Source: Chitinophaga pendula
Lineage (GTDB): Bacteria; Bacteroidota; Bacteroidia; Chitinophagales; Chitinophagaceae
Reading direction: 5' to 3'
Assembly: GCF_020386615.1 (NCBI RefSeq)
Contig: NZ_CP077769.1
Location: forward strand, 6,621,501 to 6,685,500
Length of the DNA stretch: 64,000 nt
The notes under the pieces were generated by a model that did no database searches, was not told the DNA's origin, and saw only the letters and a list, made by a program, of their open reading frames with translations. Shown piece after piece: positions 1 to 64,000 of the stretch (the stretch's first letter is position 1; each line of letters opens with the position of its first letter). A program made the translations under genes and the position numbers.

Positions 1-993
1 ATACAGGCCTAATCCGGCCAGCATCATCCAGGAGTACATGGATACCAGTTGCTGTTGGTGCAGGAGGGTAATGGTCAGTGCGATGATAAAGCCGGCCAGC
101 ATGATACCCTGTGCGAGTAGGAATGCCTTGAAGTTGTGTTGTAGCCATACCATGGCGGCGATGAGTACCAGGATGATGAGGCTGATGGTTGTTTCTGTGC
201 GGGCGAAGGTACCAGGTACGAAAGCGGCGCCGGATTCCCGCCACATATCTGCCATAAAGCTGTCTCTTACTTCGCGGAGTATGGTAACGAGGATATATAT
301 GATGACAAGGGCGACGATGCCTGGCAGGAAGCGACGTACTAAAGCTTTCCGGTCGGCTGGTGGCATGGGCTGCCGGTCTACCCGTTGGCGTTTGTCTTCT
401 TCATCGGGAGGAGGCAGGCGTTCCAGCAGGTAGGTAAATAACAGGAGGGGTAACAGGAACAGTGCGCCTACGGTGAAGGGCATCCAGTATTCAGATACCT
501 GCCAGGCACTCATGACCCATTGCGCGGCAGATTTAGCCAGGCCGGAGGCGAATATAAAGCTGACGGCCAGGGCGGCACTGATCATATCCGTGGTTCTTCT
601 TCCTTCTATGTAGGAGAATACGATACCCCATATCATCCCCAACGGAAAGCCGTTCAGCAGCAGGCACCAGCAATTATATGGTGGCGGTATCAGTGCAAAT
701 AACAGCCATGATAGCCAGGCGATACCTACCAGCGATAGGATGAGCCTCCCCCGTCCTATCCTTTTCATCTCTGAAATAAAACGGATGCCGTAAAACTTGC
801 TGGCCATATAGCCTATGACCTGGGTGATCACGAGGGCAATTTTAAAGTCCATGCCCCATAGGGTATACCCGGAGAAGTGTGCTACGTTAAACGCTTTACG
901 ATAGGCGAATATGGAAGTATATGCCGCGAAGCTGACGATGGCGGCAAAGATGGCGGTAGTGATCTGTTGGGATGTGAAACGTTGGTTATGCAA
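1..993 (-). CDS. DUF5690 family MFS-like membrane protein (3' part missing)
   Basis: Read on the minus strand the frame is open from 993 to the window edge (331 codons), so the C-terminus is missing. It is very hydrophobic, with many predicted membrane segments. The N-terminal part (AAYTSIFAYRKAFNVAHF, then GMDFKIALVITQVIGYMASKF) matches the pattern I know from DUF5690 proteins of Bacteroidota, which resemble major facilitator transporters. Substrate unknown. The likely start is TTG at 993, giving M-H-N-Q-R-F-T; the only other in-frame codons before the upstream stop (TAA near 1017) are poor, and the first internal ATG lies inside the conserved region. An intrinsic terminator for the upstream gene lies about 40 bp before it, so it is probably transcribed on its own. 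Family call fairly sure, start less so. Confidence 0.72.
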   Translation of the reverse strand, partial: MHNQRFTSQQITTAIFAAIVSFAAYTSIFAYRKAFNVAHFSGYTLWGMDFKIALVITQVIGYMASKFYGIRFISEMKRIGRGRLILSLVGIAWLSWLLFALIPPPYNCWCLLLNGFPLGMIWGIVFSYIEGRRTTDMISAALAVSFIFASGLAKSAAQWVMSAWQVSEYWMPFTVGALFLLPLLLFTYLLERLPPPDEEDKRQRVDRQPMPPADRKALVRRFLPGIVALVIIYILVTILREVRDSFMADMWRESGAAFVPGTFARTETTISLIILVLIAAMVWLQHNFKAFLLAQGIMLAGFIIALTITLLHQQQLVSMYSWMMLAGLGLY

Positions 994-1030
994 GTTGATG
1001 AATGGAAATGGTGGTATTTAAATGTACACA

Positions 1031-1065
1031 AAAAAACCTTCTCCCCGTGCTAGCGGAAAGAAGGT
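1031..1065 (-). terminator. Intrinsic terminator of the 1108-1614 lipoprotein gene
   Basis: An 11-bp stem (ACCTTCTTTCC with GGGGAGAAGGT, two G-T pairs) and an 8-nt loop GCTAGCAC are followed on the minus strand by seven T. It lies 43 bp after the lipoprotein stop codon. Confidence 0.8.
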
Positions 1066-1107
1066 ATTCGTGATCATGTATCTGGAGGATTACATGTAAG
1101 TGGAAGG

Positions 1108-1614
1108 TTATTTCACTGTTTTGAGCAAGGTAGGTGTGTTCTTGCTGTTATCGGATTGCCCGGTCAGCAGTTCGTAAATGGAGCAGCCATTTTTTTCCTG
1201 TTTGATATACAGGAAGCTGCCTGTTTCGGCGAACTCGCCTCCGCATGCCAGCACGATGTCTGCATCTTTAGGAATGGGATTTGTTTGCTGGAAACTGTTT
1301 TTATCCAGGAAGCTGAACATGGCGGTGTATTTTTTATGCAGGATCTCTTGTCCGTTGACCTTCACGGTCAACTGGGTTTCGGGGAGTGATTGTCCATTGT
1401 CTTCTTTTGACTGGAAGGCGATACCTACGGAATGTTTACCAACAGTGATCTCCCGGCTTGCTGCGTGGGCGACTTCCGTGGTAGCGGCAGTATCTTTTGC
1501 CGGTGTTGTAATATGTGTGCTGTCGCTATTTCCGGCGTTGTGATCTCCTTTCGGCTGACAGGCATTAAGCGCTGCCAGAAAGGAGCAGATCAGCGGCATT
1601 GTCCATCTGTTCAT
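1108..1614 (-). CDS. Small hypothetical lipoprotein
   Basis: A 168-residue protein with a short basic N-terminus, hydrophobic stretch and lipobox LNAC (Cys19), so it is a predicted SpII lipoprotein. After the Cys comes a Ser/Thr/Ala/His-rich linker to about residue 55, then a folded region of about 110 residues with ITVGKHSVGIAFQSKEDNG and a CGGEFAETGSFLYIK stretch. I do not recognise the family. The start is ATG at 1614. It stands alone: the gene downstream on the same strand (DUF5690) is separated by a strong terminator. It probably sits in the outer or inner membrane facing the periplasm; no function is proposed. Confidence 0.7.
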   Translation of the reverse strand: MNRWTMPLICSFLAALNACQPKGDHNAGNSDSTHITTPAKDTAATTEVAHAASREITVGKHSVGIAFQSKEDNGQSLPETQLTVKVNGQEILHKKYTAMFSFLDKNSFQQTNPIPKDADIVLACGGEFAETGSFLYIKQEKNGCSIYELLTGQSDNSKNTPTLLKTVK

Positions 1615-1797
1615 ATAGCTGTTTCTTTAGTACTGATCAATGAATATGCCATCTTGTACATGCTATCATTCAGCATTCAAATCACATGATTGTAGGATGC
1701 TGCTGCTACCTGGAAAGGTGTAATTTTTAGTATAGCAATATCTGTATTGAGCTAAATAGGAAAAGCCCTTATTCTCTGACTAACTGAGCATTCTGTT

Positions 1798-2094
1798 TTG
1801 TTACTATTTAAACCCCACTGCAATGAAAAAGTTCATTTATTTACATTGGAAGGAGGGACGGCCGGCGATATGCAGTTATATCCCAATCTGACAAACGGAC
1901 TGTTATCGCTGTATGGAGTGACGGCGGGCAAGGAGACTATGACGAGGCAGATATTCAGTCCGGATATGCGTTTGCTGAAGACGATACTGGTGAGCGGTGG
2001 ACGGCTTTCGCTGGAGGGGCCGGATACTGGTTTGCATTTCATTAAAGTGTTTGACGGTAAGGGATCGAAGGTGTTTAAGATATGGAAGCAATGA
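1798..2094 (+). pseudogene. Orphan T9SS type A sorting-domain remnant
   Basis: From about residue 20 the frame reads like a complete T9SS type A C-terminal sorting domain: LYPNLTNGLLSLYG (normally YPNPT/A-G), a central QIFSPDMRLLKTILVSGG, then TGLHFIKVFDGKGSKVFKIWKQ and a stop. No secreted body precedes it. The frame has only a TTG start at 1798. A plausible signal-peptide start, ATG at 1823 (MKKFIYLH), lies in the +1 frame and stops after 22 codons. The simplest reading is the remains of a secreted T9SS substrate whose middle was deleted, leaving its two ends out of frame. The conserved second proline of the PNP motif is also changed to Leu. Unlikely to make a functional protein. Confidence 0.6.
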
Positions 2095-2149
2095 TTATTA
2101 TTTGACGATATACGGGTACGGGCGATGATGCCGGTACAGCTATGCTTGA

Positions 2150-2192
2150 GGAAAGGCCTCTCTGGATATTTCTCAGAGGGGCTTCCCTTTTT
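2150..2192 (+). terminator. Probable terminator after the sorting-domain remnant
   Basis: An imperfect hairpin (GGAA/TTCC and CCTCT/AGAGG separated by an internal loop) is followed by five T on the plus strand. A partial second copy of its right arm (AGAGGGGC plus eight T) lies at about 2215-2230. Confidence 0.45.
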
Positions 2193-2286
2193 GGGGTTGT
2201 CATTAATACGGTTAGAGAGGGGCTTTTTTTACTGATTTAGTAAAGTCATAATATACTGACAATTAGAAAGTTATGTACTTATTGCT

Positions 2287-2472
2287 TATAGGATGTATAA
2301 GCGTTCTATAAGCATTGTATAAGCGTTGTATAAGCAATGTATAGTCAAGGTATAGGCATGGTATATTGGGGGTATACCTGTTGTATACTCATTGTATAAG
2401 TTTGGATAGGCTTAGCTTATGCAATGACTATACGAATGCTATAGGAATGATACAGGAATGTTATAGGAAGGG
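2287..2472. repeat. 11-bp tandem array, unit TATAAGCRTTG-like
   Basis: Units beginning TATA recur every 11 bp: ten in strict register from 2296 to 2405 (for example TATAAGCGTTC, TATAAGCATTG, TATAAGCGTTG, TATAAGCAATG, TATAGTCAAGG), two degenerate units of 11 and 12 bp, then four more from 2429 to 2472. The first four bases are nearly invariant and the rest drift. It fills most of the gap between the sorting-domain remnant and the end of the chitinase gene. It does not encode a plausible protein and is not a CRISPR, because units are contiguous and far too short. Confidence 0.8.
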
Positions 2473-2508
2473 CCGCTTCCCGGACGGTGAGATCGGGGGG
2501 CGGCCCTT
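2468..2508 (-). terminator. Hairpin 3' of the chitinase gene
   Basis: A perfect 9-bp inverted repeat (AAGGGCCGC / GCGGCCCTT) with a 23-nt loop starts about 25 bp after the chitinase stop. There is no T-run, so it may be a transcript-end stabiliser rather than a strict terminator. It overlaps the last unit of the 11-bp array. Confidence 0.5.
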
Positions 2509-2533
2509 GATAAGAAGGTGAGCGAAAAGGGGG

Positions 2534-4900
2534 TTATTGTACCCTTACGATCTTGGCGGTGCTTATTTTTTTGCTTTGGCCATGTTGTATGTTAAGTATC
2601 CAGGTGCCTGCGGGTACCTGGCTGATATTGAGCTGGATGGCCTGTCCTTTTACGCCGAGGGTTTGTACCTGGCGGAGGATAGGCTGACCGGTTTTGATAT
2701 TCAGTAAGGATATCTGCAGTTGTTCGCCAGGTGTACCATCTACGGTTACCTGTATGGAGGAGCCGGTGGCGGGGTTGGGATATACGTTGATGGTTTGGTT
2801 GTTATCGTCGCCGATATGAGTAGGTTCGTTGAAGCTGCGGGCGGCGGCGCCGCAATCGCCTACATATTCCCAGGCTTTGCCGGAGCCGGTGTTCTGGTCA
2901 GGACGATCGCCCTGTGTCCACCATTTGGCTTTGTAGATCTTGCCGCTGTATACGGCTTGTTGACCGCCGGTGTATGCTTTGGTGGCATCCCATACGGCGA
3001 TGCTGCCACAGCCGCCGCCAGGGTTGGTGCCATTTACGGCAACGGTTACAGCTGCGGAGGTGCGGCTACCCCCTTTGTCGTCGGTAGCTTTGGCGGTGAT
3101 GGTGTAGTTGCCGGCGGCTACACTGCTCCAGGTGAAGTTGTAAGGAGCGGTGGTGGTTTCGCCTAATTTGGTAGCGCCGTTGAAGAATTCCACTTTGGCG
3201 ATGCGTCCGTCTGCGTCGGTGGCGTTGGCGCTGATGGTAATATTAGCCGGTGCGTTGTAGCTGGCATTGTTAGCGGGAGCGGTGATATTCACTACCGGTA
3301 ATTGGTTGCCGGTGCCGCCGCTGCAAGCGCCCAGTAATTCCCAAGGGTCGGCTGCGCTGGGTAATGCTGCTGCACCTGCCCACCATTTATTGCGGTAGAT
3401 GCTACCGTTGTACAATACGATATTGCCAACAGTGGTATAATCTTTTGCCTGCCATGCGGGGAGGTTGGTACAACCTTCGAAGGATACGTCATTCCAGATA
3501 ACGAGATCTACGGTAGTGGTTACAGAATCCTTACCAGCGCGGGCACCGGCAGCATAGGCTTTGAATTTGCCATAAGCCGGTGGTGTCCACTGTGCGGTGG
3601 TGCCTGTGAAGCGCTGACCGTTGATATTGATCACGATCTGGGTTACTTCATTGGAAGGATCGTTTTTACTTACCTCGATAGCGATGGGCGACAAGGAAGT
3701 GGTGGCGATGGTGTAGCTGGTTGGTTTGGTGAAGGTGAGTGCGGTGATGCGGGAACATTCGGCAGGGTCCATTGCGAAACGTTTCATGTTGGCGCAGCCC
3801 AGGTTGGCGGTGTTGTTGCCACCATTGAGTTCCATGCTTACCTGTTTGATACCGGTATAGCGCTGGAAGTGAGCGATACGGCTCAGCACTTTATTGTTTT
3901 CCGTAGCGCCGCCGCATTCTACGCCACCGTTGATGATGTTAACGGTTGTACCGAATCCTGCTTTGATACCACCTGCTGCTTCTGCTGGTGTGGGTGTCCA
4001 TTTACCAGGGATCATTACATCGTGGCAGGAAGGTTTAGGATATTGAGGGGTCATCCAGAACCAGATACCTGTTTCGAAGGCGATCACGCCATCCTGTATT
4101 ACTTTTTCGGGAGTGGCCAGCAGTATGTTTTTGTCGCCGAACAGGAATTCGCTGGCTTGTCCGTAGTTGTAGTTATAGCTCAACTGGATGGGACCGCGTC
4201 CGTGATAGGACTTGCCCGGAGCGGGGGGATAGATGGCGTGGTCTACGCGGTAGCCGATATTAGTGGTGCCTTCATATCCTTGTTCTTCGCGGAAGTAAAG
4301 GCCCCAGGCGAACTGGCCACCCGGTGCGGTAGGCCATCCACCGGTGGTTTCCTGGGAGATGTTGGCGAGGAATGCCATCAGCTCGCGTTTGCGGGTATTG
4401 ATGTCTCCTTCGTTGGCGAAGGTGGCGTAGTCCAATGTTTCCTTTACGATCGCGAGGTTAGCCCAGGTAGGATCGTTGAAGGAAGGGTCAGTACGCATGA
4501 CGGTGGTTACGCCGGTGGCTTTGTCGGTACGGGTAATGCGGTAATAGTCGGTACCACAGCGGCGTTCCAGTACCAGTTTGATTTGGGCCATTCTTCTGCA
4601 AGCCTCTACGAAGTTGGCATAAGAATAAAAGTCTTTAGCCGGTGTGGTGGGCAGGGTCCCTGCCCCGGTACGATCATCCGGATTAAAGCGATGTGGAAAA
4701 ATGACATCCCACTCGGCGGCGGTGAGGATGTCGGCGATGGGGTTGTTTGGATCTGCGACGGCTGCTTTCGCTGCCTTAGCCTTCTTGGCGGGAGGACCTG
4801 CCAATGCTGGTTTGGTCATTAGCCAGCAACAGAGAAACAAACAAGTGGAGGCGGATAGCAGCTGCAATGCTATCCTTTTGAACGTAGTTTTGGTTGTCAT
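2534..4900 (-). CDS. Secreted GH19 chitinase with two CBM5/12-like modules and T9SS sorting domain
   Basis: Endo-type hydrolase of chitin. Start: ATG at 4900 (788 aa) is better than an in-frame TTG at 4918, and it gives a classic signal peptide ending near KPALA. Residues about 55-370 form the GH19 catalytic domain with NISQETTGGW (catalytic Glu about 184), a second Glu 21-22 residues later in FREEQGYEG, and the family hallmark YHGRGPIQLSYNYNYG. A linker or Ig-like stretch follows (about 385-470). Then come a Trp-rich CBM5/12-like module (about 477-526, IYRNKWW), an Ig-like domain (about 535-623), a second CBM5/12-like module (about 632-684, IYKAKWW), and a type A T9SS sorting domain (about 703-788, INVYPNPATG). 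It is therefore exported to the cell surface or medium. It appears monocistronic. Confidence 0.95.
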   Translation of the reverse strand: MTTKTTFKRIALQLLSASTCLFLCCWLMTKPALAGPPAKKAKAAKAAVADPNNPIADILTAAEWDVIFPHRFNPDDRTGAGTLPTTPAKDFYSYANFVEACRRMAQIKLVLERRCGTDYYRITRTDKATGVTTVMRTDPSFNDPTWANLAIVKETLDYATFANEGDINTRKRELMAFLANISQETTGGWPTAPGGQFAWGLYFREEQGYEGTTNIGYRVDHAIYPPAPGKSYHGRGPIQLSYNYNYGQASEFLFGDKNILLATPEKVIQDGVIAFETGIWFWMTPQYPKPSCHDVMIPGKWTPTPAEAAGGIKAGFGTTVNIINGGVECGGATENNKVLSRIAHFQRYTGIKQVSMELNGGNNTANLGCANMKRFAMDPAECSRITALTFTKPTSYTIATTSLSPIAIEVSKNDPSNEVTQIVININGQRFTGTTAQWTPPAYGKFKAYAAGARAGKDSVTTTVDLVIWNDVSFEGCTNLPAWQAKDYTTVGNIVLYNGSIYRNKWWAGAAALPSAADPWELLGACSGGTGNQLPVVNITAPANNASYNAPANITISANATDADGRIAKVEFFNGATKLGETTTAPYNFTWSSVAAGNYTITAKATDDKGGSRTSAAVTVAVNGTNPGGGCGSIAVWDATKAYTGGQQAVYSGKIYKAKWWTQGDRPDQNTGSGKAWEYVGDCGAAARSFNEPTHIGDDNNQTINVYPNPATGSSIQVTVDGTPGEQLQISLLNIKTGQPILRQVQTLGVKGQAIQLNISQVPAGTWILNIQHGQSKKISTAKIVRVQ

Positions 4901-4918
4901 GTGTTGAGGTTTTATCAA

Positions 4919-5226
4919 TTTAACTGATTGGGTATGAAATAAGATTCAGGGTTCTTCCGGCGGTTGCAGGAGGGTGTGCTGCCACTGTTCCGGGCTATGT
5001 TCATTACGTGTATATCAGGATCTTCTTATGTTCTGCTATTCCCAATATACTACAGTACCAGTAGAGATGCAAGCGATAACACGTTTATGTGAGTGCGTTA
5101 GTGTGGGAGATACGCAATGTTGAAATGGTTTATGGTAGGGAGTTTGGTAGGAAATGAGCGGTAGAAAATTTGTAAAAACTGCGTTGGTGTGGGAGCGATG
5201 TGACTGCAGTCGTGAGGTAAAAAGAA
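4919..5226. other. Intergenic region upstream of the chitinase gene
   Basis: About 310 bases between the chitinase start and the terminator of the YceI gene. No credible ORF or RNA gene is seen; a 78-codon minus-strand frame reaching into the YceI gene has no support. It should hold the chitinase promoter, but no clear TAnnTTTG box was found. Confidence 0.6.
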
Positions 5227-5261
5227 CAGGTCCGCATGAAATGATACTTCATGCGGACCTG
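5227..5261 (-). terminator. Strong intrinsic terminator of the YceI gene
   Basis: A perfect 14-bp inverted repeat (CAGGTCCGCATGAA and its complement) with a 7-nt loop, followed on the minus strand by TTCTTTTT. It lies about 20 bp after the YceI stop. Confidence 0.85.
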
Positions 5262-5281
5262 GAATGTTATCAGTCGTCTTA

Positions 5282-5917
5282 TTAAGATTTAGCGACGAGG
5301 TCGACTTTGAGGTTGATCTCATTGCTGATGGCATCGTCTTTCATACCGGGATAGGTGATACCCCAGTCATGCCGGTTGATATTAAAATCGGCTTTGGCTT
5401 TGAGTGTGGAGCCGGTATTTTCCAGTATATCTGCATCAAAGGAGATGTTTTTGCTAACACCTCTGAGGGTAAGATTGCCGGTGATATTGGCTTTGTTGTT
5501 ACCCAGGTCTTTCACGCCAGTGATTTCGAAGGTAGCCTGTGGATGTGCGGCGGCATCGAAGAAGTCGGGGCTTTTCAGGTGCGTTTCCAATTTGGTTTTG
5601 TATTCCGCATCGGTGATATCGCTATTCTTCAGGGAGTTGATATCGATCGTGAATTTGCCCCCGGTCAGTTTGCCATCCTGGATGAAGAGGCTGCCATCGG
5701 ATATTCTGATCTCGCCGTGGTGGCTGCCGGTTACTTTTTTGCCCAGCCAGGCAACTTTGGAGGCGGTAGTATCCACTTTCAATTCGGTGCCGGTGGTGGG
5801 GGCTGTAGTAGCCACAGCGTCTTTGGTTTCGGCTTTCTTACCTTCGGGGTTGCCAGCACAGCTATATAATGCGACAGTCCCTAACAGTGCAACAAATAGA
5901 TTCTTCATACCAGACAT
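5282..5917 (-). CDS. YceI family lipoprotein
   Basis: A 211-residue protein with lipobox LYSC (Cys20) after a short hydrophobic segment, so lipid-anchored. A Thr/Ala/Lys-rich linker follows. Residues about 43-211 are a full YceI domain: DTTASKVAWLGKKVTGSHHG, then GGKFTIDINSL, HLKSPDFFDAAAHPQATFEI, ITGNLTLRGVSK, and the end HDWGITYPGMKDDAISNEINL. YceI proteins are lipocalin-like beta barrels that bind isoprenoid-type lipids in the periplasm; the natural ligand here is unknown. ATG at 5917 is listed, but ATG at 5908 (MKNLFVALL) is equally good. It has its own terminator and no operon partner. Confidence 0.92.
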   Translation of the reverse strand: MSGMKNLFVALLGTVALYSCAGNPEGKKAETKDAVATTAPTTGTELKVDTTASKVAWLGKKVTGSHHGEIRISDGSLFIQDGKLTGGKFTIDINSLKNSDITDAEYKTKLETHLKSPDFFDAAAHPQATFEITGVKDLGNNKANITGNLTLRGVSKNISFDADILENTGSTLKAKADFNINRHDWGITYPGMKDDAISNEINLKVDLVAKS

Positions 5918-5948
5918 GTTTTTAGGTAATGATGAACGAATAAGAATG

Positions 5949-5969
5949 ATCCCTATAAAAATAGGGGAT
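5949..5969 (-). terminator. Weak hairpin 3' of the GH10-like gene
   Basis: A short stem of ATCCCTAT against ATAGGGGAT with one bulged base, about 23 bp after the stop codon, without a T-run on the minus strand. Possible terminator only. Confidence 0.3.
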
Positions 5970-5991
5970 TTTCCGTTGTTGTATTTTATTG

Positions 5992-7068
5992 TCAGACAGT
6001 AGTTTGTAAAATCTGTAAGACTTCCGGGGTGAGATCGCCGAAGATTGAGACGCCGGCGGCGCCGTTTTTCAGTGCCAGCTGTACTCCCTGGCGGATATCT
6101 TCATTTTTTCCCTGGAAATCGGGCAGGAACAGTCCGGCATACAAGGGGAAGCGGCCGTTGAGTGTTTTCACGCCTTCTGCCACGGCGTCGCCGATCCAGC
6201 TGACCTGTTCGCGATAGAAGCCATGATAGATCATGGGGCATACGGCATCCAGGGGCCAGTTGGTCCAGTCTTGTCTTACAATACGTTTTGCAATCTCGGG
6301 AGTAGGAAATACGGCTGCGGTGATTGGTTTTTTATGTTGTTTGGCTTCTTGTGCCAGGGCGGTCACCACCTTGGTAATGCGGTCGTAACGGAACTTGCGC
6401 CAGGAAGGGCTTTGATCCGGATGTTCCATTTCCAGGGGATCTATATTATGTTCTGCCTTATAGGCTTGGCGGCAGGTATCGCAGTAACAGAAGTCGTATT
6501 CGGGCAGTTCTCTGGATTGGTCGATGCCATATTTGCTCCAGAGATTGACGGGGAGGATCACATCGCAGTAGCGTACATAATCGAGGTGGATGCCATCGAC
6601 ATAATCTTTGGATACGATCTGTTTTACTTTATCCCGGAGGTAGTTGGTTACTTCGGGTTTGCTGGGACATAGCCAGCGATAGTAGTCTACATAGGGGGGA
6701 TGGTTGGCGCAGGAAGCGCCTTTACGGTTTTGTGCATACCATTCGGGATGAGCGGCCAGCAGGTCTTTCTCTCCGCGGTTCATGGTCCACATCCAGCGAT
6801 GTGCTTGTATGCCGTTAGCTTTGGCGGCGCGGAAGTGTTTTTCGCTGTCTTCCTCAAAATAGATCACGTTGATACCTGCCCGTTTGTAGGCGGCATAACG
6901 TTCCTGTAATTGGGCTTCGGTATCCTGGTGTGAGGGGTTGATCCACACACGATGGCGGCCTTTAGGGGCGGGTGCTGCTAAAGATGCAGCTGCTGCTACA
7001 GGCAGTTTAGGTTGTATCAGGGCCAGGCTGCCGAGTCCCAGCGATTTGAGAAAGTTGCGCTTGTTCAT
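5992..7068 (-). CDS. Putative glycoside hydrolase, GH10-like (GHL10/DUF187-type) TIM barrel
   Basis: 358 residues. The N-terminus (MNKRNFLKSLGLGSLALIQ) is a Tat-like or Sec signal with a KR rather than RR pair. The body is the family-10-like hydrolase fold found in many Bacteroidota: VWINPSHQDTEAQLQERYAA, the hallmark VDGIHLDYVRY (acidic candidates for catalysis), DAVCPMIYHGFY, and a C-terminal GVSIFGDLTP. A CYCDTC pair in the middle may bind a metal or form a disulfide. The gene starts 5 bp after the stop of the CBM9-like gene, so the two are almost certainly co-transcribed and translationally coupled. Likely role: periplasmic or surface glycan cleavage; substrate unknown, and the ORF has no T9SS sorting domain. 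Confidence 0.82.
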   Translation of the reverse strand: MNKRNFLKSLGLGSLALIQPKLPVAAAASLAAPAPKGRHRVWINPSHQDTEAQLQERYAAYKRAGINVIYFEEDSEKHFRAAKANGIQAHRWMWTMNRGEKDLLAAHPEWYAQNRKGASCANHPPYVDYYRWLCPSKPEVTNYLRDKVKQIVSKDYVDGIHLDYVRYCDVILPVNLWSKYGIDQSRELPEYDFCYCDTCRQAYKAEHNIDPLEMEHPDQSPSWRKFRYDRITKVVTALAQEAKQHKKPITAAVFPTPEIAKRIVRQDWTNWPLDAVCPMIYHGFYREQVSWIGDAVAEGVKTLNGRFPLYAGLFLPDFQGKNEDIRQGVQLALKNGAAGVSIFGDLTPEVLQILQTTV

Positions 7069-7073
7069 AACTG

Positions 7074-8180
7074 CTATTTTATAGGTGATATTTTTCCTTC
7101 CTGATTGATGCTGATCTTGTCACGCATATTACCACCCTGCAGGGTGGCGGTGTATTGATCTTTGATGGCTTCCAGCGTCAGTTGATAGGTTTTGCCATTG
7201 TCGGTAATCGTCGCAGGTATATTCAGGGCAGACAGTTGTGTCGCAAATCGATGTTGTTTGCGACGATAAGTCTGTTGTCCGTAATACACTTGCCACAGGT
7301 ATTTGCTGATCAATGCTTCTTCCGGAAGACGAAATACGGGCGCAGTGGTACCAGCCGGTGTACGTGAAAAATGGAGATAGCCCCATTTTTCAGGTGCATG
7401 CATATCAATGATACCTTGCGGGGACCACACCCAGTTGTGTTCTGCCTGCTGGCGTTTTATATATTGTCCGTTGCGGATATCGGTATCCCATTGTACGCGG
7501 GAGAAGTTGATCCGCCAGAGTTGTCCATCGCGCGGAGCCGGAGACTGGTTGTAAAAACCCAGCGTATGGAATGGGATAGCGATCTCCACACTCCAGCCCT
7601 TATCGATATCGGAAGGGTTGTTTATTGTACCGTTTATATGTACTGCCGTGCGTACCCCTTTTGCGTCCCAGTTCAACAGTGCATTGCCGCCATTGCGGTA
7701 AGGTCGGGGCATAAACAGGTCCATGACGGTATTATAGGCATTAATCTCCAGTTCATAGTATTGATGGGTGTCGCCATCGGGATCGATGAATACTTCGAAA
7801 TCGTTATCATGATAGATGATGGTATCATGTTGTTGCAGTCTTGCCCATATGTGCGGTTCTTCTATATCTGCCAGTAGGTAGAGATATTGATCATCCCAGA
7901 GCATTTTTACGCGGGTACGCAGATTGGGGAAGGGTTTTTTACTGCTTTCGATATCCTGGAAGTCGAGGGTCCATGCTGCTTGTCGCCAAGCGGTTTCTTC
8001 TCCTTTACCATCGATGGTGAGTGGTGCATTGGTACGCTGGCAGGTATATAGCAAGGGTGTAGACGGGTCAGGGCTTTGTGAGGCCGGAGACTGCGTATAT
8101 GCGTTCAGGGAAAACAGCGATGCGAGTGCTGGTAATAGCAGGTTGCATAAGCGACGTGTGCGTGATGGGCGACAATACAT
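7074..8180 (-). CDS. CBM9-like carbohydrate-binding protein
   Basis: 368 residues with a signal peptide (hydrophobic core LLLPALASLFSLNAYTQ). Residues about 45-270 show the CBM9-like pattern: LTIDGKGEETAWRQAAW at the start, VKMLWDDQYLYLLADIEEPH, NDFEVFIDPDGDTHQYYELE, GWSVEIAIPFHTLG, and WRINFSRVQW near the end. The same fold binds reducing ends of sugars in xylanases and is widespread in Bacteroidota proteins near hydrolases. The last ~100 residues are unassigned. It is the first gene of a two-gene operon with the GH10-like hydrolase 5 bp downstream. No catalytic residues are apparent, so a sugar-binding partner role is inferred. Confidence 0.85.
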   Translation of the reverse strand: MYCRPSRTRRLCNLLLPALASLFSLNAYTQSPASQSPDPSTPLLYTCQRTNAPLTIDGKGEETAWRQAAWTLDFQDIESSKKPFPNLRTRVKMLWDDQYLYLLADIEEPHIWARLQQHDTIIYHDNDFEVFIDPDGDTHQYYELEINAYNTVMDLFMPRPYRNGGNALLNWDAKGVRTAVHINGTINNPSDIDKGWSVEIAIPFHTLGFYNQSPAPRDGQLWRINFSRVQWDTDIRNGQYIKRQQAEHNWVWSPQGIIDMHAPEKWGYLHFSRTPAGTTAPVFRLPEEALISKYLWQVYYGQQTYRRKQHRFATQLSALNIPATITDNGKTYQLTLEAIKDQYTATLQGGNMRDKISINQEGKISPIK

Positions 8181-8251
8181 GCCGTTAAAAATAGCAGGAA
8201 TGCGGCAAGCGTCAAAGCAGGTCGGGATGAGCGGAGCAGGGAGCGGAGGAA

Positions 8252-8283
8252 CTCCCCTGCAGCCGTTGTGAATTGCAGGGGAG
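8252..8283 (-). terminator. Hairpin 3' of the 8297-9310 gene
   Basis: A perfect 10-bp inverted repeat (CTCCCCTGCA / TGCAGGGGAG) with a 12-nt loop, 14 bp after the stop. No T-run; probable transcript end. Confidence 0.55.
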
Positions 8284-8296
8284 CGTATGTGGGTTA

Positions 8297-9310
8297 TTAG
8301 CCGGCGGATGCGGGTTCGTTCACCGGTTGTCCTGCATCTTTGACGATAAAGTCGTTGGAGAACAGTTCGTTGCCCAGTTCGTCGGCCACGCTGAGTTTGC
8401 AGATTTTCATGGATTTTTTGGCAGGCGGTATCTCGTAGGAGAAAGTGATGGTGGTTTCTCCAGAAGAAGGATCGGGGATGATGTCATCTGCCATTTTGAT
8501 GGTGATCCTTTTTTTGTCGAGGGAGCGGCCTTTGATAGTAACGATGTTTTCGCCCTGTTGTTGTAATACGGGCGGCGTTACTTCGGTGATGGTAAAGTCT
8601 TCTGTCAGCTTATCGGGGCGATCGTCTTTGGGTTTGAAGATAACGGTGAAGATCTCTTCGAGTTTAAGGGTCGCTTTGTCGGTAAAGAGGCCGGAGAGGG
8701 CAGACAGTGCGATAATGCCATAGAGGTTGATGCTACCGCCGTTATCGCCAACGTTGAGGAATCCGGCGCGGAATACAAAATAGAAGATGACTGCTACGGC
8801 AGCGCCGGTGAAGGGTTTCACAAAGTACCACAACATCCAGCTACGTTTGAATTCATTTGCGCCGATATAGTTTGTAAAGGAAGAGGCGATATGTACCATG
8901 CTGCCCAGGAATCCGGTCGCGGCTACCAGTACCAGCAGGATGGTATTGAGGTGCATGGTGCGGGCGGCGGGGTGGCGGGCAGGTGCAGGGGATATGACAG
9001 CGGCATGTGACGCACTGTCGGCGCCGGTGCTGTCGGAGGCTTTTGTACTATCGGCAATGAAGCTGACTTGCGGTGCTGTGGCGGTAGGGGGGTGTGAGCC
9101 GGCAGCCGCTGTATCGTTGTTAGCCGCTGTTGTATCTATCAGGGTGACGTTGAACCACTCGAAGTGATAGCGGGTGATCTTTTCACCAGGCTGTGGCATG
9201 CGATCGGGCCAGAAGCCGATGAGTATCATCAGGGCGCCTACGGAGGCGGCGATGAGGAGCAGTCCGGCTACGACCTTACCGAGTGTGGATATTTCCTGAC
9301 GGGTATTCAT
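8297..9310 (-). CDS. Hypothetical inner-membrane protein with C-terminal Ig-like region
   Basis: 337 residues from ATG at 9310 (an in-frame TTG at 9322 is less likely). One membrane segment lies near the N-terminus (VVAGLLLIAASVGALMILIG). A Thr/Ala/Ser/Asp-rich low-complexity linker of about 70 residues follows, then three hydrophobic segments (LNTILLVLVAATGFLGSMV, FTGAAVAVIFYFVF, LYGIIALSALSGLF). The final ~85 residues are soluble and beta-rich (FTITEVTPPVLQQQGENIVT, then IKGRSLDKKRI), resembling IPT/TIG folds. I do not recognise the family. It is divergent from the YiaK-type gene and has no operon partner. Confidence 0.65.
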   Translation of the reverse strand: MNTRQEISTLGKVVAGLLLIAASVGALMILIGFWPDRMPQPGEKITRYHFEWFNVTLIDTTAANNDTAAAGSHPPTATAPQVSFIADSTKASDSTGADSASHAAVISPAPARHPAARTMHLNTILLVLVAATGFLGSMVHIASSFTNYIGANEFKRSWMLWYFVKPFTGAAVAVIFYFVFRAGFLNVGDNGGSINLYGIIALSALSGLFTDKATLKLEEIFTVIFKPKDDRPDKLTEDFTITEVTPPVLQQQGENIVTIKGRSLDKKRITIKMADDIIPDPSSGETTITFSYEIPPAKKSMKICKLSVADELGNELFSNDFIVKDAGQPVNEPASAG

Positions 9311-9543
9311 GGTGTGCAGCAATTTAAATGCGATGTAGGATAATACGGGTTTTCTGTTTTAAGGTATGGACAGTGCGACGTGATTGTTGGCCATCTTCAG
9401 TTGATCACACCAGTACCCTTTTGGGGTAGCTAAGTGATACGTGATTGTATAGGGAGGGCTTTCCAATGGGGACGGTACCGGTAATCGGGTACAGTTTGTG
9501 TGTAACACTGTTTCCTGGCCATAAAGATACGAAAGCAGGTCCT

Positions 9544-9551
9544 TATTTTTG
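9544..9551 (+). promoter_or_regulatory. Possible -7 box of the YiaK-type gene
   Basis: TATTTTTG matches the Bacteroidota -7 consensus TAnnTTTG exactly and ends 19 bp before the ATG. No good TTTG -33 element is found 17-20 bp upstream. Confidence 0.3.
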
Positions 9552-9570
9552 ATTATTAAATCGTTAGCGG

Positions 9571-10551
9571 ATGCGGATTCCATTTGACACATTAAAGAAC
9601 GAATTCAGGCGTGTATTACTTGAGCTGTCTTTTACGACAGAGAAAGCGGACCGCTGTGCTGGTATATTTGCTGCCAACAGCCGGGATGGGGTACACTCTC
9701 ATGGGTTGAACCGTTTTCCGGTATTTGTACAGCTGGTGCGTGACGGATTTGTAGACCTGGCAGCCAGTCCGGAAGTGGTAACACAGCAAGGTGGTTTTGC
9801 GCTGTGGGATGGTCGCCAGGGACCCGGAATGTACAATGCCTCCCTTTGTATGGAACATGCGGTGGCATTGGCTAAGACCCAGGGTATTGGCTGTGTGACC
9901 ATCCGTAACAACAACCACTGGATGCGTGGTGGTACTTATGGCTGGCAGGCTGCTGATGCCGGCTGTGTCGGTATCTGTTTCACCAATGCGATCGCCGGTA
10001 TGCCCGCCTGGGGTGGCAGTACTCCTGTATTGGGCAACAATCCACTGGTTATTGCGGTACCCCGCCAGGAAGGGCATGTGGTGCTGGATATGGCTATGTC
10101 GCAATATTCCTTTGGCAAGATGCAGGAATATGAATTGCGTGGTGAGCAATTGCCCTTTCCGGGAGGCTATGATGAGCAGGGGCAGCTGACTGCTGATCCT
10201 GCCGTGATCCGGCAGACCAAGCGGGCCTTGCCGATAGGTTACTGGAAGGGATCGGGGCTGGCGTTGCTGTTAGACATATTGCTGACTGCATTAGGCGGTG
10301 GCCGTTCTACGCGGGATATCACCAATGATGGCCGGGAATACGGTGTATCCCAATGTTTTATTGCTATTCACCGGGAGGACATGCACGAGGCGCTGATCGA
10401 CGCTATACTCGATTATACCCGTCATAGCGCTGGGGGAGCCGGAGAGCAGGTCTCTTATCCCGGGGAGCGGACGTTGCGTACTCGGCAAGAGAGCGAGGCT
10501 GCCGGCGTATGGGTCAATGAGCAAATATGGGAGCAGGTGCTTGGCCTTTGA
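9571..10551 (+). CDS. yiaK: YiaK-type 2,3-diketo-L-gulonate reductase / 3-dehydro-L-gulonate 2-dehydrogenase
   Basis: 326 residues of the LDH2/MDH2 oxidoreductase family, cytosolic and NAD(P)-dependent. In the YiaK subgroup the reaction interconverts 2,3-diketo-L-gulonate and 3-dehydro-L-gulonate in ascorbate or gulonate use. Seen in the sequence: SRDGVHSHGLNRFP with the family's catalytic His at 44, NNNHWMRGGTYGWQ, GGSTPVLGNNPLVIAVPR, a DMAMSQYSFGKM stretch, and KGSGLALLLDILLTALGGG near the C-terminus. The length fits the family. Neighbours are a divergent membrane protein and a convergent pirin, so no gulonate operon is visible and the physiological substrate is not fixed by context. Subfamily call likely, not certain. 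Confidence 0.85.
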   Translation: MRIPFDTLKNEFRRVLLELSFTTEKADRCAGIFAANSRDGVHSHGLNRFPVFVQLVRDGFVDLAASPEVVTQQGGFALWDGRQGPGMYNASLCMEHAVALAKTQGIGCVTIRNNNHWMRGGTYGWQAADAGCVGICFTNAIAGMPAWGGSTPVLGNNPLVIAVPRQEGHVVLDMAMSQYSFGKMQEYELRGEQLPFPGGYDEQGQLTADPAVIRQTKRALPIGYWKGSGLALLLDILLTALGGGRSTRDITNDGREYGVSQCFIAIHREDMHEALIDAILDYTRHSAGGAGEQVSYPGERTLRTRQESEAAGVWVNEQIWEQVLGL

Positions 10552-10631
10552 CGATCCCGCTATGCGTACCTGTATGCAAGATAAGGGGGTATTCCCTACC
10601 CTATTTGCGCAGTAGCGATTTGGGGGGAAGT

Positions 10632-10659
10632 GGCCGTGCCACTGGCAGGCGGCACGGTC
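10632..10659. terminator. Hairpin between convergent yiaK-like and pirin genes
   Basis: GGCCGTGCC pairs with GGCACGGTC (nine pairs with one G-T) around a 10-nt loop, midway between the two convergent stops. No T-run on either strand. Confidence 0.4.
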
Positions 10660-10669
10660 TTGTGGTGTA

Positions 10670-11530
10670 TTAGTAGGCTAGTGTACCGAACTGACCGGTC
10701 TTTGCATCGCTGATCGCTTGTTCGATCTCTTCCGGTGTGTTCATCACGAAATTATCTTTTACTGCCAGGGGCTCCTCTATCGGCTCGCCCGACAGGAAAA
10801 GCAGCTGGGCATCTGCGGTAGCAGTGACAGTAATATCGGTGCCTTCCTTGTCAAATATCACCAGGTGGTACGCTCCGACCGGTGTGTCATTTTGGACGGT
10901 CACCTGCCCATGTGCTACATACAGGAGTGTCCACCAGCCGGCTTTTGCTGGCAGTTGGATGGTGCTTCCGGCAGTTAGGGTGCCACAGAGGCTGACGATG
11001 GGTGTATAAGTATGGATAGGCCCCTGTTGTCCGTCGAACTGGCCGGAGGCCAGTCGAAGGTCAACGCCTTGGGCTGACAGCACAGCCGGTTGTTGTGCAT
11101 TGGTAACGTGTTGGTAATGAGGCGCATCTGCTTTGTTTGCTTTGGGGGCATTGATCCAGAGCTGTATCAGCTCGTAATGTCCACCTTTTTTCAGCATCTC
11201 CGGCGTAGGCCCTTCGCTATGTAGGATACCCCTGCCGGCAAACATCCACTGTACATCACCGGCTTTAACGACCATATCATGTCCTGCATTATCCTTATGG
11301 TAACCCTCTCCCTGCAACATAAAGGTAACAGGCGCAAACCCGCGATGGGGATGCGGGTGCAGACGCATCTCCTGCTCTCCCGGCGCGATATATTGCGGTT
11401 TCATATGATGCAGTACGATGAACGGATTAGCGAACCTGAAGTCCTTATGCGGCAGTGGCTGCAATACGATATCCGTTTCCGTAATATGTTTCTCCTTTCC
11501 TTCCAGTATATGAGCGATCTTCTTTTGCAT
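10670..11530 (-). CDS. Pirin family protein
   Basis: 286 residues, a bicupin with the pirin signature in the N-terminal half: FIVLHHMKPQYIAPGEQEMR, HPHPHRGFAPVTFMLQGEG and FAGRGILHSEGPTPEM. The His cluster (HPHPHRGF) and the His and Glu of GILHSE are the expected metal ligands. The C-terminal pirin domain follows (about 170-270). Some bacterial pirins have quercetin dioxygenase activity or act in redox sensing; which applies here cannot be told. The start ATG at 11530 is divergent from the SDR gene, leaving a 119-bp shared promoter region. Confidence 0.92.
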   Translation of the reverse strand: MQKKIAHILEGKEKHITETDIVLQPLPHKDFRFANPFIVLHHMKPQYIAPGEQEMRLHPHPHRGFAPVTFMLQGEGYHKDNAGHDMVVKAGDVQWMFAGRGILHSEGPTPEMLKKGGHYELIQLWINAPKANKADAPHYQHVTNAQQPAVLSAQGVDLRLASGQFDGQQGPIHTYTPIVSLCGTLTAGSTIQLPAKAGWWTLLYVAHGQVTVQNDTPVGAYHLVIFDKEGTDITVTATADAQLLFLSGEPIEEPLAVKDNFVMNTPEEIEQAISDAKTGQFGTLAY

Positions 11531-11578
11531 AATGGATATGAGTTATAACATTGAAAGTAGGTAAAGCCTGTAATATGA

Positions 11579-11586
11579 CAAAATTA
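11579..11586 (-). promoter_or_regulatory. Possible -7 box of the pirin gene
   Basis: On the minus strand TAATTTTG fits TAnnTTTG, 49 bp upstream of the pirin ATG. No clear -33 element. Confidence 0.25.
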
Positions 11587-11649
11587 CCCGATTGTGGTAG
11601 ATGAGGGTATGCTTTTTGTGACCATATCGCGATAATCAAACCTGGCAAC

Positions 11650-12459
11650 ATGGATAAACCACTACATGGACAGGTAGCTATCGTCACTGGCAGTAGTGCC
11701 GGTATAGGAGCTAGCGTAGCCGAAAAGCTGGCGCTGGCAGGAGCTACCGTTGTAATCAACTATAACAGCGATAAAAGTTATGCCGGTGCGGATGCTGTAC
11801 TGGGACGTATACGCATTGCCGGTGGAGAGGGGATACTTTACCAATGTGATGTCAGTAAGGAAGAGGACGTGAAGAAGTTCTTTGCGGATATAATTGCCCA
11901 ATTTGGCACCTTTGACATACTGGTCAGCAATGCTGGGATACAACAGGATGCGCCTTTTATAGAGATGACGCTGGAGCAATGGGACCGGGTGATCGCGGTA
12001 AACCTCACGGGTCAGTTTCTCTGTTGCCGGGAGGCCGCGCGGGAGTTCATCCGGAGAGGGGTTATAAAGGAGCGGTCGATAGCTGCGGGCAAGATCATTT
12101 GTATGAGCAGTGTGCATGAGGTGATACCCTGGGCAGGGCATGTTAACTACGCTGCCAGTAAGGGAGGGGTGAAACTGCTGATGCAGTCTATTGCCCAGGA
12201 GCTGGCGCCTCATCGTATACGGGTAAATGGTATTGCTCCCGGCGCTATCAAGACGCGTATCAATGCGGATGCCTGGGATACGCCGGAAGACGAGGCGAAG
12301 CTGCTTGAGCTGATCCCTTACGGGAGGGTCGGCGATGTAAGTGATGTAGCGAAAGCGGCAGTGTGGCTGGCCAGCGATGACAGTGACTATGTAACCGGCA
12401 CTACCTTGTTCGTAGACGGGGGGATGACCTTATATCCCGGTTTTGCTGACAACGGTTGA
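11650..12459 (+). CDS. SDR family oxidoreductase (glucose 1-dehydrogenase-like)
   Basis: 269 residues, a classical short-chain dehydrogenase. The nucleotide-binding motif TGSSAGIG is at 13-20 and NAG at 94-96. The catalytic set is Ser153/154, Tyr167 and Lys171 (NYAASKGG), followed by NGIAPGAIKT and the typical end DYVTGTTLFVDGGMTLYPGF. The overall pattern, including the LYPGF end, is closest to the glucose 1-dehydrogenase group, but SDR substrates are hard to assign. Divergent from the pirin gene and convergent with the SusCD operon, sharing a bidirectional terminator with it. Confidence 0.9.
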   Translation: MDKPLHGQVAIVTGSSAGIGASVAEKLALAGATVVINYNSDKSYAGADAVLGRIRIAGGEGILYQCDVSKEEDVKKFFADIIAQFGTFDILVSNAGIQQDAPFIEMTLEQWDRVIAVNLTGQFLCCREAAREFIRRGVIKERSIAAGKIICMSSVHEVIPWAGHVNYAASKGGVKLLMQSIAQELAPHRIRVNGIAPGAIKTRINADAWDTPEDEAKLLELIPYGRVGDVSDVAKAAVWLASDDSDYVTGTTLFVDGGMTLYPGFADNG

Positions 12460-12487
12460 TAAAGCACAGCTGTACGATAAAAAGGGA

Positions 12488-12521
12488 AAGCCCGGTGATG
12501 CGGATCACCGGGCTTCTTTTC
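12488..12521. terminator. Bidirectional intrinsic terminator
   Basis: A perfect 12-bp stem (AAGCCCGGTGAT / ATCACCGGGCTT) with a 4-nt loop and a T-rich tail (CTTTTCT) on the plus strand. It lies between the SDR stop and the SusD stop and can serve both. Confidence 0.85.
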
Positions 12522-12549
12522 TAGTTCACGACGTGTTAAATGGCTGCTT

Positions 12550-14049
12550 TTAATACCCATCGTTCTGGGTGAGTCGGGAGTTTACATCCCTTTCTCCTTG
12601 CGGTATAGGCATAAACCGATGTTTGGCAGTAATGTTGGTTTTGCCGGAGGCTTTCATCACATTAATGAAGTAGTTGGGATCAGGATGTCTCAACAGATCA
12701 TACCAGCGATGCATCTCAAAAGCAAATTCCACGCGGCGTTCCAGGTATATTTTTTCGAGGTAGGCAGCATCGCTGAGGCCGGCCGGCAGCGGGTCTAATC
12801 CTGCCCGGGCCCTTACCTCATCTACATATGGCTTACCAGCGCCAGGGCCGGCGGCCTCTGCGTAGATCAGCAATACTTCGCTGTACCGCATTACCGGTAC
12901 ATTCAATGCGCAGCTCCATCCGCCACCGTCGCCGGAGGTGTTGGATGCCGGTACGAAGTATTTGCGGATGTTATATCCACGGGGGCTACCTACGAGGTTG
13001 TCCGGCTGTGTATAGTTGCCGAATTTATCACCCGGCATCCACATGCTGGCAGGTCTCCTTTTATCTTTGATATTACCGCTGCCATCCCTTTCAAATTTGC
13101 TTACCAGGTCTTCTGTCGGGATGTTCCAGCCATATCCTTCTGACTGTACAACGTTCTGATCGCGGGGGGCGAAGAAACAGTTCATTTTCTGGCCGGGGCC
13201 GTTGTCGCTCCATTGTTCGCCACCATTACGGTATTGTACTTCGAACAGGGATTCGTCGCTGTTCTCATGTAGGAGGTCGAAGTTCCATCCGTAGTTATCA
13301 TTGAGGTGATAGATACCAGCATCGATAACCTGGCGGGCGGTGGTGGCGGCATTAGGTTTATCTTTCAGGGTCAGGTATACGCTGGCCAGTACGCCTTTGG
13401 CGGCGCCCCAGGTAGCACGACCCAGGTCGTCTCCACCGTAGTTGTTGGGAAGGTCGTTGGCTGCTTTGGCCAGGTCCTGTTTGATCAGGTCATATATCTG
13501 ATTGATCTCTGCACGCTCTACCTGGCGGGATTCGGCGTCGGTAAGTACGGTAGTGATCAGCGGTACTTTGCCGAACAGGCGTACCAGCTGGTAGTAATAG
13601 TAGGCACGCAGGAAATAGGCCTCTCCTACTGTCCGCTTGCGGATGGGCTCAGAGATCGTGGTGATAGTCGGGATCTTATTGATGACCAGGTTAGCGCGGA
13701 AGATGCCGATATAACACTGCTTCCACATGAGGCTTACCACCGGGTTGAAAGGCGTAACGCTGAAGTTGTCCAATTCGGCCGTCTCCAGGCCGTCTCCGCC
13801 ACCACCACCACCGAGGTCGGTATCATCACTCATAATATCGCCCAGGTGCCAGGCTGCGCCGTTATAGATGACCTGTAAGGGCTGATAGGCGGCGGTTACC
13901 GCCTGGATGGCATCTTCGTCGGTCTTATAAAATCTTTCTTCCGGAATGAAGTTGTTAGGCTGCACGTTCAGAAAATCCTTGGAGCAGCTGCTCAGCCACA
14001 GACAGAGCAGGGCCGCGCCGATATATTTTTTGTATTGGATAAGCTGCAT
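12550..14049 (-). CDS. SusD/RagB family nutrient-binding outer-membrane lipoprotein
   Basis: 499 residues from ATG at 14049. A longer frame back to 14139 overlaps susC and has no support. The start gives a clean lipoprotein signal with lipobox LSSC followed by SKDFLNVQPNN. Typical SusD features are FYKTDEDAIQAVTAAYQPL, the helical TPR-like region (GEAYFLRAYYYYQLVRLFG), and the C-terminal RYSEVLLIYAEAA and LERRVEFAFEMHRWYDLLR. SusD lids the SusC channel and binds the ligand at the surface. The gene starts 34 bp after the SusC stop, so it is the second gene of the operon. The ligand is unknown because no hydrolase is encoded alongside. Confidence 0.95.
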   Translation of the reverse strand: MQLIQYKKYIGAALLCLWLSSCSKDFLNVQPNNFIPEERFYKTDEDAIQAVTAAYQPLQVIYNGAAWHLGDIMSDDTDLGGGGGGDGLETAELDNFSVTPFNPVVSLMWKQCYIGIFRANLVINKIPTITTISEPIRKRTVGEAYFLRAYYYYQLVRLFGKVPLITTVLTDAESRQVERAEINQIYDLIKQDLAKAANDLPNNYGGDDLGRATWGAAKGVLASVYLTLKDKPNAATTARQVIDAGIYHLNDNYGWNFDLLHENSDESLFEVQYRNGGEQWSDNGPGQKMNCFFAPRDQNVVQSEGYGWNIPTEDLVSKFERDGSGNIKDKRRPASMWMPGDKFGNYTQPDNLVGSPRGYNIRKYFVPASNTSGDGGGWSCALNVPVMRYSEVLLIYAEAAGPGAGKPYVDEVRARAGLDPLPAGLSDAAYLEKIYLERRVEFAFEMHRWYDLLRHPDPNYFINVMKASGKTNITAKHRFMPIPQGERDVNSRLTQNDGY

Positions 14050-14083
14050 AGCTAATTTTTTTAAGTATCTACGGTCAGTAGGA

Positions 14084-17000
14084 TCAGAAATCGACATTAA
14101 TACCAAACTGGAAGGTGCGAGCCTGCGGATAATAACCATAGTCTACACCATCGCCCACCTCGGGGTCGATACCACTGTATTTGGTAAAGGTGGCCAGATT
14201 CTGTACGCTGGTGTACAGTTGTATTTTTTGCAAATGTGCATAGGAGGTCCAGCGTTGTGGCAGCCGATAGGACAACCGTACGTTTTTGATACGCAGATAA
14301 GAGCCATTTTCTACAAAGCGGTCGGATACACGCTGATTCTGGTTAGGATCGTTTTGTATCATACGGGGCATGCTATTGCTGGTACCAGGCCCTGTCCAGC
14401 GCTCCAGCACTTTCTGACTGTAGTTACCATTGCTTACACCACCCTCGGTATACCAGCGGGTGAAGTTGAGTACTTTATTACCCTGTGACCCCTGCAGGAA
14501 GATGCTGAGATCAAAACCTTTAAAGGAGAAGTTGTTGGTAAAGCCGTAGGTGAAGGTAGGATACTGATTACCCAGGTTGGTACGGTCTTCATCGTTGATG
14601 ACACCATCGCCATTGATATCTACAAAACGGATATCGCCGGGTGCGGTGCTGGTAGTAGGATCTGTACCAGGTACCTGTACAGCATGTTTATTCACTTCAT
14701 CCCAGGTCTGGAAGATACCATCTGTTTTAAAACCATAGAAGTAGAAGGCAGGCATGCCGGCAGAGATACGTTTGGCCCCACCTGTGATACGCTGGAATTC
14801 CTGGTTGATGGGAGAGCTTTTACCCAGCGAGGTCACTTTGTTACGATAGGCAGCTACCACGATCTGGGAAGACCATTTGAAGTCCTTACCATCAACGTTA
14901 ACGGTGTTCAAGGCAACATCCACCCCTTTGTTCTGCATCAGACCGGTATTGGTGGCTGTAGGATCGATATAACCGGATACGCCGGCAGGAGATACCAGCA
15001 ATAACAGGTCTTTGGATTTACGTACATACCAGTCCACGGAACCGGATATACGGCCATCCAGTATAGAGAGGTCTACACCGATATTCAGTTGTTCGTTCAT
15101 TTCCCACTTTACCAATGGATTGGCGTAGGTAGTAGGGGCTGCGCCACCGGTAGCGCCACCGCTGCCGCTGCTGTTGCCGAATACGTACTGCAAGCCTGTA
15201 TTGATCTTGGTTAGATAAGTAAAGGTGGGGATGTTCTGGTTGCCATTGAAACCATAGCTCACGCGTAGTTTGAGGTCGTCAAACAGGCGCTGTTGTTTCA
15301 TGAAAGATTCCTGTGTAACCCTCCATGCGGCGGAGAAGGAGGGCATATTGGTAAAGCGGTGATTAGCGGCGAAATTGGAAGAGCCATCCCGTCTTAAGCT
15401 GGCGGAGAATAGGTATCTGTCTTTAAAATCGTAGTTCACACGACCGATATAAGAGATAAGGCGGTTGCGGCCAAAGCTGCTGAAGTTGTCGATCTGGGAG
15501 AGATCTTTTAAGGTAACGGCGCCATTATCCAGTACTGGCATATCTATTCTGCCATAACCATTACGGGAGGCATTCAGTGAGCTGAATTGGTTGTCCTGGG
15601 CGGTATAGCCGAGGAGTACGCCTACGCGATGCTGACCGAAAGTGCGGTTGTAATCCAGGGTTAGCTCACTCAACCAACTAGGGTCGAGATTGCTGGCTTC
15701 ATTCAGCCGGGTGATGGTAATGGGAGCACCACCGGTAGCTGGCGTCGCCGGGTAGAAGTCTTTGCGGGCGGCATGCAGCAGGTCGGCGCCTACATTGGCT
15801 TTAAACTTCAGGTGATCGGTAATGAGGTATTCTGCAAACACGTTACCGGTGATGCGGTAGCGGGTATAAGCACGCTGAGGTACCTCAAGATTATACACAG
15901 CATCTGGTTCTCCGAAGCCATCTTCGCTGAGGCCGCCGGCATAGGAGCCATCAGGATTTTTAGGACGTACGGTAGGAGGTGCTGTCAGGGCCAGCAGGAT
16001 GGTACTGTTGAAAGGATCGGTAGATTCGATACCATGTTCTACGGTGCGGCTCATGCTGAGGCTGTTGCCTACTTTGAGGCGTTTGCTGGCTTGCAGGTCG
16101 CCGTTAAAACGGAGGTTGAAACGTTCGAAGTCGCTGTTGCGGATGATACCATTCTGTTTGAAGTATCCCCCGGATAAAGCATATTGGGCTTTTTCACTGC
16201 CGCCGGTAACGCTCAGGTTCACGCTTTGCATAGGCGCCTGCCGGAAGATCTCTTTCATCCAGTTCGTACCCTGACCATACTTTTGTTCGATCGCATTGGG
16301 ATCTACCAGTTTAGGGATAGGGTCTAATCCGCTGGCTTTACGGGCCTCTGTGTTGATAACAGCATAGTCTTTGGCATTCAGCATTTTAGGCAAACGCCAG
16401 GCTTCCTGTATACCGCGGTATACATCTACGTTGATATTTGCACGGCCTGCTTTTCCTCTCTTGGTAGTGATCATGATGACACCGTTAGAACCACGGGTAC
16501 CATAGATCGCAGAGGCGGCGGCATCTTTCAGTACGTCGATAGAGGCGATATCATTCGGAGAGAAGCTGTTCAGGATATTATCTGCATCCTGATCGGGCAA
16601 CGGAAATCCGTCGAGTACGATCAGCGGATTATTAGTACTGGTGAGTGATGAGATACCACGTATACGTATCTGGGTACCACCGCCGCCACCCGGCACGCCG
16701 GAATTTTGTACGATTGTTACACCGGAAACGCGACCCTGTAATGCCTGCCCTGCATCCGCTACTGGAGTGGCGGATATCTCTTTGGAGGTGACAGAGCTGA
16801 TAGAGCTGGTCAGGTCTTTACGACGACGGGTCCCATAACCTACTACCACTACTTCGCTTAAGGCTTCATTGCTGACAGCCAGCTGTATATTGATATTACG
16901 TTGGTCCTTTACGACTATCTCCTGGCTGGTGAAACCGATGGCAGAAAATACCAGTACGGCATCATTGCTGTTCACATCGATATGATACTGCCCCTGCGCA

Positions 17001-17572
17001 TCTGTTTTAGCGCCGTTGCGGGTATTCTTTACCAATACGGTAGCGCCGATAACGGGTTGTCCATCCTTTTCATCCAATACTTTACCTGTGATAGCACGTT
17101 TGCGGAGTGTATCTGACACCTGAGTAGTGGCCGTAGCAGAATTGACGGTATTGAGCGAGAGGGGTTCTCCTCCTTCCGTCACCTGCTGGGAGGGTGTTTT
17201 CGGGCCATATTTGGCACCTTCGACGATCGCATAGGTGTTATCATATACTTTACGATAGTCCAGGGAAAAGGGCTTTAACAGGTCGTCCAGTAAAGGTTCG
17301 AGTTTTTTATACCTGGAGATCTCAAACTGTACGGCAGCATCAGGGAGGATACCTGCTTTATACACAAAGTCTACTTTAAATACCTTGCGGGCAGTGGCGA
17401 GAATATCTGCTACTGTTTGGCGCTGATTGCCTACCGGCCAATGTTTTTCAGTCCCGGTCGGTTGGGAAGATGCATTGGAGGGAACGGCAGTTGCTGGTAA
17501 GACAAAACCAGCCATCAGGCACGCTGTGAAAGGAAAAAAGGTCGTTGGCATACCTTTCTTTCTTTTTTTCAT
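14084..17572 (-). CDS. SusC/RagA TonB-dependent outer-membrane transporter with STN domain
   Basis: 1162 residues. A signal peptide (PFTACLMAGFVLPATA) is followed by an STN (secretin/TonB short N-terminal) domain at about 50-120, with a stretch LEPLLDDLLKPFSLDYRKVY. Then come a carboxypeptidase-regulatory-like domain (about 165-235, ITGKVLDEKDGQPVIGATVL), the SusC motif EVVVVGYGTRRRKDLTSSIS, the TonB plug (about 250-370) and a C-terminal beta barrel ending in FQFGINVDF. It imports ligands delivered by the SusD partner, powered by TonB. The STN domain is the part that signals to FecR-type anti-sigma factors, and FecR and ECF sigma genes lie immediately upstream on the same strand. Ligand unknown. 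Confidence 0.96.
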   Translation of the reverse strand: MKKRKKGMPTTFFPFTACLMAGFVLPATAVPSNASSQPTGTEKHWPVGNQRQTVADILATARKVFKVDFVYKAGILPDAAVQFEISRYKKLEPLLDDLLKPFSLDYRKVYDNTYAIVEGAKYGPKTPSQQVTEGGEPLSLNTVNSATATTQVSDTLRKRAITGKVLDEKDGQPVIGATVLVKNTRNGAKTDAQGQYHIDVNSNDAVLVFSAIGFTSQEIVVKDQRNINIQLAVSNEALSEVVVVGYGTRRRKDLTSSISSVTSKEISATPVADAGQALQGRVSGVTIVQNSGVPGGGGGTQIRIRGISSLTSTNNPLIVLDGFPLPDQDADNILNSFSPNDIASIDVLKDAAASAIYGTRGSNGVIMITTKRGKAGRANINVDVYRGIQEAWRLPKMLNAKDYAVINTEARKASGLDPIPKLVDPNAIEQKYGQGTNWMKEIFRQAPMQSVNLSVTGGSEKAQYALSGGYFKQNGIIRNSDFERFNLRFNGDLQASKRLKVGNSLSMSRTVEHGIESTDPFNSTILLALTAPPTVRPKNPDGSYAGGLSEDGFGEPDAVYNLEVPQRAYTRYRITGNVFAEYLITDHLKFKANVGADLLHAARKDFYPATPATGGAPITITRLNEASNLDPSWLSELTLDYNRTFGQHRVGVLLGYTAQDNQFSSLNASRNGYGRIDMPVLDNGAVTLKDLSQIDNFSSFGRNRLISYIGRVNYDFKDRYLFSASLRRDGSSNFAANHRFTNMPSFSAAWRVTQESFMKQQRLFDDLKLRVSYGFNGNQNIPTFTYLTKINTGLQYVFGNSSGSGGATGGAAPTTYANPLVKWEMNEQLNIGVDLSILDGRISGSVDWYVRKSKDLLLLVSPAGVSGYIDPTATNTGLMQNKGVDVALNTVNVDGKDFKWSSQIVVAAYRNKVTSLGKSSPINQEFQRITGGAKRISAGMPAFYFYGFKTDGIFQTWDEVNKHAVQVPGTDPTTSTAPGDIRFVDINGDGVINDEDRTNLGNQYPTFTYGFTNNFSFKGFDLSIFLQGSQGNKVLNFTRWYTEGGVSNGNYSQKVLERWTGPGTSNSMPRMIQNDPNQNQRVSDRFVENGSYLRIKNVRLSYRLPQRWTSYAHLQKIQLYTSVQNLATFTKYSGIDPEVGDGVDYGYYPQARTFQFGINVDF

Positions 17573-17763
17573 AAGCGATCATTTTTTTATTGGTGATAAA
17601 ATGGAACTTCCATGGCGCACCATCAGTACCATGGGTCGCTGTATTTCAGCTACAGGTATAGCATATAATTAAGTGTCGTAAAATATGTAACGTGTACGCA
17701 TGTGGTAACGATTTTGGTTGTCCGCGAAATACTACAAGTGTGTTTGATTGATGTCCTGTCCGT

Positions 17764-18621
17764 CTACTGCTTATACACAAAGATCACCTGATCCTTTACT
17801 TCTGTCTTGATATGTAAGGCTACTTCCATCGTTTGCAGGAATTGGTTGATATCCCTGATCTTCAGGTCTCCACTTAATGATAGTTGTTGCAGGGAAGGGT
17901 CGGCAAATTGCATTTCCATACCATAATAGCGTTGGATGAAAACGGCTACTTCCGCCATAGAAGTACCATTGAAGTGGAAAGAGTGATTGGTCCAGTTGCT
18001 GAACCGCTCTACGTGTTGCTGGTGTTTGATACTATAATCGCGGCCTTTGATCTCTACCACATCGCCGGGAGCCATCACGATCGGTTGCTTATGCAGGCTG
18101 AGCAACTCTTTGGAACTTAACTGTACCTTACCTTCATTCAGGGCGATGGATGCTTTTTCTGTGCGGTTATTCACATTGAACTTCGTACCTAACACTTCTA
18201 TCCGCAGATCGTTGGAGTGAACGATAAACCGGCTGTCGGACTTGGTATGGGTGACTTCAAAATAAGCCTCTCCGCTCAACCATACTTCCCGGCTGCTGCT
18301 ATTCCACCGTGGCGGATAGCGTAGGGAGGAGTGAGCGCTCAATACTACGACAGAACCATCCGGTAAGGTCACCCTTTCTATATTACCATAATTAGTACGA
18401 CGCTCCTGCCAGGCAAACTGCCAGGTCCAGATGCCATATCCCAATAATAGCAGGATGACACTGTAGACGGTCATCGCCATCAGGCGTTTCCGCCTGCGAT
18501 GAACAGTACGGTCCGCAATACCATAATAGATAGCCTGCCAGCTATGCCTTACCTGCTCCGGATCAGGAGCGGCAGGTTTATTAAATCGGAATGGCCAGTT
18601 ATCGGATGGCTGTTCGTCCAT
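17764..18621 (-). CDS. FecR family anti-sigma factor
   Basis: 285 residues. A cytoplasmic N-terminal part of about 65 residues is followed by one membrane segment (LMAMTVYSVILLLLGYGIW) and a periplasmic FecR domain: VTLPDGSVVVLSAHSSLRYP, WLSGEAYFEVTHTKSDSRFI, LGTKFNVNNRTEKASIALNE. The C-terminal ~75 residues resemble the DUF4974 type that contacts the STN domain of the transporter (SGDLKIRDINQFLQTMEVAL). It would hold the ECF sigma factor inactive until the SusC above signals ligand. It lies between the sigma gene and susC; the 190-bp gap before susC suggests a sigma-dependent promoter there. Confidence 0.94.
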   Translation of the reverse strand: MDEQPSDNWPFRFNKPAAPDPEQVRHSWQAIYYGIADRTVHRRRKRLMAMTVYSVILLLLGYGIWTWQFAWQERRTNYGNIERVTLPDGSVVVLSAHSSLRYPPRWNSSSREVWLSGEAYFEVTHTKSDSRFIVHSNDLRIEVLGTKFNVNNRTEKASIALNEGKVQLSSKELLSLHKQPIVMAPGDVVEIKGRDYSIKHQQHVERFSNWTNHSFHFNGTSMAEVAVFIQRYYGMEMQFADPSLQQLSLSGDLKIRDINQFLQTMEVALHIKTEVKDQVIFVYKQ

Positions 18622-18688
18622 AATGCTGCTTTTTCTCTAAGACACGTAGTCTGAAAAAATATACTCAGCCAGGCAAAAAAAATTGAAA

Positions 18689-19282
18689 TTAAATGACGAG
18701 GAAGCCAAAAAAGGAGGATAATCCCATCTTTCGCAGGGAAGTAATGGCTCGCTGCACCAGGTTGAGTGCACTTTGATAGTTCAGGTGCATGATCTGAGCG
18801 ATCTGCTCATAAGAGAGGTCTTCGAAATACCGCAGATAGATAATCTCCCGCTGGCGCTGGGGTAACTGGTTGAGTGCCAGTTGTATCTTTTGACGCATGG
18901 CCTGGTCGGTCTCCTGCTCTACCAATATATCTTCCTGTGAAAAGACGATATCGGGTGTCCGGTTAAACTGTACCTGCAGCCAGTTGCTTTTTAACTGTCT
19001 TAACTGGTTTAATACCTGGTTACGAAGTGCCCGCAGCAGGTAAGCCTTTACATTTTGTATGGGCCGGATACGTTGGCGTTTCAGCCAGAGACGAATGAAT
19101 AACTCTTGCACCGCATCCTCAGCCAGTGCCGGCTCCTGGAGCATGCGTAACGCATATTGATACAGCGAACCGTACATATACTGATGGATTTCAGCAAATG
19201 CCTCCTGGCTCCCGGAAAGGAACATATTCCACTTTTCCAGCAGCTGCTGTAGGTTCGTTATTTCTGGATCAGGGATCAGCAC
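18689..19282 (-). CDS. RNA polymerase ECF-type sigma-70 factor
   Basis: 197 residues starting at GTG 19282. Region 2 is at about 25-90 (LYQYALRMLQEPALAEDAVQ and ELFIRLWLKR). Region 4 is at about 130-185 (LNQLPQRQREIIYLRYFEDL, SYEQIAQIMHLNYQSALNLV). This is the Bacteroidota FecI-like group paired with FecR anti-sigma factors, and fecR starts 67 bp downstream. Its expected target is the susC promoter region at 17573-17763 and possibly its own promoter. The C-terminus ends with a hydrophobic SSFFGFLVI that is common in this group. Confidence 0.95.
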   Translation of the reverse strand: MLIPDPEITNLQQLLEKWNMFLSGSQEAFAEIHQYMYGSLYQYALRMLQEPALAEDAVQELFIRLWLKRQRIRPIQNVKAYLLRALRNQVLNQLRQLKSNWLQVQFNRTPDIVFSQEDILVEQETDQAMRQKIQLALNQLPQRQREIIYLRYFEDLSYEQIAQIMHLNYQSALNLVQRAITSLRKMGLSSFFGFLVI

Positions 19283-19496
19283 TGTACAGGATGACTAATT
19301 AATGGCATAAAAAATACTCATTTATTCTTGATATCTATGCTATTTTATTAGTTACAGGCCTCAGATGGGCATTTTACTATTGTTATAAGCTAAAAAAATA
19401 AAGGGACAATACCAGCTGGATTTATCAGTGCCCCTTTTTTTCTTGAATAATTATTGCGCGCTGAGTATCTTTTTCGAAATTTAGTGTCTTTATACC

Positions 19497-20690
19497 ATGA
19501 TCAACCAACTAAATACGCAGCGGATATTATCTATCGATGCCTTACGTGGTATCACCATATTGGTAATGATATTTGTAAATGAAGTGGCCGGCGTCGGTGG
19601 GATCCCTCCTTGGATGAAACATATGCCGGCAGATGCGGATGCTATGACCTTTGTGGATGTCGTGTTCCCTTCTTTCCTGTTTATTGTAGGTATGTCCATC
19701 CCTTTTGCGATTAACAATCGTATAGCCAAAGGGGATAACGTCTGGCAATTGCAGATACATATTATATGGAGAACGATAGGTTTGCTGGTGCTCGGTGTCT
19801 TTATGGTCAATACGGAAGGAGGATATAATGAGGCTGCTATGGGTATGTCTATATCGCTTTGGGCGTTCTTGTTTTATGTATCAGCAATATTGGTATGGAA
19901 TGTCTATACATTTAAGAATAAGATCTTTACCTACATCTGCAAAGCCGCCGGCGTGATCGGATTGGTATCGCTGGCGGCTATTTACCGTGCCGGAGAGTCG
20001 GGTACAGCATATATGCAGCCGCATTGGTGGGGTATTCTCGGATTGATAGGGTGGGCCTATTTGGCGAGTAGCTTGTTGTATCAGTTATGGAGAGGGCGTA
20101 TCTGGGGATTGTTTTTATCGATAGTGATCTGTACGGGTATCTATATAATTGGCAGCTGGCCGGGTGCTGATGCTGCGGGCCTGGGATGGACTGAGATGCT
20201 GAAAGGGCATGCTGCCCATACTTCCATTGTACTGAGCGGAATGGTATTATCGCTTATTTTCTTTGATCAGCAGAAAGCGCGTACGTCGCAACAACGTTTT
20301 ACACAGGCATTCGTTTTCACTGCGGTATTATTCATCGCGGGCTATGTATTACGGCCGTATTATACCATCTCCAAGATTTGGGCTACCCCTACCTGGTGTT
20401 TTTACAGTGCCGGCATATGCAGCCTGCTGTTCGCGTTCCTCTACTGGCTGATAGACCTGCAAAAGCAGAGCAGTTGGACCAGCTTCCTGCGTCCTGCCGC
20501 TGCTAATCCCTTACTCATTTACATTCTGCCAGGGATACTGTATAACCTTTGGCATATTCTGCATATCAGCTTTCCGCCCGAAATGTTCCGCTACGGCCTT
20601 CCGGGCATCATCTGGTGCGCAGCATATGCCATACTGCTGATGTGGGTTGTAAAAGGACTAAACAAACTGAAGATAAGATTGCAGCTATAA
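19497..20690 (+). CDS. HGSNAT/DUF5009-like multi-pass membrane acyltransferase-like protein
   Basis: 397 residues with about ten predicted membrane segments. The N-terminus ILSIDALRGITILVMIFVNE, followed by DVVFPSFLFIVGMSIPFAI, is the signature of heparan-alpha-glucosaminide N-acetyltransferase-like and DUF5009 proteins. The human relative acetylates glucosamine ends across a membrane; bacterial members are suspected to modify sugars, but which ones is not known. The catalytic His of the human enzyme cannot be placed with confidence here. The 3' end overlaps the stop region of the convergent cupin gene by 6 bp, so there is no room for a terminator. Confidence 0.82.
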   Translation: MINQLNTQRILSIDALRGITILVMIFVNEVAGVGGIPPWMKHMPADADAMTFVDVVFPSFLFIVGMSIPFAINNRIAKGDNVWQLQIHIIWRTIGLLVLGVFMVNTEGGYNEAAMGMSISLWAFLFYVSAILVWNVYTFKNKIFTYICKAAGVIGLVSLAAIYRAGESGTAYMQPHWWGILGLIGWAYLASSLLYQLWRGRIWGLFLSIVICTGIYIIGSWPGADAAGLGWTEMLKGHAAHTSIVLSGMVLSLIFFDQQKARTSQQRFTQAFVFTAVLFIAGYVLRPYYTISKIWATPTWCFYSAGICSLLFAFLYWLIDLQKQSSWTSFLRPAAANPLLIYILPGILYNLWHILHISFPPEMFRYGLPGIIWCAAYAILLMWVVKGLNKLKIRLQL

Positions 20691-21212
20691 TTGCCAAAGC
20701 GATAGCAACGGCCCGTCGCCACCATGAACGGGGTCCGTATCCGGCAGTGGAAGGGCACTAATCCGCTCGTCTGCTGCCGGACGCTCTACGGTCCTACCCC
20801 TCAGAATATCATATTGCTCCTGTCCCGGAGGGTAAGCCCCTACGCAATGGAAATCATGACTGCTACCCAGGTTGCAATGCGCCACACCTGCAGGTATTAC
20901 CAGTACATCTCCCCTGCTAAGCTCCAGTAAGATGCCCTTAGGGCCACCCAGTTGCACCTGGGCCATACCCCCATATATACCCAGTACCTCATGCGAGGTG
21001 CTGTGATAATGATGGAAATCATAAATACCATTACGCCAGTCTCCACCCCAGCCATTGTTACGGAAAAGCTGCTCTATAACTGACGCCGTAGCTTTATCTG
21101 CCTGCAGGGCGCCTTTATATAAGACCACCGGTAATATACTATTAGGGTAAGTGCCGTCATCCTGTAACTTGTAGGTCTGTAGTGCACCGGACAATAGATT
21201 CGTTGTTTTCAT
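20685..21212 (-). CDS. Cupin domain protein (YjlB-like)
   Basis: 175 residues, a single cupin. The first cupin motif is seen as FHHYHSTSHEVLGIYGG (candidate metal ligands His, His, Glu) and the second as GDVLVIPAGVAHCNLGSS (His). The N-terminal NGWGGDWRNGIYDFHHYHS is characteristic of the YjlB-like cupins, whose function is not established. No signal peptide, so cytosolic. The stop overlaps the end of the plus-strand HGSNAT-like gene by 6 bp. Confidence 0.85.
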   Translation of the reverse strand: MKTTNLLSGALQTYKLQDDGTYPNSILPVVLYKGALQADKATASVIEQLFRNNGWGGDWRNGIYDFHHYHSTSHEVLGIYGGMAQVQLGGPKGILLELSRGDVLVIPAGVAHCNLGSSHDFHCVGAYPPGQEQYDILRGRTVERPAADERISALPLPDTDPVHGGDGPLLSLWQL

Positions 21213-21343
21213 ATAGGTCCGATCGTTTTATTCCATAACATTTATATCAAGTCATGTACCATTCGACCGGCTATCAGCTGGTAGCATTTCTACGACGGTT
21301 CAGCCCGTTAGGGTGTGGCGACATCGGACAGCCTGGATCGTTT

Positions 21344-21380
21344 TACAGACCACGCTTGTAGAAATTAATCTACAGACCAC
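21344..21380. promoter_or_regulatory. Paired direct repeat and small inverted repeat
   Basis: TACAGACCAC occurs at 21344-21353 and again at 21371-21380, 27 bp apart. Between and overlapping them is GTAGAAATTAATCTAC (21358-21373), with 5-bp arms GTAGA/TCTAC. It lies in the 280-bp divergent gap between the cupin gene and the small membrane protein, so it could be an operator. Inference only. Confidence 0.3.
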
Positions 21381-21496
21381 CCGCTATCTGCGTGCCTTCC
21401 TCTTAGGGAATGGCAATGGCATCCCGTTTGTAAAATCTGATTACAGTGAACAGGGCTAAAATGATTTCTATTCTCGACTATAAAAAACAACCCCCC

Positions 21497-21736
21497 ATGA
21501 GAAAAATAGCGCTCGCTGCTGTTGCTATCGGCGCCATTCTGGTAATATTAGCACAGTATGCTATAACAAATGATTGGATGTGGTTTAAGGTATTTCATAC
21601 GCTGGGTTTTGCCGGGTATATTTTTATTATTAGCGCAGCGGCGTACTTCTCGCTGGAATTCATCCACCGGATGTCAAGAGACGAGCGGGTGCGCATGCGT
21701 AGGTATGTACCAAAAGAAAGGGAAGAGAATGTATAA
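21497..21736 (+). CDS. Small two-helix membrane protein
   Basis: 79 residues from ATG at 21497. A longer reading starts at GTG 21446 or ATG 21461, but only the ATG at 21497 puts the basic MRK directly before the first helix (IALAAVAIGAILVILAQYA). A second helix (FAGYIFIISAAAYFSLEFI) follows a short aromatic loop (NDWMWFK), and the tail is strongly charged (SRDERVRMRRYVPKEREENV). I do not recognise a family. Followed 38 bp later by another small gene on the same strand. Confidence 0.6.
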   Translation: MRKIALAAVAIGAILVILAQYAITNDWMWFKVFHTLGFAGYIFIISAAAYFSLEFIHRMSRDERVRMRRYVPKEREENV

Positions 21737-21774
21737 TGTGCTGAATTTGTTTACATTTACCGGGCAATAAATGC

Positions 21775-22035
21775 TTGTCAGCTTTGGATAATTTCAATCT
21801 TAAATTTCAATACAAAGGTCAGCCGCATATACTGGAAGTACATCCACAAGGACAAGGCTATAAACAAGTGTATAAGGTTACTATTGCAGAGCATGAAGTA
21901 ACTTTTGAACACGATGAAGACAGCAGCTTGCGTGCCATAGTAGACAAAGGGGCCCACGAGGTGAAGCTGGACGTCGGATTGCTTGAGGAAGTAGCCCGCC
22001 TGATAGAAGATCACCTTATTTCCGGACAGCAGTAA
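21775..22035 (+). CDS. Small conserved-type hypothetical protein
   Basis: 86 residues, soluble and acidic. The pattern DNFNLKFQYKGQPHILEVHP, then YKVTIAEHEVTFEHDEDSSL and a C-terminal helix VGLLEEVARLIEDHLISG, looks like a small beta-strand-rich protein of a type I have seen in Bacteroidota but cannot name. There is no in-frame ATG; TTG at 21775 or TTG at 21784 must be used. The stop is 1 bp from the end of the convergent Kef-type gene. Probably real because its composition is protein-like and the frame is fully used. Confidence 0.55.
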   Translation: MSALDNFNLKFQYKGQPHILEVHPQGQGYKQVYKVTIAEHEVTFEHDEDSSLRAIVDKGAHEVKLDVGLLEEVARLIEDHLISGQQ

Positions 22036-22036
22036 T

Positions 22037-23923
22037 TTACTCTTTAGCTGGCTGTTCCTCTTCCGCCTCTGCAATAAGGCTCTTTTCATCCCATCCGGGG
22101 GATACAGATTCCCATCTTTTTACCTGGTCAGTGGCCATCAGCTTTTCCAACTCTTCGATCCTCTCTTTTACTGTATTGATGTAAAGCTTTTTATCGTCAC
22201 GGATGGCGGATAGTCCTTTCAATGCTTTTTCGTCCTGTTTCAGGAAAGTGCCGGCTGCCCGTTGAGCCTGATAGGCGCGGAAACCTAACATACGTAAAGC
22301 GTCAACTCCCATCCGGAGAGAGGTGTCTACCGTTTCCCGGTAAATATGTATTACCCCCAACTCCATCAGGTCAAAAGTATCGGGGATATGTTCTGCTTTT
22401 ACCAGCATTTGCAGGTTAGGAAAATATTTCCGGACCATCCTGACGACATCCAGCGTCTGTTCCACCGTATCCATCGCGATGATGATCACCTTCGCATCAG
22501 CAGCTCCCGCCGCTGCCAGCAGGTCATACCTGGAAGCATCTCCATAATATACTTTGATGCCGAGATTATGTAGCGCATCTACGCGGTCAGAATCCAGATC
22601 AAGAATAGTCGCCTTTACACCATTGGCACGTAAGAAACGGCCAGTAATATTACCAAAACGCCCGAAGCCGGCGATAATAACGGGATTTTTTTCCTGGATC
22701 TCATCGGCCTCCCGGTCATTCTCCTCCGATCTCGTAAAGCGCGGTTGTACCAGCTTCTCATAAGCCAGCATGATCAACGGTGTAAGTGCCATACTGATCG
22801 CTACCACCGCCGTTAAGATACTGGTAGTCTCCTTGGGAAAGATTTGCGCTTGTAGTGTAAATGATAATAATACGAATGCGAACTCGCCGATCTGAGCAAG
22901 GGCAAATCCGAAAAGTAAATTCTGATCGGTGCTCAGCCGGAAGATTTTACCCAGACAAAGCAATACCAGCGCCTTTAGCACTATTACGCTGGCAACAATA
23001 CCCAATATCAGCCAGGGCTGTGTCAATAATAACTGAAAATCTATTGAGGCGCCTACTGCCATGAAAAATAAACCCAGCAATAATCCTTTAAAAGGTTCTA
23101 TATCGCTCTCCAGCTCATGTCTGTATTCACTATTAGCCAACACTACCCCGCCGAGGAAAGCGCCCAATGCGGGACTTAACCCTACGAGTGTCATTAAGAC
23201 AGATATTGACACGACGATCAGCAAAGCACTGGCAGTAAACAGTTCTCTTACGCGGGTACGTGCTATTACACGCATTAGTGGCCGGATAAGGAATCGTCCT
23301 GCTATAATGATCGTAATCACAGCGCCAAGTACCACCAACGTCTGCGCCCATGCGGGAAGGTGTGCCTGTAAAGTATTGCCATGATCTGCTGTGGCGGGCG
23401 CTGTAGGCGCCAGCAAAGGGAAGATGGCGAGCATCGGGATCACCGCAATATCCTGGAATAGTAATACAGAAAAGGCACTTTGCCCTGCAGCAGTACCCAA
23501 TAGCCCCTTCTCTTTCATACTTTGTAATACAATAGCCGTAGAAGAAAGCGAGAGGATCATGCCCAATGCCAGCGATGCATTGAACGAAAGTCCGCTTAAA
23601 AGGGCGAGCCCACCTGCTATTACAGTGGTAAGTATCACCTGCAGCCCTCCCAGCCCCAGTATGGGAGCCCTTAGCTTCCAGAGCAGATCCGGTTCCAGCT
23701 CAATCCCGATAAGGAACAACATCATCACCACACCAAATTCGGCAAAGTGCATAATGTCTTGCCCCTCTGCACCAATAAATCCCATAATACCAGGACCGAT
23801 GATTACCCCTGCCAGCAAATAGCCCAATACAGAACCTAATCCCAGTTTTTTTGCCAACGGCACAAAAACAATTGCTGCCGTCAGGTATATCATTGCAGTA
23901 AAGAAAAACGAATGCTGGTCCAT
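22037..23923 (-). CDS. CPA2 family K+/H+ antiporter, KefB/KefC-like
   Basis: 628 residues. Residues 1-390 form the Na+/H+-exchanger-type membrane domain with about 12 segments (VLGYLLAGVIIGPGIMGFIG; LALGMILSLSSTAIVLQSMK; LLFQDIAVIPMLAIFPLL; LLLGLFFMAVGASIDFQLLL). A cytosolic RCK/TrkA-N domain begins near 410 with the nucleotide-binding GFGRFGNITGRFLR at 419 and an acidic residue at the end of the next strand (ILDLDSDR). Such proteins release K+ in exchange for protons under electrophile or osmotic stress. The next gene upstream on the strand, 10 bp away, is a KefF/KefG-like flavoprotein, which supports the Kef assignment. The end is 1 bp from a convergent small gene. Confidence 0.93.
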   Translation of the reverse strand: MDQHSFFFTAMIYLTAAIVFVPLAKKLGLGSVLGYLLAGVIIGPGIMGFIGAEGQDIMHFAEFGVVMMLFLIGIELEPDLLWKLRAPILGLGGLQVILTTVIAGGLALLSGLSFNASLALGMILSLSSTAIVLQSMKEKGLLGTAAGQSAFSVLLFQDIAVIPMLAIFPLLAPTAPATADHGNTLQAHLPAWAQTLVVLGAVITIIIAGRFLIRPLMRVIARTRVRELFTASALLIVVSISVLMTLVGLSPALGAFLGGVVLANSEYRHELESDIEPFKGLLLGLFFMAVGASIDFQLLLTQPWLILGIVASVIVLKALVLLCLGKIFRLSTDQNLLFGFALAQIGEFAFVLLSFTLQAQIFPKETTSILTAVVAISMALTPLIMLAYEKLVQPRFTRSEENDREADEIQEKNPVIIAGFGRFGNITGRFLRANGVKATILDLDSDRVDALHNLGIKVYYGDASRYDLLAAAGAADAKVIIIAMDTVEQTLDVVRMVRKYFPNLQMLVKAEHIPDTFDLMELGVIHIYRETVDTSLRMGVDALRMLGFRAYQAQRAAGTFLKQDEKALKGLSAIRDDKKLYINTVKERIEELEKLMATDQVKRWESVSPGWDEKSLIAEAEEEQPAKE

Positions 23924-23933
23924 GCTGTAATTT

Positions 23934-24479
23934 TTATTGGGTTAAAGGAGCGTCGCGTAACTGCTCCAGCCACTGCCGGTATGCACCGGCCTGCGTCCGT
24001 ATGTCTGCCACATCCATCCGGTGGGTGCCTTGCACCACATAAGGAGGCAGATAATGCATATTACAAAGCGCTGCCGTTTGTACATAGGGCAGTAGGAAGG
24101 ATTCCAAAGGGTGGCCATGTTTCGCACCTGGTTGATAAGTGTCCGTAGCGCCTCCGGTACTGAGTACATTACTCATAGACTTACCGACCAGCGAACGACC
24201 GGTATGTCCGTAAGCCCAACCATGCTCCAGGACGAGGTCCTGCCATTGTTTCATCAGTGCAGGAGCGCTATACCAATAAAGAGGGTGCTGGAATAAGATG
24301 ATATCATGCCGGAGCAATAAGGCCTGCTCACGTTTTACATCTACGTTAAAATCGGGATAAGCCTCATACAGATCCTGCACTGTCACTCCTGGTATATGTT
24401 TTGCAGTCTGCAGTAATTGTATTTGTACTCTGGATTTCTCCAAGGCAGGATGCGCAAATAATATAAGTATGTTTGCCAT
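23934..24479 (-). CDS. KefF/KefG-like NAD(P)H oxidoreductase (flavodoxin fold)
   Basis: 181 residues of the NQO/flavodoxin-like fold: ILILFAHPALEKSRVQIQLL at the start, then IILFQHPLYWYSAPALMKQW (FMN and substrate region) and NVLSTGGATDTYQPGAKHGH. In enterobacteria KefF and KefG are ancillary subunits needed for full Kef activity and also act as quinone reductases. The stop is 10 bp before the Kef-type antiporter ATG, so the two form an operon with this gene first. Cytosolic, bound to the membrane through the antiporter. Confidence 0.92.
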   Translation of the reverse strand: MANILILFAHPALEKSRVQIQLLQTAKHIPGVTVQDLYEAYPDFNVDVKREQALLLRHDIILFQHPLYWYSAPALMKQWQDLVLEHGWAYGHTGRSLVGKSMSNVLSTGGATDTYQPGAKHGHPLESFLLPYVQTAALCNMHYLPPYVVQGTHRMDVADIRTQAGAYRQWLEQLRDAPLTQ

Positions 24480-24558
24480 GCAGCCTGCAATTTATGAATA
24501 ATAAAACCTTTTTCCTTGCTACCTTGCAAGGAACCCGGGTCATTAAATTGGGTGTTAT

Positions 24559-26121
24559 ATGTCAGCCTATCCGCCACTAGCGTTATATTTTGATACCTTA
24601 CAGCATGATACTCCTTTGTGGCAACAGCTGATAGATCATTTCCCGGCTTCAGTATATATCACAGCGATGGATGGCTATCGTATCGTTTCTGCCAACGAAC
24701 GGGCGACAGGATTGCTGGGATATACCTTGCAACAGACAGAAAGTAGTATTGCAGATATATTCTCACCGGAAGACTGGAAGCTGTTACTTCCCTCTCTGGA
24801 ACTGCTCAAACGGCAGGAACAATCCTGTATCAATGCGATCCGGCAACTGAAAGCAGAAAATGGCAGCTCCCGTCTGGGTCATATCACGGTATTTATTACC
24901 GGAAGCCCCGATACCGCCTTGCACCTGGTATGGATCATTCAGGATGTTACCGGGCAAATGGAAAAAGGAGAACTGCTCAGGACCACACAGGAACTGGTCT
25001 GCGAAATAGAAGACCTGTTGCAATTCGGAAGCTGGACATGGTGGCCCGAAGATAATAATGTACAATGGTCCGATGGGATCTATAAACTACTCGGATATGA
25101 GAGGACTAGTCTTCCCCGGGAACCCGACTTCAGCCTTTATATGAGCCATGTGTCTGAGGAAGATGCTGACTGGGTAAATGCTGCGCTCTATAAGGCCGTG
25201 AGTCAGAAAGAGCCATTTGAAATGGAGTATGATCTGCTCGACCAGGCGGGCAAACGCAAAAAGATACATGCCAAAGGGAAGTACGTTTATGATCACGAAC
25301 GTAAGCAGGACCGCTTTATCGGCGTATTGAGAGATATCAGTACTGTGTGGCAGCTTGAACAGGATCGGAAAAGATATATCCAGGATCTGCGACGTTCCAA
25401 TAAGGAACTGGAAGAGTTCGCGTATGTAGCCTCCCATGATCTGCAGGAACCCTTACGTAAAATACTGACATTCGGAGATCTACTCAATAATCGCTATCGC
25501 GAACAGCTTGGTAACGATGGCAAACAATATATCGACCGGATGATGAAGGCGTCGCAGCATATGCAACAGCTGATAAATGACCTGCTTACCTTGTCCCGTA
25601 TCTCCAGCAGAAAACCAGATACCACCAGCGTTAAACTGGATGAGGTATTACAGGGGGTACTGGCCGATATGGAAGAAACTATCCGGGAAAATAACGCAGA
25701 AATCATCATACATCCATTACCGGAAATAAAAGGATACCATGTGCAATTCCAGCAGCTGTTCACAAACCTGCTCGGCAATGCTGTCAAATTCCGTGATAAA
25801 GAAAGGCCACCGCGTATTGAGGTCAGCTGCAGAATACTGAATTATCAGGAAGTAGTAGCGCTATTGTTGGATGTGAAACATACCTGGTATGAGATCACAG
25901 TCGCCGACAACGGGATTGGATTCGAGAATATACATAGTCACCGCATCTTCCAGGTATTCCAACGCCTACATGGCAAAACCGAATACCCGGGTACTGGCCT
26001 GGGACTCTCTATCTGTCAGAAAATAATCGAAAATCATGGTGGAAAGATCAGCGCAACCGGCATACCCGGGGAAGGCGCCCGGTTCATCATCCATTTGCCG
26101 GATACCGGCCTTACTGATTAA
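24559..26121 (+). CDS. Cytosolic PAS-domain sensor histidine kinase
   Basis: 520 residues with no membrane segment. PAS 1 is at about 20-135 (VYITAMDGYRIVSANERATG, LLGYTLQQTESSIADIFSPE). PAS 2 with PAC is at about 150-265 (FGSWTWWPEDNNVQWSDGIY, RFIGVLRDIS). A coiled segment leads to the HisKA domain with VASHDLQEPLRKI (phospho-acceptor His293). The HATPase domain has the N box NLLGNAVKF, G1 DNGIGF (450-455) and G2 GTGLGLSI (478-485). No receiver domain and no response regulator lies nearby, so it is an orphan kinase. It is divergent from the Kef operon and its stop is 4 bp from the convergent ClC gene, which suggests but does not prove a link to ion homeostasis. Confidence 0.94.
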   Translation: MSAYPPLALYFDTLQHDTPLWQQLIDHFPASVYITAMDGYRIVSANERATGLLGYTLQQTESSIADIFSPEDWKLLLPSLELLKRQEQSCINAIRQLKAENGSSRLGHITVFITGSPDTALHLVWIIQDVTGQMEKGELLRTTQELVCEIEDLLQFGSWTWWPEDNNVQWSDGIYKLLGYERTSLPREPDFSLYMSHVSEEDADWVNAALYKAVSQKEPFEMEYDLLDQAGKRKKIHAKGKYVYDHERKQDRFIGVLRDISTVWQLEQDRKRYIQDLRRSNKELEEFAYVASHDLQEPLRKILTFGDLLNNRYREQLGNDGKQYIDRMMKASQHMQQLINDLLTLSRISSRKPDTTSVKLDEVLQGVLADMEETIRENNAEIIIHPLPEIKGYHVQFQQLFTNLLGNAVKFRDKERPPRIEVSCRILNYQEVVALLLDVKHTWYEITVADNGIGFENIHSHRIFQVFQRLHGKTEYPGTGLGLSICQKIIENHGGKISATGIPGEGARFIIHLPDTGLTD

Positions 26122-26125
26122 ATCA

Positions 26126-27979
26126 CTAGTCATTCTCAGAGTACTCCTGCAATAAAAGCCGGTATTTATTTAATATCCTGGATTTAGAAAGGAACCCGAC
26201 GAGTTTGTTGTCTTGCACCACAGGAAGCGTCCATACCTGCGTTTCATCGAAGCGTGCAATGACGTCTGCTACATTATCCCCGGCATGTATGATCGCCGGA
26301 GGCGCCTTCATCAGATCCTTGACCGTCAGCGTATCATAATGTTCCTGGTTGAACATGATGGGCCGTATATCCTCCAGTGTAATAATACCCTCCAGCAGTA
26401 GCTGTTCGTTGACCACAGCGATCATATTACGTTTGCCCTGTTTGATCAACTCTATCAGCTCCCGTAAAGTGGCATACAGATCAATTTGCTGTATATCCTT
26501 TTCAATAAGATCCTCCAGTTGCAGCCTTGTAAGGAGGTTTTTATCATGGGCCTTTGTGAAGATCTTACCAGCATCCGCCAGCTGTTTGAACTCCGGAGAG
26601 ATAGGTGAAAACCACTTTGCCATCAGGAAGGAGGTGGTCGAGACGATCATCAATGGAATAAACAGATCATAGCCCGAGCTGGATTCTGCTATCAGGAACG
26701 TGGCTGTCAACGGTGCATAAAGCACACCACTCATCACCCCCGCCATACCCACGATCACCAGATTGGTGACCGGCACATCCGTAATACCCAATTGGGTACA
26801 CAACATAGCAAAGAAATAACCAAGGAAGCCACCGGCAAAAAGCGATGGCGCAAAATTACCGCCGTTGCCGCCAGCATGAATGGTAATAGAAGTAGCGAAA
26901 ACTTTAAGCAAACAAACACAGCCGGTAAACGCCAGGATCAGCCAGCTCTTCGCAGGTAAGTAACGGAAGAAACTATTTTGTATGATCCATTCTGTATCGC
27001 CGGTAGCCAGCGATTTAATGCTTGCGTATCCTTCCCCGAATAAAGGAGGTAATAACACACATAACAGGGATACCAGCAGGCCGCCAAGAATGGCCTTTTG
27101 TAACTTGGAACGCTGAAGTTTGGCAAACCGGTGCTCCACCCATTGCGAGATAACCACGAAGTAACGGGCATAGAAGCCACTTAATAATCCTAGTAGTATG
27201 TAAAAAGGTATATTCCTGTAATTGAAAGGTTGACGTGACTCAAAATGGAATAACACATCTTCCTGTAAGATGATCTTCGACAGCAAACTACCACACACCG
27301 CTGCCAGGATGAGCGGGATAAAGTCTGAGAAAACCACACCGGTAAGTAAGATTTCGAATGCGAACATCATCCCGGCGATAGGAGCATTAAAAGCAGCGGC
27401 AATACCGGCAGTAGCACCTGCAGCAAGTAACAGCGTACGTTCCTTATACCCTAAATGGTAAGTACGGGCATAATTAGAGCCAATTGCTGCACCTGTTACA
27501 GCAATAGGGCTTTCCAGCCCGGCGGAGCCTCCAAGTCCTACTGTAATCGCACTTTGAACGATCTGTGAATACATCTTAACCGCCGGGATCAGGCTGGAAT
27601 TCTGGGCTATTTCATACAAGATGGCAGGAATGCCTTTCCTGGACTGCCCTTTGAAAAACCAAATGACAACAAGCGTAGTAAGCAGGATGCCTAAAAATGG
27701 AAAGACAACATAAAAAACGATCTGCGTGCTGAAATGCACCTTGTGTGTGATGATATAATGGATATAGTGCACCAGCATCTTCAGGACAACGCCTGCCAGT
27801 CCGGCAGCACATCCTACCAGCATACCGGATAAGATGAGAAATTGGTTGCGGTTTAGTTTACTATGCAACCAATGAATGATCAGCTCATAACTTTTAACCT
27901 TTTTCAGGCTGTACTGCTCGAAATCCTTCTTGAATCGAAAGAATCCATGATGCTTACGGAGGAAGTTAAAATTGCTCAT
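26126..27979 (-). CDS. ClC family chloride channel/transporter with CBS pair
   Basis: 617 residues. The membrane domain spans about 35-460, with ClC motifs GKGIP-like KGIPAILYEIAQ, GLGGSAGLESPIAVTGAAIG (including the gating-type Glu in LESP) and GGNGGNFAPSLFAGGFLGYF. Two CBS domains follow (about 490-545 and 555-612: MIAVVNEQLLLEGIITLEDI; WTLPVVQDNKLVGFLSKSRI). CBS domains sense adenine nucleotides in relatives. Whether it is a channel or a Cl-/H+ exchanger cannot be decided here. It ends 4 bp from the stop of the histidine kinase gene on the other strand. Confidence 0.95.
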   Translation of the reverse strand: MSNFNFLRKHHGFFRFKKDFEQYSLKKVKSYELIIHWLHSKLNRNQFLILSGMLVGCAAGLAGVVLKMLVHYIHYIITHKVHFSTQIVFYVVFPFLGILLTTLVVIWFFKGQSRKGIPAILYEIAQNSSLIPAVKMYSQIVQSAITVGLGGSAGLESPIAVTGAAIGSNYARTYHLGYKERTLLLAAGATAGIAAAFNAPIAGMMFAFEILLTGVVFSDFIPLILAAVCGSLLSKIILQEDVLFHFESRQPFNYRNIPFYILLGLLSGFYARYFVVISQWVEHRFAKLQRSKLQKAILGGLLVSLLCVLLPPLFGEGYASIKSLATGDTEWIIQNSFFRYLPAKSWLILAFTGCVCLLKVFATSITIHAGGNGGNFAPSLFAGGFLGYFFAMLCTQLGITDVPVTNLVIVGMAGVMSGVLYAPLTATFLIAESSSGYDLFIPLMIVSTTSFLMAKWFSPISPEFKQLADAGKIFTKAHDKNLLTRLQLEDLIEKDIQQIDLYATLRELIELIKQGKRNMIAVVNEQLLLEGIITLEDIRPIMFNQEHYDTLTVKDLMKAPPAIIHAGDNVADVIARFDETQVWTLPVVQDNKLVGFLSKSRILNKYRLLLQEYSEND

Positions 27980-28064
27980 ACGCTTCAGATGCCTGTTTCA
28001 GATTGTTTCAATTTTAAAGCCAAGGAGCAAAGGTCTGCCTCAAATACTCAAATTCCAAAGTAAA

Positions 28065-28973
28065 TTATAGCTCTATCAAAGCATACACCTTATCGTTCAT
28101 ATAAGGTCCGCCAGGTCTTCTGGCAGTATAGTCCAGGTTGATCCAATACTCTCCTTTCATCTCGTGGTAGTAGATCTCTTTGACAGGAGGATGTGGAAAA
28201 AGAGTGATGATAGCCTGTTTCATAATCTCAAAATCCTCCTTGCTACCACAATAAAGTTCGGGATAGGCATGTCCCTTGATCAAAACAATACGGCAACGGG
28301 CACCTATGGACTGCAGACACGAAGCCATCAGAATAGAATGGTCATCACAATCCCCCCCCAGGCCATTAAGGATAGTTTCCCGGGGAGTAGCAAAATATTC
28401 ATCCCGCCTGGAGTCATTAACATATTTGAAATTCCGGTTAATGAACTGGAATAGGGAAAGGAATCGTACTATTTTACCATACTTGGGAAAATACTCATCG
28501 AATTCTGCCGTAGAATGGCGGACGGAGAAATTACGCACCAGGGAGTCTTTATAATCCACTTTTTCTCTTATGCCCCGTACCGTCTTGTCACGGTAAGTCT
28601 CTACCCTCCGGGGGTAAAAGCTAAGGATGTCCAGTTGTTTACTCTCTTTTGCTCCCCAGTTACCCTGAACCATACCCTTATAATCATTTAACACATTGGT
28701 AAAGGAGTAATTATTCGTCAGGTTGTTGAAAGCCAATATACAGCAAAGTATCACGAAGGTAGGGACGATCAGTGGGCGGAAAAACCATAGTAATAAACGC
28801 GTAAACAGAAAAGCGGTAATGACGGATACAAAAAGATCCAGGTGCCAGCCGGCAACGATAATCGTAGGGATATACCGGTTAATAAAGGGCGCTAATGGCA
28901 GCACTGTGAGAAGACTCAACAGATGGAACAGGGAGCGCTGGAAGGTGGTGTATTTACTTTCATCAATGGCCAT
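28065..28973 (-). CDS. Transglutaminase-like membrane protein
   Basis: 302 residues from ATG at 28973; a longer frame uses TTG at 29012. Three hydrophobic segments lie in the first ~90 residues (LFHLLSLLTVLPLAPFI; LFVSVITAFLFTRLLLWFF; LIVPTFVILCCILAFNNL). The C-terminal two thirds is a transglutaminase-like domain with GLGGDCDDHSILMASCLQS (catalytic Cys), KGHAYPELY (His) and WINLDYTA (Asp), so a complete papain-type triad is present. Such bacterial proteins are usually proteases or peptidases rather than cross-linking enzymes. Terminated separately from the NTPase gene upstream on the same strand. Confidence 0.85.
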   Translation of the reverse strand: MAIDESKYTTFQRSLFHLLSLLTVLPLAPFINRYIPTIIVAGWHLDLFVSVITAFLFTRLLLWFFRPLIVPTFVILCCILAFNNLTNNYSFTNVLNDYKGMVQGNWGAKESKQLDILSFYPRRVETYRDKTVRGIREKVDYKDSLVRNFSVRHSTAEFDEYFPKYGKIVRFLSLFQFINRNFKYVNDSRRDEYFATPRETILNGLGGDCDDHSILMASCLQSIGARCRIVLIKGHAYPELYCGSKEDFEIMKQAIITLFPHPPVKEIYYHEMKGEYWINLDYTARRPGGPYMNDKVYALIEL

Positions 28974-29053
28974 TACGCTATGCAATAACACAAAATTATG
29001 CCAGAATAACAAGCAATTTGTTGCAAGAAAACCCCACCGATACCCTTGAAAAT

Positions 29054-29090
29054 AAAAAAGGGGCTGTCTCCATAAAAGGATGACAACCCC
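29054..29090 (-). terminator. Intrinsic terminator of the NACHT/STAND gene
   Basis: GGGG and CCCC plus inner TGTC/GACA arms form a long, slightly mismatched stem, followed on the minus strand by six T. It lies about 20 bp after the NTPase stop. Confidence 0.78.
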
Positions 29091-29109
29091 ATGAAAAGAA
29101 GCGTCTTTA

Positions 29110-31689
29110 TCAGAAGTTCTGTACTGCGCCCAACAGCTTGCTTACCTGTTTAAACGAGGTACTTTTCCGGATCAGGTCGATTTGTTGCAAAGCAGAATCT
29201 TGCTGTTTGTCCATCCGTAACTGGGTGTAAATACGGTGGAGCAGACTGAAGTTCATGAGTGCCAGTAACTTATAATCTTGTTTTTGGGCAGTCTCCATAG
29301 CGTATTCAGCAATCCGGACTGCTTTGTTGTATTCTTTTTCTGTGTAATATATGTGAGCATGGATGATCTTCTGTAAAGTCTCCAGGTGGCGGCCGTTGAA
29401 AAAGTCCACTGCGTACCGTTTCAATACCTGGTCTGCGTGTCGGATGATCCGTTCGGCGACCTGTGTATTACCCATGCCTACATGAGCAGATGCCTGCCAT
29501 ATCAGTAACATCATGCGGAAAGAATCCGTTTTCTTATAAGGCAACGATGGATAATTTTCAAACATGCGTTGCGTAAAATTCAACAAATGACTATAATCTT
29601 CCAGTAGCATGAACACAATACCGATAGACCGATATACAATTTCCTGGGCTACGGACAACTTCTGCTGTCCCGATCCATCCCAGAAATACATATAATTGTA
29701 AATCTTCGCTTTGACCTCCTCGTTTACGATACCAAACTTAAGATATTCGTAAATAAACAGATACACTTCATAAGGAGTGACCCAAACCTCGTCCGCCAGG
29801 TCGTCGGGTGCGTATATTTTACGGATATTATTCAGCTCTATCTCGGCTTGCTCAGCATCCAGCTGCATTAATGACATAATGAACAGCAGGCTTCTGATCT
29901 TCAATCGGTCTTCCGGCATTTCAGCCAAACCTAACAAAGCACCTAAAATTTTCCGCTTGCCGTAATGTACAAACTCATCACTGATAAACAGGTTAAGCGG
30001 TAATTTTTTGAAGAATCCACTGGGGAAGATGGACTTGAGTTCCACCTGTTTATTGCCTTCATGTTGGTAATGCAATACAAGATATTCCAGTAAAGAGGAC
30101 TTCTCCATATTTGATAATGGCAGATAGAACATCTTATGAATGCTGGGCATCTGCGCGTGAGTAATAGCATATCTGAGCAGCCATTTGAACACACTTACCC
30201 GGAAAGTGGACTGAGGCAGATGCTGTAATACCCTTTGCAATACCTCCGCCGATATCTCTTGCCCACTTTCCTGTATATAATGCATCGCCGTGAAATACTC
30301 CAATAAAAAGTTATGGGCAAACCGCACTTTTACATTGAACATGATCTCCTGGCTAAGATTCTCCTCTACTAATATATTATCAGCCAGTAGCTCCTTATAT
30401 GCAGGGAAAAGATCCGGGTTCTGGTTAAGTAACAGGTTTTTATCAGTGTATTGACCACTGCGTCCCAGGTCTAATAATTGCAGGAGCTGCTCTATGATCT
30501 TGATCTTAAAGGTGTTACTCTGACTGCTGAATACCCGGTTCTGTATGAACTTGGATACTATTTCAAATAAGCTGAGATGCTCGTTGACGGAGGATTGCCC
30601 AGGGCCTGTATTCAACTGACAGAATAACTGCAGATAATAAGGATACCGTAACTTCTGAAGGAACCCTTCACTAAAGGAGCGTACGGTAGCCGGATCAAAT
30701 TGATGATTGTACAGGATGGACTTGACCTCTGCCTCTGAAAGAAGCGGGATATTAATATTGGTTTCCTCATCCATATCCGGACCCAGGTACCAATACCGCC
30801 GGAATGCAGGGTACTGCAAAGAATGCTGGAATATATCCGACCAGGTGCTGCTCCGGATCGAAAGGATCACTTTGATCCAGGGGAACAGGTCATTGGAATA
30901 AACGAAATCTTCCAGTTTGGTATACAGCAAACGTAACTTCTCTCCTGCCACCGCAATTTCATCAAAGCCATCTATTATCAGGATAAGCCGGCCAGACTTT
31001 TTGTCCAGGTGTTTGGCAAAATATTCCCGTAAATTCTCACCATTGCCCAGGTTAAGCTGATTATCCAACCAAGTCGCCAGCGAAAAACCCTTTAAGAGAA
31101 GACTACCCGCTGCGTGAGCATGAATAAACCAGCAAATGTCCTGCTTATGGATCGCATCTTTTCCAAACCAGAAATGCTCCGCCAGGTGCACCAGGGTAAC
31201 AGATTTACCCCAGCCTGAAGGCGCCACCAACGCAGTAGCGGCATAGTCACTTTCCAGGAAACGTTCGATATGGGAAATACAGAATTGACGTGGCACAGTC
31301 TGGCCAAAAGAAATACCGGACCTGTTTTTCAAAGTCAACATGGTATAATGGGATACCGCATCTGCCTTGGTCTTCAGATCAGACCACTCACTACGGGTCT
31401 TCTCCGGAACGCCGTTTAATTCCTGATAATAATGATGCTGAAAATCCTCCCAGTCTTTAAAATTACAATACTGGGATAACGTGTTGAGGGTATAACGTGA
31501 AAAACTATGTTGGGCAACAGCAAACCCGAACACTCGTTTGAGTGTCGTTTCGCTTACCAACTTGGTTGTTGTAGCAGAAATAGATTCCGAAAGACGTTTA
31601 CAGTCTCCCGGGAGCATCACATCCACACCAAATCTCCGTAAGACTTCTTTTTGCAACGTTATGATAAAGTCATAGGATAGATCTATCAT
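29110..31689 (-). CDS. NACHT-like STAND NTPase with helical C-terminus
   Basis: 859 residues, cytosolic. N-terminal ~85 residues form a small helical domain (LQKEVLRRFGVDVMLPGDCK; KLVSETTLKRVFGF; YTLNTLSQYCNFKDWEDF) of a type I associate with Bacteroidota regulators; no formal family name. The NTPase core is at about 135-400: Walker A APSGWGKS (Lys162, Ser163), Walker B LILIIDGFDEIA with the NACHT-type D-G-F-D-E pattern, and VILSIRSST as a sensor segment. The rest (400-859) is helical and partly TPR-like (YTEKEYNKAVRIAEYAMETA, and others). STAND proteins switch between ADP- and ATP-bound states and oligomerise on sensing a ligand. No effector domain (nuclease, TIR, protease) is visible. It is divergent from the giant surface-protein gene, with a 626-bp gap. 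Confidence 0.85.
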   Translation of the reverse strand: MIDLSYDFIITLQKEVLRRFGVDVMLPGDCKRLSESISATTTKLVSETTLKRVFGFAVAQHSFSRYTLNTLSQYCNFKDWEDFQHHYYQELNGVPEKTRSEWSDLKTKADAVSHYTMLTLKNRSGISFGQTVPRQFCISHIERFLESDYAATALVAPSGWGKSVTLVHLAEHFWFGKDAIHKQDICWFIHAHAAGSLLLKGFSLATWLDNQLNLGNGENLREYFAKHLDKKSGRLILIIDGFDEIAVAGEKLRLLYTKLEDFVYSNDLFPWIKVILSIRSSTWSDIFQHSLQYPAFRRYWYLGPDMDEETNINIPLLSEAEVKSILYNHQFDPATVRSFSEGFLQKLRYPYYLQLFCQLNTGPGQSSVNEHLSLFEIVSKFIQNRVFSSQSNTFKIKIIEQLLQLLDLGRSGQYTDKNLLLNQNPDLFPAYKELLADNILVEENLSQEIMFNVKVRFAHNFLLEYFTAMHYIQESGQEISAEVLQRVLQHLPQSTFRVSVFKWLLRYAITHAQMPSIHKMFYLPLSNMEKSSLLEYLVLHYQHEGNKQVELKSIFPSGFFKKLPLNLFISDEFVHYGKRKILGALLGLAEMPEDRLKIRSLLFIMSLMQLDAEQAEIELNNIRKIYAPDDLADEVWVTPYEVYLFIYEYLKFGIVNEEVKAKIYNYMYFWDGSGQQKLSVAQEIVYRSIGIVFMLLEDYSHLLNFTQRMFENYPSLPYKKTDSFRMMLLIWQASAHVGMGNTQVAERIIRHADQVLKRYAVDFFNGRHLETLQKIIHAHIYYTEKEYNKAVRIAEYAMETAQKQDYKLLALMNFSLLHRIYTQLRMDKQQDSALQQIDLIRKSTSFKQVSKLLGAVQNF

Positions 31690-32315
31690 AATCCAGGGGG
31701 CCTAATAAGTAAATTAATAATGGATTCAGGTACTCGATTAGTTACGTAATTGCTCCACTCTTAGATTTTTGGTCATCTGGAAGATAGTAAATGCCTTTTA
31801 TGTATGATGGACTATATTATATATAAATTATAACAAATGGTTTGTTGCTAATAAACAATATTTTAAAGAGTTTATTTTATATATATGAGTATAAATAAAA
31901 GATTTTTTTGCTATATAAGGAAGGAGGAAAGAAGGAACTCCGGAAAAAAAACGTATAAATCCACGGTAAAAACTGCGTAAAAAGACCTTTAAGTGTAAAA
32001 ATGAACAAAATGAACAGATAGTACTTAAAAGAATAAAGAATAGCTCGCTAAGAATGAATGAATAAAAAGAGACTTCCGATGCATCACCATTGATGCTACT
32101 TTCGTACCAATAATTTTGCTAACAATTCATTAACACATGGAAGAAATTTTACTATAAAAACACACATATCCCTGCTTTTCTGTGCCCCGGGTCTCTATAG
32201 TATCATTTCTTTACCCTCCCGCATAGCCTGCTGTCCACACTTTAGATGTAAAGCACAATACCAGGTTTACCAATGAAGAACCACAACGGTTTATTATCCA
32301 AACCAATTAATTGCT
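31690..32315. other. AT-rich intergenic region between NTPase and giant gene
   Basis: 626 bases, strongly AT-rich in its middle (31800-32050) with runs of TATA and A. No ORF or structured RNA is evident. It should carry divergent promoters and a long 5' leader for the giant gene. Confidence 0.65.
32090..32118 (+). promoter_or_regulatory. Candidate promoter of the giant gene
   Basis: TTG at 32090-32092 (-33-like) and TAATTTTG at 32111-32118 (exact TAnnTTTG) are separated by 18 bp, as in Bacteroidota housekeeping promoters. It would give a leader of about 190 nt. Confidence 0.4.
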
Positions 32316-35300
32316 ATGCATTCAAAAGTTACTCCTAAAGGCTTACTCCAGGCTTTTACCTTCGCTGTTATTTCCTGTATTTGGCTAATTGGTTTGCCAA
32401 CCAACGGAGTGAATGCTCACAGGTTAAGTCTAACCGAACCTGCAGCCAAAACTGCATACAACTCCCTGTATGCCTATCTGGATAATTATAGGAAATGGCA
32501 CCCATATAGCCCACTGAAACAGCCTGCCGGCAACAGAGCAGCTGGCCCACTCTGGAGCTATGCCAATAACCAGCAATTTATTACCGGTGGCCTCGGTTGC
32601 GTAGCCTGCTTCATCGACCATCCGCAAAATGCCGTCGATGGAGATACCACCACCGCCTCCAAGATCGTCGTACCACTGGCAGTAGGCGCCTCCGCCGGAC
32701 AAATACTCAAGTTCCCTGGACAATATCAGGCAGGTGAATACATCGCCATCGACTTGGAAATACCGGATAAAATATATACTAAACAACTGTTGTCTGCCGT
32801 AAAAGTACATACCCTCAATGCCGGTATCGATAATAATGACGCCATTACCCTCGATAATGCACTGATAAGACTACAAGTACTTGGCCTGGGACTTGGTAGC
32901 ACACCAAAATTCCGTGTTATCTTCCCTGCCACAAAAGACTTTGATGCCGTACAGATAGATCTGGCCGCCCTGTTCGCCGAATTTGGTGCACTCCGTATCT
33001 ATGAAGCGACAGCATTTGTACCTGTAGCGATCACCCCGCTTACTCCAACCGTACAAGTAGGAGGAACCGCTAATCTCAACGCAGCCATTAGTCGTATACC
33101 TGGCGCCTCATTTCGCTGGTATAATTCGCCAGCTGGAGGAACCCCTGTATTCACAGGTACTAACTTTATTACACCCCCACTACAAAGACAGACCACCTAT
33201 TATGTAGAAGCTACTTCAACCGTAGATGGATTAAATAGCTATGTGAGAACAGCAGTGACCGTAGGTGTTAGAGGTGGTCAAGGACCATTGTGGAGCTTCG
33301 CCGATACCGAGGAAAGTCCTATCACCGGAGGTATCGCCTGCGCATTATGCAGTGTGGAAAATCCTGAATGGGCCGTTGATGGTGACACGACAACTTCTTC
33401 AAGATTAATACTACCAATAGGAATCGCTACCTCACTAGGACAAAGACTGAAATTTGCAGGGGATTATAAAGCGGGTGACAATATCGCACTGGACCTCGAA
33501 TTACCTGGCCAGATATTAAACGCCCAACTACTCTCCGGCTTAAAAGTCAGAACCTTCAACGGAAATGTAGACAACGCGGATATTGTTACACTGAATACAT
33601 CATTGCTTAAAGTACAACTATTAGGATTAGGTATAGGTAATACGCCGAAATTCCGGGTAGTGATACCCGTAACCAAAGACTTTAATGCCGTACAGGTAGA
33701 TTTACAGGCGCTTATCAGTGGTTTGGGTTCTCTCCGTATCTATGAAGCAACCGCATTCATCCCGGTATCAGTAACACCTGCCGCACCAGCTATAACAAGT
33801 GGCCAATCAGCGATACTCACCCCTGCTATCGATGCGCGTGTATCCTCTCCCACCTATAACTGGTATACAACACCAACTGGCGGTACCCCAGTTTTTACCG
33901 GTAACGGAGCATTTACAACCCCAGCACTGAATACGAATACTACTTATTATGTCGAAGCAGTAGGAGCAGATGGACGGAAAAGTTACGTGCGTACTCCCGT
34001 TACTGTCAAAGTACAAGGCGGCGCTGGTGCTCTCTGGAGTTATGCGAACGACCAGGAATTTAAAACGGGTGGATTGGGCTGCGTTGGTTGCTTTGTTGAC
34101 CAACCAGAAAAAGCCGCAGATGGAGATACAACGACCGCTTCCAGAATAGTCGTACCATTGGCCGTAGGTGCCTCTGCCGGACAGATACTGAAATTCCCGG
34201 GTAAATATAAAGCGGGCGAAAGCATCGCACTCGATCTGGAAATTCCAGATAAAATATATACCAAACAACTGTTGTCTGCAGTAAAGATTCATACACTGAA
34301 TGGTGGAGTAGATAATAATGATGTCATTCAATTAGATAATGCCCTGATAAGATTACAGGTACTTGGACTAGGCTTGGGAAGCACGCCTAAATTTAGGGTG
34401 ATCGTTCCCATAACAAAAGATTTCGATGCCGTACAGGTAGACCTAGCAGCTCTATTTGCCGAGTTTGGTGCACTTCGGATTTATGAAGCCACCGCATTTG
34501 TACCGGCTACTATTACACCCGCAACCCCAACTGCACAGGTAGGTGGAACAGTTAATTTGTCCGCTGTTATCAGCCGTATGCCTGGTAGTACTTTCCGTTG
34601 GTATACATCTCCAAGCGGTGGTGCGGTGGTATTTACTGGAGATAATTTTACAACACCTCCGTTGAGCAGAAGTATTACTTATTACGTAGAAGCCACCTCT
34701 CCTACGGATGGTTTGATCAGTTATGTACGTACGCCGATAACGGTTAAAGTACGTGGCGGGAACGGTCCGCTCTGGAGCTTCGCAGATACGCAGGAAAGTC
34801 CGCTGACAGGCGGTATCGCCTGCGCTCTTTGTTATATAGATAACCCAGACTTCGCAGTAGATGGTGATACAACCACTGCTTCAAGATTAGTACTCCCCGT
34901 AGGTATTGCAGCCTCATTAGGTCAAAGGCTTCAATTTGCCGGAGACTATAAAGCAGGAGATAATATTGCTATCGACCTGGAAGTACCTGATCAGATCATC
35001 AACGCTCAGTTGTTGTCATCAATAAAAGTAAGAACCTTTAACGGAACAACGGATAATGCAGATGTTGTCACCCTAAACAGCTCACTTATTAAGCTACAGG
35101 TACTCGGTATCGGTCTCGGAACAACACCTAAAGTAAGGGTGATCATTCCTGCCACCAAAGATTTTAACGCCGTACAGGTAGACCTGGAAGCATTGGTGAG
35201 TGGCTTGGGGGCATTGCGTATCTATGAAGCATCCGCATTTATCCCCGTTACCGTAACTCCTGCGTCTCCCCTGGTAACAAGTGGTCAACCTGCGACACTG

Positions 35301-38300
35301 ACACCGGCGATCGATGCCCGGGTAGCCAGCCCCTCCTTTAGTTGGTACACTTCCCCGACAGGCGGTACGCCTGTATTTACGGGAACGGGTGCATTTAATA
35401 CCCCTGCATTGACAGCCAACACAACATATTATGTAGAAGCAGTAGCTGCTGCAGGATTGAAGAGCTATGTGAGGACGCCCGTTACCGTAAAAGTACAGGG
35501 GGGTGCAGGCCCATTATGGAGCCATGGAAATGATCAGCAATTTGTTACCGGCGGTCTGGGCTGCGTGGGCTGCTTTGTAGATCAACCCCAAAACGCAGTA
35601 GATGGCGATACAACCACTGCTTCCAGGATCGTCGTACCCTTGGCAGTAGGCGCCTCCGCCGGACAAATACTCAAATTCCCCGGACAGTATAAGGCGGGTG
35701 AAAGCATCGCATTAGATCTGGAAATTCCGGATAAAGTTTACACCAAACAATTACTCTCCGCTATAAAGATCCATACCCTGAATGGAGGTATTGATAATAA
35801 CGATGCCATTCAATTGGATAACTCCCTCATAAGATTGCAGGTACTGGGTCTCGGATTGGGCAGCACCCCCAAATTCCGGGTGATCGTACCGGTAACAAAA
35901 GACTTTGATGCCGTACAGGTAGACCTCCAGGCATTATTCGCCGAATTTGGCGCATTACGTATCTATGAAGCCACTGCCTTTATTCCAGTAGCCATAACGC
36001 CTCCTAGTCCTACTATCCCGGTTGGTAACACAACTAGTTTGTCTGCCGCGATCGGACGTATACCCGGAGCAACCTTCCGTTGGTATACAACAGCTTCCGG
36101 AGGAACTCCTGTCTTTAGCGGAACAAACTTCACAACCCCAGTCCTGAATCGTAGTAAAACATATTATGTAGAAGCAATCTCTCCCGTTGATGGATTGATA
36201 AGTTATGTACGTACCGGTATATCCGTAAAGGTCCGGGGAGGTAATGGCCCGATCTGGAGTTTTGCAGATACACAGCAAAGTCCGATAACCAACGGCGTTG
36301 CCTGCGCATTGTGTTACGTCGACAATCCCGACCTGGCAGCAGATGAGGATACTACCACGGCTTCCCGGCTGGTATTGCCTGTTGGGGTAGCTGCCGGCGT
36401 CGGACAAAAACTTCAATTCGCCGGAGATTATAAAGCAGGTGACTATATCGCACTGGATCTGGAGATCCCCGACCAGGCACTGAGCGCTCAACTGTTAGGT
36501 GGTATTAAAGTCAGAACCTTTAATGGCTCGGCAGATAATGGAGACGCTGTCTACCTGAATAACACAGTAGTAAAATTACAAGTATTAGGACTTGGACTGG
36601 GAACTACACCTAAATTCCGTGCGATCCTACCCGTAACCAGAGACTTTAACGCCGTACAGATAGACCTGGAAGCACTGGTAACAGGTTTAGGTTCATTAAG
36701 AATATATGAGGCTACTGCCTTCATCCCTGTTAAAATAGCACCGGACAACCCACTTATTACAGCCGGACAGACAGCGGCACTTACTGCCTCTATTGACGCC
36801 CGCGTATCAAACCCATCATTTAATTGGTATACTTCTCCGACAGGTGGTACGCCATTATTTACCGGCAATATCTTTACCACTCCTGCTCTTATCAGAAATA
36901 CGATTTATTATGCCGAAGCAGTGTCTCCGGTTACTGGCTTAAATAGCTATGTCCGTACGCCTGTTACAGTTAAAGTTGGTGCCGGACCTGGCATTATCTG
37001 GAGTTTTGGACAAGATCAGGAAAGCCCAATTACAGGTGGAGTAGCCTGTATCGGATGCGCCGTATTGGACCCGCTGAATGCTTCAGATGGTGACACCACA
37101 ACAGCATCCACTTTCTCTGTACCACTTGGAATTGCAGGATCGGTTGGACAACTCATAAAATTCCCGGGTGTTTATCAACCGGGAGATAGTGTAGTATTAC
37201 TCATGGAAGCACCGTCAGCAAACCTGAGCGGTGTGATCCTGCCTAAGATACAGGCACAGACTTATTATAATGCAACACAAGGGGCTGCCGTATCCAATAA
37301 TGACCTTGTGACACTAAATGCCGCAGTGATCAAATTACAACTGCTGGGTATCGGTGTAGGAGGAAACCAGAAATTCAGGGTAAGTTTCCCTGTTAATGCA
37401 ATTTTTGATGCAGTAAGAGTCGACCTGTCTGGCTTAATATCAGCAGCGGGTAATGTAAAGTTGTACGAAGCGGCAGCGACCATCCCAATTACAGTAACAC
37501 CCTCTCCTGCTACAACACCTTATCGTACCCCGGTAGCATTGACACCGTCAATAAGATTGAATAACCCGGCTACCCCGACATTCACATTCAGGTGGTATAC
37601 TACGCCTACTGGTGGGGTGCCATTACCAGGAGCAGGAGCGCCGTTTACCACACCTCCATTGAGTAGGAATACCACCTATTATGTTGAAGCAGTTGATCCC
37701 ACCGGTATAGTAAGCCTGGCCCGTACTGCCGTGCCAGTGCGGGTAGTTGGTGGAAATGGGCCTATCTGGAGTTTCGGTATAGAACAAAATACATCTACCG
37801 GAGGAATAGCTTGTGCCCTGTGCACTGTAAACAATGCACCTCTCGCCGTTGACCAGGATACTACCACGGCGTCCAGACTAATAACCGGACTTTCTGTGGC
37901 GGGCTCTGTAGGACAGAATATAAGATTCCCCGGCACTTATCAGCCTGGCGACAGCATTGTGCTGATACTCGGCACCAAAACAGATCCTTTAGCTTCACTG
38001 TCATTACTGAATAGTATTCAGGTTACGACCTTCAACAATGGTACAAGCAATAATGACGCGATTACCATTAATCCTAGCCTGCTGAGCCTGCAGCTACTGG
38101 GTGGAGATACCATTAAGAAATTCCGTGTTAGCATCCCTGCTACCAAGGCCTTCGATGCCGTACAAGTGGATCTCAACTCCCTGGTAGGCGTATCCGGGTC
38201 CCTCGATATATTTGAGGCAGTAGCTATGAAGCCAGTAACAGTAACTCCTAACCCGGCTAATATAACAGCCGGACAAACAGCTACGTTTACCGCTTCTATT

Positions 38301-41300
38301 GCTAATATCGCAGATATTGTTTTCAATTGGTATGAAACTCCTACTGGCGGAGCACCGATAGCCACCGGAGCTACCTTTACGACACCCCCACTATATGCAA
38401 ATAAGACGTATTACGCAGAAGGCATCTCGCCCACAGATGGTTTAACAAGCTTCCAGCGTACCGCTGTACAAGTCATCGTAACCCCTGTAAATGGAGGTAA
38501 CTCGCTTACTTGTAATAGCCCGACTACCTCCCCGGATGCAGGTAATGGTGCACAGGGCCTTTGCGTGGGTTGTTATGTAGAAAATGCATCGCTGGCAACA
38601 GATGATAAATTGGAAACAGGTTCTACACTCCATACGGTATTAGGTTTGCTGGGCGGCTATGTCCGTCAGACCCTTGTGTTTGATGCCGGAAAAGGTGGTA
38701 AAGCAGGCGATAGCGTTCGTATTGGTTTAGGATCCGCTACTGGATTATTAGACCTGGGTGTACTGAGCGGTATTCAGATAAGTACCTATAATGGTGCTAC
38801 TCCTAATAATGATCTCTTCACCGTTACCTCCGATCTGCTCACTATTAAATTATTGATGGGAGTACAACAGAATGCAGTCACCTTCAAAGCAACAAAAGAC
38901 TTCGACAGGATCGAAGTAAGATTCAATGCTGGTGTAGCTGCATTATTGAGTGCCTTAAATGTGTATTATGCAAAAATACTTGTACCGGAACCGCAGGTAA
39001 CAGCAACCGATGTACGCGTATGTAGTGGTCAGACTGCTACATTGTCTGCTACCGGACCTGTTGGTCAAACCTATCGTTGGTATACCACCATGACCGGTGG
39101 AACTCCCTTATTTACCGGCGCGAACTTCATTACACCAGCCATCACGGCTAATATTACCTATTATGTAGAAGCAGTATCTGCTACCGGTTGTGCCAGCGAT
39201 ACCCGGAAACCCGTTACAGTAACAGTCGGATTACCAAGTGTAAACGTAAATCCGCCTTCTGCTACTGTGACTGCCGGACAAACTCCAACCTTTAACGTGT
39301 TGAACCCCAACCCAACATATCGCTATGACTGGTATACACAACCAGTGGGTGGTACAGCGGTGTTTGTCGGACCACAATTCACTATTCCTGCTGTATCTGC
39401 TAATATTACCTATTATGTAGAAGCAACAGATCCAACTGCCGGTGCAGGTTGCAAAAGCTTACGTACACCAGTACCAGTTACCCTGAATGGTGGTGGCGGA
39501 CCACTACAGCCGGGAGATATTGACTGCGGTGGCGCAACAAGTCAACAAAGCAACAGCGGTGGTATCTGTGTAGGATGTTATGTAGAAAAACAAGACTCCG
39601 CCGTAGATAACAGCACCAAAACAGCGTCCGTAATGCATACCGTACTAGGGGTAGGTTCTTACATTGAACAGACGTTGATCTTCCCAACCCGAGGGAAACA
39701 GGGTGATAGCGTGCGTATCGGGCTCGGCTTCCCAACATCTTTGCTGGATCTTGGCCTGCTGACGTCAATACAAGTTTCTTCTGCGAATGGAGGAACAGCT
39801 AACAATGATATGGTAGCCCTCAATTCACCGTTGATCCATTTAAGTTTGCTCAATGGTAATACAGATGCTATACTGATCTTCGCACCGGGTAATAACTTCG
39901 ATAGAGTAACCGTGCGGTTAAATGGACTGGTAAGCGCCCTGACTGCACTGAAAATTTACTACGCACAGGCATTCGCTGGAAAACCAACAGTGGAAAAAGA
40001 GAATATATATGTTTGCCAGGGTGGATCCGCTACCCTCAAGGCTACAGGGCCAGGCACCAGCTTCCGCTGGTATACCCAGCCAACTGGTGGTACAGCGATC
40101 GCTACAGGCGCAAATTATACTATTAACAACGTAATATCTAACGCTATATACTATGTAGAGGCGGTAAGTGGTGCTGGCTGTGCAAGCGCCGCGAGGAAAG
40201 CTGTAAATGTATTTGTCGGATTACCAATACCAACGGTAACGCCGACAGTACAAACAATTAATAGCGGTGCTGCTGCTACCTTCACCGTCAACAACCCTAA
40301 TACGGCATATGAATACAATTGGTTTGATGCGCCGGTAGGTGGTAATGAGGTGGCACATGCAAAAACTTCATTTACAACGCCTCCACTGACTGCGTCCAAG
40401 ATCTATTATGTAGAAGCGAAAGATCCGTCTACCAACTGTACAACTCCTACCAGGGTGGCGGTACGGGTAGATATTAATATGCCGTCAGATCCGACGCCTT
40501 GTAGCTTTGCCACCCAACAGCAAAGTCCAATTATCACCGGAATTTGCGTGCTGTGTGGTGTAAACGATCCTGCATTCGCAATTGATGCAAATGCTAACTC
40601 TGCATCTACTATTAGCGCCGTAGTTGGTGCCGCAGGATATGTGGGTCAGTTGCTGAAATTCGATCATACATATCCGGTCGGCGATAGTATTACACTTGAT
40701 CTGGAAATACCTGGACAGCTGGCAGATGTACAATTGCTGGGTGGAATAAGGGTAGAAACGTATAATGGCACAACTGCCAACGGCGACGCAATAAATGTAG
40801 CAGGTGGCGGAATCCTATCTCCACTGGTACGCCTCACCCTGCTCAACACCGGCAATAAATTCCGTATCACATTACCGGCAACAAAAGAATTTAATGGAGT
40901 GCTGGTAAGTATTAATGGTCTGGTGACATTAGTGACCAACCTCAAAGTATACTTTGCAGCGGTGGTAACGCCAAGACCAGTAGTGACTGCTCCTATTGTA
41001 AATACATGTAGTGGCACAGCAGCAACGCTGACAGCTACAGTGTCTGATGGAGCAGTAGTGAACTGGTATATAGATGCTGTGGGAGGAACTCCGGTAGGTA
41101 CAGGTACTACATTCGTAACGCCGGTACTCACCAGCTCCCTGACTTACTACGCAGAGGCCAGCCGCTTTGGTTGCGCATCCCCGGTTAGAGTACCAGTATC
41201 AGTACAGGTAGGAGGAAGCCCGGCTGTACCAACCGCTGTAGGCAAGAGCATATGCGCTGGCGAAACGGTAACGCTGCTGGCTACAGCTCCCGCTGGCGTC

Positions 41301-44300
41301 AACTTCGCGTGGTATAGTGCCCCGACAGGTGGAACCTTACTAGCCTCCACACCTGCTTACACTACAAATGTACTGACCGCTGATACCGCATTCTATGTGG
41401 AATCAGACAATAATGGTTGTAAGAGTGTCACCAGGACCAGGGTGCCAGTGACTGTCAATGCAGCTCCAACCGGTCTGACGGTGTTCCCGATGGGCACATC
41501 CATATCCCGTGGTCAGTCCGCACAATTTACAGCCAGTGCCACCGGGACAAATATTAACTATAAGTGGTATAATGCTGCAGGTGATTCCGTGGCAACAGGC
41601 GCAGTATTCAATACAGGACCGCTGCAGGCAAGCACGACCTATGCAGTAGAAGCGTCTACCGCAACAGGCTGTAAAGCCGCACAACGAGTTACCGTAAGCG
41701 TAACCGTACTCGGCGGAGGAAACGACCTGCCATGTGATGCCGCCACTACCCAAACAAATGGAGCAAATGGCGTATGTGTAGGTTGCTATGTAGAAAACCC
41801 GTCACTTGCAGTAGATAGCAGCACACAAACAGGATCTACCTTACATGTCATTCTCGGATTGTTAGGTGGTTACACTCAACAGACGCTTATCTTCCCGAAT
41901 GTAAGTGAGCTAAATGATAGCGTACAGGTAAGCTTGTCATTTCCTGCCAGCCTGGCAGATATCGGATTGCTTTCAAGTATTCAGATAGGTTCTTACAATG
42001 GAGCACAATCCAATAATGACTTTGTCGCTATAAATGATCCACTCGTGAAAGTCGTACTGTTGAGTGGAAACCAGCAGGCGATGTTAGGCTTCAAACCTAA
42101 AGGACTGTTTGACAGAATTGAGATCAGACTTAACTCTGGCGTAGCAAGCGCTCTGAGTGCCGTAAATATCAATTATGCAAGCCGTCTTGTAGGTCCTGCA
42201 ATAGTACAGGGCACCACAATATGTGCTGGCACCCGCGCCTCACTCCAGGCAAATGGTCCGGCAAATGTTAAATTCAATTGGTATTCTCAGGCTATCGGTG
42301 GTACGCCGATATTTACCGGTAATACCTTCCAGACACCTGCTCTCCAAAGTACCACTACTTATTATGTGGAAGCAGTGAAAACCAGCCTGGATTGCCCGAA
42401 CTTATTGAGGGTACCGGTAGTCGCAACCGTAACACCGGTTCCGGATGCTCCGCAATTGGATACGGCTACTATAACGGTTTGTGCAGGTGGGACCGCCACG
42501 TTTAATGTCGACAATGTCGCTGTAGGAGTAACCTATCGCTGGTATACTACCCCAACTGCCGGAACACCAGTATTTGAGGGCGTTTCCTTCACGACACCAG
42601 CATTGTCTGCCACCACTGTTTATTATATAGAAGCATCCAATGGACAGAATTGTGCAAATACAACCCGCACTCAGGTTACTGCAAATGTAACGGCACAACC
42701 ACCCGTACCGGTAGTTACCCCATCTAGTGCCAGTATTTGTGCTAATACCACTACCCAACTGGTAGCATCGTCTACCGCAACTGGTGTGGTATTCCGTTGG
42801 TATACTACCGCGGTGGGTGGTACCTCCATCTTTGAAGGAGCTAATTTCACCACACCGGTATTAACGGCAAATACTACTTACTATGTGGAAGCCGCGACTG
42901 GAAATTGTGCTAGTGCCACCCGTGCAGCTGCAGTAGTTACAGTAAATCCGACACCAGAGGCACCTAACGTAACGGTAGTGCCGGCCGGAGGAATTGTAAC
43001 CTCTGGACAAACAGCAACATTGACAGCTACTTCCGCAACGCCTGGTGTTACATTTAAATGGTATACAGTGGCAACAGGCGGAAGTCCCGTATTCACTGAT
43101 AATCCATTCGTAACCCCTGCATTAACCAGCAATATCACTTACTATGTAGAAGCCGTTACCGCTACCGGAGCATGCCCGAGCGCACGTACCGCTGTTAGCC
43201 TAAGTGTCAATCCAGTGCCCAACCCTAGTTGTGACTTTGCAAATGCACAGACTAACAGTACCCAGGCGATATGTGTGCTCTGTGATGTTCTGAATGCAGC
43301 GAATACAACAGACGCTGATCTGAACAACTTCTCTACCTTGTCTATCCCGCTGGGAGCTGGCGATGGTGGCGTTGAGCAAACACTTATATTCCCGCAACCT
43401 GCTGCTAAAGGCGATAGTGTAAGAATAACGGTTGAGCTTCCGGCACAAATACTGGATGCTGCCATCAGATCTGCAATAGAAGTATCCAGCTTCAATGGCG
43501 CTACCGCCAATGGAGACGCTGTCCTGCTGGATAACGCTACTATTAATGTTAGCTTGTTGTCGGGCGCCAGTAAATACATGATCACATTTGCTCCCGGCGC
43601 GACCTACGACCGGGTTCGGGTAAGGCTAAAAGCAGGTATTGTTTCCGCATTGCTGAGATTGAACATCTATTATGCAACACAGCAGGTAGCTGCACCAAAC
43701 GTTAGCATAAGAAATGTAGATATCTGTAGCGGTACTAAAGCAACCCTGAATGCGACAGTAACGCCAGTAGCGAAACTTGAATGGTATGATGCGCCAGTAG
43801 GTGGTAATAAAGTCGGTGAGGGAACAGCATTTGAAACACCAGTGCTGACAACTACCACCACTTACTACGTACAAAGCGTTCGGTTAAGTAACAACTGCGT
43901 AAATCCAAACCGCGTGTCAGTAACCGTTAACGTCCTGCCTGCACTGCCTGCTCCAACAGCAAATAATGCCACGATTTGCGCAGGTCAGTCTGCGACCCTG
44001 ACAGCCACCGCGGCAGGTAGCGGCGTACAGCTAAGATGGTTCAGCGCAGCTGTAGGAGGAACACTCCTGTTTACAGGCCCAACCTACGCTACCAATGTAC
44101 TGTCGGCTGATACCGCATTCTATGTAGAAGCCTATAATGGAGCTTGCGCCAGTCCGGCCAGAACAAAAGTAAATGTGACCTTAAATGCTGGCGCGCCGAT
44201 GCCAACATTGCAAACCAATAATGTTACAATTTGTCAGGGACAAACAGCCACGTTCACTGTAACATCCAATACAACAGGTATAACCTATAGATGGTATACC

Positions 44301-47072
44301 TCACTGGTAGGAGGTACGGAGATATTCACCGGGCCTGTGTATATAACACCAGTGTTGAATACGACGACTGTATACTATGTGGAGGCCGTAAATGCATCGT
44401 CTGCATGTACTGCTCCGACGGCAAGAGTGACGGCGACAGCCAACGTCGCTCCTGTACCACCTGCTCCACAACCGGTTAGCGCCAGCGTGAGAGCTTGTGC
44501 CGGACAGGATGCTGTACTGGGAGTATTGGATCCCCAGGCGAACCTGGTATATGAATGGTACAGCGCACCAACAGGTGGAACACTGGTATCATCAGGCCCT
44601 GCCTTCACCGTGAAAGCAGTAACCGCCGCTGTAGACTACTATTTACAGGCAGTAAATAGTAGCGGATGTGCAAATGCCGGTGGCAGAATAAAAGTGAGCA
44701 TATCGGTTGACCCGGCTCCGGCTACTCCGACAGTAGCAGCTGCTGCTGTAAGCGTATGTCGCGGTTCCGGTGCAACACTCAGTGTGCAGAATCCTAATGC
44801 ATCATTTACATACAGATGGTTCGATGCCCCAAGCGGCGGAACATTACTGTTCACCGGAGCGGTATACAATACCGCTGCTTTGATTACAAATGCTGACTTC
44901 TATGTAGAGGCTAGCAATGGTAATTGTGGTAGCACAGTAAGAGCCAGGGTAAGTGTAACGATCGATCAGACCGTTCCTAACCCCGTGCCGGAAGCTGCCA
45001 ATGTTACTGTTTGTACAGGAAGCTCCGCTACCTTGAAGGTAATATCCTCAACAACGGGTGTTGACTATAAATGGTATACACAAGCTACCGGAGGCGTTGC
45101 AGTGTTCACTGGACCTCAGTTTGTGACGCCGGCGTTGACAACCACAACTATCTATTACGTAGAAGCGGTGAGTACTACCTCACAGTGCATCAACGCCGGA
45201 GGAAGAGTGACTATTACCGCTACCGTTGTACCGGCTCCTGTAGTGCCGGTGCCAGTAGCTGGAAGCGTGAGAGTATGTGCCGGCAGAGATGTAATGCTGG
45301 CTGTACAGAATCCTCAACCAAATGTAATCTATCAGTGGTTCGATGCAGCAACAGGAGGTACCTTGGTATTGACAGGAGCTTCGGTGACAGTGCCGGCAGT
45401 GACCGCCAATATTGACTACTATGTACAGGCAACAATAGGTAATGGAGGGTGCAGCAGTGCAACCAGAGCCAAAGTCAGCGTAGTAGTAGACGATGCACCA
45501 GCTACTCCTGACGTCGCAGCCACAAATGTGATAGTATGTGTGGGTGGTACAGCAACATTTAATATTCTCAATCCGAATCCAGCCCTGACATATCGTTGGT
45601 ACGATGCACCGGCTAATGGAACCCTCGTATCGACAGGTACGCAATACACAACGGCTGCCTTAAATCAGACAACAACATTCTATGTTGAAGCGCTGAATGG
45701 AAGCGGTTGTAGCAGCACGGCGAGAATAGGAGTGACAGCACAGGTCGTAACAACGATAGATGCTCCTGTGGCATCTGGTGCTACCATCTGTAGTGGTCAA
45801 TCGGCTGTTCTCCAGGTTGCCAGCCCACTGGCAGGAATTACTTATAACTGGTATACTACAACCAGCGGTGGTACGCCGGTGTTCAGCGGAACAAACTTTA
45901 CCACCAATCCGCTCACAGCAAGTATCACCTACTATCTGGAGGCATCTTCCAACGGAGGTTGTATAAGCGCTAGCCGTACACCAGTATTAGTTACGGTTAA
46001 TAATGTACCGGCAACACCGGCAGTGGCTAATGCTACAGTGCCTGCTTGTATAGGAGAAACAGCCTCCTTGTCAGTACAAAACCCGGATCCGGCATTAACT
46101 TATCGCTGGTATGATGCACCAACTGGTGGTACACAGGTAGCCACAGGTGCTACTTTCACTACGCCGTCAGTGAATGTTAACCAGATGTACTATGTAGAGG
46201 CTGTGAACGCCAATGGATGTAGTAGCGCGGTAAGAACAGGTGTAAGTGTAACTGTAGGACCGCCTCCCGGAAATATAACCGTGACCGGCAACGCGGCGGC
46301 AATATGCCCTGGTGGTACCGCTTCTCTGACAGCAACATCAGCTACTGCCGCTGCAGGATTCCGTTGGTATTCAGCTGCGACAGGTGGAACACTGCTGGCA
46401 ACAGGCGCTAACTTTACTACGCCAGCTCTTACCACCACCACCACATACTATGTGGAAGCCTTTACTACTGGTGGATGTGCAAGTAGTACAAGAACAGCTG
46501 CCGAAGTGAAAGTATTCGCGGCACTTGCCACACCAACAGTTACAGTAGGAACTACAACACCGAATAGCGTCACCTTTACCTGGACTGCCGTGCCAAACGC
46601 AGTGCGCTATGAAGTAAGCCGCGACGATGGCATCACTTTCATAACACCAAGCTCCGGTGCCAGTGGTCTGTCTCATACAATAACAGGACTGTCTCCAAAC
46701 CAGGAGGTAACTATCAGGATACGCGCAGTAGGTACTAATCCATGTGAAACGAGCCAGCTCTCTGCTGCAGTAACCGGTAGAGCTACTAATCCGGCAGGTG
46801 ATAATGTTTACATACCAAACATGTTCAGCCCGAACGGAGATGGTGTAAATGACGTCTTCACAATATATGGTAGCACTATCCTGTCTATGGAAATGTATAT
46901 CTATAACCAATGGGGACAACAAGTCGCTGTCGTAAAAGACCAACGCCGCGGATGGGATGGTACTATGAGTGGTACTAAACAACCGGCAGGTGTATACGTA
47001 TATGTCGTACAGGTAAGACTACAAAACGGTACTACCGTAACCAGAAAAGGTAATGTAACAATCATCAGATAA
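32316..47072 (+). CDS. Giant T9SS surface protein: 13 CxxC modules, 30 Ig-like domains, type B sorting domain
   Basis: 4918 residues. The signal peptide runs to about residue 34. From residue 77 a ~150-residue module recurs 13 times. Each starts near LWSYAN or an equivalent, carries CxxC (first Cys at 95, 342, 589, 836, 1083, 1330, 1578, 1833, 2083, 2418, 2744, 3154, 3653), then usually an AVDGDTTTAS-like segment, and ends near ALRIYEATAF. This suggests a beta sandwich resembling carbohydrate-binding folds, but I recognise no named family. Modules are separated by CHU_C-associated Ig-like domains (FRWYxxPxGGTPVFTG, YYVEA), 30 in all: one after each of modules 1-8, then 2, 2, 3, 4 and 11. An FN3-like domain is at about 4737-4828. 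The gliding-motility C-terminal domain (IPNMFSPNGDGVNDVF) is at 4829-4918. Predicted surface adhesin or filament. The next genes encode PorP/SprF and an OmpA-like protein. The family of the Ig and C-terminal domains is sure; ligand and function are unknown. Confidence 0.95.
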   Translation: MHSKVTPKGLLQAFTFAVISCIWLIGLPTNGVNAHRLSLTEPAAKTAYNSLYAYLDNYRKWHPYSPLKQPAGNRAAGPLWSYANNQQFITGGLGCVACFIDHPQNAVDGDTTTASKIVVPLAVGASAGQILKFPGQYQAGEYIAIDLEIPDKIYTKQLLSAVKVHTLNAGIDNNDAITLDNALIRLQVLGLGLGSTPKFRVIFPATKDFDAVQIDLAALFAEFGALRIYEATAFVPVAITPLTPTVQVGGTANLNAAISRIPGASFRWYNSPAGGTPVFTGTNFITPPLQRQTTYYVEATSTVDGLNSYVRTAVTVGVRGGQGPLWSFADTEESPITGGIACALCSVENPEWAVDGDTTTSSRLILPIGIATSLGQRLKFAGDYKAGDNIALDLELPGQILNAQLLSGLKVRTFNGNVDNADIVTLNTSLLKVQLLGLGIGNTPKFRVVIPVTKDFNAVQVDLQALISGLGSLRIYEATAFIPVSVTPAAPAITSGQSAILTPAIDARVSSPTYNWYTTPTGGTPVFTGNGAFTTPALNTNTTYYVEAVGADGRKSYVRTPVTVKVQGGAGALWSYANDQEFKTGGLGCVGCFVDQPEKAADGDTTTASRIVVPLAVGASAGQILKFPGKYKAGESIALDLEIPDKIYTKQLLSAVKIHTLNGGVDNNDVIQLDNALIRLQVLGLGLGSTPKFRVIVPITKDFDAVQVDLAALFAEFGALRIYEATAFVPATITPATPTAQVGGTVNLSAVISRMPGSTFRWYTSPSGGAVVFTGDNFTTPPLSRSITYYVEATSPTDGLISYVRTPITVKVRGGNGPLWSFADTQESPLTGGIACALCYIDNPDFAVDGDTTTASRLVLPVGIAASLGQRLQFAGDYKAGDNIAIDLEVPDQIINAQLLSSIKVRTFNGTTDNADVVTLNSSLIKLQVLGIGLGTTPKVRVIIPATKDFNAVQVDLEALVSGLGALRIYEASAFIPVTVTPASPLVTSGQPATLTPAIDARVASPSFSWYTSPTGGTPVFTGTGAFNTPALTANTTYYVEAVAAAGLKSYVRTPVTVKVQGGAGPLWSHGNDQQFVTGGLGCVGCFVDQPQNAVDGDTTTASRIVVPLAVGASAGQILKFPGQYKAGESIALDLEIPDKVYTKQLLSAIKIHTLNGGIDNNDAIQLDNSLIRLQVLGLGLGSTPKFRVIVPVTKDFDAVQVDLQALFAEFGALRIYEATAFIPVAITPPSPTIPVGNTTSLSAAIGRIPGATFRWYTTASGGTPVFSGTNFTTPVLNRSKTYYVEAISPVDGLISYVRTGISVKVRGGNGPIWSFADTQQSPITNGVACALCYVDNPDLAADEDTTTASRLVLPVGVAAGVGQKLQFAGDYKAGDYIALDLEIPDQALSAQLLGGIKVRTFNGSADNGDAVYLNNTVVKLQVLGLGLGTTPKFRAILPVTRDFNAVQIDLEALVTGLGSLRIYEATAFIPVKIAPDNPLITAGQTAALTASIDARVSNPSFNWYTSPTGGTPLFTGNIFTTPALIRNTIYYAEAVSPVTGLNSYVRTPVTVKVGAGPGIIWSFGQDQESPITGGVACIGCAVLDPLNASDGDTTTASTFSVPLGIAGSVGQLIKFPGVYQPGDSVVLLMEAPSANLSGVILPKIQAQTYYNATQGAAVSNNDLVTLNAAVIKLQLLGIGVGGNQKFRVSFPVNAIFDAVRVDLSGLISAAGNVKLYEAAATIPITVTPSPATTPYRTPVALTPSIRLNNPATPTFTFRWYTTPTGGVPLPGAGAPFTTPPLSRNTTYYVEAVDPTGIVSLARTAVPVRVVGGNGPIWSFGIEQNTSTGGIACALCTVNNAPLAVDQDTTTASRLITGLSVAGSVGQNIRFPGTYQPGDSIVLILGTKTDPLASLSLLNSIQVTTFNNGTSNNDAITINPSLLSLQLLGGDTIKKFRVSIPATKAFDAVQVDLNSLVGVSGSLDIFEAVAMKPVTVTPNPANITAGQTATFTASIANIADIVFNWYETPTGGAPIATGATFTTPPLYANKTYYAEGISPTDGLTSFQRTAVQVIVTPVNGGNSLTCNSPTTSPDAGNGAQGLCVGCYVENASLATDDKLETGSTLHTVLGLLGGYVRQTLVFDAGKGGKAGDSVRIGLGSATGLLDLGVLSGIQISTYNGATPNNDLFTVTSDLLTIKLLMGVQQNAVTFKATKDFDRIEVRFNAGVAALLSALNVYYAKILVPEPQVTATDVRVCSGQTATLSATGPVGQTYRWYTTMTGGTPLFTGANFITPAITANITYYVEAVSATGCASDTRKPVTVTVGLPSVNVNPPSATVTAGQTPTFNVLNPNPTYRYDWYTQPVGGTAVFVGPQFTIPAVSANITYYVEATDPTAGAGCKSLRTPVPVTLNGGGGPLQPGDIDCGGATSQQSNSGGICVGCYVEKQDSAVDNSTKTASVMHTVLGVGSYIEQTLIFPTRGKQGDSVRIGLGFPTSLLDLGLLTSIQVSSANGGTANNDMVALNSPLIHLSLLNGNTDAILIFAPGNNFDRVTVRLNGLVSALTALKIYYAQAFAGKPTVEKENIYVCQGGSATLKATGPGTSFRWYTQPTGGTAIATGANYTINNVISNAIYYVEAVSGAGCASAARKAVNVFVGLPIPTVTPTVQTINSGAAATFTVNNPNTAYEYNWFDAPVGGNEVAHAKTSFTTPPLTASKIYYVEAKDPSTNCTTPTRVAVRVDINMPSDPTPCSFATQQQSPIITGICVLCGVNDPAFAIDANANSASTISAVVGAAGYVGQLLKFDHTYPVGDSITLDLEIPGQLADVQLLGGIRVETYNGTTANGDAINVAGGGILSPLVRLTLLNTGNKFRITLPATKEFNGVLVSINGLVTLVTNLKVYFAAVVTPRPVVTAPIVNTCSGTAATLTATVSDGAVVNWYIDAVGGTPVGTGTTFVTPVLTSSLTYYAEASRFGCASPVRVPVSVQVGGSPAVPTAVGKSICAGETVTLLATAPAGVNFAWYSAPTGGTLLASTPAYTTNVLTADTAFYVESDNNGCKSVTRTRVPVTVNAAPTGLTVFPMGTSISRGQSAQFTASATGTNINYKWYNAAGDSVATGAVFNTGPLQASTTYAVEASTATGCKAAQRVTVSVTVLGGGNDLPCDAATTQTNGANGVCVGCYVENPSLAVDSSTQTGSTLHVILGLLGGYTQQTLIFPNVSELNDSVQVSLSFPASLADIGLLSSIQIGSYNGAQSNNDFVAINDPLVKVVLLSGNQQAMLGFKPKGLFDRIEIRLNSGVASALSAVNINYASRLVGPAIVQGTTICAGTRASLQANGPANVKFNWYSQAIGGTPIFTGNTFQTPALQSTTTYYVEAVKTSLDCPNLLRVPVVATVTPVPDAPQLDTATITVCAGGTATFNVDNVAVGVTYRWYTTPTAGTPVFEGVSFTTPALSATTVYYIEASNGQNCANTTRTQVTANVTAQPPVPVVTPSSASICANTTTQLVASSTATGVVFRWYTTAVGGTSIFEGANFTTPVLTANTTYYVEAATGNCASATRAAAVVTVNPTPEAPNVTVVPAGGIVTSGQTATLTATSATPGVTFKWYTVATGGSPVFTDNPFVTPALTSNITYYVEAVTATGACPSARTAVSLSVNPVPNPSCDFANAQTNSTQAICVLCDVLNAANTTDADLNNFSTLSIPLGAGDGGVEQTLIFPQPAAKGDSVRITVELPAQILDAAIRSAIEVSSFNGATANGDAVLLDNATINVSLLSGASKYMITFAPGATYDRVRVRLKAGIVSALLRLNIYYATQQVAAPNVSIRNVDICSGTKATLNATVTPVAKLEWYDAPVGGNKVGEGTAFETPVLTTTTTYYVQSVRLSNNCVNPNRVSVTVNVLPALPAPTANNATICAGQSATLTATAAGSGVQLRWFSAAVGGTLLFTGPTYATNVLSADTAFYVEAYNGACASPARTKVNVTLNAGAPMPTLQTNNVTICQGQTATFTVTSNTTGITYRWYTSLVGGTEIFTGPVYITPVLNTTTVYYVEAVNASSACTAPTARVTATANVAPVPPAPQPVSASVRACAGQDAVLGVLDPQANLVYEWYSAPTGGTLVSSGPAFTVKAVTAAVDYYLQAVNSSGCANAGGRIKVSISVDPAPATPTVAAAAVSVCRGSGATLSVQNPNASFTYRWFDAPSGGTLLFTGAVYNTAALITNADFYVEASNGNCGSTVRARVSVTIDQTVPNPVPEAANVTVCTGSSATLKVISSTTGVDYKWYTQATGGVAVFTGPQFVTPALTTTTIYYVEAVSTTSQCINAGGRVTITATVVPAPVVPVPVAGSVRVCAGRDVMLAVQNPQPNVIYQWFDAATGGTLVLTGASVTVPAVTANIDYYVQATIGNGGCSSATRAKVSVVVDDAPATPDVAATNVIVCVGGTATFNILNPNPALTYRWYDAPANGTLVSTGTQYTTAALNQTTTFYVEALNGSGCSSTARIGVTAQVVTTIDAPVASGATICSGQSAVLQVASPLAGITYNWYTTTSGGTPVFSGTNFTTNPLTASITYYLEASSNGGCISASRTPVLVTVNNVPATPAVANATVPACIGETASLSVQNPDPALTYRWYDAPTGGTQVATGATFTTPSVNVNQMYYVEAVNANGCSSAVRTGVSVTVGPPPGNITVTGNAAAICPGGTASLTATSATAAAGFRWYSAATGGTLLATGANFTTPALTTTTTYYVEAFTTGGCASSTRTAAEVKVFAALATPTVTVGTTTPNSVTFTWTAVPNAVRYEVSRDDGITFITPSSGASGLSHTITGLSPNQEVTIRIRAVGTNPCETSQLSAAVTGRATNPAGDNVYIPNMFSPNGDGVNDVFTIYGSTILSMEMYIYNQWGQQVAVVKDQRRGWDGTMSGTKQPAGVYVYVVQVRLQNGTTVTRKGNVTIIR
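32550..34031 (+). repeat. A-B higher-order repeat, copy 1 (1482 bp)
   Basis: Modules 1 (type A, GCVACF) and 2 (type B, ACALCS), each with one Ig-like domain. The unit is measured from the codon before the conserved Trp of LWS; 494 codons, in frame. Confidence 0.9.
34032..35513 (+). repeat. A-B higher-order repeat, copy 2 (1482 bp)
   Basis: Modules 3 (type A, GCVGCF) and 4 (type B, ACALCY). Exactly the same length as copy 1. Protein similarity is much stronger than base similarity at third positions. Confidence 0.9.
35514..36995 (+). repeat. A-B higher-order repeat, copy 3 (1482 bp)
   Basis: Modules 5 (type A, GCVGCF) and 6 (type B, ACALCY). Again exactly 1482 bp. After it the spacing becomes irregular (248, 255, 250, 335 residues and more). 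Confidence 0.9.
43690..46520 (+). repeat. Tandem array of 11 Ig-like domains
   Basis: Eleven consecutive ~86-residue Ig-like domains after the last CxxC module, each with a Cys early (ICSG or VCxG type) and a Cys near the end (for example GCSS, NCGS, GCAS). This is the longest uninterrupted run in the protein and leads straight into the FN3-like and sorting domains. Confidence 0.85.
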
Positions 47073-47095
47073 AACTGAAGGCTGCCCAACATAAA

Positions 47096-47123
47096 GGCCG
47101 GAGCCGATCATACGGTTCCGGCC
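47096..47123 (+). terminator. Hairpin between the giant gene and porP/sprF
   Basis: An 11-bp stem (GGCCGGAGCCG / CGGTTCCGGCC, one G-T pair) with a 6-nt loop lies 24 bp after the giant gene's stop and 31 bp before the next ATG. There is no T-run, so it may attenuate or protect a processed mRNA end rather than stop transcription. Confidence 0.55.
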
Positions 47124-47153
47124 ATTCATCAAAACTTATCTAAAAATACTCCC

Positions 47154-48158
47154 ATGAAGAGGAATATTACAATATTGGCGATGCTGTTCTGTGTATTGGC
47201 GACACAACTTGCAAAAGCCCAGACAGATCCTCATTTTTCACAATATTATGCCTATCCGCTTTGGCTAAATCCTGCCCTAACTGGTATTCTTGACGGTGAC
47301 TTCAGAGTCAGCGGTAATTATCGTACCCAGTGGAACAACTTTGGTAAAGCTTTTTCGACAGCAGGGGTATCCTTCGATGCCGCTACACAGAAAAACATGG
47401 GTGTTGGCCTGAATATAATGAATCTCTCGGCCGGTGATGCGGGGTATAATTACTTTAATGCAATGGCCAGCTTCTCCTATAGCGGGGTGAAATTTGGCGC
47501 TACGGGAACTACCAGATTGGTATTTGGGATACAGGCTGGTATCATCAATAGAAGGGTGGACCCGGCAAAATTTCAATCCGGCAGTCAGTACAATCCCGTC
47601 ATTGGTTTTGATCCCAGTATTTTCCACGGAGAGAATATTAACACGACAACATCTACCGTTTTTGATGCATCTGCGGGCGTGATGTTATTCGATGGGAATC
47701 CCAATCACCGCTTTAATCCCTTCGTCGGATTCTCCGCAGGGCACCTAACACAACCGGAAGACCCATTTTTAGAGAATGATACCCGTAAATATCCATTACG
47801 TTACTTGGTGCATGGTGGAACCAGGATACAATTGTCGGAGGTTTTTGGAATTACCCCCCATGCATTACACATGCGGCAGGGCAATGCAAATGAGACCGTC
47901 GTTGGAGCTTATGTACAATTTACTGTCAACCCTGAATTTGATCTCCTCGGTGGAGTTAACTATCGTATTAAAGATTCCGCAATTCCTTTTGCAGGCTTCC
48001 ATTTTAAGAATTTTACACTTGGCCTGAGCTATGACGCTAACACTTCCAATCTACGTAGACTAGTAAACGGCAGCAATAGTTTCGAAGTGTCATTATCCTT
48101 TATCAGTCGTAAACGCAGAATATTGAATGAAGAATACTTTATCTGTCCAAGATTGTAA
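47154..48158 (+). CDS. PorP/SprF family type IX secretion accessory outer-membrane protein
   Basis: 334 residues. Signal peptide (ITILAMLFCVLATQLAKAQ), then the family hallmark TDPHFSQYYAYPLWLNPALT, followed by a beta-barrel-type body with FRVSGNYRTQWNNFGKAFST and a C-terminal strand-rich region (FKNFTLGLSYDANTSNLRRL). In Flavobacterium johnsoniae SprF is needed for secretion and surface attachment of the giant adhesin SprB, which carries the same type B sorting domain and is encoded next to it. The arrangement here is the same, so this protein most likely serves the giant protein upstream. The OmpA-like gene follows 40 bp later. Confidence 0.94.
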   Translation: MKRNITILAMLFCVLATQLAKAQTDPHFSQYYAYPLWLNPALTGILDGDFRVSGNYRTQWNNFGKAFSTAGVSFDAATQKNMGVGLNIMNLSAGDAGYNYFNAMASFSYSGVKFGATGTTRLVFGIQAGIINRRVDPAKFQSGSQYNPVIGFDPSIFHGENINTTTSTVFDASAGVMLFDGNPNHRFNPFVGFSAGHLTQPEDPFLENDTRKYPLRYLVHGGTRIQLSEVFGITPHALHMRQGNANETVVGAYVQFTVNPEFDLLGGVNYRIKDSAIPFAGFHFKNFTLGLSYDANTSNLRRLVNGSNSFEVSLSFISRKRRILNEEYFICPRL

Positions 48159-48198
48159 GTAAATGTTCCGCCTCATCGAAAAAACAAATGGCACCCTC

Positions 48199-50199
48199 AT
48201 GAAAAAAATTGCACTGTTCTGCCTGATATCTCTTATTTGGGCGATAAAACCCTCTAATGCACAATACGTTTACGACTATAAACGTACTGCAGATGTATAT
48301 TTCGCATCTGGAGATTACTACTCTTCCGCCCAATACTACAATAAAGCATTGGGGACGTTTAATATTAAACCAGAGCAGATACTGCCTTACGCCGTAGAAA
48401 AAAAAGGAAAAGAACCTGCCAGGATCAAAGATTATGAAACAGTAGTTTATCGGCTGGCAGAATCCTATCGCCTGTATGCAGATTTTGGAAATGCAGAAAA
48501 AACATACGAACAGGTAGTTGGATTTAATAATAACACCCTGTTTCCATTAGCAAGATATTGGTATGGCGTATGTCTGAGAGCAAATCGAAAATATCAGGAA
48601 GCACTGGATCAATTTAAACAATTCAAACAGACGTATACAAATACGGATGAGATATCTGCCAGAGCTGCATTAGAGATCGCCAGCTGTGAATTTGCAATCG
48701 AACAGGCTGCTGCCGCTCCACGATTTACCCTTACAAAATTAGGAGGGAATGTAAATGAAGGTGGCGCTAACTATGCAGCGGCAATAATAGATCCCAATAC
48801 ACTCTTATATACATCTTCAAGACCAGAAAAAGCAATTATCGAGTCTAAGAATGATAAAAAGAAAAAGGAAAACCCCTACGTCAATGACTTTTATATTGCA
48901 GAAGGAAGTGCTACTAATTTTGATAAAGTAAGTAAAGTAAATATCCCGGTAGTAAAAGGAATGCATCAGGGGGTTGGAATGACTGCGCCAGATGGTAATA
49001 GCCTGTACCTGACCCGTTGGTCTTATAAGAATGGAGAACGGGTCGCCGCTATCTATATGAGCAAAAAACAGGGTGCCGGCTGGACTGAACCCCAAGCCTT
49101 GGGTGCCAATGTGAATGTGACCGGATATAGTTCTATGCAACCGTTCGTGACAGATGACGGTAAGTACCTGTTGTTTGCCTCTAACAGACCTGGAGGGATG
49201 GGTAAATACGATTTGTGGTATTGCCCACTATCGAATGGTACACCAGGTGCCGCGAGGAATATGGGAACCGGTATCAACTCCCGCGACGAAGATCAGGCAC
49301 CTTTTTATGATGCAGAAAAGAAGGCGTTGATGTTTAGCTCTGATGGCCGTATTGGACTAGGAGGACTGGACTTTTACGTTAGTGAAGGAGACTTCAGTAA
49401 CTGGACGCCTCCACGTAATATGGGAGCCCCAATGAACTCGTCTAAAGACGATATTTATTATACCGCAGCTAATAAGGAACATCCGCTGGCCGCTGGATTT
49501 ATCAGTTCAGATCGCGAGTCAGTTTGTTGTCTGGAAGTATTCGCTATTAAAAAGAATTCTAAGATAGTAAGCGGGCAAGTGCTGGATTGTGACGATGGAC
49601 TACCCCTTACCGGCGCCAGAGTGACGCTGCTGGATACCACCGTGCAGAAAGTATTACAGCAGTTAACACTTGACGAAACCGGGCGATACAGCTTTGAAGT
49701 CGATCCGCTTAAAAAGTACAAGGTGCTGGCAGAAAAAGAAAACTATTTCTCTAAAGCCATCTACTTCTCTACAGAAGAATTAACTAAAGTGGACTCACTT
49801 GTAAACCCGACTATATGTCTGAAGAGATATGAGATCGGTAAACCGATCATATTGAAAGATATCTATTACGATTTCAATAAGGCTACGCTAAGAGAGCAAT
49901 CTAAAATAGTACTTGATACCGTCGTATCTATAATGCAGGATAATCAGAATATCGTGATAGAAATGAGCGCCCATACGGACAGTAAAGGGTCTGATGCATA
50001 TAATATGAAACTCTCACAGGCCAGAGCGCAGGCATGTGTTGACTATCTTATCAGCAGAGGAATTCCTTCATCCAGGATGATCGCTAAAGGATATGGGGAA
50101 ACACGCCCAATAGCGCCGAATACAATAAACGGTAAAGACAATCCCGACGGAAGACAACTTAATCGTAGAACGGAATTTAAAGTACTACGGAACTTGTAA
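48199..50199 (+). CDS. OmpA family protein with TPR, PD40 and carboxypeptidase-regulatory domains
   Basis: 666 residues from ATG at 48199 (MKKIALFCLISLIWAIKPSN, a signal peptide); an ATG at 48163 would add 12 residues ahead of it and is unlikely. TPR-like repeats lie at about 25-155 (FASGDYYSSAQYYNKALGTF, DFGNAEKTYEQVVGFNNN). PD40/WD40-like beta-propeller strands are at about 185-440 (TSSRPEK, LLFASNRPGGMGKYDLWYCP, ALMFSSDGRIGLGGLDFYV). A carboxypeptidase-regulatory-like domain is at about 455-535 (SGQVLDCDDGLPLTGARVTL). The OmpA domain at about 555-666 has peptidoglycan-contact residues in MSAHTDSKGSDAYNMKLSQA and RQLNRRTEFKV. This architecture typically accompanies PorP/SprF genes and would tie the surface structure to peptidoglycan. 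Last gene of the three-gene cassette. Confidence 0.94.
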   Translation: MKKIALFCLISLIWAIKPSNAQYVYDYKRTADVYFASGDYYSSAQYYNKALGTFNIKPEQILPYAVEKKGKEPARIKDYETVVYRLAESYRLYADFGNAEKTYEQVVGFNNNTLFPLARYWYGVCLRANRKYQEALDQFKQFKQTYTNTDEISARAALEIASCEFAIEQAAAAPRFTLTKLGGNVNEGGANYAAAIIDPNTLLYTSSRPEKAIIESKNDKKKKENPYVNDFYIAEGSATNFDKVSKVNIPVVKGMHQGVGMTAPDGNSLYLTRWSYKNGERVAAIYMSKKQGAGWTEPQALGANVNVTGYSSMQPFVTDDGKYLLFASNRPGGMGKYDLWYCPLSNGTPGAARNMGTGINSRDEDQAPFYDAEKKALMFSSDGRIGLGGLDFYVSEGDFSNWTPPRNMGAPMNSSKDDIYYTAANKEHPLAAGFISSDRESVCCLEVFAIKKNSKIVSGQVLDCDDGLPLTGARVTLLDTTVQKVLQQLTLDETGRYSFEVDPLKKYKVLAEKENYFSKAIYFSTEELTKVDSLVNPTICLKRYEIGKPIILKDIYYDFNKATLREQSKIVLDTVVSIMQDNQNIVIEMSAHTDSKGSDAYNMKLSQARAQACVDYLISRGIPSSRMIAKGYGETRPIAPNTINGKDNPDGRQLNRRTEFKVLRNL

Positions 50200-50276
50200 A
50201 AAGATATTGATTAAGCTCGGTACACCAGCGGAAGCAATTCCTGCTGTGGCCATATCCTATAAGAGAAGACCATCAT

Positions 50277-50312
50277 AACAATAGCCGGCAGTTCGCACGG
50301 CTATTGTTTTTT
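50277..50312 (+). terminator. Intrinsic terminator of the adhesin cassette
   Basis: An 11-bp stem (AACAATAGCCG / CGGCTATTGTT) with a short loop, running into six T. It lies about 80 bp after the OmpA-like stop. Confidence 0.85.
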
Positions 50313-50383
50313 ATACCTATTTTGTCACTCACACGTAGCTGACAGCACGGAATAGGATAATTGATAGAATAAATTAGAAAGGC

Positions 50384-50866
50384 CTATGGCTTGAAACTCT
50401 TGAATATATTACCTCTGGAAATAATACTGTCGCTACCCTGTGCTTTCAGTATCTTAACAAAGGCCTTACGGTTCAATGCACTGTCATAAGAAAATCTATT
50501 CTCATTTTTAGCAATCTCAAAAACGATGCTGTTACCTGTACCTGCTACCTCCTTATTGTAAATAGTGTCAATCAAAGGTGCAGCTGTATCACCGGTAATT
50601 ATATACAGCCTGTGTTTGACATCTTTCAACGTCTTGTCAAGGCTCATCGTCAGGTCGAAGGTTTTATTGGTATTTTCTTTAATGGTTACTACACCCACTT
50701 GTTTGGCAGCATCTGCACTCTTGGGGTCTCCGAATATCTTATATACAGCACTCCTTGTCGGAGGAGGAGAATCATCTCCACTCTTACTACAGGCACCTAA
50801 AATAATTCCCGATAGCGCAGCCACCATCACTCCCACTTGGAAAGCACGTCTTTTTTGATTCAACAT
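50384..50866 (-). CDS. Hypothetical lipoprotein
   Basis: 160 residues. Signal with hydrophobic core VGVMVAALSGIILG and lipobox LGAC (Cys26), then a short Asp/Ser/Pro linker (KSGDDSPPPTRS). The remaining ~120 residues look like a single beta-rich domain (KQVGVVTIKENTNKTFDLTM; HRLYIITGDTAAPLIDTIY; NSIVFEIAKNENRFSYDSAL). I do not recognise the family. Convergent with the adhesin cassette and separated from it by the terminator. Probably an outer-membrane or periplasmic lipoprotein. Confidence 0.7.
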   Translation of the reverse strand: MLNQKRRAFQVGVMVAALSGIILGACSKSGDDSPPPTRSAVYKIFGDPKSADAAKQVGVVTIKENTNKTFDLTMSLDKTLKDVKHRLYIITGDTAAPLIDTIYNKEVAGTGNSIVFEIAKNENRFSYDSALNRKAFVKILKAQGSDSIISRGNIFKSFKP

Positions 50867-51218
50867 GATGTTTAGTTTTGTTAATAGGTTTTTGTAATAG
50901 AACTAGGTTGTAGTTGTAAGTTGGCATCCATAAGATGCAAAGTATTTCAGCGCTGAGATGTTTGTTAAACGGCAAGGGTCGTTAAAAGTTACAAATGAGG
51001 TTAAAAAAATATTCTACTTACATCAACACAAGATAGAAGTATGCCCCTGGACAGAAAAATTATAAGTCGGAAGAATAAATTGCTATATTTGAAATCCTCA
51101 ATGAAACACATATGATTGTTTGATCCTTTCCAACTTAATGGATACCAGCCAACACACTCCTTGGACATAGGCGTATCAGCCTGCCATTCATGAATTTTAT
51201 AATCATTAATCTCCTTAT
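50867..51218. other. Intergenic region between lipoprotein and MATE genes
   Basis: 352 bases with divergent genes on both sides. No ORF or RNA is seen. An exact TAnnTTTG box (TATATTTG, 51084-51091) may drive the MATE gene with a leader of about 120 nt; no good -33 element is found. Confidence 0.5.
51084..51091 (+). promoter_or_regulatory. Possible -7 box of the MATE gene
   Basis: TATATTTG fits TAnnTTTG. Support is from the motif alone. Confidence 0.25.
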
Positions 51219-52634
51219 ATGAGCCTTATTGCGCAATCACTATCGCGTGTAAAAAAGTTTTTTCATCTGTTTATGATCGCTGTCCGTGGCCAGGAAAAAG
51301 AATTTACCAGCGGCAATATCAACCGTGCTATTTTCCTCCTGGCAGTACCCATGGTATTGGAAATGGTTATGGAATCATTATTTGCAGTAGTAGATATTTT
51401 CTTCGTCAGCAAATTAGGAATAAACGCAGTGGCCGCTGTTGGTCTTACCGAATCAATATTGGCATTGGTCTATACCGGTGCTATGGGGCTGAGTATGGCA
51501 GCAACTGCTATTGTAGCCCGCCGTACCGGCGAGAAAGATCCGGATGCAGCAGCACATGCTGCCATGCAATCATTTTATATTGCATTAACATTCTCTGCTT
51601 TGATAAGTGCCGCCGGCTGGGTGTTCTCAAAAGATATCCTGCGTTTGATGGGCGCATCTGCAGAAGTGATCAATGATGGATATATCTACACCACGATCAT
51701 GCTTGGCGGCAACTTTGTTATCATACTACTATTCCTCATCAATGGAATATTCAGAGGAGTAGGAGACGCCGCGATCGCGATGCGTGCCCTCTGGATCGCC
51801 AATATATTAAATATCGTATTATGCCCGCTATTGATAAATGGTTGGGGACCTATACCGGCATTGGGGCTGAAAGGAGCCGCTTTGGCTACCTTTATCGGAC
51901 GTGGTATCGGTGTTTGTTATCAGGTTTACTTGTTGATTAAAGGAGAAGGCTTGGTGCGTATTAAAACATCACATTTACGTCCGGACTTTTCCGTGATCTG
52001 GCGCATGCTTAAAATTGCGGCTGGCGGTACCGTACAGATATTGATCGCCTCCGCCAGCTGGATTGCCATAGTGCGTATCATATCTACCTTTGGCAAGGAT
52101 GCAGTAGCAGGCTATACAATCGCTATCCGGGTCATCATATTCACTATTTTGCCTGCCTGGGGAATGGCAAACGCTGCGGCTGCATTGGTAGGGCAGAATT
52201 TGGGTGCAGGCCATCCCGACAGGGCCGAAAAATCAGCCTGGAGGGCTGCCATATTTAATATGTTCTTCCTAGGGATCGTATCACTATTATTCTTTATTGC
52301 TGCTAGGCCTATCCTGCAATTCTTTACCAATATGGAAGACGTGCTGTCATACGGCATAAGTTGCCTGCATCTCATCGGTCTGGGGTATATATTCTATGCC
52401 TATGGAATGGTGCTGTCGCAGTCATTTAACGGGGCAGGGGATACTCGCACACCACTGATTATCAATTTGTTCGGTTTCTGGGTCCTACAGGTTCCGTTGG
52501 CTTACGCACTAGGGATATTGTTAAACTGGGGACCGGTCGGTGTTTTCTGGGGAATGGCTATCTCTGAGAGTGCTACAGCTATCCTTGCTATCATCCTTTT
52601 CAAAAGAGGAGCCTGGAAAAAGGTAAAGGTGTAA
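51219..52634 (+). CDS. MATE family efflux transporter
   Basis: 471 residues with about 12 membrane segments. The MATE pattern is clear: IFLLAVPMVLEMVMESLFAV VDIFFVSKLG near the start, AVGLTESILALVYTGAMGLS, and in the second half VAGYTIAIRVIIFTILPAWG followed by MANAAAALVGQNLGAGHPD. These proteins export cationic drugs and metabolites in exchange for Na+ or H+. The substrate is not known. It stands alone; the PfkB kinase gene follows after 205 bp with its own candidate promoter. Confidence 0.93.
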   Translation: MSLIAQSLSRVKKFFHLFMIAVRGQEKEFTSGNINRAIFLLAVPMVLEMVMESLFAVVDIFFVSKLGINAVAAVGLTESILALVYTGAMGLSMAATAIVARRTGEKDPDAAAHAAMQSFYIALTFSALISAAGWVFSKDILRLMGASAEVINDGYIYTTIMLGGNFVIILLFLINGIFRGVGDAAIAMRALWIANILNIVLCPLLINGWGPIPALGLKGAALATFIGRGIGVCYQVYLLIKGEGLVRIKTSHLRPDFSVIWRMLKIAAGGTVQILIASASWIAIVRIISTFGKDAVAGYTIAIRVIIFTILPAWGMANAAAALVGQNLGAGHPDRAEKSAWRAAIFNMFFLGIVSLLFFIAARPILQFFTNMEDVLSYGISCLHLIGLGYIFYAYGMVLSQSFNGAGDTRTPLIINLFGFWVLQVPLAYALGILLNWGPVGVFWGMAISESATAILAIILFKRGAWKKVKV

Positions 52635-52743
52635 ATAAACCCGCAGCGGCAGCATTACAGGGCAATTATCGTAAAACCGCCACTATCAGGAATTTTTCAT
52701 CTAATGGTCATCTTAAATAGTGGCATCATATAACAAATCATAT

Positions 52744-52751
52744 TACCTTTG
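52744..52751 (+). promoter_or_regulatory. Possible -7 box of the PfkB-type gene
   Basis: TACCTTTG fits TAnnTTTG exactly, with only a weak TGG 20 bp upstream. It would give an ~80-nt leader. Confidence 0.3.
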
Positions 52752-52839
52752 GCACTGTTTTGCCGTTTGAAAACCTCATTAAACAGGATTGTCGGCAGAC
52801 GTAGATATAGCATAACCCTTAAACAAAAAAGAAGCAAAC

Positions 52840-53763
52840 ATGTCGCTTATAGTTGTAGGTTCCATGGCGTTTGATGAGATTGAAACGCCATTCGGAAAGT
52901 CAGGTCGTATCATAGGAGGTTCCGGCACTTTTATCGCCTGGGCCGCCTCCAACTTCGTGCAACCCATTAACCAGGTATCTGTTGTCGGTGGAGACTTTCC
53001 CCAATCAGAACTGGATGCGCTCACCGCTAAAGGCGTAGCGCTGGATGGCGTACAAATTAAGAAAGATGAAAAATCATTCTATTGGGCGGGTAGGTACCAT
53101 ATGGATATGAATACCCGCGATACCCTGGCGACAGAACTGAATGTACTGGGTGACTTTCAGCCCGTTATACCTGACAGCTATCAGGGAAGTGACTTCCTGA
53201 TCCTGGGTAATCTGACCCCACAGGTGCAAATGAGCGTGATCGATCAACTCAAGGTACGGCCTAAGCTGATTGTCATGGATACCATGAACTTCTGGATGGA
53301 TATCGCCCTGGATGACCTTAAAAAGGTGCTAAAAAAAGTAGATGTACTGCTTGTAAATGACGGAGAAGCCCGCCAACTCAGTGGAGAATATTCCCTGGTA
53401 AAAGCAGCGCGCAAGATCCAGGAAATGGGCCCTCGCTATCTGATTATCAAAAAAGGAGAACATGGCGCCTTATTGTTCCACGAGAATCATGTATTCTTCG
53501 CTCCTGCTATGCCGTTAGATGAGGTATTTGACCCGACCGGTGCAGGTGATACTTTTGCTGGTGGCTTCATCGGACACCTGGCTAAGACCAAAGATATTTC
53601 CTTCGAAAATATGAAGACAGCAATTATCGTAGGATCTGCGATGGCGTCCTTCTGTGTGGAAAAATTTGGTACCGATCGCCTGAAAGAGATCAGCATGGCT
53701 GATATCAATACCCGTATTGAGCAGTTTGTAGAACTCGTGCAGTTTGATATTGACCTGGTATAG
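52840..53763 (+). CDS. PfkB family carbohydrate/nucleoside kinase
   Basis: 307 residues of the ribokinase fold. Near the N-terminus is GRIIGGSGTFIAWAASNF (the Gly-rich substrate motif), and near the C-terminus DPTGAGDTFAGGFIGHLA with the catalytic Asp and anion hole. VLLVNDGEARQLSGEYSLVK is the usual central motif. The length is typical. Some features resemble adenosine-kinase-like members, but I cannot fix the substrate (ribose, adenosine, fructose-type sugars are all possible). A hairpin terminator lies about 30 bp after the stop. Confidence 0.9.
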   Translation: MSLIVVGSMAFDEIETPFGKSGRIIGGSGTFIAWAASNFVQPINQVSVVGGDFPQSELDALTAKGVALDGVQIKKDEKSFYWAGRYHMDMNTRDTLATELNVLGDFQPVIPDSYQGSDFLILGNLTPQVQMSVIDQLKVRPKLIVMDTMNFWMDIALDDLKKVLKKVDVLLVNDGEARQLSGEYSLVKAARKIQEMGPRYLIIKKGEHGALLFHENHVFFAPAMPLDEVFDPTGAGDTFAGGFIGHLAKTKDISFENMKTAIIVGSAMASFCVEKFGTDRLKEISMADINTRIEQFVELVQFDIDLV

Positions 53764-53791
53764 GCCGATATCCCATTTGTAAATACTACTC

Positions 53792-53822
53792 ACCTCTCCA
53801 GCTATAATGGTTGGAGAGGTTT
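53792..53822 (+). terminator. Terminator of the PfkB-type gene
   Basis: A 9-bp stem ACCTCTCCA / TGGAGAGGT with an 11-nt loop; only a weak T tail. Confidence 0.6.
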
Positions 53823-53839
53823 GATCCCCCTCTCCTCTT

Positions 53840-53880
53840 TAAATAAAATATAACAGCCTCCCGCAATGCGAAAGGCTGCC
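53840..53880 (-). terminator. Terminator of the S1/P1 nuclease gene
   Basis: CAGCCT and AGGCTG arms plus an inner CGC/GCG pair form the hairpin. On the minus strand it is followed by TTATATTTT. Confidence 0.6.
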
Positions 53881-53901
53881 TTCATCGTATTAATAAGATA
53901 G

Positions 53902-54702
53902 TTATTTGAATGTTTCGTTGAGCAAGGCTGCAAGACGTAAACCTCCTTTTAACAGCTGCTTATTCAGATCACCCAAAAACCAATAGTTATAACGGTAACT
54001 GAGTTTGTCCTCAGGTTTGGTCTTACTATAGATCACCTCCGCCAACTCATGCGACTCAAACATCCAGTCCTGCATAGACCCTTTTTGCAAGGCCTTTACT
54101 TCTTCGGGAGATACAACGTCCAACGCCTTGCTGTATTCCGTATAGCTTAACTGTTGAAAATCGATCAGGTCCTCATCCCATACCCGGTGGAGGTTGCTGG
54201 GTTTATCAAACCAATACACTTTTATTTTATTGCCGCCCTGGTCTTCATCCCTGCCTACATGTAGAGGCATGTGCATATCGCCTATGAGATGAACGAGAAA
54301 GCTCAACGAAAACAGCTGTTGCTCGTGAGTAAGTTTAGCCTGCTTCAGTTGCTGCATCATTGCCTGGGATTGGGTATATAGGTTTTCATGCTGATAACTT
54401 TTTAACAGGCTATCAAATGCTACCCGGCTACAAGCTGCGGGGAAGTCCACATAATGCCAACGGGAGGTCCCGTCATACTTGTGAGTAGTATCGGATTTAA
54501 TAAAATCCGGCCAGTTGGCGATCATCGCTAAGGGCTGACGTCCGATTATAGCATCGATTTGCTTACGGGCCTTGGGAGTAAGGTGCTGATAAGCAATCTC
54601 TGCAACCACCCGGTGTCCTGTAGGTCCCCAACCATAACCTGCCAACGGTAATAAAGGCAGTAATAGCCCTATTACTAGGGAATAGATAACTTTTCTCTGC
54701 AT
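53902..54702 (-). CDS. Secreted S1/P1-type nuclease
   Basis: 266 residues with a signal peptide ending about AGYG, so the mature protein starts with the zinc-ligand Trp25 (WGPTGHRVVAEIAYQHL, with His30). Other metal ligands appear in LSFLVHLIGDMHMPLHVGRD (His, Asp, His). S1/P1 enzymes are trinuclear zinc nucleases that cleave single-stranded DNA and RNA and remove 3' phosphates, so this is probably for periplasmic or external nucleic-acid scavenging. No sorting domain. Monocistronic and convergent with the PfkB gene. Confidence 0.93.
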   Translation of the reverse strand: MQRKVIYSLVIGLLLPLLPLAGYGWGPTGHRVVAEIAYQHLTPKARKQIDAIIGRQPLAMIANWPDFIKSDTTHKYDGTSRWHYVDFPAACSRVAFDSLLKSYQHENLYTQSQAMMQQLKQAKLTHEQQLFSLSFLVHLIGDMHMPLHVGRDEDQGGNKIKVYWFDKPSNLHRVWDEDLIDFQQLSYTEYSKALDVVSPEEVKALQKGSMQDWMFESHELAEVIYSKTKPEDKLSYRYNYWFLGDLNKQLLKGGLRLAALLNETFK

Positions 54703-54805
54703 AGGAATCTTTTAAGAAGGTGTAAAGGTCTGTTCATTTTCTTAAATGAAGAAACCTGAGTGCCTATTTTGCATATTCATAACAGATACGTAGACGAACG
54801 TTTCG

Positions 54806-54813
54806 TAAATTTG
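54806..54813 (+). promoter_or_regulatory. Possible -7 box of uvrB
   Basis: TAAATTTG fits TAnnTTTG exactly, about 115 bp before the uvrB ATG. No matching -33 element at the usual distance. Confidence 0.3.
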
Positions 54814-54926
54814 TAACTTGCAACAACAAACAAGTAACTCCCCCACAGCCCTTTTAAAAATAGGAATAAGAATAGCGGCCTGCCGCTTTGCAACAACATC
54901 ATTTTACTACTGGACCTAAAAAGAAT

Positions 54927-56984
54927 ATGCCTTTTAAATTAAACGCACCATATGAGCCTGCCGGCGATCAGCCCAGGGCTATTCAGGAACTGACTGAGGG
55001 ATTGGTCAATGGAGAACCATTTCAGACCCTGCTGGGTGTGACCGGTTCCGGTAAAACCTTTACCGTAGCGAATGTCATACAGAATGTACAACGACCCACC
55101 CTTGTGCTCACACATAATAAGACCCTGGTAGCACAGCTATACGGGGAGTTACGCCAGTTCTTCCCGGATAATGCGGTAGAGTACTTTGTGTCGTACTACG
55201 ACTATTATCAGCCGGAAGCCTATATGCCGGTAAGCGATACTTATATTGAAAAGGACCTGGCTATCAATGAAGAACTGGATAAATTAAGATTGAAAGCCAC
55301 CTCCAATCTGTTATCCGGCAGACGGGATATTATAGTAGTAGCGAGCGTCTCCTGTATTTATGGTATGGGAAACCCTACTGACTATGAAAACGGGATCATT
55401 CGTATTCACCAAGGACAGACATTAGGTCGTAATACCCTGTTGCATGGATTGGTCAATTCTCTTTATACAAGGACTACCGGCGATTTTAACCGGGGTAATT
55501 TCCGGGTGCAGGGAGATACTGTAGATATTAACCTCCCTTATGTCGACTACGGATACCGTATCACGTTTTTTGGGGACGATATAGAAGAGATCGAAAGTTT
55601 TGACGTCGCCACCGGGAAACGTATTGGAAAAATGGACAATGCTGCCATTTTTCCTGCCAACCTCTACCTGGCACCTAAAGATATTATGACACAGGTCATC
55701 TTCGAGATACAGGATGAGCTGCTGGCACAAGTGGAATACTTCCGCGCCCAGGGTAAACACCTGGAAGCTCAGCGACTCTCCGAAAGGGTAAATTACGATC
55801 TAGAGATGATCAGGGAACTCGGCTATTGCAGTGGTATTGAAAACTATTCCCGCTTCCTGGATCGCCGTAAACCCGGAACACGTCCTTTCTGTCTCCTGGA
55901 TTATTTCCCCAAGGATTTCCTGCTGGTAATAGATGAAAGTCACGTCACAATACCACAGATAGGTGGTATGTACGGCGGTGACCGTTCCAGGAAACTGACG
56001 CTGGTGGATTTTGGCTTCCGTTTACCTTCCGCTCTGGATAACAGGCCTCTCAATTTCTTTGAGTTTGAGAACCTGCTTAACCAAACCATCTTCGTAAGCG
56101 CTACACCTGGTGAGTATGAGTTGAAACAAACGGAGGGTATCGTAGTCGAACAGGTGGTAAGGCCTACAGGATTGCTGGAACCCCCTATCGAAGTGAGACC
56201 CAGTATCAACCAGGTGGATGACCTCCTGGAAGAAATAGATAAACGGGTACAGAAAGGGGATCGCGTGCTGGTTACAACTTTGACAAAACGAATGGCGGAA
56301 GAAATGGATAAATACCTGCATCGCATCAATGTGAAATCACGCTATATACACTCTGAAGTAGATACATTAGACAGGGTGGAGATATTGAGGGATCTCCGGT
56401 TGGGGAATATTGATGTGTTGGTAGGGGTGAACCTGCTTAGAGAGGGGTTGGACTTACCGGAGGTGTCTTTGGTCGCTATATTGGATGCAGATAAAGAAGG
56501 GTTCCTGAGAGATGAACGTTCGCTCACGCAAACTGCCGGCCGTGCCGCCCGTAACGTCGATGGACTTGTTATCTTTTATGCAGATAAAATGACCGACAGT
56601 ATGCAGCGGACGATCGATGAGACAGATCGCCGTCGGGAAAAGCAAGCAGCTTACAATACTCTCCATGGTATTATCCCCAGGACCGTACGAAAAACGAAAG
56701 AACAGATCTTGGGGCAAACATCTGTATTGTCTATCAAACAATTTGATGATAGTTCACCATATGCCATCCATGACGAGGTGTCCCTAGTTGCAGAAGATGC
56801 AGCGGAATATGCCAAAACAACCGCAGCTGCAAAGACTATCCCGCAAATGGAGAAAGCGATTGTAAAGGTCAAAAAGGATATGGAAAAGGCAGCAAAAGAC
56901 CTGGATTTTATGGAAGCTGCCCGTTTGAGAGATCAAATGTTTGCCATGCAACGGGAATTAGAAGACATGAAGCATCAGGGGTAA
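54927..56984 (+). CDS. uvrB: Excinuclease ABC subunit B
   Basis: 685 residues from ATG at 54927 (MPFKLNAPYEPAGDQPRAI, the normal UvrB start); an upstream TTG at 54888 is not needed. Walker A is LLGVTGSGKTFTVANV. The beta-hairpin region used for damage search follows (EYFVSYYDYYQPEAYMPVSD). Helicase motifs V/VI are VGVNLLREGLDLPEVSLVAI and QTAGRAARN. A C-terminal UVR domain (KDLDFMEAARLRDQMFAMQR) binds UvrC. UvrB is the damage-verifying helicase of nucleotide excision repair. No uvrA or uvrC nearby. Ends with an intrinsic terminator. Confidence 0.98.
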   Translation: MPFKLNAPYEPAGDQPRAIQELTEGLVNGEPFQTLLGVTGSGKTFTVANVIQNVQRPTLVLTHNKTLVAQLYGELRQFFPDNAVEYFVSYYDYYQPEAYMPVSDTYIEKDLAINEELDKLRLKATSNLLSGRRDIIVVASVSCIYGMGNPTDYENGIIRIHQGQTLGRNTLLHGLVNSLYTRTTGDFNRGNFRVQGDTVDINLPYVDYGYRITFFGDDIEEIESFDVATGKRIGKMDNAAIFPANLYLAPKDIMTQVIFEIQDELLAQVEYFRAQGKHLEAQRLSERVNYDLEMIRELGYCSGIENYSRFLDRRKPGTRPFCLLDYFPKDFLLVIDESHVTIPQIGGMYGGDRSRKLTLVDFGFRLPSALDNRPLNFFEFENLLNQTIFVSATPGEYELKQTEGIVVEQVVRPTGLLEPPIEVRPSINQVDDLLEEIDKRVQKGDRVLVTTLTKRMAEEMDKYLHRINVKSRYIHSEVDTLDRVEILRDLRLGNIDVLVGVNLLREGLDLPEVSLVAILDADKEGFLRDERSLTQTAGRAARNVDGLVIFYADKMTDSMQRTIDETDRRREKQAAYNTLHGIIPRTVRKTKEQILGQTSVLSIKQFDDSSPYAIHDEVSLVAEDAAEYAKTTAAAKTIPQMEKAIVKVKKDMEKAAKDLDFMEAARLRDQMFAMQRELEDMKHQG

Positions 56985-57024
56985 ACATTTGGTTTTTGAG
57001 GTGTTTTAAAGATAAAATTGAAAG

Positions 57025-57080
57025 AGACGCATAATAAATATTAGATGTGAATATATTTAATATGAGTGCGTCTTTTTTTG
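57025..57080 (+). terminator. Intrinsic terminator of uvrB
   Basis: AGACGCA/TGCGTCT base stem with an AT-rich inner stem (about ATAATAAATATT against AATATATTTAATAT), running into seven T. Confidence 0.8.
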
Positions 57081-57368
57081 CTCTATTTATATTTTATTTA
57101 TTTATAAATAATTGTAATTCAAACAACATATTGGAATTGTAGTAAATTGTGGTAACCCCATCTTCCCAGTTTTTAGAAAAATGCTAATCACCAAGTAGTT
57201 AATCTATAATTTATTGATAAATAATTTGTTATTGTTAAATATTGCGCTGTTTTTGCTTTGATGTAAGATATCATTTCTATTATTATATGTATATTATTCC
57301 TAATATTATTAGGAATATCTCAATATTGTTAGTGAATATTTAAACATTTCTATTTTTAGGGCCTAAAG

Positions 57369-57399
57369 TTTGATTTTTTAAATTTCAAATCTACTTTTA
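57369..57399 (+). promoter_or_regulatory. Candidate promoter of amt
   Basis: TTTG (-33) at 57369-57372, a 19-bp spacer, and TACTTTTA at 57392-57399 (one mismatch to TAnnTTTG), 25 bp before the ATG. Confidence 0.4.
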
Positions 57400-57424
57400 T
57401 TTAAGAATTTTAAAATCAAACGCT

Positions 57425-58810
57425 ATGAAGAAAATATCACTTATTGACTATTTGCCTTTCATTTTTCTGGCAGCATTAGCCATAATTGGGATGTTCATTC
57501 CCGTTTTGCCCAACTTCGCAGATGGTGGTAAATACAATAATGCTGATATCGCATGGATCCTGGTAGCATCCTCCTTGGTGTTTCTGATGACCCCTGGTTT
57601 GTCCTTCTTTTATGGAGGGATGGTCAACAGGAAAAATGTGATCTCTACCATGATGCAGAGCTTCATTGCTACCGGCCTTATCAGCGTTGTTTGGGTGGCT
57701 GTCGGTTTTAGCCTCGCTTTCGGAAAATCCAAAGGAGGACTGATCGGAGACCCTTCCACTTTCTTTTTCTTTCAGAATGTTAGCTCCGGTGAGCCCTGGA
57801 GTCTTGCCCCCACTATTCCGCTGCTGTTATTTGCACTCTTCCAGATGAAGTTTGCCATTATTACACCAGCCCTGGTAGTAGGTGCTGTTGCTGAAAGGAT
57901 CCGTTTTACCTCTTATGTATTGTTTATGGTACTGTTCAGTCTCTTGGTGTATGCACCGATTGCACACTGGACCTGGCATCCGGATGGTATTCTCTTTAAA
58001 ATGGGCGTACTTGATTTTGCCGGCGGTACGGTAGTACATATATCCGCTGGTTGCGCAGCACTAGCAGGCGCCCTGGTACTTAAACGGAGAAAGGACCATA
58101 TTGAGAAGAAAGAACTTACACCTGCAAATATTCCCTTTGTACTGCTGGGTACTGGTTTGTTATGGTTTGGCTGGTTCGGCTTCAACGCTGGTTCTGCACT
58201 GGGAGCCAACTCGCTGGCTGCCTCTGCGTTCGCAACTACCAACACTGCTACAGCAGCAGCAGGCCTTTCCTGGGTATTCTTTGATGTGATCCGTGGTCGT
58301 AAACCTTCTGCGCTTGGCTTCTGTATAGGAGCGGTAGTAGGACTGGTCGCCATCACGCCTGCCGCAGGTTTTGTAGGAATCCCCCAGAGTGTAATGATCG
58401 GCTTCTTTGCGGCTATCGTATCTAATCTGCTGGTACATTACAAATCCAAAACGGCGATAGACGATACCCTGGATGTGTTCCCTTGTCATGGTGTAGGTGG
58501 TATGGTAGGTATGCTGCTTACCGGCATATTTGCTACCAAGGCAGTAAATGCTGCCGGCAATGATGGCCTTTTCTATGGCAACTTCGAACTGTTCAAGAAT
58601 CAGGTGTTGGGACTGGTGCTTGTAGTAGGCTATAGCTTCGTCGTATCATTTGCAATATTCAAACTGATCGACTTCCTGTATCCGCTGAGAGTGTCTGAAG
58701 AAGAAGAGGAGCTAGGCCTCGACATTACGCAGCATAATGAAAATTATCACCCTGCAATGATGTCTGTAAATGATGCGGGAAATCTAAAGGAACAAGAGCT
58801 CGTACACTAA
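57425..58810 (+). CDS. amt: Ammonium transporter (Amt family)
   Basis: 461 residues with 11 expected membrane segments. Amt/MEP hallmarks are FFYGGMVNRKNVISTMMQSF, the aromatic gate region, MGVLDFAGGTVVHISAGCAA, LLWFGWFGFNAGSALGAN, and FPCHGVGGMVGMLLTGIFA with one of the twin-His channel residues. It moves NH4+/NH3 inward. The hydrophilic tail (SEEEEELGLDITQHNENYHP) is longer than usual. No glnK/PII gene follows, unlike in many bacteria; instead a porin-type gene follows after 147 bp. Confidence 0.96.
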   Translation: MKKISLIDYLPFIFLAALAIIGMFIPVLPNFADGGKYNNADIAWILVASSLVFLMTPGLSFFYGGMVNRKNVISTMMQSFIATGLISVVWVAVGFSLAFGKSKGGLIGDPSTFFFFQNVSSGEPWSLAPTIPLLLFALFQMKFAIITPALVVGAVAERIRFTSYVLFMVLFSLLVYAPIAHWTWHPDGILFKMGVLDFAGGTVVHISAGCAALAGALVLKRRKDHIEKKELTPANIPFVLLGTGLLWFGWFGFNAGSALGANSLAASAFATTNTATAAAGLSWVFFDVIRGRKPSALGFCIGAVVGLVAITPAAGFVGIPQSVMIGFFAAIVSNLLVHYKSKTAIDDTLDVFPCHGVGGMVGMLLTGIFATKAVNAAGNDGLFYGNFELFKNQVLGLVLVVGYSFVVSFAIFKLIDFLYPLRVSEEEEELGLDITQHNENYHPAMMSVNDAGNLKEQELVH

Positions 58811-58839
58811 TATCAATATCACCCTGTTATAACAATAAA

Positions 58840-58873
58840 TATGTGCTGTACGTATGCGTACGTACAGCACATA
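58840..58873 (+). terminator. Perfect 15-bp hairpin between amt and the porin gene
   Basis: TATGTGCTGTACGTA, a 4-nt loop TGCG, and the exact complement. It lies 29 bp after the amt stop. There is no T-run, so it may partly uncouple the two genes or stabilise the amt mRNA end. Confidence 0.6.
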
Positions 58874-58957
58874 CCTCACTGCTACATCTCCCCGAAATAA
58901 CCATATCATACCTAAGCAGGCAGCATACTTTCCATTTTATCAACCAAAATTTGCTAC

Positions 58958-60070
58958 ATGAAAAAAGCGCTATTGACGGCACTGATTGCCGTTCAGGTCC
59001 TTACTGCCTTTGCCCAGTCAACAGATTCTATTCCAAAGGGACTAAGGATATCCGGTAATGCAGATGTATATTATAAATATAACTTTAACGAGAACTATAC
59101 GGATAACAAGACTAGTTTCACTAATTCCCATAATTCTTTCGAGCTGGGAATGATCTCTCTGAAACTGGAACATAATACTGATAAAGTAGGTGTAGTAGCT
59201 GATATCGGCTTTGGCAAACGGGCAGCAGACTTCTCGTATACAGATATAGGTAGCCAGGGTACTTCGTCTTCTTCTGCCATCGCAATAAAACAATTGTTTA
59301 TCAGCTATTCGGTGACTTCCAATCTCAAATTTACTATGGGTAGCTATGGTACGCATGTTGGATATGAATTGGTTGATGCGTGTCTGAACAGGAACTATAG
59401 CATGTCCTATATGTTTACCAACGGCCCGTTCTCTCATACCGGTATTAAGGCCGATCTCAGCCTTGGAGAGCATAGCTTCATGCTGGGTGTATTCAATCCC
59501 ACGGACTTCAAGTCTGCTATTTTCAAAGACGGTAACCTGACGAGCAAAAAATATATAGGTGCCCAATATGGCTACTCTTCTGCTAAAGCGCCGTTGAAAG
59601 CTTATTTGAACTATATCGGAGGCGTTGATACTGTGGGGACCCGTAATGACCAGGTAGACCTGGTCATCACCTATCAGTTCAGTCCTAAGTTTGGGATTGG
59701 TTATAACGGCACCTACAGCATGTTCAATTTCAAGACCGCCAACGGCAATGGCAAACCAAGTTCTGATAAAAGAAACTGGTATGGATCAGCATTGTACCTG
59801 AACTATGATCCGGTTGAGAAATTCGGCTTGACCCTGAGGACAGAATATTTTGGAGATAAGGATCAGCTTAAGGTGTTTACAGATCCGCTGGCTTTTCCTA
59901 GGGGAGGCAATGTGCTGGCGTTTACTTTATCTGGAAACTACCGGATCGGTGGTTTGACGATTGTGCCGGAGGTGAGACTGGATCAGGCGTCAGAAACAGT
60001 GTTCTCCAAAAAGGATATTCCCAAGAAGAATACAGTAAATGCACTGCTGGCGGTACTTTACAAATTTTAA
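58958..60070 (+). CDS. Outer-membrane beta-barrel porin (OmpL/bbp2-like)
   Basis: 370 residues. Signal peptide (LLTALIAVQVLTAFAQ), then LRISGNADVYYKYNFNENYT, the beginning of a beta barrel with alternating strands to the end (GGLTIVPEVRLDQASETVFS; a terminal LLAVLYKF with C-terminal Phe). Composition and pattern fit the Bacteroidota putative beta-barrel porin-2 (OmpL-like) family. It follows amt on the same strand and may bring small nitrogen compounds across the outer membrane; that link rests on position only. Confidence 0.85.
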   Translation: MKKALLTALIAVQVLTAFAQSTDSIPKGLRISGNADVYYKYNFNENYTDNKTSFTNSHNSFELGMISLKLEHNTDKVGVVADIGFGKRAADFSYTDIGSQGTSSSSAIAIKQLFISYSVTSNLKFTMGSYGTHVGYELVDACLNRNYSMSYMFTNGPFSHTGIKADLSLGEHSFMLGVFNPTDFKSAIFKDGNLTSKKYIGAQYGYSSAKAPLKAYLNYIGGVDTVGTRNDQVDLVITYQFSPKFGIGYNGTYSMFNFKTANGNGKPSSDKRNWYGSALYLNYDPVEKFGLTLRTEYFGDKDQLKVFTDPLAFPRGGNVLAFTLSGNYRIGGLTIVPEVRLDQASETVFSKKDIPKKNTVNALLAVLYKF

Positions 60071-60211
60071 TATAGCCGCATACATCATTACCCAATCTTT
60101 TATTATATAACAAGATTTAACCATTCTTTTAGTCAGTTGCTGATAGGGTGTCCCACTGCAGGGGACACCCTTGGCATTTTTTATTATTTTACAGTTTCAA
60201 AGCGAACGCAC

Positions 60212-60871
60212 ATGTTACAAGCTACCACGTTGAAGTTTCTGAAAACATTGGACAAAAACAACAACAAACCCTGGTTTGAGGCTAATAAGGACGCCTATCA
60301 GGATGCAAAAGCGGATTATGAGAGTATGGTACAGCAGCTGATCGACGGGTTAGCTAAGCAGGATGCTGCGGTGGAGGGATTACAGGTGAAGGATTGTGTG
60401 TTCCGTATATATAAGGACGTTCGTTTCTCAAAAGACAAGACGCCTTATAAGACAAATATGGGTGCCGCCTTCAGTCCTGGAGGGCGCAAGTCTCCTCGTC
60501 CCGGTTACTATTTTCATTTACAGCCCGGCGGGCAAAGTTTTGCCGGCGGTGGCCTCTGGATGCCAGATGGACCGCTGTTGAAAAAGGTAAGACAGGAGAT
60601 TGACTACAACTTCGATGAATTCCAGGATATTATATCCAATAAGGAATTCATCAAATATTTTGGTAAGATAGAGGGAGAGTCATTAAAAACAGTCCCTCAG
60701 GGCTATCAGCCTGATAACCCTGCCATTGCTTATCTGAAACTTAAAAGTTTCACTACCTGGCATCGTATTACCGATGAAATGTGTACGCAACCAACGTTGG
60801 TGCGTGAAGTACTGAAAGTGTTTGCTGTAATGCAACCATTCGTGAAATTCCTGGACCGGGCATTGGACTAA
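60212..60871 (+). CDS. DUF2461 family protein
   Basis: 219 residues from ATG at 60212; a longer reading from 60137 has no support. The family signature is clear: TLKFLKTLDKNNNKPWFEAN at the start, FRIYKDVRFSKDKTPYKTNM, GAAFSPGGRKSPRPGYYFHL and FAGGGLWMPDGPLLKKVRQE. The N-terminal NKPWFEAN region is the best conserved. The function of DUF2461 is not known. No signal peptide. Followed by a strong terminator. Confidence 0.93.
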   Translation: MLQATTLKFLKTLDKNNNKPWFEANKDAYQDAKADYESMVQQLIDGLAKQDAAVEGLQVKDCVFRIYKDVRFSKDKTPYKTNMGAAFSPGGRKSPRPGYYFHLQPGGQSFAGGGLWMPDGPLLKKVRQEIDYNFDEFQDIISNKEFIKYFGKIEGESLKTVPQGYQPDNPAIAYLKLKSFTTWHRITDEMCTQPTLVREVLKVFAVMQPFVKFLDRALD

Positions 60872-61242
60872 TTATCTCACGGTGTTTGATCGGATGCTAT
60901 CATTCCCCACCCTCAGGCATCCCGCACATAGTGCAGGATGCCTGATCTGTTTTTAACCAGTACGCTATACCCATGACTTCATATGCTCACTGTAATAGTG
61001 AGGGGTTAGTGTCAGGTGTCGAGAATGTACGGTGTATAACGATAATGTATACACTCTAATAGGCATAGGGGGTAAACAGCAAAAGATAATTGGAATAGGG
61101 AAAAACAGGATAGATGGAATAGATCGTGGAATAATACAGGAATGAATAACTAATAGCCTTTTTGTATGATCAGTACTGCCTTGTACAGATATTTAATAGC
61201 CCCGGTATTACTAATTATTCATTCTTAATTATTCTGTAAAAA
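60872..61242. other. Intergenic region with terminator and purine-rich stretch
   Basis: 371 bases. After the DUF2461 terminator (60914-60954) comes a purine-rich stretch (about 61070-61150) with repeated GGAATA-type words. No ORF or RNA gene is recognised. Confidence 0.5.
60914..60954 (+). terminator. Intrinsic terminator of the DUF2461 gene
   Basis: CAGGCATCC and GGATGCCTG arms with an inner GCAC/GTGC stem (one C-A mismatch), followed by ATCTGTTTTT. Confidence 0.82.
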
Positions 61243-61494
61243 TTAATTCTTGTAGATCAAGAATTCAAAAGGGCGCGCTTTGCGGTCCTTTAAGAGATTT
61301 TCTTTGTCCATACGGTTATGGGCAAAGCGTTGATTGTAAACATTCGCTACCTCAATAATGGGTATTATCCCATCCAGCGTGTCCTGCTGGTCGACGATAT
61401 TCATGATCCTGGATACCTGAGAAGAGAAGTTTGCGCTCCATTCTTCAGTAAACTTGTGCATCAATAAAAGCTCACGGTTAGCGTTGGTTTTCAT
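61243..61494 (-). CDS. Small hypothetical protein
   Basis: 83 residues, hydrophilic and probably largely helical (MKTNANRELLLMHKFTEEWS; FSSQVSRIMNIVDQQDTL), with a basic C-terminal part (KENLLKDRKARPFEFLIYKN). No signal peptide or membrane segment. I do not recognise a family. Good ATG start at 61494; AT-rich flanks on both sides. Probably a real gene from its composition, but this rests on one sequence. Confidence 0.5.
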   Translation of the reverse strand: MKTNANRELLLMHKFTEEWSANFSSQVSRIMNIVDQQDTLDGIIPIIEVANVYNQRFAHNRMDKENLLKDRKARPFEFLIYKN

Positions 61495-61685
61495 AGGACT
61501 AAGGGTATTTACTGATTAGAAAATTAATTGTTATTCACTTCATTGCTCTCTATACAACGGCACATCATTTCTCGAAAAAACTGGCATAGGATTATGTTCC
61601 AAAATTGAATTTAATCTGTCAGAAATCAATACTACTTCTGTGTAATTTTTACGCTAATGATGTTATGCTTTTGTAAAGTTGTAAT

Positions 61686-61716
61686 AAAAAAGCAAGCGAT
61701 AATACGCTTGCTTTTA
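61686..61716 (-). terminator. Intrinsic terminator of asd
   Basis: A perfect 11-bp stem AAAAGCAAGCG / CGCTTGCTTTT with a 6-nt loop, T-rich on both sides, about 80 bp after the asd stop. Confidence 0.75.
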
Positions 61717-61793
61717 ATTACTTACAAAATAACGTAGACGCATTCACGAAAATAATACGTTTAGCACATATACCTTTCGTTATGCTCCGGTCG

Positions 61794-62783
61794 TTACACC
61801 CATTTTTGCGCATGCAGGTATTCCGCGATTTGCACGGCATTAGTAGCTGCGCCTTTACGCAGATTATCTGATACGATCCACATATTGATGGTCTTGGGCT
61901 GTGTCTCATCACGGCGTATGCGTCCTACGAACACTTCATCTTTGTCATGGGCATCTTTTGGCATGGGGTATTGCAGGTTGGATGGGTCATCTACTACCAC
62001 CACACCAGGTGTATTGGATAATATTTCACGAACGGCGCTTACTTCATACTCGTTCTCAAATTCTATGTTTACTGCTTCGCTATGGCCACCGATCACAGGT
62101 ATGCGTACAGTCGTTGCTGTTACACGGATATTGTCATCTCCCATGATCTTAACAGTTTCCTTTACCATCTTCATTTCTTCTTTGGTATAACCGTTGTCTG
62201 TGAAGACATCTATCTGGGGGATAACATTAAGATCGATCGGATAAGCATATGCCTTCTCTCCTTCTATACCCTGGCGCTCGTTCATGAGCTGCGTTACTGC
62301 TTTCACACCAGTACCTGTTACGGATTGGTAAGTGGATACTACTACACGGTTCACTTTATACTGCTTGTGTAATGGGCTTAACACCATTACCATCTGAATA
62401 GTAGAGCAGTTAGGGTTGGCAATGATCTTATCCGCTGCGGTGAGTGTATCGCCATTTACTTCGGGTACGATCAGTTTTTTGGATGGGTCCATTCTCCAGG
62501 CAGAGGAATTATCGATCACGGTGATACCAGCTGCTGCAAATTTGGGGGCCATCTCCAGGGAGGTGCTGCCACCTGCGGAGAATAATGCAATAGCCGGCTT
62601 CATTGAAATAGCTGTATCCGCATTAACTACCTTATACGGCTTGCCCTTAAATGTTACTTCCTTACCTACAGACTTCTCAGAAGCTACAGGTATGAGTTCT
62701 GTAATAGGAAAATTCCTTTCTTCCAGTACTTGCAACATTTTTGAGCCTACCAGTCCGGTGGCTCCTACTACGGCAACTTTCAT
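61794..62783 (-). CDS. asd: Aspartate-semialdehyde dehydrogenase
   Basis: 329 residues from ATG at 62783 (MKVAVVGATGLVGSKMLQVL); an upstream start at 62813 would add ten residues. It reduces aspartyl phosphate to aspartate semialdehyde with NADPH, on the path to lysine/diaminopimelate, threonine and methionine. Seen here: the NADP-binding GATGLVGSKML, the SSAWRMDPSKKLIVPEVN region, the catalytic Cys in ANPNCSTIQMV (about residue 126), and GGHSEAVNIEFE with the catalytic-region His. Single copy in the window, alone, with its own promoter candidate and terminator. Confidence 0.97.
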   Translation of the reverse strand: MKVAVVGATGLVGSKMLQVLEERNFPITELIPVASEKSVGKEVTFKGKPYKVVNADTAISMKPAIALFSAGGSTSLEMAPKFAAAGITVIDNSSAWRMDPSKKLIVPEVNGDTLTAADKIIANPNCSTIQMVMVLSPLHKQYKVNRVVVSTYQSVTGTGVKAVTQLMNERQGIEGEKAYAYPIDLNVIPQIDVFTDNGYTKEEMKMVKETVKIMGDDNIRVTATTVRIPVIGGHSEAVNIEFENEYEVSAVREILSNTPGVVVVDDPSNLQYPMPKDAHDKDEVFVGRIRRDETQPKTINMWIVSDNLRKGAATNAVQIAEYLHAQKWV

Positions 62784-62901
62784 TGGTAATTTATGATTTG
62801 ATGATGAATACACTAATGAGCCCTGAGCTATTACCCTCTTTGTCAGGTACTTATATGCCCGATTTTACTATAGACCGGGTGTCGACCTGCTTTTGGCAGG
62901 G

Positions 62902-62932
62902 CAAAATTACTACATACTGACCGCTTTTCATA
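62902..62932 (-). promoter_or_regulatory. Candidate promoter of asd
   Basis: On the minus strand TATG (one mismatch to TTTG) is followed after 19 bp by TAATTTTG (exact TAnnTTTG, 62902-62909), about 120 bp before the ATG. Confidence 0.35.
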
Positions 62933-63022
62933 ACCAGTGTATTAAATATACCAGTACTTGGCTCATATGCATGAAAATCTTATTTTCATTGTATTAGCGA
63001 TCCTTCATCACCATACGAACAT

Positions 63023-64000
63023 ATGATACGTACTATTGTTTGTGCAGGCTCGCTACTGTTAACTTCTCTCTCATTTGCACAGGTGCAGGACGATTTTAGC
63101 GATGGTAACTTCACGGTCGCTCCTCCCTGGAAGGGTATTGATACATTATGGCAGGTAAAGGATGGCCGGTTACAAAGTAATTGTCATCAAAGGAATACCA
63201 GTTTCTGTCTGGCTATGGATGCAGGCACGCAACCCGCTGCTAATTGGGAGTGGTGGATGCGGTTGGATTTTAATACTTCTTCCGCTAATTACGTCGATGT
63301 ATATCTGCGGGCGAATACTCCTTTGCTGACGGACTCGAACGTATACGGGTATTTTGTACGCATAGGCGGTACGGCTGATAACATATGTCTTTACCGGCGA
63401 AGTGGTGGTAGTATGCGCTTGTTGATCGAAGGGCCTGATGGGTGGACGGATCATCGTAGCAATACATTACGGATCAGCGTAGGTTGCAGTCCTGAAGGAG
63501 TGTGGACCCTTCGTGCTGCTAATGGCAGTGATGGTGTTTTTGAGTCGCTGGGTAGCACGCAGGAAGTGTTGCAGCCTGCGGGGCCTTGGTTTGGCTGGAT
63601 GATAAGGCAATCCACTCCTTCCTTTTTTGAGAAGCACTTTTTCGATGATTGCCATATCACACCTTTCCAACCAGACATGGAGCCCCCGGTGTTGCAGCAG
63701 GTAGTTGCCTCCGGCAAGCAGGAATTATCGCTCCGGTTCTCAGAAATACCAGATATCAGGACGGTAGCACAACTGTCCAATTATATGGTTGGAGCTGGTG
63801 TCGGGAAGCCTCAGCGTGCGACGGCAGCGGGCGATGTGGTCCGGTTGTATTTCGGGGCTGCCTTTCCGGATGTAGATAGTATATCTTTTCAGGCTAGCGG
63901 GATAAAGGATATGGCTGGCAATATCATGTTGCCCTATACTGGTTATTTCCGTTACTACCGGCCATCTGTCCGGGACCTCGTAATCAACGAAGTATTATAT
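63023..64000 (+). CDS. Secreted protein with lamin-tail-like start, C-terminus outside the window
   Basis: The plus frame is open from ATG at 63023 to the window end (326 codons), so it is 3' truncated. Signal peptide (IVCAGSLLLTSLSFAQ), then a beta-rich domain (about 20-215) starting QDDFSDGNFTVAPPWKGIDT with many aromatic residues and six Cys. Next comes an Ig-like segment (about 222-312, MEPPVLQQVVASGKQELSLR, FSEIPD). The last residues RDLVINEVLY are a typical start of a lamin-tail domain in Bacteroidota secreted proteins. Such proteins usually end in a T9SS sorting domain, which cannot be seen here. Function not known. Confidence 0.7.
   Translation, partial: MIRTIVCAGSLLLTSLSFAQVQDDFSDGNFTVAPPWKGIDTLWQVKDGRLQSNCHQRNTSFCLAMDAGTQPAANWEWWMRLDFNTSSANYVDVYLRANTPLLTDSNVYGYFVRIGGTADNICLYRRSGGSMRLLIEGPDGWTDHRSNTLRISVGCSPEGVWTLRAANGSDGVFESLGSTQEVLQPAGPWFGWMIRQSTPSFFEKHFFDDCHITPFQPDMEPPVLQQVVASGKQELSLRFSEIPDIRTVAQLSNYMVGAGVGKPQRATAAGDVVRLYFGAAFPDVDSISFQASGIKDMAGNIMLPYTGYFRYYRPSVRDLVINEVLY

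What the first reader, a model, noticed from the sequence alone, without database searches (positions are those of the whole stretch)
32544..43680. A thirteen-copy CxxC module with no family I can name
Each ~150-residue module of the giant protein has Cys-x-x-Cys near its start, most then have an AVDGDTTTAS-like segment, a beta-strand pattern ending in LRIYEA or NIYYA, and conserved lengths. All 13 keep both Cys although the rest varies widely (GCVGCF, ACALCY, ICVLCG, VCVGCY). The DGDTTTAS text recalls jelly-roll sugar-binding domains, but I recognise no CxxC version. A redox, metal-binding or isopeptide-like role is possible. This is the best candidate here for an undescribed domain.
Basis: partly seen in the sequence, partly recalled or inferred. 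Interest (0 to 1): 0.8.

Follow-up and report, generated by a model that had tools for sequence, protein, structure and literature searches.

The report
Uncatalogued adhesin domain with swappable disulfide
A bacterium of the Bacteroidota group carries a giant surface protein built partly from thirteen copies of a domain missing from the domain catalogues searched; its cysteine pair looks like an ordinary stabilising bond whose partner has been exchanged several times in evolution, not a chemical active site.

Summary
In detail: ORF 32316-47072 (4918 aa) has 13 CxxC modules, both Cys kept in 13 of 13. No Pfam or NCBIfam family fits the module. Relatives occur in 35 of 395 phylum genomes and 33 of 147 family genomes, own genome included.

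CxxC is not the hallmark. Of 1187 scorable relatives, 771 have C1+C2 (CxxC), 159 C1 plus a Cys about 30 residues on (C3), 237 none, 20 one only; C2+C3 never co-occur. This reads as a structural disulfide with exchangeable partner, not a redox or metal site. The Ig before a module lacks its first Cys in 483 of 483; its orphan second Cys occurs only together with a Cys at the module's start (293 versus 0), suggesting an inter-domain disulfide, which the AlphaFold model of the pair did not confirm (pTM 0.62).

The operon (adhesin, PorP/SprF, PorE-like gene) resembles a described static-adhesin set. Ligand binding is untested.

The parts
32316..47072 (+). giant T9SS type B surface protein, 4918 aa: signal-peptide-like N-terminus, 13 CxxC modules, Ig_7 domains, weak fn3-like piece, type B C-terminal domain
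   Evidence: PF19081 30 stretches; CHU_C 65.7 bits, cut-off 27; fn3 18.2 bits, below its cut-off 25; TIGR04131 52.6 bits, cut-off 35; signal peptide judged by eye only
32544..33020 (+). module 1 (CVAC)
33285..33761 (+). module 2 (CALC)
34026..34502 (+). module 3 (CVGC)
34767..35243 (+). module 4 (CALC)
35508..35984 (+). module 5 (CVGC)
36249..36725 (+). module 6 (CALC)
36993..37487 (+). module 7 (CIGC)
37758..38234 (+). module 8 (CALC)
38508..38990 (+). module 9 (CVGC), with N-terminal extra Cys (codon 2066) that has no obvious partner
39516..39986 (+). module 10 (CVGC), N-terminal Cys codon 2404
40494..40973 (+). module 11 (CVLC), N-terminal Cys codon 2729
41721..42200 (+). module 12 (CVGC), N-terminal Cys codon 3140; the module whose structure was predicted
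43218..43685 (+). module 13 (CVLC), N-terminal Cys codon 3639
39450..39527 (+). proposed inter-domain disulfide: orphan Ig Cys (codon 2379) to module 10 N-terminal Cys (codon 2404)
   Evidence: inference
40437..40502 (+). proposed inter-domain disulfide: codon 2708 to codon 2729
   Evidence: inference
41670..41735 (+). proposed inter-domain disulfide: codon 3119 to codon 3140
   Evidence: inference
43173..43232 (+). proposed inter-domain disulfide: codon 3620 to codon 3639
   Evidence: inference
46812..47072 (+). type B sorting (CHU_C) domain and stop
47154..48158 (+). PorP/SprF-like shuttle; C-terminus ...FICPRL
48163..50199 (+). PorE-like protein: OmpA, PD40 and CarboxypepD_reg over their cut-offs, TPR matches below theirs
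   Evidence: 'PorE-like' by domain make-up only

Best explanation
The module is a so far uncatalogued family of about 145-160 residue jelly-roll (galactose-binding-like) beta-sandwich domains, used as repeated, probably ligand-binding units in giant type IX secreted surface adhesins of Bacteroidota. The CxxC is a structural disulfide. It pins the end of the first long strand, shortly before the conserved D-x-D/N-x-x-T loop. Evolution has swapped its partner several times: Cys1 bonds either to Cys2 three residues on, or to Cys3 about 30 residues on in a neighbouring strand, or the bond is lost altogether. In modules 10-13 of the window a further Cys at the module's start most likely bonds to the orphan Cys of the Ig domain before it, stapling two domains together. 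The protein is exported by the T9SS with its adjacent PorP/SprF shuttle and, by gene order, held in a static complex through the PorE-like third gene. Shown by computation: family, copy number, Cys pairing pattern, predicted fold, conserved operon. Inferred: oxidation state, the disulfides themselves, adhesion, static anchoring, sugar binding.
Against: No coordinates were available, so no Cys-Cys distance was measured. The coupling score of C1 with C3 itself ranks only 2026 of 10296, and apart from 9-43 (rank 13) the couplings on the C1/C3 strand diagonal rank 83 to 182, with others off it in the same block. The independent-pairs tests on the tree do not reach significance (median p 0.125 for C1 with C2, 0.0625 for C1 with C2 or C3, 0.25 for C3 with lack of C2; few supported branches). 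Of the 20 odd modules, 6 of 6 C2-only and 8 of 14 C1-only have a single Cys in the module body. AF2 of Ig plus module gave pTM 0.62, so the staple is not confirmed by the model. The structural matches are remote: Foldseek TM-scores of 0.33-0.55 by query length. Profile-profile comparison with F5/8C aligned only the D....T motif at probability 3%. Sugar binding has no direct evidence.
Confidence: 0.77

Rival explanations
1. CxxC is a catalytic or regulatory redox pair (thiol-disulfide exchange) on the cell surface.
For: CxxC spacing is that of oxidoreductases (recalled); 13 of 13 window modules keep it.
Against: Predicted fold is a jelly roll, with no thioredoxin-like chain among the 50 rows shown in either fold listing. 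159 of 1187 relatives have, in place of C2, a Cys about 30 residues on, and 237 have no Cys in the three columns, which a dithiol active site would not tolerate.
Confidence: 0.06
2. CxxC is half of a metal site (zinc or iron).
For: CxxC knuckles are common in zinc sites (recalled).
Against: The module body holds only two Cys in 764 of 771 CxxC modules, and no column has His in more than 10.4% of modules, so conserved Cys or His ligands to complete the site are missing. A metal shared between modules is not excluded.
Confidence: 0.04
3. The module is merely a spacer or stalk unit like the Ig_7 domains, with no ligand site.
For: Tandem repetition with near-copies; PMC8286594 (passages read) raises the possibility that adhesive and stalk roles are interchangeable. 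No F-lectin motif in 1251 modules.
Against: D at column 25 is 95% conserved just after a short helix, outside the predicted strands; many structural neighbours are carbohydrate-binding modules; a 284-aa protein has a single module and otherwise only a tail resembling a sorting domain (judged by eye).
Confidence: 0.3
4. The Cys at the module's start does not bond to the preceding Ig but links protein molecules to each other or stays free.
For: 48 of 483 modules, including window module 9, have it without an Ig Cys; AF2 left the orientation open.
Against: The Ig orphan Cys never occurs without it (0 of 483), and total Cys is even in 71 of 74 giants.
Confidence: 0.15

Closest known systems
F5/8 type C (discoidin, PF00754) and CBM32 domains
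   Same: Predicted jelly-roll fold; an Asp....Thr loop near the start, the only part hhalign aligned.
   Different: No Pfam match; profile-profile probability 3%; the two Trp invariant in 13 own-genome F5/8C domains have no counterpart in the module consensus; Cys1 with swappable partner.
F-type lectins / CBM47 (lectinolysin lectin domain 3le0, fucose-binding modules 2j1r, 2j22)
   Different: 8-14% identity; the fucose-binding motif as I recall it occurs in 0 of 1251 modules.
Gingipain K cleaved-adhesin domains K1 (4itc) and K3 (3m1h)
   Different: 3-4% identity; not tested for common descent.
SprB-type and Fjoh_3952-type T9SS type B adhesins
   Same: Giant repetitive protein, type B sorting domain, adjacent PorP/SprF shuttle; PorE-like third gene as in the static Fjoh_3952 set.
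   Different: The shuttle has one Cys in a FICPRL end, not the C-x-C of SprF (PMC12635249 section 6).

Membership tests
F5/8 type C (PF00754) | scores over the curated Pfam cut-off | tested here: not met
   no PF00754 match in the giant at E<=0.01 or in 23 diverse modules at E<=1; the same family found 19 over-cut-off copies elsewhere in this genome
F5/8 type C (PF00754) | jelly-roll beta-sandwich fold | tested here: met
   predicted model, (predicted, not solved)
F5/8 type C (PF00754) | profile-level homology | tested here: inconclusive
   hhalign aligns 13-14 columns only, probability 3%
F-type lectin (CBM47) | fucose-binding H/R...D...R motif (recalled) | tested here: not met
   0 of 1251 modules
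F-type lectin (CBM47) | fold | tested here: met
thiol-disulfide oxidoreductase | thioredoxin-like fold | tested here: inconclusive
   model is mainly beta with two helices of 4 or more residues; no thioredoxin-like chain among the rows shown, but a missing match is not proof
thiol-disulfide oxidoreductase | invariant CxxC | tested here: not met
   771 of 1187
T9SS type B cargo | type B C-terminal sorting domain | tested here: met
   TIGR04131 52.6 bits over 35; CHU_C 65.7 over 27
T9SS type B cargo | cognate PorP/SprF shuttle beside it | tested here: met
   47154-48158; 5 of 5 relatives scanned; that it is the cognate shuttle is inferred
static (Fjoh_3952-type) adhesin | PorE-like gene in the operon | tested here: met
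   OmpA, PD40 and CarboxypepD_reg over cut-off at 48163-50199; sequence of Fjoh_3950 itself not compared
static (Fjoh_3952-type) adhesin | immobile at the cell surface | not testable with these tools
   needs microscopy

The most novel reading that the evidence does not exclude
The module is a new lectin family of Bacteroidota surface fibres, carried on a chain braced throughout by disulfides: in each Ig-module joint of the Cys type the Ig has given up its own internal disulfide and uses the left-over Cys to staple itself to the next module. Such joints would be locked against pulling force, while the Cys-free Trp-type joints of modules 1-8 would stay flexible.
Probability: 0.35. Interest if true: 0.7.

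Novelty: new variant of a known kind. Interest (0 to 1): 0.52.

Why it matters
Giant T9SS adhesins are large and poorly annotated. A domain family with more than a thousand collected copies and no Pfam or NCBIfam model can be given a profile, a predicted fold and a testable binding hypothesis. The either-or disulfide partner is a clean natural example of disulfide migration within one fold, and the Ig-module staple is a precise prediction about how such fibres resist force.

Tried and rejected
Sequence search of solved structures with the module profiles: nothing credible (best E 0.078 and 0.18). PHROGs: best E 0.038, no family. hhalign against 13 F5/8C domains of the same genome: motif only. 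AF2 of Ig plus module 12 (47 of 141 candidate rows used): both domains confident, orientation not. Direct coupling of C1 with C3: rank 2026 of 10296, not support by itself. Independent-pairs tests on the tree: too few supported pairs. Paper searches that found nothing on the module; this covers only the held open-licence library, and of the papers listed only abstracts, sections or passages of three were read. InterPro, UniProt annotations and AlphaFold DB were not available; one of 78 relatives (P0015) bears the source name 'CBM6 domain-containing'. Membership outside Bacteroidota was not searched systematically. Thioredoxin-like folds do not appear among the rows shown; no search was aimed at them.

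Rows dropped: of 1295 module hits, those under 110 aa and exact duplicates were dropped (1251 left), and 64 with a gap in a Cys column were excluded before the 1187 count. The tree used 206 of 1216 modules (60% identity, window modules kept) and a slightly wider window for C3. One search used the 1033 hits with at least 110 residues upstream; of 1011 distinct ones, 528 had no Ig hallmark upstream. Ig domains were recognised by a YYVEA-like text pattern, not by a profile. In one search at most 9 candidates per genome were scored, so its counts are lower bounds.
Full report
What is there. The window's ORF 32316-47072 (+) encodes 4918 aa with 13 C-x-x-C motifs at codons 95, 342, 589, 836, 1083, 1330, 1578, 1833, 2083, 2418, 2744, 3154 and 3653. 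The 13 modules align with ten invariant columns. Pfam finds 30 stretches of Ig_7 (PF19081) and a CHU_C sorting domain over their cut-offs, and nothing over cut-off for the modules; the positions of all 30 stretches were not listed, but 23 modules scanned alone, five of them from the window, did not match Ig_7. NCBIfam finds only the type B sorting domain over cut-off. The 23 modules alone gave nothing better than E 0.018 in Pfam and 0.017 in NCBIfam. Modules 1, 3, 5 and modules 2, 4, 6 are two alternating near-copies spaced exactly 247 residues apart, so part of the array grew by duplication of a two-module unit.

Distribution. The window lies in a 7.66 Mb one-contig genome that holds one further copy in a 675-aa frame. 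A profile of the 13 modules matched 35 of 395 genomes of the phylum, own genome included and one of them by a 36-position match only. A broader profile matched 33 of 147 genomes of the family, own genome included. Protein searches gave 78 proteins, the named ones nearly all Hymenobacter, and 74 giants, the named ones Chitinophaga, Pedobacter, Flavobacterium and Filimonas, one of them (P0080, unnamed source) 96% identical in the searched module. A genome scan, capped at the best 80 of 139, gave 79 loci, Flavobacterium or Flavobacteriaceae by title in all but one, titled [Flexibacter] sp.. So this is a widespread Bacteroidota domain, not a curiosity of one genome.

What the cysteines do. I collected 1295 modules from 152 proteins, 109 loci and the window; 1251 distinct ones of at least 110 aa remained and 1187 had letters in all three Cys columns. 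C1+C2 (CxxC) 771; none 237; C1 plus C3, about 30 residues on, 159; C1 alone 14; C2 alone 6; C2 with C3 never, C3 alone never. At 50% identity the counts are 79, 33, 9, 6 and 3 of 130. If C2 and C3 were independent, 130 modules with both were expected among the 944 with C1. For the 50% set, all nine C3 falling among the 15 C1 modules without C2 has a chance of 4.7e-9 if rows were independent, or 4.5e-4 if only four origins are counted. The module body holds 0 or 2 Cys in 1163 of 1187. Of the 20 odd modules, 6 C1-only ones hold a second Cys elsewhere (for example P0073 column 40, P0053 column 9, P0055 column 7); the other 8 C1-only and all 6 C2-only have a single Cys. On a FastTree tree of 206 modules, built without the Cys columns and with few columns for so many rows, the C1+C3 state needs 5 changes, at least 4 on starred branches, and the Cys-free state 15, at least 8. 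Pairs of related rows give no significant sign test (median p 0.125 for C1 with C2, 0.0625 for C1 with C2 or C3, 0.25 for C3 with lack of C2). Mean-field coupling analysis puts C1-C2 second of 10296 pairs; C1-C3 itself ranks 2026. Couplings between columns 5-13 and 38-47 favour one antiparallel diagonal (9-43 rank 13; 6-47, 5-47, 7-45, 13-38, 8-44, 11-41 ranks 83 to 182), which places C1 opposite column 40, next to C3 in column 42; some pairs in the same block lie off it, such as 15-48 at rank 67. The simplest reading is a structural disulfide with one fixed and one exchangeable partner. It argues against a redox pair and against a zinc knuckle (two Cys only in 764 of 771 CxxC modules, no column with His above 10.4%). 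The most constant of the residues checked is not a Cys but the Asp of the DGDxxT loop (95%, against 79% and 63% for the two Cys).

A second, inter-domain bond. Modules 9-13 have another Cys where modules 1-8 have Trp. Of 483 distinct modules preceded by an Ig hallmark, 293 have both this Cys and a Cys at the second Ig position, 142 neither, 48 only the module Cys, and none only the Ig Cys; the first Ig Cys was absent in all 483. A recount with a control set gave, in the 74 giants, first Ig Cys absent in 335 of 335 Ig before modules, while 876 of 919 other Ig had both Cys; in the Flavobacterium loci 127 of 127 and 203 of 208; in the window 12 of 12 and 18 of 19. Total Cys after residue 35 is even in 71 of 74 giants. 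By hand, from the positions, 70 of the 72 Cys after the signal-peptide-like region of the window protein fall into pairs; codons 2066 (module 9) and 4810 are left over. An Ig to module disulfide explains this, but the sequences are related to each other, the AlphaFold model of the pair had pTM 0.62 and so gives no support for a fixed joint, and no coordinates were available to measure distances.

Operon and likely role. Directly downstream lie a PorP/SprF protein (47154) and a protein with PD40, CarboxypepD_reg and OmpA domains over cut-off and TPR matches below it (48163). A PorP_SprF gene and an OmpA/PD40 gene follow the giant in 5 of 5 relatives scanned with Pfam; a sixth was judged by ORF size and C-terminus only. 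Paillat et al. 2025 (PMC12618676; abstract and passages read) report that type B substrates use cognate PorP/SprF shuttles, that SprB and others glide, and that Fjoh_3952, whose operon includes a PorE-like gene, stays static. By gene order the window protein is of the second kind; this is inference. The class of long adhesin and stalk proteins is described in PMC8286594 (passages read).

Verdict. Real, widespread, and without a model in the libraries searched; fold type known by prediction only; the CxxC best explained as an exchangeable structural disulfide; ligand unknown. I rate it a new variant of a known kind.

Noticed in passing
window 48138-48158; L155, L156, L158, L159, L160: The PorP/SprF-like shuttle ends in a lone-Cys tail, [FI]CPRL, in the window and 5 of 6 relatives; the one of L157 lacks it. 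SprF's C-tail C-x-C forms a disulfide with GldK (PMC12635249: abstract, section 6 and passages read), so this lone Cys might be a covalent anchor too.
   Followed up: partly
window 32544-36725: Modules 1/3/5 and 2/4/6 alternate as two closely similar types with a constant 247-residue spacing: a two-module unit present three times.
   Followed up: partly
window codons 2066 and 4810: Two Cys without an obvious partner; 2066 stands at the switch from Trp-type to Cys-type modules, and 48 of 483 modules show the same state.
   Followed up: no
G000:C1:3668789-3669232 (L022): A 14th module in this genome, in a 675-aa frame with Ig-like and LamG-like parts and a sorting tail (parts judged by eye); it has an extra Cys (GCDSL) also seen in the first module of P0079.
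   Followed up: no
window 29110-31689: 859-aa protein with a weak NACHT match (25.6 bits, cut-off 26.7), just upstream on the other strand; possible defence-type NTPase.
   Followed up: no
L045 (G095) and L049 (G154): In these two relatives a module-bearing frame is interrupted by a stop codon in the six-frame reading (one search counts one stop in a G095 match); not examined further.
   Followed up: no
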